Positions 1-33,485 of a stretch of 33,485 nt of DNA are shown here, one piece after another (position 1 is the stretch's first letter; each line of letters starts with the position of its first letter). The notes under the pieces are model-generated. The model did no database searches. It was not told the origin of the DNA and saw only the letters and a list, made by a program, of their open reading frames with translations. This stretch comes from an uncultured Thiodictyon sp. GTDB taxonomy: Bacteria > Pseudomonadota > Gammaproteobacteria > Chromatiales > Chromatiaceae. The stretch lies in the NCBI GenBank assembly GCA_903837595.1, contig CAILVI010000250.1, forward strand, positions 1-33,485. Reading direction: 5' to 3'. Made by a program: the position numbers and the translations under genes.

Positions 1-11
1 CCCCTCCCCGG

Positions 12-34
12 CCCTCCCCCACACGGGGGGAGGG
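12..34. other. GC-rich hairpin at window edge
   Basis: An inverted repeat pairs CCCTCCCCC with GGGGGGAGGG around the loop ACAC. No T-run follows, so it could be a terminator-like structure of an upstream gene outside the window or simply low-complexity sequence. Confidence 0.3.
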
Positions 35-69
35 AGAGGTGGAGCGCGCTCCCGGCGCGACTTTCACGG

Positions 70-148
70 TAAAGCCTCGACCTCCAGTGCGAAAAGCTGG
101 AGCAGCGGTGGCAACAATGACCAAGTGCCCGCGCAGAGACACGCCGAA
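70..148 (+). repeat. Left copy of a duplicated intergenic segment with a degenerate CRISPR-repeat fragment
   Basis: The segment begins with TAAAGCCTCGACCTCC and ends in GCGCAGAGACACGCC, a fragment of the inner part of the CRISPR repeat. A diverged copy starts with the same 16 bases at 952 and also runs into a damaged repeat (1010-1036). The right half resembles the bases just upstream of the RNA polymerase promoter (2690-2744). The region therefore underwent several rounds of local duplication. Confidence 0.6.
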
Positions 149-214
149 GCCGCTGGCTGACGACCCGGTGCCGCAGGCCGGCGCGGACAGCCGCAAGAGC
201 CAGACGATTTTATG

Positions 215-243
215 TTGCTTACAACGCGATAGATGCCGATAAT
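215..243 (+). promoter_or_regulatory. Sigma70-like promoter, copy 1 (reads toward truncated polymerase fragment and CRISPR array)
   Basis: TTGCTT (215-220), a 17-bp spacer and GATAAT (238-243) form a good sigma70-type promoter. The identical hexamers and spacing occur upstream of the full polymerase gene at 2767-2795. About 86 of 99 positions agree between the two copies from the upstream flank to the ATG (hand count). A start near 250 would give a transcript running through the 45-codon fragment into the CRISPR array, so this is the best candidate for the array promoter. Promoter activity is inferred. Confidence 0.6.
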
Positions 244-245
244 CC

Positions 246-270
246 CCTGACCTAGCGACGGTACGTCAGG
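246..270 (+). promoter_or_regulatory. Dyad CCTGAC/GTCAGG, copy 1
   Basis: CCTGAC (246-251) and GTCAGG (265-270) are perfectly complementary across 13 bases. The homologous element at 2798-2822 reads CCTCAC/GTGAGG: both arms changed together and pairing is kept. The dyad covers the predicted transcription start and the Shine-Dalgarno-like AGGTG before the ATG at 279. It could be an operator or an RNA hairpin occluding the ribosome site. Confidence 0.55.
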
Positions 271-278
271 TGTTGGGC

Positions 279-416
279 ATGAGCGTCTCTCTATGGATTA
301 TTTCAGCCTTCCAGTTCGCCGAACTCGCTCCGGGCGAGTCGCGGCGGGCTGCGTTGCGCCAAGCGGTCCAGGTCTTGCTAGCTGGGACCGGGCTGGGATT
401 TTTATCAAGGTCGTAA
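279..416 (+). pseudogene. Truncated duplicate of the RNA polymerase 5' end (45 codons)
   Basis: The ATG at 279 opens a 45-residue frame starting MSVSLWIISAFQF, closely matching the first ~30 residues of the polymerase encoded from 2831 (MSVSLWISSASQF). It then diverges and stops with TAA at 414-416, three bases before the first CRISPR repeat. Differences between the copies are mostly nonsynonymous, so the peptide is probably not maintained for its sequence. It may act as the transcribed leader of the array. Alternatives are a decaying duplication, or a short translated leader. Confidence 0.75.
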
Positions 417-419
417 CGC

Positions 420-706
420 GCTATTGAAGATGCCGTGCAGAGACACGCTGGAAACGACTCAGTACGCTCTTTCGGGCTGAGGTCGAGCTATTGAAAGCAG
501 CCGTGGAGAGACACGCTGGAAACTCGCGTGAGATCGCCTTATATTTGCGGGTCTGCTATTGAAAGCAGCCGTGCAGAGACACGCTGGAAACGGAGACCGA
601 TCCCACTCGACACCGAACACGCTATTGAAAGCAGCCGTGCAGAGACACGCTGGAAACAGACCGAATGCCATGATTGTTCTCCTGCGCTATTGAAAGCAGC
701 CGTGCA
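420..706 (+). CRISPR. Small CRISPR array: five 37-bp repeat units, the last truncated, four spacers
   Basis: The consensus repeat starts GCTATTGAAAGC and ends CACGCTGGAAAC (37 bp). Repeats are at 420-455 (36 bp, changed near its 5' part), 487-523 (one loop change), 555-591, 621-657 and 686-706 (only the first ~21 bp). Spacers are 456-486, 524-554, 592-620 and 658-685 (31, 31, 29 and 28 bp), short for a type III array. The repeat folds into a stem pairing CAG-CGTG with CACG-CTG around CAGAGA with one bulged C, a Cas6-type hairpin. The 3' end GGAAAC suggests + strand transcription, so the leader side is the duplicated polymerase 5' end. The last repeat decays as expected for the leader-distal end, but the first is also imperfect, which argues against recent spacer acquisition. 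Confidence 0.93.
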
Positions 707-768
707 TGGAGGCCGTGATCATCGTTGCGGCCACTGAGGCATCGGGCGCGAAGCACAGTGTGCCCCGC

Positions 769-865
769 TGGGAGCGCCGCACCCCAGTGCGGCCCGGCCT
801 CGCCGTAAGCTGCAGCACTGGGGGTGTTTGCGAGGTCTCGCCGCACTGGGGTGCGGCGCTCCCAG
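769..865. repeat. REP inverted pair just after the CRISPR array
   Basis: A 25-bp sequence at 769-793 (starting CTGGGAGCGCCG, ending CCAGTGCGG) is repeated as a perfect reverse complement at 841-865. The same family occurs at 20383-20407, 21066-21090, 21139-21163 and 21215-21239 around a RAYT transposase gene. Such pairs are typical REP/BIME elements mobilised by RAYT enzymes. Confidence 0.85.
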
Positions 866-951
866 ACGGCCTGGAGGTCGACCTAAACGCCGGGACGGCC
901 GGCAAGATGATCAAGGCCGAGCAATCAGTGGTGTTTGCACGCCGGACCCGC

Positions 952-1103
952 TAAAGCCTCGACCTCCTGTGTGCTGGTGGCAGGAATGACGATGGTCGTC
1001 TTGTGTTGTGCTATGGGAAGCAGCCGTGCAGAGAGGCCGTGCTCATCCCACTGATGCATTAGGCGCGAAGCGCCGCATTCCTGGGAACGCCGCACCCCAG
1101 TGA
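952..1103 (+). repeat. Second copy of the duplicated segment: degenerate CRISPR repeat plus REP half
   Basis: TAAAGCCTCGACCTCC at 952-967 matches 70-85. A damaged repeat at 1010-1036 (GCTATGGGAAGCAGCCGTGC then GAGAGG) and the bases after it parallel 686-800: both run repeat fragment, GGCCGTG, GGCGCGAAGC, then a REP half (1081-1103). This is an imperfect duplication of the array end with its REP. There is no coding potential. Confidence 0.65.
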
Positions 1104-1553
1104 GATGGTAAAAGTATTCGGTACGTATTGCAGTCGTAGCCTGGATGCAGCCGCGGTGGAATCCGTGGCCGGTATATGATCAAGGCTACCCCGGCCATCG
1201 CCTCCCGGACCGAACCATCGCGACCCGGAGGACCGCTCTTACCCCGACACTTGAGAATGATTTAACCCATCCGGGCGATGCTTATCAATTGCCAGAAAGA
1301 ACGTGGGATTTAACCTGGTTTTTGCTCCCAGTTGTACTAGACTTGTTGCATGGCAAGACCGCTTCGCGGCGAACCCCCAGGCGAACTTAACCAGTCCATG
1401 CCGCGGATAGATCGCCGCGAGGCCAATTGTCATGGCGACACCCGCAAGGGATTTTAGGAGGGTGCAGAGGCGAGACGCGCCGTCGGGTGGTTCAGCCATG
1501 GCGGGTGAAGCTGATGTCGCACCACTGGGGTTTCGCCGGAAGCCGCGCCAGAC
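1104..1553. other. Gene-free stretch, nothing recognisable
   Basis: Short frames exist on both strands (for example 1145-1390 on + and the C-terminal part of 1239-1688 on -), but none has a ribosome site, a recognisable domain or a plausible composition. I see no RNA gene, IS end or promoter of note. Confidence 0.5.
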
Positions 1554-1679
1554 TGAAATCGTACCAACCGGGCGTGGGGCCGTAGGCGCGGAGAATGGCC
1601 CGGCACGGATGAACACCGCGGCGGTACGTCGACAGTCTGTCCGCGCACGTCTGCGCTCTGTAACCGCACCATTCCAAGA
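1554..1679. repeat. Degenerate 21-bp tandem repeats, block 1 (6 units)
   Basis: Six consecutive 21-base units begin at 1554, 1575, 1596, 1617, 1638 and 1659. Each tends to start TG or CG and has a G-pyrimidine-AC core at positions 8-11, for example TGAAATCGTAC and TGTAACCGCAC. The period is exact although the units are strongly diverged. Confidence 0.6.
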
Positions 1680-1861
1680 CTCACCCAAAGCACCATAAGA
1701 CGAGATATCTCATCGTGTTACATAGGGTTCACATGGTGTTGCGCTCCAACCGTACGGTTGCGCTCTGAAACCGCACGGTTGGACTCTGGAACCACACGTC
1801 TGAGCCCCGCCGCCGCACGGTCGAAACCTTCGTCCCTCTGGGTGAGTCTTGGAATGGTACG
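1665..1861. repeat. Inverted repeat between the two 21-bp blocks
   Basis: The 26 bases at 1665-1690 (containing CCATTCCAAGACTCACCC) recur as a reverse complement at 1836-1861 (GGGTGAGTCTTGGAATGG) with two mismatches. One block therefore contains a segment inverted relative to the other. Confidence 0.75.
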
Positions 1862-1954
1862 ACTGGATCATGGAATGGTACCGGTGCATCCCGAAATGGC
1901 ACCCGCGCGTCCTGGAAGGCAATGGCTCCGTTCTGCAATGGTGTGATTCCAGGG
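1745..1954. repeat. Degenerate 21-bp tandem repeats, block 2 (10 units)
   Basis: Ten units of exactly 21 bp start at 1745, 1766, 1787, 1808, 1829, 1850, 1871, 1892, 1913 and 1934. The best conserved begin TGGAATGGTAC (1850, 1871). On the - strand they read as heptapeptides of the type VPFxDxx in a 91-codon frame (1729-2004), but that frame lacks a convincing start signal. The block ends about 80 bp before the hypothetical gene at 2035. Confidence 0.75.
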
Positions 1955-2034
1955 CGAACGACCCGCCGCGATCCTGGGCACAGGCGAGGGAGCGCCGCCA
2001 GCACTCCAGCATCGTCTGAAAGGAGAATGCCAAC

Positions 2035-2655
2035 ATGGCAAAAGTCGATTTTCTCCCCAATAAAGACAGTGACCTCGCGGTTGCGGTGGCGCGTGCCACC
2101 TCAACCTTGATGTCTGACTTCCAGACTTATGGGGTCAGGCAAGAGGATGTGACTCCCGTCATCGCAGCAGCCGCGGACTTTGAGGCCAAGATCGCCTTGG
2201 CCAGCAAGGCCGCTGCGGCATCCAAGGGGGCGACGACAGAAAAGAACGCCAGTCGTCGTCATCTGGAGCTTGAATTCCGGGCGCTGGTCCGGCAGATCAA
2301 GGCGCATCGCGGTTATACCCAGGCACAGGGTGATGTGCTCGGGATCGAAGGGCCTCAACACCTGGTCGATCTCACCGCCGCCAAACCCGACTTGGCCGCG
2401 ATCGATCAGACCGCCGGTGTGCTCGTCTTGACTTTCACCAAGCGTGAGAGCGACGGCATCAATCTCTACTGTAAACGCGAAGGCGATGAGGACTGGGTCT
2501 TGCTGGCCCATGTGATGGCCTCGCCTTTCGTGGATGACCGCCCGTTACTTCATATGGGCGCGCCCGAGTTGCGGCGCTACACCGCGGTATACCGGCTGAA
2601 AGACAAGCAGGTCGGGACTTTCAGCGATGATCTGGTTATCGCTTGCGCACCTTAG
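2035..2655 (+). CDS. Hypothetical protein, 206 aa
   Basis: The ATG at 2035 has a strong Shine-Dalgarno (AAAGGAG, 2019-2025). The protein has a helical N-terminal half (roughly residues 1-105, alanine-rich, with ADFEAKIALASKAAAASKG) and a beta-rich C-terminal half (residues ~125-206) that looks like a fibronectin-III or similar sandwich, ending ...SDDLVIACAP. I see no signal peptide, membrane segment or catalytic motif. I recognise the general two-part architecture from uncharacterised bacterial proteins but can assign no function. It lies between the CRISPR array and the polymerase operon on the same strand, but has its own ribosome site and is separated from the operon by the promoter at 2767, so a link to the CRISPR system is positional only. 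Confidence 0.8.
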   Translation: MAKVDFLPNKDSDLAVAVARATSTLMSDFQTYGVRQEDVTPVIAAAADFEAKIALASKAAAASKGATTEKNASRRHLELEFRALVRQIKAHRGYTQAQGDVLGIEGPQHLVDLTAAKPDLAAIDQTAGVLVLTFTKRESDGINLYCKREGDEDWVLLAHVMASPFVDDRPLLHMGAPELRRYTAVYRLKDKQVGTFSDDLVIACAP

Positions 2656-2679
2656 CTGCCGGGGATGGGCTTGAGTTGT

Positions 2680-2707
2680 GCTATTGAAAGCAGCCGTGCA
2701 GAGAGAC
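2680..2707 (+). repeat. Solitary CRISPR-repeat fragment upstream of the polymerase promoter
   Basis: GCTATTGAAAGCAGCCGTGC followed by AGAGA matches the first ~26 bases of the array repeat, then diverges. It shares the preceding GTTGT with the damaged repeat at 1010. It marks the left edge of the segment duplicated at 130-416 and shows that promoter and repeat were copied together. Confidence 0.8.
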
Positions 2708-2766
2708 GCCGCAGCCGCCGGCTGAAGGGCCGGCGTGGACAGCCGTGAGACCGAGACGGTTTTATG

Positions 2767-2795
2767 TTGCTTACACCGCGATAGATCCGGATAAT
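2767..2795 (+). promoter_or_regulatory. Sigma70-like promoter, copy 2 (polymerase/cas operon)
   Basis: TTGCTT (2767-2772), 17 bp, GATAAT (2790-2795). Hexamers and spacing are identical to copy 1 at 215-243. Transcription would start near 2802, inside the dyad at 2798-2822, giving a ~30-base leader before the ATG at 2831. Confidence 0.65.
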
Positions 2796-2797
2796 CC

Positions 2798-2822
2798 CCT
2801 CACCTAGCGACGGTATGTGAGG
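2798..2822 (+). promoter_or_regulatory. Dyad CCTCAC/GTGAGG over transcription start and ribosome site
   Basis: CCTCAC (2798-2803) pairs with GTGAGG (2817-2822); an overlapping alternative pairs CACCT (2801-2805) with AGGTG (2820-2824). The right arm contains the Shine-Dalgarno-like GAGGTG for the ATG at 2831. The homologous dyad upstream of the array keeps pairing by a double change (C to G and G to C). Either a repressor operator or an RNA fold masking the ribosome site fits. Confidence 0.55.
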
Positions 2823-2830
2823 TGTTCGGC

Positions 2831-5800
2831 ATGAGCGTCTCTCTATGGATTTCTTCAGCCTCGCAGTTCGGCGAGCTCGCTCCGGGCGAGTCGCGGCAGG
2901 GTGCGTTGCGCCAAGCGCTGGCGCAGGCGATCCAGCGTGAGCTGTTCGGAGATGCGGCGGCAGCGGCGGGGCCGTCTTATGACCAGGCGCTGCTCGCGTT
3001 CGCGAAGGCGCTGTCCGCGGGGTTCGTCGCGCCGGACTCAAGGCCCGCGGCTCAGAGCTTGTGGGCCGCCCTGTTTCCCGCGAACGTATTGGAGAGCTCC
3101 GCCGCCGCGTCGGAGAAAGACGAGGTACCGAAGACGGTCAGCGACGCTTTCTGCCTCGGCGTTCACGCGTTGTGCGCCGCGCTGGCGCTGCAGTGGGTCG
3201 AGTCACCGAATGGGGCTGATGACGACACGGCGGAGGACGACCGCGGGGCGGATGACGAAACCCTGACGCCGGGCTCCGCGGGCTGGCAGGCGGATTACCC
3301 GCATGTGTTAGGGGCGCTGACCGCCCTGCTGCGACAAGCCGCCTGGCACTGGCTGCGCAATGACCGCACCGACGAGACGGCCAAGGCCGAGGACCTGCGC
3401 CTGATCGCGGCCGTCCTGCTCGACACGCTGCTCGCGGTATTGGGCGACTGGTTCGCCGTTCGCACCGGCGAGACCAGGTCCCGGAACGGCCGACCCTATA
3501 CGCAAAAGTACATTGCACTGCTTCAGCCGGCGCTGGCGCAGCGCATCGAGCGCCTGCTGACCGCGCTGCCCTTCAGGTTCACCGTGCAGCCCTTGAAGCA
3601 GCCGGTCGCTTACCGGCCCGGCGACCCGGGTCCGGCGGAGGGCGACGAGCAAAATTATTTCCGCGTCGATCTGATCGGCTACCGCCGCAGCAACGCCTTT
3701 CTGCGCCGGCTCCAGGCCGACGCCACCGAGGCAGCGCAGCGCGCGCCGGAGTTCCTGCGCTATGTCGAGGCGGTGAACATCCAGCAGGCGGTACCCTGGC
3801 GGATCAACCGCGACCTGTTGCACTGGGCGCGCCGCCTGATCGCGATCGGCGGCGGCAAGGCCGAACCGGACCCCACCGCCAAGGGCGACACGGACGCCCC
3901 GGCAGAACTGCGTGCCTGGGTGCATGAAGCGTTCTACGCCCCGGTCAAGTCCGGCACGCGCGCCAAGATCGAGCGTCCCGGCGAATTCCTGGACAGTCCG
4001 CTGGCAGACCGCGTGGTCAAGGCGCTATGCCCGGCCGAACCGGACGCCGCGCCGGTGATCTTCTATCTCCCGTGGAAGGCCGATTACCGCGGGCGCATCT
4101 ATGCGGAGACACCCTGGCTGACGCCTCAGGGCGGAGACCTGCAGCGGGCGCTGTTCGAATTTCCCCGTGGCCGGGTGCTCTCCCCGGCGGGTGTATGCGC
4201 ACTGCGGCGGCATGGGGCCAATCTCGTGCGGCGCCGGCGCCTGCTGGAGGACCTGAAGATCGCCGGGCGGGAGGTGGTCACTCTGGAGGAGCGCGAGCGC
4301 TGGGTGGTGGCGCATGAGGCCGAGATCCTGGCCAGTGCCGGATCGCCGCTGACCGAGCCATTCTGGCGGCAGGTGTCCGGCAAGCCGATGCAATTCCTCG
4401 CCTTCTGTCTCGCCTATAGGCAGTGGACGCGGGACCCCGCGGCCCCAGTGCACCTGCCGGTGCAGATCGACGGCACCTGTAATGGCCTGCAGCATATCGC
4501 CGCGCTGATGGGCGATGCCGAGCTGGCGCGCGCGGTGAATGTGCTGCCAAGTGCGGATGGCCTGCCGGGGGATATCTACAGTGAGCTGGCCACGGCGGCC
4601 GGGGCGGCCCTGGGGTGCCTCCACCTGGGGCGGGGGGATGCCGTGCATCGCCGCGGACTCGAACTGGCCGACGCCTGGCTGGCCGCGTCCCCGCTGCGGC
4701 GCGCCTGGGTGAACCGCGAGACCGCGAAGAAGGTGGTGATGACCATCCCGTACGGTGCGAGCCGGGGGGCGCAAGCGCCCCATGTACTCGAGGCGATCGC
4801 GGACGCATTCGAGCAACAATGGCTGAAGGCACCACCGGCGCAGTCTGAGCTCGATGAGCTCCTGGCCTGGAAGGAGCAGGACCAGGCCCGCCGCGTCTTC
4901 GTCGCCACGAGCACCAAGGGTCTGTTCGCTGCATCGCGCAGGGCGGCCTTTCGCGGCACCGACGAGCTGGCCACGCTCTCGGCAGGCACCGAGTGGCAGC
5001 AGAAACGCACCTTTGCCGCCTATGTCGCGCTGGCGATCGTCGGGCATCTGCATGCCGTGCTCGCGGCACGCTATCCCTCGGTCAACGCATTTTCCGGTTG
5101 GCTGAAGAAGACCGCCAAAGCCGCCGCGGGCACCAAAGACTGTGCGGGGCTGCCACTGCTGTGGCAGTCTCCGCTCGGTTTCCCGGTCTGCCAGGACAAG
5201 TTCGCGCTGAAGGGAACGAGCGCCACCGCGCGTCTCGGGTCGAAGGTGGTACGGATCGACGTGCAGCGGCTGGCTGGCACCGTCGATCCGCTCAAGCAGC
5301 AGGACGCCTTGCTGCCCAACCTGATCCATAGCCTGGACGCAACCCACCTGGCAATGACCCTGCTGGACGCCCAAGCACGCGGCCTGACCGAGATCGGCAG
5401 TATCCACGACTGTCTGTTGTGCCATCCGAACGACGCCGCGGCCCTGGGCCAGGTGGTGCGGCGCAGCTTCGCCCGCCTCTATCAGCCGGGGCGGCTGGAC
5501 CTGCCCGACCCGCTGATCCGCTGGCGGGATTGGATGGCCCTGTTGGTGGAGCTGCGGGCCGTGCCCCGGCGCGGGGAGTTGCTGGCCGCGCTGAACTACC
5601 CGGGCGAGCAGGCCGAACGCGATCTCGATCACGACGCCGGGCGCGGGGACCGGGACGCCACCAGGGTCAAAGACGTGCTGGCGGCCATCCGCCGCCGTGA
5701 TCCGTCCGAGCGCTTTCTCGCGCGCATGCTGCTCGAATACGCCGTCGGCATGCCCACGCCGGAAAAGGCGCCGCTGATGCCGGAACCACCCGGTGAAGCG

Positions 5801-5848
5801 GCACTACGCCTGGGCGACGGCACCATTTCCGATTATTTTTTCTCCTGA
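2831..5848 (+). CDS. Single-subunit (T7/mitochondrial-type) DNA-directed RNA polymerase
   Basis: The 1005-residue protein should transcribe DNA as a single subunit. All core motifs of the T7 family are visible: motif T DYRGR (418-422; T7 DWRGR), motif A with catalytic Asp547 in QIDGTCNGLQH (T7 D537), motif B with Arg629, Lys633 and Tyr641-Gly642 in the same spacing as T7 R627/K631/Y639, LPNLIHSLDATHL, and motif C with His859-Asp860 in SIHDCL (T7 H811-D812). No catalytic residue is missing. It extends ~145 residues beyond Asp860, about 75 more than T7 RNAP. The N-terminal ~400 residues contain an acidic stretch near 150 and no domain I can name. I chose the ATG at 2831 because AGGTG lies six bases upstream and the duplicate at 279 has the same ATG; a GTG at 2822 is in frame but lies inside the dyad. 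The next gene starts six bases after the stop, placing it first in the cas operon. Its promoter specificity cannot be read from sequence. Confidence 0.95.
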   Translation: MSVSLWISSASQFGELAPGESRQGALRQALAQAIQRELFGDAAAAAGPSYDQALLAFAKALSAGFVAPDSRPAAQSLWAALFPANVLESSAAASEKDEVPKTVSDAFCLGVHALCAALALQWVESPNGADDDTAEDDRGADDETLTPGSAGWQADYPHVLGALTALLRQAAWHWLRNDRTDETAKAEDLRLIAAVLLDTLLAVLGDWFAVRTGETRSRNGRPYTQKYIALLQPALAQRIERLLTALPFRFTVQPLKQPVAYRPGDPGPAEGDEQNYFRVDLIGYRRSNAFLRRLQADATEAAQRAPEFLRYVEAVNIQQAVPWRINRDLLHWARRLIAIGGGKAEPDPTAKGDTDAPAELRAWVHEAFYAPVKSGTRAKIERPGEFLDSPLADRVVKALCPAEPDAAPVIFYLPWKADYRGRIYAETPWLTPQGGDLQRALFEFPRGRVLSPAGVCALRRHGANLVRRRRLLEDLKIAGREVVTLEERERWVVAHEAEILASAGSPLTEPFWRQVSGKPMQFLAFCLAYRQWTRDPAAPVHLPVQIDGTCNGLQHIAALMGDAELARAVNVLPSADGLPGDIYSELATAAGAALGCLHLGRGDAVHRRGLELADAWLAASPLRRAWVNRETAKKVVMTIPYGASRGAQAPHVLEAIADAFEQQWLKAPPAQSELDELLAWKEQDQARRVFVATSTKGLFAASRRAAFRGTDELATLSAGTEWQQKRTFAAYVALAIVGHLHAVLAARYPSVNAFSGWLKKTAKAAAGTKDCAGLPLLWQSPLGFPVCQDKFALKGTSATARLGSKVVRIDVQRLAGTVDPLKQQDALLPNLIHSLDATHLAMTLLDAQARGLTEIGSIHDCLLCHPNDAAALGQVVRRSFARLYQPGRLDLPDPLIRWRDWMALLVELRAVPRRGELLAALNYPGEQAERDLDHDAGRGDRDATRVKDVLAAIRRRDPSERFLARMLLEYAVGMPTPEKAPLMPEPPGEAALRLGDGTISDYFFS

Positions 5849-5854
5849 ACGACC

Positions 5855-7315
5855 ATGGCCAAGCACCCGACCCGCCTCGTACTCTCATTCATCGGCAAGA
5901 CCGATCTGGACTTCCTTGAGCCCCAGGGCGACAACCTCAGTCCTATCCGGCGCCTGTTGCGGGGGCTTGCCTCGCTTCAACCCCACATACCGCCGGCCCG
6001 CACGCGCCTCTTGCTGCTTGACGACGACCGTGCCGGCAGGAGTGATCGCGCCCACTTCTGCGAGGCCCTGCGTGGCCAGGTGCCGGGGCTCGGGCTGGAC
6101 GGGCTCACGGTCGAGCGCCACGCGGTCGTGCTACCCGACGGGCCGACCGATCTGAACGCGCTCTACGAACAGGTGTGGGCGGCCATCCCGATCTCTGGAC
6201 CCGAGCGGGCCGACGAGATCGTCTTTCACGTCAGTTCGGGCACCTGGGCGATGCAATCCACCTTGCTGCTCGCCGCCAACTGCCTGCGGCTGGACAAGGT
6301 GCGGCTGATCGAGACCTCGCGCGAGCAAGGTGTGCGCGAAGTGCGCCCGCCCTATGTGCTGGCGGCACGCGACCGACGGCTTAATGAGCGAACGCGTGGA
6401 ACAGTGCCGCTGTCCGACAAGGCGCGACGGACGCTGCTGCCCGATACCATCGTAGACGACCCGCCGGTGCAGGCCGCCTACGCGGCGCTCCACAAGGCGG
6501 CCAGCAACCGGAAATTACCCCAGCGGCTGGTGGTGCAGGGGCCGGCGGGCAGCGGCAAATGGCATGCCTGCCGGCAATTTGCCATCTGGCGCGGGGGCGA
6601 CGTGGCCCATTGGCTGGAGCCGGCGGCGCCCCCTGAGTTGCCGGCGGGAGCCACCCTGCTGATCCACCGTCTGGACACCTGGCCGCCGGCGGCCTTGCGT
6701 GGCCTGGCGCTGCTCGCCGCCGAGCGGCCCGATATGGCCGTTGCGGCCACGTTCCGGACCGATCGGCCGCCGGCCGTCCCGTTGGCGGTGCTGGTACGCG
6801 ATGGGCTCCGGGGGGCGGCCCACGTCGAACTCCCGGCGCTGGGCTCCCGCGCGGATGTCGTCGAGCTCGGCGAGGCCCTGGTCCGGCAATTGGGTGCGCT
6901 CGATGGCAAGGTCAAAGAGCGCCTCCAGTATGAGCTGTTGACTGATCTCTACCCCCACAATCTGCACGACCTCAAGTCGCTGCTGGCCACGACCGCCGTC
7001 CGCAGTCCGGGTGCGCACCCGCAGCGGACGGCCTATGTGCAGGCCAAACAGCTGCGGGACACGCGGGAACTGCTCGCGGAGGCGTGCCAGGTGTTGGCCG
7101 GAATGGACTTCGGACCGAACCGGCACACACTGGACAATGTATTGAAGGTGATCCGCACCGTCATCGTCCGCCGCGCGGTGGCCGAGGGACGCAGCCAGAA
7201 GGAGGTTGGCGAGTTGCTGGGCATCAGCCCGCAGACGGTCTCGGCGATTCTCAATGCACCGCTCGATCTGCGCGGCTGGAGCACGGTGGTGGAGGGGTTG
7301 GATGGGCCGCCCTGA
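5855..7315 (+). CDS. RtcR-like CARF protein with degenerate AAA+ module and C-terminal HTH
   Basis: 486 aa. Residues 1-~175 look like an RtcR-type CARF ligand-binding domain: a hydrophobic start (LVLSFIG), a LNALYEQVW segment, and HVSSGT (125-130) followed by a helix, the usual nucleotide-contact loop. An AAA+ fold follows, with GPAGSGKW at 229-236 (Lys235 kept, the usual Ser/Thr replaced by Trp) and a Walker-B-like segment TLLIHRLDTW where enhancer-binding proteins have FLDEIGEL. Only ~30 residues separate the two, so the GAFTGA loop that contacts sigma54 is absent. A helix-turn-helix (about 446-469, SQKEVGELLGISPQTVSAIL) closes the protein. It is probably a cyclic-oligonucleotide-sensing DNA-binding regulator that no longer hydrolyses ATP or activates sigma54. 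It sits six bases after the polymerase gene and overlaps cas6 by 14 bp. Confidence 0.85.
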   Translation: MAKHPTRLVLSFIGKTDLDFLEPQGDNLSPIRRLLRGLASLQPHIPPARTRLLLLDDDRAGRSDRAHFCEALRGQVPGLGLDGLTVERHAVVLPDGPTDLNALYEQVWAAIPISGPERADEIVFHVSSGTWAMQSTLLLAANCLRLDKVRLIETSREQGVREVRPPYVLAARDRRLNERTRGTVPLSDKARRTLLPDTIVDDPPVQAAYAALHKAASNRKLPQRLVVQGPAGSGKWHACRQFAIWRGGDVAHWLEPAAPPELPAGATLLIHRLDTWPPAALRGLALLAAERPDMAVAATFRTDRPPAVPLAVLVRDGLRGAAHVELPALGSRADVVELGEALVRQLGALDGKVKERLQYELLTDLYPHNLHDLKSLLATTAVRSPGAHPQRTAYVQAKQLRDTRELLAEACQVLAGMDFGPNRHTLDNVLKVIRTVIVRRAVAEGRSQKEVGELLGISPQTVSAILNAPLDLRGWSTVVEGLDGPP

Positions 7316-8204
7316 GCACATCCCCGAAGTGCGCGGGGCGCGCGATCTGGCGGCCTTGTGGCGTGACCTGCCCGCGGGGGTGCTGCGCTATCCCGCCGGC
7401 GCCTTGCCACCTGGCCTCGGACTGACGGTTCTTAGCGACACCCTGCGGTCGCGGGCCTGGCTGGAGCATTGTGCCGCTGGTGTGGATCAGATCTGCGCCA
7501 AGTCAGGCCACTCCTGCGCTCAGCCCGACGGCCGCTGCCGCGCCGATGCACTGTTTCCCGTGAATATCGGGGGAGGTGCGCTGAAATGGCGGATGGCCAC
7601 GCTCTCGGTACAGTGGCGGCCCACCCTGGGAGAACTTCGGCTCGTCGCGCTTGGAGCAACCGCCCGCCGTGCGCTCGGCTGGGCGGCGCGCTGCCTGCGT
7701 GAGCGCCATCGCCTCAATGGGGCAAGACCACTCGCCGTCGCGACGCTCGCCGACCTGGAGCTCACCGGTGCCACGCGCTGGCACTTGGCATTCGTCACCC
7801 CGTGGCTGGTGCGCAAGAACGCCCGCTCGGCGATCCTGAGTCCCGATGCCGCCGCGGTGGCGCATGAACTGTGCAAGGCCATGCGCACCCGTGCCCACAA
7901 GCTGACCGCCCTGTGCGCACAAGAGGGGGTCTGGCAGCGTTTGGGCGGGCACCTCGCCCACCATGTCGCCGATGCCTTGTTGCCGAAAGGGCTACGCGTC
8001 GAGCAAGTGGATATCGAAGCAACGCCGCTGGCGATGGGCAGCCGTGGCAACGCTTGCGTCTTCGAGTCGTTGACCTGGAGCGGCCACGCCATCCTGAGTG
8101 TGGACGCGGCCGTGCTGCCCTGGTTGAGCCTGCTTGCGACCTGCGGTGGCGGCGAGAACGCCGATAAGGGCTTTGGCGGGATCGAGTTGATCCCACTGCA
8201 ATGA
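7302..8204 (+). CDS. cas6: Cas6-family pre-crRNA endoribonuclease
   Basis: 300 aa, start ATG at 7302 inside the end of the preceding gene. The C-terminus has the Cas6/RAMP signature: SLTWSGHAIL, then a helix, then the glycine-rich loop GGGENADKGFGGIEL (about 282-296), as in the Cas6 C-terminal domain family PF10040. Four cysteines at 57, 65, 72 and 79 could bind a metal. It should cut array transcripts at the repeat hairpin, leaving a ...GGAAAC handle; the hairpin in the array repeat fits this. A catalytic residue cannot be assigned by eye. Confidence 0.8.
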   Translation: MGRPEHIPEVRGARDLAALWRDLPAGVLRYPAGALPPGLGLTVLSDTLRSRAWLEHCAAGVDQICAKSGHSCAQPDGRCRADALFPVNIGGGALKWRMATLSVQWRPTLGELRLVALGATARRALGWAARCLRERHRLNGARPLAVATLADLELTGATRWHLAFVTPWLVRKNARSAILSPDAAAVAHELCKAMRTRAHKLTALCAQEGVWQRLGGHLAHHVADALLPKGLRVEQVDIEATPLAMGSRGNACVFESLTWSGHAILSVDAAVLPWLSLLATCGGGENADKGFGGIELIPLQ

Positions 8205-8228
8205 ACTGTCTGTCTGGAGGGGATAAAG

Positions 8229-9869
8229 ATGGCTTGGTTGTGGATCATCTCGGTCGGTGTGAGCGACGTGCAGTTTCCGGTCTGGAGCAAGGACGACTAC
8301 GGCCAGTGGATCGGTCCGCAGCGCTTCGAGGTCGGGCGGGCGGGCGTGCGCGCCGTGCATGAAGGGCTGCTGGCCCTGATGCGCCACGGGCAGGTCCGGT
8401 TCGACAATACCCTGCCCAAGGCCATCAACCGCGACCTGGCGCGTGAGCTGCGGCTCGTATTCGAGCAGGAGGGCGAGGACTTTCTGGCATCGATCCAGCA
8501 CCTCCGGCACACCCAGGACCCGGCTTACCGCATCTGCGGCCAGGCGGACACGCTACCGAACCAAGGCGAGACGCAACTGCCACTTTACTGTCCGAAGGTG
8601 GAGGCGCTGCTGCCCGTCGCACGCGAAACATTCGCCGGCAACCCAGTCACCGTCCTCGTACTGAATACCCGCCGCGCGGACGGTTTCACGGAGGCCCCGT
8701 GGGAACCCGTTGGCTCCGGTCCACTCGTGGCGAAATGCCTGGCGGAGCGGCTTGGGCTGGACTGGGTCGACGGTCAGGGCCAGGTGCCGGGGCGACTCGT
8801 GCCAGGCACCAGCACCTGGGTGGACATCCTGGCCGGTGACGAGGCGATGGAAGACAGCTCCGCGCAGGAGCAGGTGGTGAGCCGCCTGAGCGCCGCCATC
8901 CAGGCCTGGAACCCGGCCCCCGGCGCCGCCCGGCAGATCGCGGTGACCACCAGCGGCGGTATGCCGCCGCTCAAGCCGCTCATCGAGCGGGTGCCCGCCA
9001 CCTGCGTCGGTCAATCCAATGTCAGTCTGCTCGACCAGCCGGAGCGCGGGCCGGCCACGGCGGCCCCGTTGAACTACGACACCCGCGTGGCGGAACGGGA
9101 GACGCTGCGCTTTCACTGTGCCGAGGCACTGCGCAATGGCGAGTACGCGGGTGCCTATGGTTTGGCGAGCCGGGCCGCGAATCTGCCGTGGGCGAGGCAG
9201 GTCCGCGACGGGCTGGGGCCGCTGCTGGAGCTCTCGGGCACCCGCTTGACTATCAAAGGTCGCCAACTTCCACCCTTCGCCCTGACGGCCTGCCAGATCG
9301 AGGTCTTCCTGTGTATGGGAGATGTCGCCGGGGCGTTGAAACGGCTGGCTACGCTCATTGAATCGTCAACTTGGGAGCTGATCGCAGGGGACGCCCGCAT
9401 CCGTGAACTCGGATTGCAACCGGACCGCGGTTATGACTGTCTGGTGGGCGCCTTGCTCCCGGAGCACATCTTATTTACTGAGGGGCTCCTTGAACGAAAC
9501 TCCAAGGGGCGGGACCACCATCGCGTGCGTAGGTTGATGTGGAGCTGGCCTCACTGGCTCAAACAACGCGTCGGCGGACAATCAAGCGCGGCCAAAGCGC
9601 TTGACGAGATGCGGCTGGCTTACAATGGCGAGCCGCAAAGATTCAGGAATCTTCTCGTGCATGGCCCAAGTGAACTTGTCGATCTGGACGACGTTAAGCG
9701 GTGCATGAAAAATTCCGGATTGATCGATGCCGTCGACAAACCGTTCGGACAGAATTTTCTCTCCGCTACCAAGGCGTCAAGCCTGTTGACTGCTCTCGGG
9801 GAGACTGACCTGACTGCGGCCGTCTCAGGACATTTGAAGGACGTATTGAACCGGGTGATCGAGGGATAA
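8229..9869 (+). CDS. CARF-HEPN ribonuclease, Csm6/Csx1-like
   Basis: 546 aa, with GGAGG at 8216-8220 before the ATG. The N-terminal half is a CARF-type Rossmann domain: a start LWIISVGVSD and the loop TTSGGMPPLK (240-249), which should bind the cyclic oligoadenylate made by Cas10. The C-terminal part (~290-546) is helical with Arg473 to His478 (RNLLVH), the RX4H active site of HEPN RNases. It is predicted to degrade RNA nonspecifically once activated. The stop codon abuts the cas10 ATG (TAA immediately followed by ATG), implying coupled translation. Confidence 0.85.
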   Translation: MAWLWIISVGVSDVQFPVWSKDDYGQWIGPQRFEVGRAGVRAVHEGLLALMRHGQVRFDNTLPKAINRDLARELRLVFEQEGEDFLASIQHLRHTQDPAYRICGQADTLPNQGETQLPLYCPKVEALLPVARETFAGNPVTVLVLNTRRADGFTEAPWEPVGSGPLVAKCLAERLGLDWVDGQGQVPGRLVPGTSTWVDILAGDEAMEDSSAQEQVVSRLSAAIQAWNPAPGAARQIAVTTSGGMPPLKPLIERVPATCVGQSNVSLLDQPERGPATAAPLNYDTRVAERETLRFHCAEALRNGEYAGAYGLASRAANLPWARQVRDGLGPLLELSGTRLTIKGRQLPPFALTACQIEVFLCMGDVAGALKRLATLIESSTWELIAGDARIRELGLQPDRGYDCLVGALLPEHILFTEGLLERNSKGRDHHRVRRLMWSWPHWLKQRVGGQSSAAKALDEMRLAYNGEPQRFRNLLVHGPSELVDLDDVKRCMKNSGLIDAVDKPFGQNFLSATKASSLLTALGETDLTAAVSGHLKDVLNRVIEG

Positions 9870-11399
9870 ATGGCCATGGTCAAGCTCGAAATCAGTCTCA
9901 AGCGTGTGCAGACCTTCATTTTCGAGGTGCCACGACTCAGGGCCATGCTCGGCGCCAATGCCCTGATCGGGCAGACGATGCGACACGAATTACCCAAGTT
10001 GATCGGTTCAAGGGGGAAGCCTCTGGACTGGCCAGCGGGCTTGGGCGAAGAGTATCCGGATGACCCCCTGCACGCGACCGTCGATCCAGACGATCCGGCC
10101 GCACTCTATGGCAAGGGCATCCTCGCCCGCGACGGCGGGCATTTCATCGCGGTCTTCGAGAACGAGCCGGCGGCCCGGGACTTCCTGCATGCAGCGGAAG
10201 AGCAATTGGCGCAACGGCTGCCCGGTGTGCTCTACGAGGTGAGCCTCGAACGGAAAGCCGGTCCGCGGGAGACCCAGTTGATGGACCTGCCCGTATTGCA
10301 GGTCTGCCAGGAGACCGGCAGAGGGCCGGCATCGGAACAGGAAAAGGAACGCTGGCAGGCGCGCTCGGTCACGCATCGCCAGCAGTGGGGGGACAGGTTC
10401 TACGCGGGCGGCACCAAGGACATCATCGGCCTGATGCGCTCCGCCCTCTATCCGGACAAGGCCCGGCATTGGAGCGAACCGGATGACCTGGCGCAGCTCG
10501 CCGCCGGCGGCTATCTGGCGCTCATCCACGCCGACGGCAACGGCATTGGTAAGCGCTATAACGCGTGGAAGAAAAAGGCACCGAGCGACGACCCGATCGA
10601 CCAGGAGGCCCACGGCGAGGCCTTCTTCCACAGTATGCGCGTTGCCGTACGCCGGGCCGTGGTGGCCGCCCTGACCGGCACCTTCACCACGCAGAACGGG
10701 AAGCGCCCCTATGAGATCCTGATGCTTGGCGGCGACGACCTGCTGTTGCTCTGCCGGGCCAATCAGGCGCTCGAATTCGGCGAGCGCTATGCCCGCGAAC
10801 TCACCGAGTATCGACTGGCCGACGGCCCGCCCCTGAATGTAGCGATCGGCATCGCCATCGCGCAGCAGAGCTATCCGCTGCATCGGCTGCACGAATTGGC
10901 GGAGAGCCTGGCCTCCAGTGCCAAGCGGCTCTATCGGGCACTGCCCGATGCCGACAAGACCTCCGTCATCGATTGGCAGGTGGTCACCCCCTCATGGTTC
11001 GAGGGGGTCGCCGAGGCCCGTCGGCAGGGGGAGCAAGTGGCTTATACCGTCGGCGACAAGGAAGAGACCCTGCTCCTGACCGGCCGGCCCTATCGGGTCT
11101 CTGGTGCGGGCGGTCTCGAAGGTCTGAGTACCGCGGCCCGCAGACTCGACGCCCGCGAGGAAGGCAAGGCGGCACGCTCGCCACTGCGCGGTCTGCGCGG
11201 CGCCTGCGAGGGTGGCCGGCTGATGGGAGAAATGGCCTTCGCCAGACTCCCGAAAGACGTTCAAACGCAATTGGGCTGGGCCGAGGGAAAGCTCTGGGAA
11301 CCCCTTGGAGTAGGCAGCGGCGCGATGTACGCGACCCGTGCACTCGACATCATCGGTATCCGTGAGATCGCCGGCCTCGGGAGCAAGAAAAATGACTGA
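9870..11399 (+). CDS. cas10: Cas10, short form without HD domain, cyclase motif intact
   Basis: 509 aa. It opens directly with the Cas10 palm-like start (KRVQTFIFEVPRLRAMLGANAL) and has no N-terminal HD nuclease domain, as known for type III-D. Palm motifs are Asp222-Gly-Asn-Gly and Gly287-Gly-Asp-Asp290 (GGDD), so ATP-to-cyclic-oligoadenylate synthesis should be possible. The CARF proteins just upstream supply likely receptors. It overlaps the next gene by eight bases (ATG at 11392). The GGDEF-like fold could suggest a diguanylate cyclase, but neighbours and N-terminus exclude that. Confidence 0.93.
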   Translation: MAMVKLEISLKRVQTFIFEVPRLRAMLGANALIGQTMRHELPKLIGSRGKPLDWPAGLGEEYPDDPLHATVDPDDPAALYGKGILARDGGHFIAVFENEPAARDFLHAAEEQLAQRLPGVLYEVSLERKAGPRETQLMDLPVLQVCQETGRGPASEQEKERWQARSVTHRQQWGDRFYAGGTKDIIGLMRSALYPDKARHWSEPDDLAQLAAGGYLALIHADGNGIGKRYNAWKKKAPSDDPIDQEAHGEAFFHSMRVAVRRAVVAALTGTFTTQNGKRPYEILMLGGDDLLLLCRANQALEFGERYARELTEYRLADGPPLNVAIGIAIAQQSYPLHRLHELAESLASSAKRLYRALPDADKTSVIDWQVVTPSWFEGVAEARRQGEQVAYTVGDKEETLLLTGRPYRVSGAGGLEGLSTAARRLDAREEGKAARSPLRGLRGACEGGRLMGEMAFARLPKDVQTQLGWAEGKLWEPLGVGSGAMYATRALDIIGIREIAGLGSKKND

Positions 11400-13365
11400 G
11401 CTAGCCGCATCGCCACTGTTCATCCGGCTCGAGGTCGAGGCGCTCGAGGACCTGCATACCGGCACCGGCACCGGCAGCGGCGACATCGATGCGCTGGTGC
11501 AGCGTGACCGCCATGGTCGGCCAGTGATCCGTGTGAGTCACTTCAAGGGACTCCTGCGCGAGGCCGGCATGGACCTGGTCTCCTTCGGTAAGGCAACGAA
11601 AGAGGAGTTGAACCATCTGCTCGGAACGCCGGGCAGCACCCGGGGCGCCCTGCGCATGACCTCCTTGCGCGTGAGCGCAGGTGGCGCGACCTTGGTCTGG
11701 GGTTCGACCAAGCGCGTCGATGGCGGTCGCGCCCCGGAGGAGGATACGCTGCGCTTTGTCGAACACGTGGCGGCGGGTACGCGTTTCCTTGCCCAGTTGC
11801 GGCTGGCGGATGCCAGCCTCCAACCGTTGCTCGAGCGCCTGCTGAACCGCGTCGACCGCATCGGCGGTGAGCGCAACCGCGGCAGCGGGCTGGTGAAGCT
11901 CGATTGGCAGCCGATCACCATCAACCCCGGCCAGTCACTGACAAACGCCACCGGCACGCGCCTGCGCCTCGTACTGCGCAATCTGGAGCCACTGTGTCTG
12001 CCGGCCACCGGGCATCCCGGCAACCTGATCCGCAGCCACTCCTTCATCCGCGGTCAGACGCTGCGGGGGGCGCTGATCGCCTGGGCGATCCACAACGGTC
12101 GGCCGGACAGTCTGGCGCTATTCGAGCGGGTGTCGGTGGGCGATGCGTTGCCATTGCCTGAAGGCACCTCGGTGGTCGATACCGTCCTCCCTATCCCGCT
12201 GTCCATCCTGACTGAAAAGCCGCGGGCCGATGGCCCGGACATCCCCTGGTGGGCCGGCCGGTCCCCTGCCGCCCCGGAGTTCGACCGCCTCGACAAGGAG
12301 CCGATGACGGACGAAAAGCCCAAGCGTCCCGGGGCGCACGAGTATCTGTGCCGCTCCGGGGACACCGGACCCTGGTTGCGCTATAACCCGACGATGAGCG
12401 TGCGGTTGCGCAATGCGACCCCGGAGCGTGACTCGGGCAAAGATGCCAACCTGTTCAGCATGGAAGAGATCGCTGAGGACACCCGCTTCCAGGCAGAATT
12501 GCGCTTTGACGATGAGGCGACCGCCCGGGATTTCCTCGGTGCCTTCGCGCCGCTGCTCTGCGGTGGCGATTGGCTGGGGATCGGCCGGGCCGGACAGCCG
12601 GCGATCGTCGAGTCGGTTGGCGTGGTCCAGGGGCAAGACCCCGGGACCACGACCTTCACCGACGACTGGACACTCACCCTGGTGAGCGATCTGATCGTCC
12701 GCGGGGAGTCCCTGGGCTTTCTCGATGATCTCGATATCGATCGGCTGTGCGCCTTGGCCGGGGTCGAGCAACAGGCGGCCTGGGTGATTGATAAGAAGGC
12801 GGTCGAGTCGGAGGCGATTCACGGCTTCAACGCCGTCAGCGGATTGCAGCGTGCCCCGGCCCTGGCACTGCGTCGGGGCTCGTGCTGGCGCATCAAGGGA
12901 CCCGGCAGCGCGATGCTCGCCAGGTTGCTCGCCGACAAGTCGGCCCTCGGCGAACGCGTGCGCGAGGGTTGCGGGCGGTTTCTGATCGATGCGCAGCCGG
13001 TTGCGGAGATCGGCAGGCGTAAGCCACCGAAGGCCGATCCGCCCACGAACCGGAGGGAGGAACTGCTTGCAATTGCCCGCCAACTGTCAGGCAAGATCAA
13101 GACCGGGGGTCCCAGCCTGAGCCAGTTGCAATGGTTGAGGGAGCGTGCCCTGGCCGCGGAGACTGACGGTCAATTGGATGCCTTGTTGAATGAAATCACC
13201 ACCGCTCCGCAGCGCCGTCCGCAAGGGGGCAAGGCGTGGAGCGCCTTCCAACCTTTGAAGCTGAAAGAGGAGCTCGGACGGCTCAGCAATCCGGGCGAGA
13301 AGCGCCAACTGATCTCCTACCTGGTCCAATGGCGCGTCCCATTCGAGAAGGAGAATCGCGGATGA
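11392..13365 (+). CDS. Fused type III-D effector subunit, Cas7-Cas5-Cas11 architecture
   Basis: 657 aa. Residues 1-~190 form a Csm3-type Cas7: GTGTGSGDIDALVQRD with Asp31/Asp33 at the position of the target-RNA-cleaving Asp, then a glycine-rich NRGSGLV. Residues ~195-520 form a second RAMP with SHSFIRGQTLRGALIAWAI (~215-234), resembling Csx10/Cas5. The last ~110 residues are helical (SQLQWLRERALAAETDGQLDALLNEI and following) and fit a Cas11-like small subunit. This domain order equals the Cas7-Cas5-Cas11 protein of the Synechocystis III-Dv complex. No separate cas11 gene exists here, supporting the reading. The Cas5 and Cas11 assignments are structural inferences. Confidence 0.85.
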   Translation: MTELAASPLFIRLEVEALEDLHTGTGTGSGDIDALVQRDRHGRPVIRVSHFKGLLREAGMDLVSFGKATKEELNHLLGTPGSTRGALRMTSLRVSAGGATLVWGSTKRVDGGRAPEEDTLRFVEHVAAGTRFLAQLRLADASLQPLLERLLNRVDRIGGERNRGSGLVKLDWQPITINPGQSLTNATGTRLRLVLRNLEPLCLPATGHPGNLIRSHSFIRGQTLRGALIAWAIHNGRPDSLALFERVSVGDALPLPEGTSVVDTVLPIPLSILTEKPRADGPDIPWWAGRSPAAPEFDRLDKEPMTDEKPKRPGAHEYLCRSGDTGPWLRYNPTMSVRLRNATPERDSGKDANLFSMEEIAEDTRFQAELRFDDEATARDFLGAFAPLLCGGDWLGIGRAGQPAIVESVGVVQGQDPGTTTFTDDWTLTLVSDLIVRGESLGFLDDLDIDRLCALAGVEQQAAWVIDKKAVESEAIHGFNAVSGLQRAPALALRRGSCWRIKGPGSAMLARLLADKSALGERVREGCGRFLIDAQPVAEIGRRKPPKADPPTNRREELLAIARQLSGKIKTGGPSLSQLQWLRERALAAETDGQLDALLNEITTAPQRRPQGGKAWSAFQPLKLKEELGRLSNPGEKRQLISYLVQWRVPFEKENRG

Positions 13366-14684
13366 ACGGTGACTATCGGACCCTATTCGTTGGCACCTTG
13401 GTGCAGGAGTCCTTCCTGAGCGTCGGCGGCACCGATGACCCTGACACGACCGTGGACAGCCCTTTTTGCCGGAATGGCTTGGGCCGCCCGACGCTGCGCG
13501 GCACCGGCCTGGCCGGCGCCCTGATCGCGACCCTGCGCCGGTCGCTGGGGAGTCAGGTTCCCCTGACCATCTCCGGCAGCCAGGATGGTCGCCAACCATC
13601 GGTCTGGCGTTTCTTCAATAGCCATCCGGCGGCCGGGACCAGGCCGGCCTATCGGCAGCACGTCGCCATCGACTCGCGCACCGGCGCGGCGGCCACCGGT
13701 GCGCTGTTCAATGTGGAGACCCTCCCCCCCGGGACCCGCTGGCCCTTCCTGCTCGAAGTGGATACCAGGCGCGACCCGGACGCGGCGCAGCAGGCACGGG
13801 AGGCGCTTGGCCACTGGGCCGCCGGTCGCTGCCTGCTGGGCCGCGAGGTGGCGCGCGGCCTCGGCTGGATGCGGCTGGACGACCTGTATGAATATCGGCT
13901 GACTGACGCGTCTCTCGATACCTGGCCCTGCGCCAAAGCGGCCGATGATTATCCGGCCTATATCGAAAAGCATTTCTCGTCGCTGCGTGAGCGGGTCGAT
14001 GCAACGGCGGGCCAACTGCCAGGTTGGATCGAGATCACCGGCTCGGTGAGCGCCGGAGCGCACGAGGACGATTACGGCATCGACAGCCTGTCGATCGGCG
14101 GTCATGCCACCGAGGAACTGGCGGCCGCCTGGGACGAGCGTTTTCTCGCGCCCGACGGGCAGAAAGACCCGGCGGAGGCGTTCGACCCTGACTTTGCCAT
14201 CGTCACCTTTGAGCAACGAGACGCCGATCAGAAGGTCAGGCGCCTGCCCTACATCCCCGGGTCCAGCCTGCGCGGCCCGCTGCGCCATGCCCTGGAAAGA
14301 TTGCTGAGGGCACGGGGGGAGGATGACCCGCAGGTGGTCAAGACTTTGTTCGGGACCGTTGAGAAAGGCGCAAAGCTGCTGATCAGGGACGCACTTCCCG
14401 AGGAAGGTCCGGTTCAGCTTGCCTGGCTCCAGCATCACGCCGAGGACGAGTTCGCGGGCGGTGCATACGGCTCCGCCAAGTTCGACCGGGTGGCGGTAAT
14501 GCATGGGAGCTTCGCCTGGAAGATGGTGATCGAAGGCGCCGACCCCGGGGAGCGAGCGGCACTGAAGGACCTGCTCGACTTGGCCAAAGCGGGACAGATT
14601 GGCATAGGCGGCAGCCAGTGGCGCGGCCATGGCTGGCTGCGTTGGACGATCCCCGACCTCAGCTTGCTGGAGGAACTGAAATGA
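13362..14684 (+). CDS. Double Cas7 (Cas7-2x) effector subunit
   Basis: 440 aa, start ATG at 13362 overlapping the previous stop (ATGA). Two RAMP modules are in tandem. The first (1-~195) has VDSPFCRNGLGRPTLRGTGLAGAL, with Asp32 in the Csm3 catalytic position. The second (~215-440) has LPYIPGSSLRGPLRHALERLL but shows FAIVTFEQRD where the first has TVDSPF, so the cleaving Asp seems absent there. A two-Cas7 chain matches Cas7-2x of III-Dv systems. It would form backbone segments around the crRNA and cut target RNA at one site. Confidence 0.87.
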   Translation: MNGDYRTLFVGTLVQESFLSVGGTDDPDTTVDSPFCRNGLGRPTLRGTGLAGALIATLRRSLGSQVPLTISGSQDGRQPSVWRFFNSHPAAGTRPAYRQHVAIDSRTGAAATGALFNVETLPPGTRWPFLLEVDTRRDPDAAQQAREALGHWAAGRCLLGREVARGLGWMRLDDLYEYRLTDASLDTWPCAKAADDYPAYIEKHFSSLRERVDATAGQLPGWIEITGSVSAGAHEDDYGIDSLSIGGHATEELAAAWDERFLAPDGQKDPAEAFDPDFAIVTFEQRDADQKVRRLPYIPGSSLRGPLRHALERLLRARGEDDPQVVKTLFGTVEKGAKLLIRDALPEEGPVQLAWLQHHAEDEFAGGAYGSAKFDRVAVMHGSFAWKMVIEGADPGERAALKDLLDLAKAGQIGIGGSQWRGHGWLRWTIPDLSLLEELK

Positions 14685-15178
14685 CTGAGAGCCAGTGCAT
14701 ACTCGTCGTCAGCCACGGCACGGAAGAGTTCCGCGGTGTTGCCGACTTCATCAAAGAGAAGGGGCAGGAAGACACGCCGCTGCTGGCGTGGGCCGACCCG
14801 GACCCGCTTAGCGTCGACGTGACGAACGACACGGGCCGCCGCAGCGGCTTTGAGCCCTTGGTCCGCGGGATGCCGCCATGGCTCGCTGACCTGCCGCTCG
14901 CCGAGGCACGTCTGTTCTGGGCCACATCGGCGCTGCATGTCGTTGCCCGCGATGGGGGCGGCTGTGTCTGGGCGCGGATCGAAGAGCATACCGAAGGCCG
15001 CAGTGAATCCCGTGTCGCGTGCTCGAAAATGCCAGTTCATACCCTGCGCGACCTCCACCGTTTCGGCTTGGAGCACGGATCGGCCATTAAGGAATTGTTT
15101 GCCGTCGAATATCGGCAACAGGGCCGGCTCGTCGCATGGCGTCTGACCATCAAGCCACAGGAGCATACCGATGCCTAA
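14681..15178 (+). CDS. csx19: Probable Csx19 subunit
   Basis: 165 aa, ATG at 14681 overlapping the upstream stop by four bases. No catalytic motif; tryptophan-rich with LLAWADPDPLSV, ARLFWATSALHVVARDGG and WRLTIKPQEH. Size, order (between Cas7-2x and the large Cas7) and the R-F...E/A-L-H-V-type strand fit the Csx19 family of type III-D complexes. The assignment leans on context; without a profile search it could be another small III-D accessory. Confidence 0.6.
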   Translation: MTESQCILVVSHGTEEFRGVADFIKEKGQEDTPLLAWADPDPLSVDVTNDTGRRSGFEPLVRGMPPWLADLPLAEARLFWATSALHVVARDGGGCVWARIEEHTEGRSESRVACSKMPVHTLRDLHRFGLEHGSAIKELFAVEYRQQGRLVAWRLTIKPQEHTDA

Positions 15179-17471
15179 GGGTACCATCAAGAAACTGCAT
15201 GCCGATAACGGCTTCGGTTTTATCCGCTCAGCAGACCGCCCCGAAGAGTATTTTTTTCACTGCAGCGGTGTTGCCCGTGGGCATCGATTCGACGGTCTGC
15301 AGGAAGGGAATGCCGTTGAATTTCAGTTGCGTCCCGGCCGGAAGCCGGGACAGCAAGAGGCGTTCGACGTCAAGCCGGCTGGGACCATATCGACCGCTTC
15401 TCCGGGAGCGTCGCCGCCGGGGAATCGTGAGATGCAGGCTAACGCGCGCACCGTGCTGCCCTATGGGTTTGTCCACATAGACCTGGGTCAAACGGTAACC
15501 GGGGCACCTGTCTGGCACGATGGCTCCAGCGGCGGTGATCTGCTCAGCGGCGAAATCCTTTGCGAGCTCGAAGCCCTGACGCCGCTGCTGCCCGGTAATA
15601 TGAGGTACGAGGTCGGTCATGCAGATCGGGAAAAGCTCGATAAACATGCCTTCGGTGCCCTGGATAAGAAGAAACAGGTCGCGGAGCCGCTGCGCCTGCC
15701 CGACGGTCGCGTAGTCATTGCCGGCACCGCGTTGAAGGGTATGATTCGCCACAGCCTGGGCGCGTTGACTGCGGCGCCGATGGAGCGGGTGGCAGAGCAC
15801 CACTTCAGCTACCGCCCGAATCTCGATTTTAATAAATTCGGTGTCAAGGAAAAGTACGTGGTCCGCCCGGCACTGGTGAGTGCACATAAGAATGGCGGAT
15901 GGGAAATCGAGGTATTCGCCGATGCACGTGACGCGTTATTTGTCCGAAAAGAGGCGGAGGCCATTATCCGCTGTGCGTCATCCAACGGCATCATCTCAGG
16001 GCAGATCAAGGGGGTTGAACGGGAAAGGAATCATCTGATCCGGTCAAGCGCGTCCGTGCCCCTCAACCATCGCCTTGCGATCTATAGGGGCGGAATCGAC
16101 GGAGAAGGTCTTCTGGCGGCGGCTTTCCAAAAAAGGGACAACGAAGACGCCAAGGGTCGTTATGTTTGCAAGAAACATGACCCGACGAATTGTCGGGGTC
16201 CCTTCACCTATGACCTGGCTCTGGTTCCTCACCAAGCCGCTTGTCGGCTGGAACTCACGGCCCAGCTATATCAGCGCTATCTGCGGGATCAGGATAAGGT
16301 CCTGGCGGACAACAAAGTCGGTCATTTGACTGCACATCCTCTGGATGTCGAGGTCGAGCAGGTTGCCAAGAGCGTAAAGAAGCACGCCGAATTTTCACCC
16401 GGACAACTCATCTATGTGGAACTTGAGACCAACGCCGCGGGTAAGGTCACGAAAGACTCCAAGGTGGTCTCCTGCGGGCACCATTTTCGTTACCGTTGGG
16501 CGTACACCTCATCGGTACGTAAGCGAAATGGACCGCGTGCCTGCCTGACGCCAATGGCATGCGAACAGCTACCGGTCGGCGCGCAGGAGTGCAAAGACAT
16601 CGCACCAGAGGAACTGACCGGAGCGAGACTGCTATTCGGCTATGTCCATGACAATGATACGAACCGGATCGGCAAAGGTGTATTCGAGCGCCTCGCCGGC
16701 CGGATCGCGTTCAACCACGCAGTGAGCGAATTCCTCGGCGAGGCAAGCAACGGCTATTGCATACCATTGAAAATCCTTGGCCAGCCTAAACCATCGGCGT
16801 GGGAGATGTATCTTCGTCAACCCGAAGAAAATAAAGCCCTGGTGACCTACGGCGATCATCCGAATGATGCTGGTGGGGAGCTCGCCGGACGCAAGTTTTA
16901 CCGGCATCAGGCAACCGTCGCGACCAAGGATATCGAGGCAAGCGGCGACGACATCACATCCGATCAGTCCACCCTGGCCCGTTTCATCTGCGCGCCCCAG
17001 ACCAGGTTCAAGTTCGCCATCCGGTTCGCGCGCTTACGCGCTTGGGAGCTGGGCGCATTGCTGGCAGTGCTACAGCCCCATCTGCTCAAAGTGGGGGCGA
17101 AGGCGGAACACTATGCCCATAAGCTCGGACTCGGCCGGCCGCTGGGAATGGGCAGCGTACGCATCACGCCAGATCGGCTGCGGGTGCGGCTGGAGAAGGA
17201 CATCGGATTTCTCAGCGACGATGAACGAAATAGGTCCGTGGAAAAGGCGCTCAAGGACCTGAATGAAAAGGTTACACGCGCACAGATAGACGCCTGGCTT
17301 GCGGCGCATGAGTTCGCGGACCGTGGTCGACTCGGATACCCCGTCGATCCGACCGCGCTAACGACATATGCGTGGCACACCAATGTGCGTCGTGAATACA
17401 GCAAATTGAGACGGGAAGAGGGAGCAGATTGGCGCCGCTTATCAAGTAAGATACGCGATGCAAAAGGCTAG
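15171..17471 (+). CDS. Large Cas7 RAMP protein (Cas7-insertion type) with N-terminal cold-shock domain
   Basis: 766 aa, AGGAG at 15158-15162 before the ATG, eight-base overlap with csx19. Residues 1-~68 are a cold-shock domain: RNP1 GFGFI (14-18), RNP2-like YFFH (27-30). After a ~25-residue linker comes a RAMP with LTPLLPGN and VVIAGTALKGMIRHSLGAL (~180-200), a long insertion (~205-600) containing QLYQRYLRDQ and HFRYRWAYTS, and a C-terminal glycine loop GLGRPLGMGSVRI. This resembles the TIGR03986-type large RAMP and the Cas7-insertion subunit of III-Dv. The cold-shock domain may add single-stranded RNA binding. It is the last gene of the operon. Confidence 0.87.
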   Translation: MPKGTIKKLHADNGFGFIRSADRPEEYFFHCSGVARGHRFDGLQEGNAVEFQLRPGRKPGQQEAFDVKPAGTISTASPGASPPGNREMQANARTVLPYGFVHIDLGQTVTGAPVWHDGSSGGDLLSGEILCELEALTPLLPGNMRYEVGHADREKLDKHAFGALDKKKQVAEPLRLPDGRVVIAGTALKGMIRHSLGALTAAPMERVAEHHFSYRPNLDFNKFGVKEKYVVRPALVSAHKNGGWEIEVFADARDALFVRKEAEAIIRCASSNGIISGQIKGVERERNHLIRSSASVPLNHRLAIYRGGIDGEGLLAAAFQKRDNEDAKGRYVCKKHDPTNCRGPFTYDLALVPHQAACRLELTAQLYQRYLRDQDKVLADNKVGHLTAHPLDVEVEQVAKSVKKHAEFSPGQLIYVELETNAAGKVTKDSKVVSCGHHFRYRWAYTSSVRKRNGPRACLTPMACEQLPVGAQECKDIAPEELTGARLLFGYVHDNDTNRIGKGVFERLAGRIAFNHAVSEFLGEASNGYCIPLKILGQPKPSAWEMYLRQPEENKALVTYGDHPNDAGGELAGRKFYRHQATVATKDIEASGDDITSDQSTLARFICAPQTRFKFAIRFARLRAWELGALLAVLQPHLLKVGAKAEHYAHKLGLGRPLGMGSVRITPDRLRVRLEKDIGFLSDDERNRSVEKALKDLNEKVTRAQIDAWLAAHEFADRGRLGYPVDPTALTTYAWHTNVRREYSKLRREEGADWRRLSSKIRDAKG

Positions 17472-17491
17472 GTCTGTGTCGTGATAGCGTT

Positions 17492-17503
17492 GACCGGCCG
17501 GTC
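17492..17503. other. Perfect 12-bp palindrome between convergent genes
   Basis: GACCGGCCGGTC is fully self-complementary and lies 20 bp after the stop of the cas operon. There is no loop or T-run, so it is a poor intrinsic terminator. No better terminator is visible between the convergent genes. Confidence 0.3.
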
Positions 17504-17575
17504 TGTTTATGAGGGAGTTTCTGTTTTCTGTCGCGCCGCGCTTGTTTTGCACCCGCTGGCCGGAAAGGCCCGCGC

Positions 17576-18148
17576 TCAATAAGGCGGCCGGCCGATGATA
17601 TTCCCGGCCGGGCGGTACTGACACACCCACACCTGTTCATCATTGGCGCAGACGCGATAGGCGCAACCGACCTGGGTGGTCGCACGCCAGACCATCTGGG
17701 TGTAGTGCCCGCAGACCTGGCCCGCGGCGCAGTCGTTGGTCGCGGGCCGATAAAAGCGCCGTTCCCCGGCCCAGGAGCCAGCCACCTTTTCAGGCTCGAT
17801 CGACTGCGGCTGTTGACGACCGTCGGAGAAGCGCAGTGGACTGGCCCAGTAGAGGTTTTCACCCAGGGGGCCGGCACTGTGCTTCATGGCGCACCCATTG
17901 CGGGTGGCCAGCGTATCCGCCCACTCCTGGGCGCTACCCGCCAGTGCGGCAGACCATTGCAGCGGCGCCACCCCGACCTCGGCACGCACCCGGTTATGGG
18001 CGGCCAGCATGGCGTCGCGCGGCACTGCTTCGGCCTGGAGGGCGAGTGGCGGCATGGCCAGCGCGAGGCACAGGGCAGCGGCGAGACGCGGGCGCAGTCG
18101 GTGCGCGGCCCGGCGACCAGGAACACTCGTAACGATTGGATAGGTCAT
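17576..18148 (-). CDS. Secreted CAP-domain (SCP/PR-1) protein
   Basis: 190 aa. I start at the ATG at 18148, giving an N-terminus with an Arg-rich n-region and a hydrophobic core (LAAALCLALAMPPLALQAEA), a signal peptide. The mature part has the CAP signatures HNRVRAEVGVAPLQWS, GENLYWAS, CGHYTQMVWRATTQVGCA and CQYRPAGNIIGRPPY, with paired cysteines suggesting disulfides in the periplasm or outside. Family members are extracellular proteins of varied or unknown role. It is transcribed against the cas operon. Confidence 0.92.
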   Translation of the reverse strand: MTYPIVTSVPGRRAAHRLRPRLAAALCLALAMPPLALQAEAVPRDAMLAAHNRVRAEVGVAPLQWSAALAGSAQEWADTLATRNGCAMKHSAGPLGENLYWASPLRFSDGRQQPQSIEPEKVAGSWAGERRFYRPATNDCAAGQVCGHYTQMVWRATTQVGCAYRVCANDEQVWVCQYRPAGNIIGRPPY

Positions 18149-18621
18149 TGCTATAGTCCACCTTATTGGTAAGCGACGCCGCCCTTGCTCGTCGTTCCAG
18201 CCACCAGCAGACAGGTCGAGGCTTAAGCCGGTCGACATCGGATCTGCGCGACCCTGGTCCGGCTAACGGCCATGGCAGCAAGACCAGCCACCGGGGACGA
18301 TGAAATTCCCCGTGGGAGCGGCTTCAGCCGCGACGAGGCCATGGTAGCTTGCGAGGTTGCGTCGCGGCTGAAGCCGCTCCCACCGGGTTCCAGCCTGACT
18401 TTCACGGTAGAACGTCAAGGTGGCGACCCGCCTTCGGCCATCCTAGCCAGAGCGTGACCACCCGGCAACGTAAACCCGCGTGCAAGTCGCGGACTGAAGC
18501 CTCATCCGCGGTGTGCAGATCCGGTGCGGCGTTCCCCAGCGGCCAAATCCGCTTGCCACCACCAGCTGCTCCCGGAAGAATCGCGTCACCCGTTGACATC
18601 AAGAGGCCGAGCACACAAACC
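18149..18621. other. Intergenic region between divergent CAP and SulP genes
   Basis: Apart from the REP pair at 18312-18383 I see nothing functional. An in-frame extension of the SulP gene to 18349 runs through the REP and has no similarity to SulP N-termini. Confidence 0.5.
18312..18383. repeat. Second REP family: perfect inverted pair
   Basis: Twenty-four bases at 18312-18335 (GTGGGAGCGGCTTCAGCCGC plus GACG) recur as an exact reverse complement at 18360-18383. The sequence differs from the GGGAGCGCCGCACC family around the RAYT gene but resembles the hairpin at 21986-22041 in its CGTCGCGGC end. Confidence 0.85.
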
Positions 18622-20367
18622 ATGAACACGACGCCCGGACCGCCCTGGCTGGAGACGCTCGGGCGCTGGGCGCCCGGGGTGACGACGCTCGCACGCTACC
18701 GGCCCCGGGACCTGCCCCATGACCTGATCGCCGGACTGTCGGTGGCCGCGGTGGCCCTGCCGGTGGGGGTGGCCTATGCGCAGCTCGCCGGGTTCGATCC
18801 GGTGATCGGGCTGTATTCCAGCATGTTGCCCCTGCTGGTCTATGCGCTGTTCGGCACCTCCCGCCAATTGGTGGTGGGGCCGGACGCGGCCACCTGCGCC
18901 CTGATCGCGGCCAGCGTGGCCCCGCTGGCCGGGGGCGACCCGGCGCTGTATCTGTCGCTCTCCATGGCGCTCACCCTGGTCGCGGGGGTGCTCTGCATCG
19001 CCGCCAGCCAATTGCGCCTGGGGGCGCTGGCGGACTTTCTCTCCCGCCCCATCCTGGTGGGCTTCTTAAACGGCATTGCACTGCACATCATCCTCGGTCA
19101 GGTCGGTAAGCTCTGCGGCCTCACGCTCGACGCCCCGGGCATCATCCCGCGGACGCTGGAGTTCCTCCATCAGTTCGGCGCCACCCACTGGCCGACCCTG
19201 GCCCTGTCCGCCGCCACCGGGGCCGTGCTGATCCTTTTGCCCCGCTGGCTGCCACGCCTGCCGGTGGCCCTGGTCGCCATCGTCGCGGCCGCACTGGTGG
19301 TCGCGCTGGGCGGCCTGGACGCCCAGGGGGTCGCGGTGGTCGGCGCGGTACCGGCCGGTCTGCCGGCCTTCGGCCTGCCGGCGTTCCCGCTCGACCTGGC
19401 CCCTGAGATCCTGGCCAGCGCGGCCGGTATCGCCCTGATGAGCTTCACCAGCACCATGCTGACCGCCCGCAGCTTTGCGGCCAAGAACCACTACGAGATC
19501 GACGTCGACCGTGAATTCACCGCCTTGGGCGCGGCCAATATCGCCTCGGCCCTCACCCAGGGCTTTGCGATCAGCGGCGCGGACTCGCGCACCGCCATGA
19601 GCGACGCGGCCGGCGGGCGCACCCAGCTCACCGGCATCGTCTCGGCGGCGGTGATCGCCCTGGTGCTGGTCTTTCTCACCGAGCCACTGCGGTTTGTCCC
19701 GATCGCCGCGCTGGCCGCCGTGCTGATCAAGGCCTCGGTCTCCCTGATGGACTTCGCCTCACTCAAGCGCTTCTGGCGCCTGGACAGACACGAACTGGGC
19801 CTGTGCCTGCTCGCGACCTTTGGGGTGGTCTGGGTGGGGGCCATCAATGCCATCCTGATCTGCGTGGTCCTGGCCCTGCTGCGCTTCGTGAAATCCACCG
19901 CGCGACCCCGGGTGGCGCAACTGGGGTTGATCAAAGGGCAGGCCGGTTTCCATGACACGGACGAGGAGCCGGCCGCCCAGACCATCCCCGGGCTGGTGCT
20001 GTGGCGCTTCCACTCCGCGCTGGTCTTCTTCAACGCCCCCTATTTCAAGCGTGAGGCACTCAAGGCCATCACCGCGGGCGGGCCGGCGCTCAAGTGGTTC
20101 GTGCTCGACATCCTGCCCATCACCGACATGGACGTGACTGGGCTGGACGCACTCCAGGAGGTGCGCGACGAGCTGCACCTGCGCGGTGCCGAGTTGGTGA
20201 TCGCCGGCCAGGGCCGGGCGGTCATGCGCGAACTGGACCGGCTGCAACTCCCGCAGGACTTCCTGGCGGACCGTTATCTGCCGACCCTGCGGCAGGCGCT
20301 TCGCACCTACCGGGCGGAACTGGGGGGCGGAGCGGCAACGCCCGCGAAAAGCGGGGACATGCGATGA
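18622..20367 (+). CDS. SulP-family anion transporter with STAS domain
   Basis: 581 aa from the ATG at 18622. Residues ~40-435 contain about a dozen hydrophobic helices beginning DLIAGLSVAAVALPVGVAYA and including FAISGADSRTAMSDAAGGRT, both typical of SulP. The cytoplasmic C-terminus (~440-570) is a STAS domain with FVLDILPITDMDVTGLDAL. It should move sulfate, bicarbonate or another small anion across the inner membrane; the substrate cannot be told. The stop overlaps the RAYT start (ATGA). Confidence 0.92.
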   Translation: MNTTPGPPWLETLGRWAPGVTTLARYRPRDLPHDLIAGLSVAAVALPVGVAYAQLAGFDPVIGLYSSMLPLLVYALFGTSRQLVVGPDAATCALIAASVAPLAGGDPALYLSLSMALTLVAGVLCIAASQLRLGALADFLSRPILVGFLNGIALHIILGQVGKLCGLTLDAPGIIPRTLEFLHQFGATHWPTLALSAATGAVLILLPRWLPRLPVALVAIVAAALVVALGGLDAQGVAVVGAVPAGLPAFGLPAFPLDLAPEILASAAGIALMSFTSTMLTARSFAAKNHYEIDVDREFTALGAANIASALTQGFAISGADSRTAMSDAAGGRTQLTGIVSAAVIALVLVFLTEPLRFVPIAALAAVLIKASVSLMDFASLKRFWRLDRHELGLCLLATFGVVWVGAINAILICVVLALLRFVKSTARPRVAQLGLIKGQAGFHDTDEEPAAQTIPGLVLWRFHSALVFFNAPYFKREALKAITAGGPALKWFVLDILPITDMDVTGLDALQEVRDELHLRGAELVIAGQGRAVMRELDRLQLPQDFLADRYLPTLRQALRTYRAELGGGAATPAKSGDMR

Positions 20368-21065
20368 CGATCGCAAGCACCCCCGGGAGCGCCGCACCCC
20401 AGTGCGGCGAACCTCCCAGCCGGGATGCGCTCGCAGCAAAAAAAGCGCCCCCCAAGCCCCGCGGCTGGTACTCCCGCGGCTACCTCCCCCACTGCGACTC
20501 CTCCCAGGTCATCCAGTCGATCGCCTACCGCCTGAACGACTCACTCCCCACCCAAGTCCTGGAGCGCATGCAAGCCGACATCCGCCGCGAGATCACCGAT
20601 CCCAAGACCCGTGACAGCGCAGTGCGCCGGCTGATCGAGGACTATCTCGACGCCGGCCACGGTTCCTGCATCCTGCGCGAACCAGCGGTGGCCGAATGCA
20701 TCCTCGACACCTGGCTGCACTTCGACGGCACCCGCTACCGCCTGTTGGAATGGGTGGTAATGCCCAATCACTGCCTTGTACTCATCGAATCCCTGCCGGG
20801 GATCGCCTTGGCGACCATCGTCTTGTCCTGGAAGAATTTCACGGCGCGGTTCATCAACCGCTTGCGCAGTCCCAGCGGGGCGGGCACAGCGGTCCATGGG
20901 CGGGTCTGGGAGCGCGACTATTGGGACCGCTACATCCGCAATGACCAACACCTGGCCGCGGCGCGGCATTACATCCGGATGAATCCGGTGAAGGCGGGGT
21001 TGGTCAAGACACCGGAGGACTGGCCCTGGGGAAGTGCCGGAATGGGCTTCACCGGCGAACCTTAG
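20364..21065 (+). CDS. RAYT (REP-associated tyrosine transposase, Y1 superfamily)
   Basis: 233 aa. RAYT features are RGWYSRGYLPH, RLNDSLP, VVMPNHCLVLIE (131-141), ERDYWDRYIRN and HYIRMNPVKAGL. RAYTs cut and join single-stranded REP DNA using an HxH metal site and a tyrosine. Here the expected HxH reads His136-Cys-Leu138, so the second His is missing. Tyr203 is a candidate nucleophile. Residues ~8-16 are encoded by a REP sequence (20383-20407), so the true start may lie further in, although no in-frame ATG is near. Copies of the same REP follow the stop directly. Confidence 0.85.
   Translation: MTIASTPGSAAPQCGEPPSRDALAAKKAPPKPRGWYSRGYLPHCDSSQVIQSIAYRLNDSLPTQVLERMQADIRREITDPKTRDSAVRRLIEDYLDAGHGSCILREPAVAECILDTWLHFDGTRYRLLEWVVMPNHCLVLIESLPGIALATIVLSWKNFTARFINRLRSPSGAGTAVHGRVWERDYWDRYIRNDQHLAAARHYIRMNPVKAGLVKTPEDWPWGSAGMGFTGEP
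20383..20407 (+). repeat. REP element inside the 5' end of the RAYT gene
   Basis: This 25-bp REP begins CCGGGAGCGCCG and ends CAGTGCGG. It has the same orientation as the copy just after the gene at 21066. Confidence 0.8.
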
Positions 21066-21239
21066 CCGGGAGCGCCGCACCGCAGTGCGGCCCGCCCTAT
21101 CGACAACACGTAACCCCGCGGTCGTGTGCGAGGCTTCGCCGCACTGAGGTGCTGCGCTCCCAGTGCAGCCAGTGCCGCACGGGTCATCGAACGTTGCGAT
21201 GGCTGATGGGGCGGCCGCACTGGGGTGCGGCGCTCCCGG
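21066..21239. repeat. REP cluster downstream of the RAYT gene
   Basis: There is one forward REP at 21066-21090 directly after the stop codon and two inverted ones at 21139-21163 and 21215-21239, all of the GGGAGCGCCGCACC family. The remaining ~75 bp to the Maf gene hold nothing recognisable. Confidence 0.85.
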
Positions 21240-21312
21240 GGCGGCGGCAGGTGCCGCGGCGGCGCGAACGGCTTAGGATAGGCGGCCGACCCCGAACCAA
21301 TGCGCGACCGCC

Positions 21313-21918
21313 ATGCACCAGCCACTGATCCTCGCCTCCACCTCGCCCTTTCGCCGCGCCTTGCTGGAACGGTTGGGGCTGCCCTTCACCACCGCGGCCC
21401 CGGCGGTCGATGAGACCCGCCGGCCGGGGGAGCCACCGCAGGTGCTGGTGCTGCGCTTGGCCGAGGCCAAGGCGGCGGCGGTGGCGGCGCAGCACCCGGA
21501 TGCCATCATCATCGGCTCCGACCAAGTCGCCTGTATCGACGACCAGGTGCTCGGCAAGCCCGGGGGCCGGGAGCGGGCCATCGCCCAGTTGGAGCTGGCC
21601 TCCGGGCGCACCCTGGTGTTCCAGACCGGGCTATGTGTGTTCAATGCCATCACCGGGCGCACCCAGACCGTGGTGGAGCCCTTCCATGTCCATTTCAGGC
21701 GCCTGACCCGCGCGCGCATCTGCGCCTATCTGGACCGCGAGCAGCCCTACGACTGCGCCGGCAGCTTCAAGTCGGAGGGGCTGGGCATTGCGCTCTTCGC
21801 GCGCCTGGAGGGGGAGGACCCCAGCGCGCTCATCGGCCTGCCGCTGATCCGGCTGATCACACTCCTGGAGTCCGAGGGGCTGGACCCCTTGAGCGACGCC
21901 GCCGGCAATCCACTCTGA
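21313..21918 (+). CDS. Maf-family nucleoside triphosphate pyrophosphatase (YceF-like)
   Basis: 201 aa, the usual family length. Motifs: N-terminal LILASTSPFRRALLERLGL, VDETRRPGEPP, IIGSDQVACIDDQVLGKPGG and YDCAGSFKSEGLG. Maf proteins hydrolyse modified or noncanonical nucleotides such as m7GTP in the cytoplasm. The SDQVA and AGSFKSEG forms point to the YceF group rather than YhdE. Confidence 0.93.
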   Translation: MHQPLILASTSPFRRALLERLGLPFTTAAPAVDETRRPGEPPQVLVLRLAEAKAAAVAAQHPDAIIIGSDQVACIDDQVLGKPGGRERAIAQLELASGRTLVFQTGLCVFNAITGRTQTVVEPFHVHFRRLTRARICAYLDREQPYDCAGSFKSEGLGIALFARLEGEDPSALIGLPLIRLITLLESEGLDPLSDAAGNPL

Positions 21919-21985
21919 ACCGCCCGCGCCCGGCCGCTGGGCGGTGACCGTGCCTTGACGCTATTGCGGCCACCCCGAGAACATT

Positions 21986-22041
21986 CGTCGCGGCCTGGGG
22001 GCCGCTCCTACCCGCGTAGGAGCGGCCTCCCGGCCGCGACG
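21986..22041. repeat. REP-like long hairpin
   Basis: CGTCGCGGCC followed by GGGGGCCGCTCCTAC (21986-22011) pairs almost perfectly with GTAGGAGCGGCC...GGCCGCGACG (22016-22041) around a 4-base loop. It is likely a REP, though it could also end the Maf transcript. The rest of 21919-22174 shows no feature besides the ribosome site of the next gene. Confidence 0.75.
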
Positions 22042-22174
22042 GGTGAGCCGGAGCGATGGTGACCGCCCGTAATGACAGAGCAATTGCTTCCAAAGCGCTG
22101 ATCGGCGAAGATTTCGCAGCGCTCGCGACTGGCCGACGGCCAACCATGTCACACCCTGGGGGGGAATAACGAGC

Positions 22175-24478
22175 ATGAGTCACGCTGAACCAATTCTCAC
22201 TATTCGACTGACGCGCCGCTGGCGCCCAGCGCCGTTACTGGCCGGTGCACTGACGGTGATCACCGTGATGTCCCTTGGGGGCTGCGGCGGGGGCGGCACA
22301 GAGAAGGAGGCCGTCGTGGACAAGCGCCCGATGGGCTATGGCTCCACGGGGTCGTTCCCGGTGCCCTCCGAGATCGAGCCGAACGTGAATTTTTGGCGCA
22401 ACGTCTACGGCACCTGGGGCCGCGACAAGGTCGCCTTCCACGACGACGAGCACATGGGCGTGATCTACGAGGTCGCGCAACTGCCCGGCCTCATCTCGCC
22501 GGGTGGCTACACGTCGGAGCAGCGGGCCTTCGTCGCCGCCCGCCAGGATTATTACCAGGAGATGGTGCGTGATATGGAGCGGCGCCTGGCAAGTAGCCAG
22601 CCGCTGAGCCCGCCGCAGCAGGTGCTGCTGACCAAGTTCGAGCAGGACGGCGGCGCCCGCGGCGTCTACGGGGCGGCCGAGCGGGTGCGGGCGCAGCGCG
22701 GCCTGCGTGATCGCTTCCGCCGCGGCGTGGAGATCAGCGGCCGCTACGATCGCGCCTTCCGCGAGGTCATGCGCGCCCACGGATTGCCGGAGGACCTGGC
22801 CTATCTGCCCCATGTGGAGTCTTCGTTCCAGGCCAATGCCGTCTCCAGCGCCGGGGCCACCGGGGTCTGGCAGTTCATGCCGGCCACCGGCCGCATCTTC
22901 ATGCACGTCAACGGCGCGGTGGATGATCGCATGGACCCGATCATCTCCGCCCAGGGCGCCGCGGGCTATCTGTCGCAGGCCTACAACCGCCTGGGCAGTT
23001 GGCCGCTGGCCATCACCAGCTACAACCACGGCCAGGGCGGCATGTCCAATGCCAAGGGCCAGTTCGGCCAGGACTTCGGCAAGATCGTCAAGAACTATCA
23101 GGGCAAGGCATTCGGGTTCGCCTCGCGTAATTATTACGCCGAGTTTCTCGCCGCCCGCGAGGTCGCCGGCCATCCCCAGCGCTATTTCCCGGAAGGGCTG
23201 CGTTACGAATCGCCCTGGCCACACGAACGCCTGGTGTTGGCCAGCAGCATGCCGGCCGATCAGGTGGCAAGCCATTATGGCGTCTCCACCGGGAGCCTGG
23301 CGAGCCTCAATATGCACTGGCGCGAGGCGGCCGTCAGCGGGCGGGCGGCGTTGCCCGCCGGCAGTACGGTGTGGCTGCCGGCCGGCAGCCAGCAGCGGGC
23401 CGGCAGCCAGCCCTCGCGCTACAGCCCGGCGATTGTGTCGCGCGGCGCGCTCGAGCCCACAACCCCGCTCACCGAGGCGGCGGCCTCCATGGCCTTCAAG
23501 GCGACAGGCGCCGCGCCGGCCTTCGCCGACCTGCCGGTCCGCACGCCGGCCGCACCGCCGCCGCAGGCCAAGGTCGCCCGAGTGGAGCCGCGCTCCCAGT
23601 CGGGGTCGGGCTTCGACGAGCTGCCGGGGGGCTCCCCGGTCGCCCGCGCCACGCCAAACGCCGCGTCGAACTTCGCCGATATGCCAGGCAACGCCCCGGC
23701 CGCGCGGGTGGCACCGCCTGCCCCCAAGGTCGCACGGGTCGAGCCGCGCTTTGACCCACTGACCGAGCCCCGGTTTGAGCCCACCCCTGAGCCCAAGGTG
23801 GCAAGGGCCTCGCCGCCTGAGCCGAAGATCGCCCGGGTGGAGCCGCCGGTGGAGCCGCGCTTTGACCCCGCGGAGGAACCGCGGGTTGAGCCCCGGCCTG
23901 GGCCCAAAGCGGTCAAGGCGACCAAGGCGCAACCCAGGATCGCAGTCGTCGAGGAGGAGGAGGAGGAGGACGAGCAGCCGCAGCCGCGGGCGGGACACGT
24001 CAAGGCCGAGCCGAAGGCCGCCAAGGGCGAGACCAAGACCGCCAAGGCCGAGTCGAAGGCCGCGAAGACCGAGGCCAAGACCGCCAAGGCCGACCCGAAG
24101 GCGGCGAAGGGCGATCACAAGACGGCCAAGGCCGACGCGCAGGCCGGGAAGGCCGAGGCCAAGACCGCCAAGGCCGACCCGAAGGCGGCGAAGGGCGATG
24201 CCAAGACGGCCAAGGCCGACGCCAAGGCCGCAAAGGGCGATGCGAAGACGGCCAAGGCCGACCCGAAGGCGGGCAAGTCGGAGCCCAAGACCGCCAAGGC
24301 GGGGAAGGGGGAGGCGGTGGCCGGCAATACCAAGGTCCATGTGGTGAAGGCGCAGGAAACCCTGTATCGCGTCGCCAGCACCAACGGGATCTCGGTCGCC
24401 GAGTTGCGTCGACTCAACAAAATGGCACCCAACGACAACAATGTCCGCCCGGGCCAGAAGCTCAAGGTCGGGACCTGA
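22175..24478 (+). CDS. mltD: MltD-like lytic transglycosylase lipoprotein with H1-like tail and LysM
   Basis: 767 aa. Residues 1-36 are a lipoprotein signal ending in the lipobox SLGGC (Cys37). Residues ~185-330 are an SLT domain with catalytic Glu215 in PHVESSF, GATGVWQFMP and SYNHGQGGM. A proline/arginine-rich region (450-600) contains repeats such as KVARVEP. Residues ~609-715 are made of KTAKADPKAAKGD-type repeats, like histone H1 tails. A LysM domain (~717-767, VHVVKAQETLYRVAS) ends the chain. It cleaves peptidoglycan glycan strands from the outer-membrane side. MltD usually has LysM repeats but not the lysine-alanine tail. Confidence 0.9.
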   Translation: MSHAEPILTIRLTRRWRPAPLLAGALTVITVMSLGGCGGGGTEKEAVVDKRPMGYGSTGSFPVPSEIEPNVNFWRNVYGTWGRDKVAFHDDEHMGVIYEVAQLPGLISPGGYTSEQRAFVAARQDYYQEMVRDMERRLASSQPLSPPQQVLLTKFEQDGGARGVYGAAERVRAQRGLRDRFRRGVEISGRYDRAFREVMRAHGLPEDLAYLPHVESSFQANAVSSAGATGVWQFMPATGRIFMHVNGAVDDRMDPIISAQGAAGYLSQAYNRLGSWPLAITSYNHGQGGMSNAKGQFGQDFGKIVKNYQGKAFGFASRNYYAEFLAAREVAGHPQRYFPEGLRYESPWPHERLVLASSMPADQVASHYGVSTGSLASLNMHWREAAVSGRAALPAGSTVWLPAGSQQRAGSQPSRYSPAIVSRGALEPTTPLTEAAASMAFKATGAAPAFADLPVRTPAAPPPQAKVARVEPRSQSGSGFDELPGGSPVARATPNAASNFADMPGNAPAARVAPPAPKVARVEPRFDPLTEPRFEPTPEPKVARASPPEPKIARVEPPVEPRFDPAEEPRVEPRPGPKAVKATKAQPRIAVVEEEEEEDEQPQPRAGHVKAEPKAAKGETKTAKAESKAAKTEAKTAKADPKAAKGDHKTAKADAQAGKAEAKTAKADPKAAKGDAKTAKADAKAAKGDAKTAKADPKAGKSEPKTAKAGKGEAVAGNTKVHVVKAQETLYRVASTNGISVAELRRLNKMAPNDNNVRPGQKLKVGT

Positions 24479-24483
24479 GCCGT

Positions 24484-24515
24484 CCACCCCGGTGGCCGCA
24501 CGGCCGCCGGGGTGG
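24484..24515 (+). terminator. Hairpin terminator-like structure after mltD
   Basis: CCACCCCGGTGGCCG (24484-24498) pairs with CGGCCGCCGGGGTGG (24501-24515) with one G-T wobble. It follows the stop codon by six bases, and only a weak T-rich stretch (CATTGATTG) follows. Confidence 0.6.
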
Positions 24516-24570
24516 CATTGATTGCAACCAGCGTTGGCGAGACATCGCCGCCAACAGGCTTCAGGGATCA

Positions 24571-24600
24571 TATAATTGACAAAAGGGCAGGCGTGCCCTT
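24571..24600 (+). promoter_or_regulatory. Putative promoter -10 and hairpin upstream of rlmI
   Basis: TATAAT at 24571-24576 is a perfect -10 hexamer, but no good -35 lies 17 bp upstream. A perfect hairpin AAGGGCA-GGCG-TGCCCTT follows at 24583-24600 in the presumed leader. A dyad GTTGGCG...GCCAAC sits just upstream (24533-24556). Confidence 0.4.
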
Positions 24601-24660
24601 CATCTGGTACTCTTGCCGGTTCGATCCCGCCCCACGCCCAAGAACCTCAGGACCATCCCC

Positions 24661-25857
24661 ATGAAGCCGATGCCGCTGCTGCTGCGCAAAGACCAGGAAC
24701 GCCGCCTGCTCGCCGGCCATTGTTGGGTCTACAGCAATGAGGTCGACACCGCGGCGACCCCCTTGAAGGACCTGGCACCCGGACAACCGGTGGAGGTCTT
24801 GAGCGACCATGAGCGCTGGATCGGCCACGGCTATGTCAACCCACACTCACTGATCTGCGCCCGCCTGGTCAGCCGGGAGCGCAACCGTCCGTTGACGCCG
24901 GCCCTGTGGTTGTCGCGCATCCACGATGCCCTGGCCCTGCGCGAGCGGCTGTATCAGCGCCCCTTGTACCGCCTGATCTTCGGCGAGAGCGACGGGCTGC
25001 CGGGCTTGGTGGTCGACCGCTACGCCGATCTGCTGGCGGTGCAGTTCACCACCGCGGGGATGGAACGGGTGCGCGCCGAGGTCCTGGCCGCGCTGGAACA
25101 GGTGCTCAAGCCGGGCGCCATCGTCATCCGCAACGACACCTCGGTACGCGAACTGGAGGGGCTGACGCAGGGCGTGGAGACGGTCCTGGGCGACCCCGCG
25201 GATGCGCTGATCTTGACCGAGCACGACCTCGACTTCCAGGTCTCGCCGATCACCGGCCAGAAGACCGGCTGGTTCTTCGATCAGGCGGAGAACCGTACCC
25301 GCCTGGCCCGCTTCGGGGTCGGTGAGCGGGTGCTCGACGTCTGCAGCTACATCGGCGCCTGGGGCCTGCGCGCAGCGGCCCTGGGGGCGCAAGCGGTGAC
25401 CTGCGTCGACAGTTCAGCGGCCGCACTGGAGCGGGTGGCGGACAATGCCGAGCGCAACCGCATGGGCGAGCGCATCCACCCGCTCCAGGGTGACGCCTTC
25501 GAGGTCTTGCGTGGGCTGCGCGACGAGGGCCGGCAGTTCGATACCGTGATCCTCGACCCGCCTGCCTTCATCAAGCGCCGCAAGGACGAGAAGGAGGGCG
25601 TCCAGGCCTATGCCCGGCTCAACCGGCTCGGCATCGAACTGCTCGCGCCAGGCGGGCTGCTGGTCACCTCCTCGTGCTCCTTCCACATGAACCGCGACGC
25701 CTTCCTGCGCACCGTCCAGCAGGCCGGGCGGCGCGCCGGGCGCTTTCTGCAACTCCTTGAGACCGGCCAACAGGGACCGGATCACCCGGTCCACCCGGCG
25801 ATTCCGGAGACCGCCTACCTCAAAACCCTGTTCCTGCGCGTGCTGCCCGGGTCTTGA
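24661..25857 (+). CDS. rlmI: RlmI, 23S rRNA m5C1962 methyltransferase
   Basis: 398 aa from the ATG at 24661, equal to the family length. An N-terminal PUA domain (~1-75, LRKDQERRLLAGHCWVYSNEV) is followed by the RlmI linker and a SAM-binding Rossmann fold (VLDVCSYIGAWGLRAA, ~224-239). ILDPPAFIKRR and the catalytic-cysteine segment TSSCSFHM are characteristic. It methylates C1962 of 23S rRNA in the cytoplasm. Confidence 0.93.
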   Translation: MKPMPLLLRKDQERRLLAGHCWVYSNEVDTAATPLKDLAPGQPVEVLSDHERWIGHGYVNPHSLICARLVSRERNRPLTPALWLSRIHDALALRERLYQRPLYRLIFGESDGLPGLVVDRYADLLAVQFTTAGMERVRAEVLAALEQVLKPGAIVIRNDTSVRELEGLTQGVETVLGDPADALILTEHDLDFQVSPITGQKTGWFFDQAENRTRLARFGVGERVLDVCSYIGAWGLRAAALGAQAVTCVDSSAAALERVADNAERNRMGERIHPLQGDAFEVLRGLRDEGRQFDTVILDPPAFIKRRKDEKEGVQAYARLNRLGIELLAPGGLLVTSSCSFHMNRDAFLRTVQQAGRRAGRFLQLLETGQQGPDHPVHPAIPETAYLKTLFLRVLPGS

Positions 25858-25896
25858 ACCGCACAGAATGGAGTTTGTTTATTCTCAGCGCGTTAC

Positions 25897-25921
25897 CTAG
25901 AATTCCCGTTGTCGATTCTAG
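25897..25921. promoter_or_regulatory. Dyad CTAGAAT/ATTCTAG upstream of the L,D-transpeptidase gene
   Basis: Perfect 7-bp arms are separated by 11 bases in the 101-bp gap between rlmI and the next gene. It could be an operator or weak hairpin; no regulator is suggested by the sequence. Confidence 0.35.
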
Positions 25922-25958
25922 ATCCGGCACCCCGCCGAAACCCTGGGGAACTAATACC

Positions 25959-26510
25959 ATGCATAAGCACTCGATCCGTACCGCCCGCCGCTCAACCCAA
26001 GGACTCGCCGCCGCCCTGGCCCTGCTCTATGCCGTGACGCTGGGCGGCTGTGGGGGTGGGGCCAAGACCACGCAGGTCGACTATGCCGATCGGGTCGTGG
26101 TGAAAAAGTCCGATAGGAAGCTGCAATTGCTTCAAAAAGGCAAGGTAGTCAAGGAGTATCGGGTCGCCCTCAGCGATAACCCGCGCGGCCACAAGATCCG
26201 GGAAGGGGATCGGCGCACGCCGATCGGTGACTATGTGCTGGACTGGCGCAATCCCAACAGCAAATATCACAAGGCCATCCATGTGTCGTATCCCAACGCG
26301 CGGGATATGGAATTCGCCAAGTTCCTCGGCGTGGAACCGGGCGGGATGATCATGCTGCATGGGCTCCCCAACGATGTGACGTCCCCGGTCCTGCGGGCCG
26401 ACTACCGCAGGGTCGACTGGACCAACGGCTGCATCGCGCTCCAGGATAATGAGATCGACGAGATCTGGCGGATGGTCCGGGACGGCACCCCCATCCGCAT
26501 CACGGAGTGA
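25959..26510 (+). CDS. YkuD-family L,D-transpeptidase lipoprotein (YafK-like)
   Basis: 183 aa from the ATG at 25959; an in-frame start at 25854 would add 35 residues that spoil the signal peptide. Lipobox TLGGC gives Cys31. The YkuD domain shows VVVKKSDRKLQLLQKGKV, GDRRTPIGDY, His134 in MLHG, and catalytic Cys158 in DWTNGCIAL. Such enzymes form or cut meso-diaminopimelate links in peptidoglycan or to lipoproteins. YafK relatives act as hydrolases, so the exact reaction is open. Confidence 0.9.
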   Translation: MHKHSIRTARRSTQGLAAALALLYAVTLGGCGGGAKTTQVDYADRVVVKKSDRKLQLLQKGKVVKEYRVALSDNPRGHKIREGDRRTPIGDYVLDWRNPNSKYHKAIHVSYPNARDMEFAKFLGVEPGGMIMLHGLPNDVTSPVLRADYRRVDWTNGCIALQDNEIDEIWRMVRDGTPIRITE

Positions 26511-26519
26511 TGCGCCGAT

Positions 26520-26551
26520 CGTGCGCGGCCGACCAGAGGTCGGCGCGCACG
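26520..26551. terminator. Strong hairpin after the L,D-transpeptidase gene
   Basis: CGTGCGCGGCCGACC pairs with GGTCGGCGCGCACG with a single bulged G, ten bases after the stop codon. No T-run follows, so it is a tentative terminator. Confidence 0.45.
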
Positions 26552-27097
26552 GGGGCTGGCCCTCCCGGCCTGCCTACACCACCTCGTGTCAGGGTATCGA
26601 CCTGGTCGAACAGACCGCCGTCGGCGAAGTGAATTTATCTAGGCCGCCCGCCAACAGCCCTGGACGGCGATCGCCTGGCCCTCTGCTGAACAGATGCCGC
26701 TCGGCAGCCTGGCGGTCAAGGTGCTTGTCCACCACACCAAGCCCCCAGTTCGGCCTCCGGGTCGCCCACCCAATTGAGTAATATGCGCTTGCGGGCCAAA
26801 AGCCACGCGGACGGGCAGGTTTTTAATCGATTCCAAATCAACCCCGATCATGCGCAGTTTATTGGGGCTATACGATTGCGTTCTGCATAGGTTAGCCGAA
26901 GGCGCGCTTAACAAACTCTTAACTTATTCGAATTGTCTGTGACGCGGTTCGTGGTTCGTTATAGCGGATTAGACGATTGTGACATAATCGTGATAAGGTT
27001 GCGTCAGAGGTGCGGAAGGTGTCGCAACCCATAGAAAAATATGGCGATTGCTAGGTGAACCCTGGGGGCTCGCCGACCGCGGGGCACCGCATCGCCG
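26552..27097. other. Gene-poor region, partly AT-rich
   Basis: No convincing gene is visible. A - strand frame at 26639-26914 has no recognisable domain. Bases ~26900-27050 are AT-rich compared with the surroundings (CTCTTAACTTATTCG, TTGTGACATAATCGTG) and may hold promoter elements, but no clear hexamer pair or downstream gene supports this. Confidence 0.45.
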
Positions 27098-27349
27098 TCA
27101 GGGGTCGGCGCAGCGTTGCAGACCACGACGCAATCCCAGGTCACTGGCCCAGGACTTGGTGGCAACGCCATGGAAGCGGCCCACCCAGCCCTTCAGGTTC
27201 ATCATGATAAGGATTGACGTCTTGAATGAGTAAGGCATAATGTGACGACGCTGGCGGGGTGGGCGAGGGGAATGACGCTCAGCCTTGCAGGATTCCGGGA
27301 AGCAGGTTTCGTCGGCTGCCATGCGGGTATGCTGGCTTGAGACGCGACG
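27098..27349 (-). pseudogene. IS1595/ISXO2-type transposase remnant
   Basis: On the - strand two pieces resemble the family. MAADETCFPESCKAERHSPR followed by PPRQRRH matches the D-E-T-F-F-L-E-S-F-K-G segment with the first catalytic Asp. NLKGWVGRFHGVATKSWASD and following matches the C-terminal LKxWxRRFHGVATKYL region. The middle of the DDE domain is deleted and many consensus residues are lost. No inverted ends were found. It is clearly inactive. Confidence 0.65.
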
Positions 27350-27509
27350 GGCGGGTGAGAAACCGCCGGCGCACACGCAAGGCGTTGCGCTGCGTGGCCC
27401 ACGGTGCCGCCGTCGACTCCGGCCTGCGTGTTTTCCTTTGCCAGTGCTCGCGATACCGCACACGCGGCGTCCGCGCCCACCTTTGCAGCCATACTGTGGG
27501 AATTAAAAG

Positions 27510-28334
27510 ATGCACAAGACAGGCACATTCTCGGTCATGCTGTGGGGCTTGAAAGATTCAGAATGCCGAATGGTGAAAAGCCTCTGCATGCTGTCCTGTA
27601 ATCGACCCCGGTCCTACCAGATCACCTCCCCCATGCATGCCCATGAAGCCGATGTCTGGATCATCGACGGCACGGACAACGGGGCGAGGGAATCGCTCCA
27701 GTCGGCGCAGACCAGGCGGCGGATACCCGCAATCATCATCGACTCCAGCGCGCCTTGCGCTGAATACGATTCACGCATGGAGCGGCCCATCGTCGCCTCG
27801 CGGCTGTTAAGCATGCTGGACCTGCTGGTCACGAAGGAATTGAACTTTTTTCCCGAGCTCGTGATCGGCGGGAAGGCCGAGACCAAAGCGTCATCGGCCG
27901 GCGGAACGTTCACCGAGGCACTGCATGACACATCGTATAGTAGCCACTATACCGCCCTCGTCATTGATGACAGCGTGACCATTCGCAAACAGGTGGAGCT
28001 GGCGCTACGCCTGCACGACGTTGAGACCACCTGTGCCGATAGCGGTGAATCGGCGATGGCGCTGCTGCTCACCCAGCGCTTCGATCTCATCTTTCTCGAC
28101 GTGGTGCTTCCTGGCGGCGCGGACGGCTATCAGATCTGCCGTTCAATCAAGAAGCTCAGTATGCACAAGAAAACGCCCGTGATCATGTTGACGGGAAGGA
28201 CCTCACCCTTCGACCGGGTGCGCGGCTCGCTGGCCGGATGTAACACCTACCTGACCAAACCGGTCGAAAACGATACGTTCAAGGCCGTTCTTAAGAAATA
28301 CCTGAAGGCCCCCAAGCTCTCGCTCGCCGGCTGA
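27510..28334 (+). CDS. PilG-like response regulator with extra N-terminal domain
   Basis: 274 aa. The C-terminal receiver (~150-265) has the acidic pocket IDDS, phospho-acceptor Asp197 in LIFLDVVLPGG, MLTGRTS and the conserved Lys in YLTKPV. The N-terminal ~120 residues (WGLKDSECRMVKSLCMLSCN, ADVWIIDGTDNG, PAIIIDSS) look like a receiver-like fold without the phosphorylation site. First gene of a Pil-Chp cluster, so it probably takes phosphate from the ChpA-type kinase and controls type IV pilus extension. The 27510 start is kept because conserved-looking sequence begins by residue ~11; the ribosome site (GGGAA) is weak. Confidence 0.82.
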   Translation: MHKTGTFSVMLWGLKDSECRMVKSLCMLSCNRPRSYQITSPMHAHEADVWIIDGTDNGARESLQSAQTRRRIPAIIIDSSAPCAEYDSRMERPIVASRLLSMLDLLVTKELNFFPELVIGGKAETKASSAGGTFTEALHDTSYSSHYTALVIDDSVTIRKQVELALRLHDVETTCADSGESAMALLLTQRFDLIFLDVVLPGGADGYQICRSIKKLSMHKKTPVIMLTGRTSPFDRVRGSLAGCNTYLTKPVENDTFKAVLKKYLKAPKLSLAG

Positions 28335-28431
28335 GGCCGGCGCCGCGGCGGCGCGGGTGCCATTTCCATCATCGACGACCGCATCACTGCACCGATGCTC
28401 GTCTCAGCAAACACCTATGAGGAGCACTGAC

Positions 28432-28794
28432 ATGGTAACCAAGGCCTTAGTTGTAGATGATTCGGCGACCGATCTGCTCAATATCAAGGGGATCTTGAGT
28501 GATGCCGGATGTATCGTGATCACGGCAGCGGATGGCGCTGAGGCGATCACCAAAGCCAAGGCAGAGAAGCCTTCGATCATCTTTCTGGACGTCATCATGC
28601 CGGGCATCGACGGTTACGACGCGTGCCGCACGCTATCCGGAGACCCAGACACCAAGGCGATCCCAGTGGTCTTTGTGACCAGCAAGGGGCAGAAGGTCGA
28701 CAAGGCCTGGGGACAGATGCAGGGTGCCAAGGGACATATCGTGAAGCCGGTGAATGCCGAAGAAGTGATCGATCAGCTCAAGGCACTTACCTGA
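28432..28794 (+). CDS. pilH: PilH-like response regulator
   Basis: 120 aa single receiver domain, ATG at 28432 behind GAGGAG. Asp9-Asp10, Asp53 (FLDVIMPG), a Thr in FVTSKG and the Lys in HIVKPV complete the phosphorylation site. In Pil-Chp systems PilH acts as second CheY-like regulator or phosphate sink. Its position between the PilG-like and CheW-like genes supports the name. Confidence 0.9.
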   Translation: MVTKALVVDDSATDLLNIKGILSDAGCIVITAADGAEAITKAKAEKPSIIFLDVIMPGIDGYDACRTLSGDPDTKAIPVVFVTSKGQKVDKAWGQMQGAKGHIVKPVNAEEVIDQLKALT

Positions 28795-28820
28795 TCGCTG
28801 CCGTTATGGAGGTCGCGCAG

Positions 28821-29402
28821 ATGTCGACGGTTGGCGAACGGGATGCCCCGGCGTTGGAACACCCCGGCGGCGGGGAAACGGATTGGCTGTTGCCGACGCA
28901 GGCGCTCACCCGCTTCCGACTCCCCGACGGCACCGCCTTCGATCAGCCCCGGTCCCCAAAGCGACAGGTCCGCTATGGGTTTCGGGTCGCATCCCTAAAC
29001 CTCCTCATCAAACCACGCATTGGTACCGAAGTCATTGCGATGATGCCGATCGCCATGATTCCCAATGGCCCCCCCTGGCTGTTGGGCATGATCAATCTGC
29101 GCAGCAACCTGGTGCCCGTGTTCGATCTGGCCATGATCTGTGGTCTGGAGCGCCGGCACGCCGGGCGTGAGCGATGGATCCTGATCTTTGACAAGGGCGA
29201 GAGCGCGGTCGCACTCGTGGTGGATGGTCACCCCCAGGCGCTCTCGCAGATGTCCGCCGTGAGCTATCTGCCCAGCCTACCAACGGCGTTGCGCGGCGCC
29301 GTTGCTGGAGGATTTACGGTCGAGGAGGAACTCTGGATCGAGTTCGACCACCAGGCATTTTTCAGCGCACTCAACCAAACGGCGGCCAGCACGCGAGGCT
29401 AA
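28821..29402 (+). CDS. pilI: PilI-like CheW-domain adaptor
   Basis: 193 aa from the ATG at 28821, chosen because GGAGG lies eight bases upstream; an ATG at 28806 is in frame but lacks a ribosome site. The CheW core includes YGFRVASLNLLIKP, PNGPPWLLGMINLRSNLVPVFDL and WILIFDKGESAVALVVDG. It would couple the MCP receptor to the kinase at the cell pole. Confidence 0.88.
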   Translation: MSTVGERDAPALEHPGGGETDWLLPTQALTRFRLPDGTAFDQPRSPKRQVRYGFRVASLNLLIKPRIGTEVIAMMPIAMIPNGPPWLLGMINLRSNLVPVFDLAMICGLERRHAGRERWILIFDKGESAVALVVDGHPQALSQMSAVSYLPSLPTALRGAVAGGFTVEEELWIEFDHQAFFSALNQTAASTRG

Positions 29403-29510
29403 GGCGTCTCGCCAACCGCGCGGCACTCAAGACACCGGTCCAACCCATGAGGCCGGGCCAAACACCACGCTTCGATCCGTGTGAACGTGATTCGAATCAA
29501 GGAGCTAGTC

Positions 29511-31748
29511 ATGACGCACACCCCGACATCATCCGGGTTTCGGTTTTCTAACCTCAAGCTCGCGAATCAGATGACGCTGATTGCCGGATTTCTTTCGCTG
29601 ATGATCCTGACGGGCCTGATCGTCTTCGCGGGCCTGTTCAGTAATCGGTCCATGACGACGGCCGCGGAAACCAGCTTTCAGGCCCAGGTCGATGAGTTGC
29701 GACGCTCGGCTGATCTGGTTTATCGCGTTTCCGAAACACAGATCGCTAATATCGCCAGTCAATTCGACTACGAGTATAAGGGCAAACTCACGTTCGATGA
29801 TGGCCAGCAGGTTTCGATCAATGGTGTGGAGACGCCGGTCGTCAAACTGGACGGCATGGTTATCAACACCAACGAAACCGTATTGGATGGCTTCACCGAG
29901 CGCACCGGCGCGGTCGGCACCGTTTTTGCCCGTAGCGGCGACGATTTTATTCGCGTCGCCACCACGGTGAAAAACGCTCAGGGTAAGCGCGCGCTGGGTA
30001 CGTTCCTGGGTAAAGACCACCCCGGATATCGCAAGCTGATGAATGGAGAGTCCTACATTGGTCAGGCCAAATTGTTCGGCAAGGACTACATGACAAAGTA
30101 TACACCCGTCATAGACAAGAACGGGCGTGTGCTGGGTGCGCGGTTTGTGGGACTGGATTTGAGCGCCACCTTGGCGCAAGTTTACGAGATGGTCAAGAAT
30201 ACTAAGTTCGGCGAGGGCGGTTACGCCTATCTCGTCAATCTCGGCACCGGAGCAGATCACGGTTTGATGTTGGTTCACCCGTCGCTGACCGGGCAAAGAC
30301 TTCAGGAACTGGTGGACGGTAACGGTGTTAAAGGTACACTGGCCCCGATGCTCGACCAGAAATCCGGAGTCTTCACCTATACCTGGTTCAATGCAGATAG
30401 ACAGCCGGAACAGAAATTCGTCGCCTTCGACCGCTCGGAACTTTGGAACTGGGTCATCGCAGGTGGTACCCAGCGCGATGAAATTACCCGCGACGGTACG
30501 CAGATGGGAAAGATGCTGGGGCTCTTCGGTGTGGGGAGTTCGATCGCCCTCGCCGCCCTGCTGTGGTTCGCCATCTCGCGCAGGATGAAGCCGCTGGAAC
30601 AACTGCGCCAGGTCGTGCGTATGCTGGCAGAAGGCGATGACACCGCACGGTCGAATCTCGCTACCCGGGATGAGGTCGGCGCACTTGGTAGCGCCTTCGA
30701 CGGAATGATGGATGAGCGCGTTGCCACCCAAAATGCCATCAAGCGCGAGAACGAGCAACTGAACGATTCGGTACTGGGTCTGCTCCAGGGTGTGGCGCAA
30801 CTGTCACGCCGGGATTTGACGATCAAGATCCCCATTACCGAGGACGTCACCGGTGCCGTGGCGGACGCCTTGAACCTGCTCACCAAGGAAACGGGCCGAG
30901 TACTTCAAGAGGTGTCCGATATCTCCGCGGACGTCACCGTTGCCTCGATGAAGGTGAGAGAGCAAGCCGAAACCGTCATGGCCGCCGCGGCGCACGAACG
31001 CGATGAAGTGGGGCAGACCGCCGATGCGCTCGCCGCCACCTCCGTCTCGATGAATGAGATCGCCGATCTGGCGCGGGTGTGCAACGACGCGGCCGACAAC
31101 GCCATCAAGACGACCCAGCTGGCGCTCCAGACGGTAACCGACACCGTTGGCGGCATCAACAACACCCGCGACATCATCCGCGAGACGGAAAAACGCATCA
31201 AACGTCTGGGTGAGCGCTCACAGGAGATCAGTGGTGTCGTTAGCCTGATCAACACCATCGCCGAGCGTACCCACATCCTGGCGCTGAACGCCTCCATGCA
31301 CGCCGCCTCGGCGGGTGAGGCCGGTCGCGGATTCGCGGTGGTCGCCGACGAAGTGCAGCGCCTGGCGGAAAGTGCCCGCCAAGCGACGGCCCAGATTGCC
31401 ACCCTGGTCAACAGTATCCAGGTGGACACGGCAGACACGGTCAACACCATGAACGCGGCGATTGCGCAGGTTGTCGAGGGCAGCCGATTGGCAGAGCAGG
31501 CGGGCGAGCAGATGCAGAATACCCAGGAATCGACCGCGGAACTGGTCGGACTGGTGCAGCAGATCGCGGCGAGTTCGCAGGAACAGGCCAAAGTCAGTAA
31601 CGACCTGCTGCATCGGGCCACTGAGATCCGCAAGAGCAGCGAGCAGACGAGCCAGCAGTTGACCGAGCAGGGCGAATACACCAACAACCTGGTGGAATAC
31701 GCGAGAAGCCTGCTTTCAGCGGTACGTGTCTTCAAGCTTCCGGCTTGA
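29511..31748 (+). CDS. pilJ: PilJ-like methyl-accepting chemotaxis protein
   Basis: 745 aa; start at 29511 with AAGGAG twelve bases upstream. A transmembrane helix at ~20-45 (LIAGFLSLMILTGLIVFAGL), a long periplasmic Cache-type sensor (~50-330) with GYAYLVN and LMLVHPSL, a second membrane helix (~345-365, GVGSSIALAALLWFAI), a HAMP region (RRMKPLEQLRQVVRMLAEGD) and the signalling domain with the hairpin tip ERTHILALNASMHAASAGEA. The ALNASMHAASAGEAGRGFAV form is typical of PilJ. Periplasmic Cache sensors differ from the classical PilJ sensor pair, so the ligand may differ too. Confidence 0.9.
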   Translation: MTHTPTSSGFRFSNLKLANQMTLIAGFLSLMILTGLIVFAGLFSNRSMTTAAETSFQAQVDELRRSADLVYRVSETQIANIASQFDYEYKGKLTFDDGQQVSINGVETPVVKLDGMVINTNETVLDGFTERTGAVGTVFARSGDDFIRVATTVKNAQGKRALGTFLGKDHPGYRKLMNGESYIGQAKLFGKDYMTKYTPVIDKNGRVLGARFVGLDLSATLAQVYEMVKNTKFGEGGYAYLVNLGTGADHGLMLVHPSLTGQRLQELVDGNGVKGTLAPMLDQKSGVFTYTWFNADRQPEQKFVAFDRSELWNWVIAGGTQRDEITRDGTQMGKMLGLFGVGSSIALAALLWFAISRRMKPLEQLRQVVRMLAEGDDTARSNLATRDEVGALGSAFDGMMDERVATQNAIKRENEQLNDSVLGLLQGVAQLSRRDLTIKIPITEDVTGAVADALNLLTKETGRVLQEVSDISADVTVASMKVREQAETVMAAAAHERDEVGQTADALAATSVSMNEIADLARVCNDAADNAIKTTQLALQTVTDTVGGINNTRDIIRETEKRIKRLGERSQEISGVVSLINTIAERTHILALNASMHAASAGEAGRGFAVVADEVQRLAESARQATAQIATLVNSIQVDTADTVNTMNAAIAQVVEGSRLAEQAGEQMQNTQESTAELVGLVQQIAASSQEQAKVSNDLLHRATEIRKSSEQTSQQLTEQGEYTNNLVEYARSLLSAVRVFKLPA

Positions 31749-31760
31749 ATTCCCACGGTG

Positions 31761-31785
31761 AACCCTGGCGAGCATCGCCAGGGTT
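31761..31785 (+). terminator. Perfect 10-bp hairpin between pilJ and chpA
   Basis: AACCCTGGCG, loop AGCAT, CGCCAGGGTT, 12 bases after the pilJ stop. No T-run follows, so it may be an intra-operon attenuator or mRNA-end stabiliser rather than a full terminator. Confidence 0.5.
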
Positions 31786-31825
31786 TGCGCGCGAATGCTC
31801 TACCATCATTGCGGCGAGAATCGCT

Positions 31826-33485
31826 ATGGGAACTCCCCTGGACACTGATGTATCCGCGACGGCGGACCAGGTCAAAAACCGGCTCTTCGATTGTATCGAC
31901 GCCTTGACTGAGGCGCTCGTTGCTGATGAGCCCATCTGCGCTCGCCTGCAATCGGTCTCTGATGTGCTTGGGGCCCTCGGCAAGGCCGCCGATGACGAGG
32001 GACTTGCAGGGTTGATCGAGGCTGCCGCACTGGTGGCGGACCGGATTTCGGCCGTGGGAGACGATGAGGCCCGGCAAGAGACGGTTTTTGTCCTACTGGC
32101 CCAGCTTCCCTTGTTGCTCATGGATTATGTCCTATCGCCCGCGGATCTTGGCGCTGGCGATGCACTCGTGGGCTTCCTACAGTCCGACGACTGGGGAGTT
32201 GTCATGGACGACGAGGAAGTCGACTTGCTGCGCATGCTGCTCCAGCCGCCCCCCGACATGGATGACGAGAACTCGCTGTCCGCGCCCGCGAGGCAACGCG
32301 TTGATGCACCGATGGCGCCGGAGGTGGCCGCGCTGGCGGCGGCTTCGCCCGCGAGCGCGTTCATCGGCTGCCCTGCCGCGCAATCGGAGGAATCGGCACC
32401 GACCCCGCCGGCGGCGACGTTCATGCCGCCTGACACCCAGGTCCAAGCCGTGACCAGCGACATGCTTGCGCCTGCCGTCGAGGCATTTGAAGCGGTCGAA
32501 CTCGCCGCAGCGCAGGAGCCCCCCGCGGCGCAGCACCGGCCGGTCGCGGCCGATGCCTTGGACGTCTCGGCTGCGCTGCCCAACGATATCGATAACTTAT
32601 CCTTAACGCCGACGGCTAACGAGGAGGTCGACTCGCTGCGGACGCCGCTCCAGCCGCCACCTGAGCTGGAGGGCGAGAGCCCACTGTCCGCGCCCGAGTT
32701 CGCGCTCAATGAGCCGCCGATGGAGCCGGATGTGACTGCGGCGTCAGCGGATTCGCTCGCGACGGCGTTCAGCGCTGCGCTCGACACTGAATCTGAGGAG
32801 CCCGCACCGACCCCATCGGCGCCGGCATTCGTGTTGCCTACCACCGCCGTTCAATCCGTGCCCAACGAAATGCTCGCGCTGGCCGTGGAGGCATTTGAGG
32901 CGAACTACGTCGGTCTGCTGGAGGCCTTGGCGATCGCCGCGGAGCATGAGCCGGATCGGCGTCGCGACGGCCGGGAACAACTGCGCGATGAACTGGAGCG
33001 GCTGGCCGCCGGCGCCGAAACGATCGGTCTGGCGGTACTGGCGCAGCTCCTGTCCGGCATCCACGCGGCACTTGGGGCTTGGCAGCCGGATCCAGGGCCG
33101 GCGCAGGACGGCGTCCTGACCTTGCTGGCGACGCTTCCCGAATACTTGCGCGGTTATCTGAGCGCACCCACGGATCGCCCGGCGGCCGAGGCCTTGGTCC
33201 GGCTGATCGGCGATCTGGATGTCGGCGCAACCCTGTTCGGCGATCACGCCGAGCTGCTGAGCGCCCTGACCGCGGTCGAACTCGCTGTTGCGCCGCTGCC
33301 TGAGGGGCAGCACCGCCCGCTCGTCGCTGATCCTTTGGACCTCTCGCTCGGGCTGCCCGAGGATATCAATCAGGAATTGCTCGAAGGCTTGCTCACTGAA
33401 CTTCCGATCCAGACCGCGGCCTTCACCGAGGCGGTTCACCGCATTGCGTCCGGTCGTGGTGGTGTGGCCGATATCGAGATTGCCA
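31826..33485 (+). CDS. chpA: ChpA-like hybrid kinase, N-terminal part (cut by window end)
   Basis: Open from the ATG at 31826 to the window edge (553 codons visible). Residues ~1-125 are helical, like a degenerate Hpt domain. Two related segments follow: residues ~131-256 and ~266-515 share LLQPPPDM/LQPPPELEG, ESAPTPPAATF/EPAPTPSAPAF, AVEAFEA and QHRPVAADALDVS/QHRPLVADPLDLS. The frame ends in FTEAVHRIASGRGGVADIEI, the start of an Hpt domain. Together with PilG/H/I/J this indicates the ChpA (CheA-like) kinase. No CheA catalytic core is in view. Confidence 0.75.
   Translation, partial: MGTPLDTDVSATADQVKNRLFDCIDALTEALVADEPICARLQSVSDVLGALGKAADDEGLAGLIEAAALVADRISAVGDDEARQETVFVLLAQLPLLLMDYVLSPADLGAGDALVGFLQSDDWGVVMDDEEVDLLRMLLQPPPDMDDENSLSAPARQRVDAPMAPEVAALAAASPASAFIGCPAAQSEESAPTPPAATFMPPDTQVQAVTSDMLAPAVEAFEAVELAAAQEPPAAQHRPVAADALDVSAALPNDIDNLSLTPTANEEVDSLRTPLQPPPELEGESPLSAPEFALNEPPMEPDVTAASADSLATAFSAALDTESEEPAPTPSAPAFVLPTTAVQSVPNEMLALAVEAFEANYVGLLEALAIAAEHEPDRRRDGREQLRDELERLAAGAETIGLAVLAQLLSGIHAALGAWQPDPGPAQDGVLTLLATLPEYLRGYLSAPTDRPAAEALVRLIGDLDVGATLFGDHAELLSALTAVELAVAPLPEGQHRPLVADPLDLSLGLPEDINQELLEGLLTELPIQTAAFTEAVHRIASGRGGVADIEIA

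Follow-up and report, generated by a model that had tools for sequence, protein, structure and literature searches.

To our knowledge, the CRISPR systems described so far depend on the multisubunit RNA polymerase (RNAP) of the host, an enzyme that many phages turn off or divert. Type III signals that act on transcription are known from the CalpL/CalpT/CalpS system, in which a sigma factor is released by cA4 (PMC11229360), and from Csa3, a CARF-wHTH protein (abstract of PMC8699464). According to PMC11229360, many ancillary type III proteins are effectors activated by second messengers, and a passage of PMC7515739 holds the suggestion that a phage single-subunit RNAP may outrun co-transcriptional type III targeting, which adds a point to the pairing of such an enzyme with a type III system. 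In the paper listings and passages searched, no description of a single-subunit RNAP within a CRISPR locus was found; the passages of PMC12669027, PMC11229360, PMC4012209, PMC3710099, PMC5513706, PMC7515739 and PMC9650030 contain none.

The window, i.e., the whole stretch of 33,485 nucleotides analysed here, from an uncultured Thiodictyon sp., carries a nine-gene operon that ends at position 17471 and has the gene for a single-subunit RNAP in first place (Table 1). Judged by its sequence, the locus is a type III-D CRISPR-Cas locus, with a Cas10 bearing the cyclase motif, Csx10, Csx19, a TIGR03986 RAMP protein and a linked array. As in other type III-D systems, Cas10 has GGDD (at residue 287) and lacks the HD dipeptide, and it is accompanied by Csx10, Csx19 and several Cas7 proteins. 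The Csx10-like protein scores 51 bits against TIGR02674, under the curated cut-off of 177; the Cas6-like protein is 66-72% conserved at the other loci, and the CARF-HEPN protein contains RNLLVH, located by a search for the R-x4-6-H motif. The preliminary description had placed a polymerase gene six bases from, and on the same strand as, the next gene of a CRISPR-linked chain, free of surrounding phage structural or replication genes. This was borne out: the gene ends at 5848, six bases before the next ORF (5855-7315), eight further operon genes were identified, and a Pfam scan of the 20 window ORFs revealed no gene for phage structure or replication.

Table 1. Features of the window, with positions counted from its first nucleotide.
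Feature	Positions	Strand	Basis
Copy of RNAP upstream region and first ~31 RNAP codons	176..371	+	repeat search; translated match 279-371, 77%
Small CRISPR array, four repeats and truncated fifth	419..705	+	repeat search
Degenerate CRISPR repeat shortly before the RNAP gene	2680..2710	+	repeat search; position as at the array end of related loci
Upstream element of RNAP	2767..2822	+	weak sigma70-like TTGCTT-17-GATAAT (2767-2795) and dyad CCTCAC-N13-GTGAGG (2798-2822), read by eye
Single-subunit (T7-type) DNA-directed RNA polymerase	2831..5848	+	1005 aa; PF00940; intact catalytic residues
CARF-AAA-HTH regulator	5855..7315	+	PADLOC RtcR_PspF2 CARF_AAA_HTH 7.1e-17
Cas6-like RAMP endoribonuclease	7314..8204	+	weak: Pfam Cas6 0.016, PADLOC Cas6 9.9e-4; exact start uncertain
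CARF-HEPN ribonuclease effector (CARF_m10 type)	8229..9869	+	PADLOC 7.8e-101
Cas10	9870..11399	+	Pfam 2.8e-9, PADLOC 5.8e-79
Csx10-like Cas7/Cas5 protein (III-D)	11392..13365	+	TIGR02674 1.1e-13; PADLOC Cas5_IIId 4e-17
Double Cas7 (Csx7/Csm3-like) protein	13356..14684	+	RAMPs 1.2e-25, PADLOC Cas7_IIId 5e-37; exact start uncertain
Csx19	14681..15178	+	PADLOC 1.1e-57
Cold-shock domain and TIGR03986 RAMP protein	15171..17471	+	TIGR03986 244.6 bits (cut-off 161.35); CSD 9.6e-12

The RNAP ORF starts with the ATG at 2831 or, alternatively, with a GTG at 2822. Its product matches PF00940 (RNA_pol) with E=2.6e-58 and 198 bits, the cut-off being 22. The residues listed in the preliminary description, Asp547, Lys633, Tyr641, His859 and Asp860, are all present and are aligned with Asp537, Lys631, Tyr639, His811 and Asp812 of T7 RNAP, and Arg629 with T7 Arg627; we take T7 D537, R627, K631, Y639 and H811-D812 to be the defining catalytic set of this enzyme type. 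The C-terminus reads YFFS, compared with FAFA in T7. Every one of the 16 PDB sequence matches is named RNA polymerase, the mitochondrial ones ranking first. In the AF2 model (pLDDT 75, pTM 0.77) the best folds are those of yeast mitochondrial RNAP (7.8e-26) and T7 RNAP (4.4e-24), with TM-scores of only ~0.5 and the domain placement unsure. By domain, catalytic residues and fold the enzyme is thus a single-subunit RNAP of the T7/mitochondrial type, and promoter-specific RNA synthesis is its predicted activity. The Pfam, TIGR and PADLOC profiles revealed neither a CARF nor any other sensor domain in it.

The order with RNAP first is found in four complete loci from two families: the window, Thiorhodococcus drewsii AZ1, and the genomes G164 and G277. 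All four have RNAP, CARF-AAA-HTH, Cas6, CARF-HEPN, Cas10, Csx10 and Csx7 in this order, which continues with Csx19 and the RAMP protein in T. drewsii and G164; the G277 stretch stops inside Csx7, and the G164 operon has two additional genes between Cas10 and Csx10. On a short contig of G714, which belongs to another class, a truncated RNAP adjoins the same CARF-AAA-HTH gene, so that the linked RNAP is retained in at least five genomes of three families. A chance event in one genome or an assembly artefact is ruled out by the four complete loci and the fifth, partial one. The searches amounted to 1985 genome look-ups, repeats included; the order-level search took in the same 210 genomes as the family-level search, and a scan of genome contigs yielded, among the matches listed, T. 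drewsii and a distant Omnitrophota locus. With nine other window proteins as queries, other operon components were found beside RNAP at five of 97 RNAP loci, the five linked ones, and at none of 12 further stretches, including a longer one from G028. These five RNAPs form one clade with a long stem (SH-aLRT 100) in a quick tree, from which 16 of the 97 rows (<650 aa) were left out and in which G714 was kept though short, its row half-filled; no mitochondrial sequence was included. The active-site residues are kept in all four complete RNAPs, as is the specificity-loop pattern (T/S)S(V/A)(T/S)AR(L/I)G, for which the G714 enzyme has a different reading. The dN/dS values of the complete copies (0.27, 0.46 and 0.35) indicate purifying selection.

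That the operon merely picked up a phage gene by accident is, in our view, very improbable. More distant RNAP homologues, of about 23-39% identity, do occur in phages, within stretches resembling prophages, in the vicinity of a DUF927 gene in G028 and in unlinked stretches, and three divergent ones, in contrast to that of the window, have genes of the primase/helicase, DNA polymerase or gp2.5-like kinds nearby; an initial viral scan with one sequence returned no relative. Such a passenger is contradicted by the same neighbour gene in five genomes of three families, by the clade, and, in the complete copies, by the preserved active site and a dN/dS far from 1. A prophage or plasmid RNAP was likewise rejected: no phage or plasmid genes were identified at its flanks, and the enzyme does not group with phage RNAPs in the tree. 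The preliminary description had assigned the gene to a type III-D operon, an assignment that prophage or plasmid homologues away from cas genes would have spoken against. The assignment is supported: wherever a complete locus was found, the near homologue heads this operon, and only distant ones are phage, prophage-like or unlinked.

The repeat core was present in four of 40 genomes tested, exactly the four with a linked RNAP, and the GGDD of Cas10 and the CARF motif SGTxAM are kept. No RNAP match was found in G024, whose Cas10 is a close relative, on a 3.5 kb contig of an 84% complete MAG; there CARF-HEPN was matched over its first 48 residues only, with a methyltransferase-like ORF upstream. 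The stretches searched at more distant III-D loci of the same family (G007, G215 and G233) gave neither RNAP nor CARF-AAA-HTH matches. Taken together, the comparisons show a separate variant of type III-D CRISPR-Cas of which the RNAP is almost certainly a genuine and conserved part.

The partner encoded next to the RNAP is RtcR-like in layout but, on its motifs, is without the sigma54-contact motif and the Walker B Asp-Glu pair. The PADLOC RtcR_PspF2 match spans residues 7-238, and the HTH lies near residues 434-468, with matches at or below Pfam cut-offs; Sigma70_r4 is matched at 1.9e-4, under the cut-off, and a sigma factor structure at 0.024. GAFTGA, the motif that contacts sigma54, occurs in none of the five RNAP-linked proteins, compared with all eight ordinary relatives examined. 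The Walker B Asp-Glu pair, which serves ATP hydrolysis, is missing in the same five (RLDxW, WLDxW or RIDxW), compared with GTLFLDE in all eight relatives, and the Walker A-to-B spacing is 37-51 residues as against 66, i.e., the AAA domain is shorter. The ordinary relatives were eight of the 23 weaker matches listed; a ninth fetched locus, L231, with a frame of 250 aa, was left out. Matches above 900 bits were confined to three RNAP-positive genomes among 204 of the family, the next best reaching 40 bits, and no relatives appeared in the viral scan or the plasmid search. The model of the protein has a pLDDT of 50, and a fold search with its CARF part matched Csx1-Crn2, Csm6 and Csa3 structures at low confidence; the protein probably senses cyclic oligoadenylate.

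That the RNAP is a dedicated polymerase for its own array and/or cas operon, with the CARF-AAA-HTH protein as a private, probably cyclic-oligoadenylate-gated factor, is a reading of these sequences to which we give an even chance. The exclusive pairing of RNAP and regulator in the genomes searched, the shared gene order, the single clade and the intact residues count for it; the leader motif not found upstream of the window RNAP, the leader dyad without RNAP in G119 and the sigma70-like promoter on contig C522 (both described below), G024, the odd loop of G714 and the evolutionary rate of RNAP, somewhat higher than that of Cas10, count against it. A more specific form is put forward only tentatively: a former sigma54 activator, bound to the messenger, may switch on the RNAP, which would transcribe array and operon alike and so form a positive feedback loop immune to phage attack on the host RNAP. 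In the broader reading with the even chance, basal transcription would supply crRNA and Cas proteins; phage RNA would trigger Cas10 to form cyclic oligoadenylate, and this messenger would bind the CARF domain. The HTH protein, devoid of the sigma54-contact motif, would then load or license the single-subunit RNAP at CRISPR-locus DNA, and CRISPR output would be boosted and persist even when the multisubunit enzyme of the host has been turned off or taken over by a phage. In this scheme the RNAP's activity in transcription, its promoter, the messenger and the contact between RNAP and regulator are inferred.

The RNAP gene is closely preceded by CRISPR repeats at the three remaining complete loci, two in T. 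drewsii, about 25 in G164 and 37 in G277, with 131, 154 and 56 bp, respectively, from the array end to the RNAP start (20 bp to an upstream in-frame ATG in G277). The preliminary description had suggested that the enzyme could transcribe the array or target-related DNA, or drive a defence regulon; the placement of the RNAP leans towards transcription of the array and/or its own operon rather than of a wide regulon. No sigma70-like promoter was reported by a scan between array end and RNAP at these three loci, which fits co-transcription of RNAP with the array. In the window, nucleotides 176-365 are an 89% copy of 2728-2917, so that a truncated RNAP start and its upstream region are placed before the small array; by eye, the dyad is retained in the copy through a compensating change (CCTGAC...GTCAGG). 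Neither this copy nor the repeats upstream of RNAP at the other loci had been noted in the preliminary description. The TTGCTT-17-GATAAT element was rejected as a sigma70 promoter of the window RNAP, being weak (a hand count gives 8 of 12 matches) and absent from the promoter-scan output. The repeat core of the small array recurs on contig C522 of the window genome (G000), where a sigma70-like TTGGCA-18-TAGCAT (9 of 12 matches, 0.1 expected) lies at 13104-13133 of the array strand, upstream of the main array, which host RNAP may therefore transcribe.

It is also conceivable, though unlikely, that the RNAP transcribes the array and the cas operon constitutively, with long read-through and independently of host RNAP, and that the CARF-AAA-HTH protein separately regulates host-RNAP promoters. 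The position of RNAP directly past the array end at three loci, the resemblance of the HTH to sigma70 region 4 and the sigma70-like elements upstream of the C522 array and of the window RNAP (the latter weak and read by eye) would suit such an arrangement, which does not explain why the RNAP and regulator genes occur together and side by side in all five genomes.

No promoter of the RNAP itself was identified; a conserved leader dyad is no more than a candidate. In five leaders from the four RNAP-linked genomes the leader element, a box and a dyad ACC-N8-GGT, precedes the first repeat by 95-98 bases. The pattern TTTYACCRRAAATYCGGTAA was written from the T. drewsii, G164 and G277 leaders, whose exact matches are thus by construction; the independent cases are the G000 leader (two mismatches) and the second G105 leader. 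Matches with two mismatches occur in five of 36 genomes without linked RNAP (G018, G042, G050, G052 and G100), and the reversed control gave three matches in two genomes. Motif weights were built from seven instances, whose own scores are not independent; shuffled controls gave 0-1 matches above 15 bits, and a scan with these weights did not find the motif upstream of the window RNAP. Some copies are located 3' of cas1 with no repeats beside them, and G119, with no RNAP match, has two leader-box copies with a dyad of different centre near a Cas1 fragment. Since it occurs also without RNAP, TTTYACCRRAAATYCGGTAA was not accepted as the RNAP promoter and is treated as a candidate, either promoter or operator; dyads are more characteristic of sites bound by dimeric proteins than of T7-type promoters.

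The C522 array of G000 and the second G105 array, which share the repeat core and the leader, are adjoined by genes for a reverse transcriptase (RVT_1 3e-29), Cas1 and Cas2, and a Cas1 ORF adjoins the array in G164 and G277 (read by eye in the latter). The RNAP could accordingly work with the reverse transcriptase of an RT-Cas2-Cas1 module, making or copying RNA for spacer acquisition, which we consider decidedly improbable: the RNAP belongs to the effector operon and not to the adaptation module, in G000 and G105 this module is found on a different contig or at a distance of 23-29 kb, and tblastn found no relative of the C522 reverse transcriptase in the G164 and G277 stretches searched. A role as an effector is improbable as well, if not to that degree. 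A CARF-released RNAP would transcribe host or phage DNA unrestrained, leading to growth arrest or to more target RNA for Cas10, i.e., to abortive infection, in keeping with the operon adjacency and with the second-messenger-activated ancillary proteins common in type III loci (PMC11229360). The operon already has a CARF-HEPN ribonuclease effector, however, and the RNAP, in which no sensor domain was found, is the array-adjoining gene.

If the dedicated-polymerase reading is correct, a conserved, catalytically intact single-subunit RNAP leading a type III operon would sidestep the weakness that phages exploit when they attack the host enzyme, and the analysis suggests that CRISPR defences carrying an RNAP may run on private transcription machinery without need of the cell's own enzyme. 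We know of no earlier single-subunit RNAP whose fixed role lies in an immune operon of bacteria and not in a phage or an organelle. The regulator has the look of a sigma54 activator cut loose from sigma54 and may show an activator switching to an unrelated polymerase. T. drewsii AZ1 is a named, sequenced bacterium carrying the system, which might yield a ligand-controlled T7-like transcription tool.

The window RNAP has the fold, the catalytic Asp/Arg/Lys/Tyr/His-Asp and the C-terminal foot of the T7-type enzymes of Autographiviridae phages and mitochondria. Unlike these, the CRISPR-linked RNAPs are encoded in CRISPR operons with no phage genes identified around them, and they form a separate clade outside the phage enzymes sampled, in a tree from which mitochondrial sequences are absent. 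RtcR, with CARF, sigma54-activating AAA+ and HTH parts, has the same layout as the window partner and matches it in sequence, but the five partners of this type lack GAFTGA and the Walker B Asp-Glu and have a shorter AAA domain. CalpL acts via a sigma factor and Csa3 is a DNA-binding factor, whereas the window system encodes a whole polymerase. Compared with known type III-D systems, its operon has an extra single-subunit RNAP and a CARF-AAA-HTH protein.

The open frame of 1005 residues at the head of the operon encodes a single-subunit RNA polymerase (RNAP). Pfam recognizes one domain in it, RNA_pol (PF00940, 2.6e-58), and a PDB sequence search with the protein returned 16 distinct sequences, every one named RNA polymerase (mitochondrial, T7 or unspecified). 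The residues said to be intact in the preliminary description, Asp547, Lys633, Tyr641, His859 and Asp860, are present at these positions and align with T7 Asp537, Lys631, Tyr639, His811 and Asp812. The top fold matches of its AlphaFold2 model (pLDDT 75, alignment of 34 sequences) are the yeast mitochondrial and T7 RNAPs. PF00940 has a single match in the window's genome, and a protein search of that genome found, besides the gene itself, only a 31-codon copy of its start. An 89% duplicate, covering the RNAP upstream region and approximately the first 31 codons, is placed before the small CRISPR array; it may be a duplication with a regulatory role or the remnant of a rearrangement. By eye, the dyad arms upstream of the RNAP gene co-vary, being CCTCAC/GTGAGG there and CCTGAC/GTCAGG in the duplicate.

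Features of the window and of related contigs
Feature	Location	Remark
RNAP gene	2831-5848 (+)
31-codon copy of RNAP start	279-371
Duplicated RNAP start region	176-365 / 2728-2917
Small CRISPR array	419-705
ORF 2035	2035-2655	206 aa, between array and RNAP gene
Short repeated segments	1620-1960	GGAATGGTAC-like, upstream of ORF 2035
26-bp inverted repeat	1665-1690/1836-1861	inside the segment run
GTCTTGGAATGG, also upstream of T. drewsii RNAP	L006, about 9980	by eye
REP-like palindromes (GCCGCACCCCAGTGCGGC)	767-865, 1075, 20377, 21060-21252	near array and around transposase gene
Y1/REP-type transposase gene	20094-21065
21-bp tandem repeat	23956-24342	in-frame, Lys/Ala-rich heptads, in LysM-bearing lytic transglycosylase gene
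Second T. drewsii array, RT-Cas2-Cas1	L142, C136:140000-152000	23-29 kb downstream of RNAP gene
Leader element 3' of cas1, G277	joined 14741 (L098)	strong, 30 bases past cas1 ORF low end
Leader element 3' of cas1, T. drewsii (G105)	L142:4355	strong, 54 bases past cas1 ORF low end
Leader element 3' of cas1, window's genome (G000)	L140:10903	weak, 34 bases past cas1 ORF low end
Leader element 3' of cas1, G164	joined 9822 (L092)	weak, 6 bases past cas1 ORF low end
Sigma70-like site, contig C522 of window's genome	L140 13104-13133	array strand, upstream of array leader

The RNAP gene does head a chain of CRISPR-linked genes, as described earlier: eight genes follow on the same strand, the first of them six bases downstream and all overlapping or tightly spaced, in the order CARF-AAA-HTH, Cas6-like, CARF-HEPN, Cas10, Csx10, double Cas7, Csx19, and cold-shock plus TIGR03986 RAMP. 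By sequence, these eight are the effector set of a type III-D system, even though Cas6 is matched weakly and the Csx10 model scores under its curated cut-off; Cas10 has GGDD and lacks HD. That the RNAP itself acts as an effector seems quite unlikely. For ORF 2035, no family model matched above its cut-off, and tblastn gave no counterpart at the three other complete loci.

Searching genome contigs revealed at least two RNAP relatives, including a full-length one in Thiorhodococcus drewsii AZ1. Within the family, RNAP matches were found in 4 of 210 genomes (the window's own, T. drewsii, G164 and, with a divergent match, G028), in the class sample in 2 of 369 (the window's own and G277), and in the phylum sample in 6 of 398 (the window's own, half a gene in G714, a genome of another class, and four divergent ones). 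The gene order in T. drewsii, G164 and G277 is identical to that of the window, with collinear tblastn positions and identities of 49-66% for RNAP, 56-76% for CARF-AAA-HTH, 66-72% for Cas6, 51-65% for CARF-HEPN, 63-66% for Cas10 and 62-71% for Csx10; the G277 stretch compared stops within Csx7, and in G164 Cas10 and Csx10 are separated by two additional genes, interpreted as an IS607-like pair. The 3 kb contig of G714 carries the 3' half of the RNAP gene (49%) followed by CARF-AAA-HTH (47%). The dN/dS of the linked RNAPs, 0.27-0.46 versus 0.20-0.22 for Cas10, points to purifying selection somewhat looser than that on Cas10.

RNAP relatives were also counted beside cas genes, as the preliminary description had proposed, with nine other window proteins (the eight operon partners and ORF 2035) as control queries. 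The 97 RNAP-bearing loci comprised 81 from collection scans (L007-L087, median length 12.4 kb), ten others (L181-L190) and six including the window's own. Operon partners were matched at only five, those of the window, T. drewsii, G164, G277 and G714; the absence of a match carries little weight at the shorter loci, which go down to 3.5 kb. No partner was matched in a further twelve stretches, one of which spans 20 kb around the G028 gene. The divergent RNAPs of G817, G938 and G754 lie near primase/helicase, DNA polymerase or gp2.5-like genes, and that of G028 near a DUF927 gene and an H-NS-like gene; the G644 copy is broken into two frames and has neighbours without an informative match. A tree of 81 RNAPs groups the five linked ones in a single clade (SH-aLRT 100) on a long stem, with G028 as its next relative, and viral scans with the RNAP found nothing nearer than 36% over the best segment. 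The RNAP is almost certainly a component of this III-D variant; that it is a passenger gene, the alternative on which these counts bear, is highly improbable.

Cas10 was matched in 20 of 210 genomes, with more than 900 bits in four, three of which have the RNAP. The exception, G024 (84% complete), gave no RNAP match; its contig C80 (L175, 3.5 kb) carries the close Cas10 relative, a CARF-HEPN matched over its first 48 residues only and, upstream of the latter, a DNA cytosine methyltransferase-like ORF. The next Cas10 relatives (about 350 bits) belong to III-D loci of G007, G215 and G233; the stretches searched there gave no match to RNAP or CARF-AAA-HTH. Within III-D, a single lineage seems to have gained the RNAP.

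Of 40 genomes searched for the repeat core, only the four with the linked RNAP have it. On the array's strand, the last repeat precedes the RNAP start by 56 (or 20) bp in G277, 131 bp in T. drewsii and 154 bp in G164, and a promoter scan of these three stretches found no sigma70-like promoter; array and operon may form one transcription unit. In the window the two are separated, and a weak sigma70-like element was seen by eye upstream of the RNAP gene. The four complete RNAPs resemble one another in the specificity loop and differ there from T7, G028 and G714, which suggests that the four share a promoter. That the RNAP, partnered by the CARF protein, is dedicated to transcription of the CRISPR locus stands at about even chances, and ungated insulation is unlikely. 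Against a dedicated array polymerase counts the sigma70-like site on contig C522 (9/12 matches, 0.1 expected), which precedes the larger array of the window's genome (17 exact repeat-core matches, reaching the contig end).

The window's genome, T. drewsii, G164 and G277 share a leader element made up of the box TCACCTTGTCAC, an A-run and TTTCACCAGAAATNCGGTAA and situated 95-98 bases ahead of the first repeat; by eye, the box is weaker in G164 and in the first T. drewsii leader. The dyad ACC-N8-GGT is present in all nine listed copies, two of which, with a different centre, come from the RNAP-less G119. Because copies also occur at cas1 and in G119, the element belongs to the leader or the adaptation module in general; it is not claimed as an RNAP promoter and may be an operator. 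The copies at the cas1 end point back across the adaptation genes.

RT, Cas2 and Cas1 genes adjoin both the C522 array and the second T. drewsii array, which has the same repeat core; a search of the G164 and G277 stretches gave no relative of the C522 RT. Given these genes beside their arrays, two of the four systems may take spacers from RNA. The same adjacency favours a role in adaptation with RT and RNAP acting jointly, which is nevertheless distinctly improbable.

A literature search returned no description of a single-subunit RNAP as a CRISPR-locus component, and the words 'RNA polymerase' are absent from the available main text of the 2025 classification and the 2024 type III survey. 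The CARF-AAA-HTH partner matches models of the RtcR type, the match spanning CARF and the beginning of the AAA domain. CARF-AAA-HTH matches were found in 21 of 204 family genomes, exceeding 900 bits only in the three with the RNAP (next best, 40 bits). According to PMC9650030, ordinary RtcR acts via the sigma54 holoenzyme. Eight of the 23 weaker matches were compared as ordinary relatives: all eight keep GAFTGA, a Walker B of LDE and a Walker A-to-Walker B spacing of 66 residues, whereas all five linked proteins lack GAFTGA and have RLDxW or similar as Walker B, with a spacing of 37-51 residues. The CARF motif SGTxAM and the P-loop GxxGxGKW are retained. From this motif loss and the co-occurrence, CARF-AAA-HTH appears to be a former sigma54 activator that has lost its sigma54 contact and is now tied to a single-subunit RNAP.
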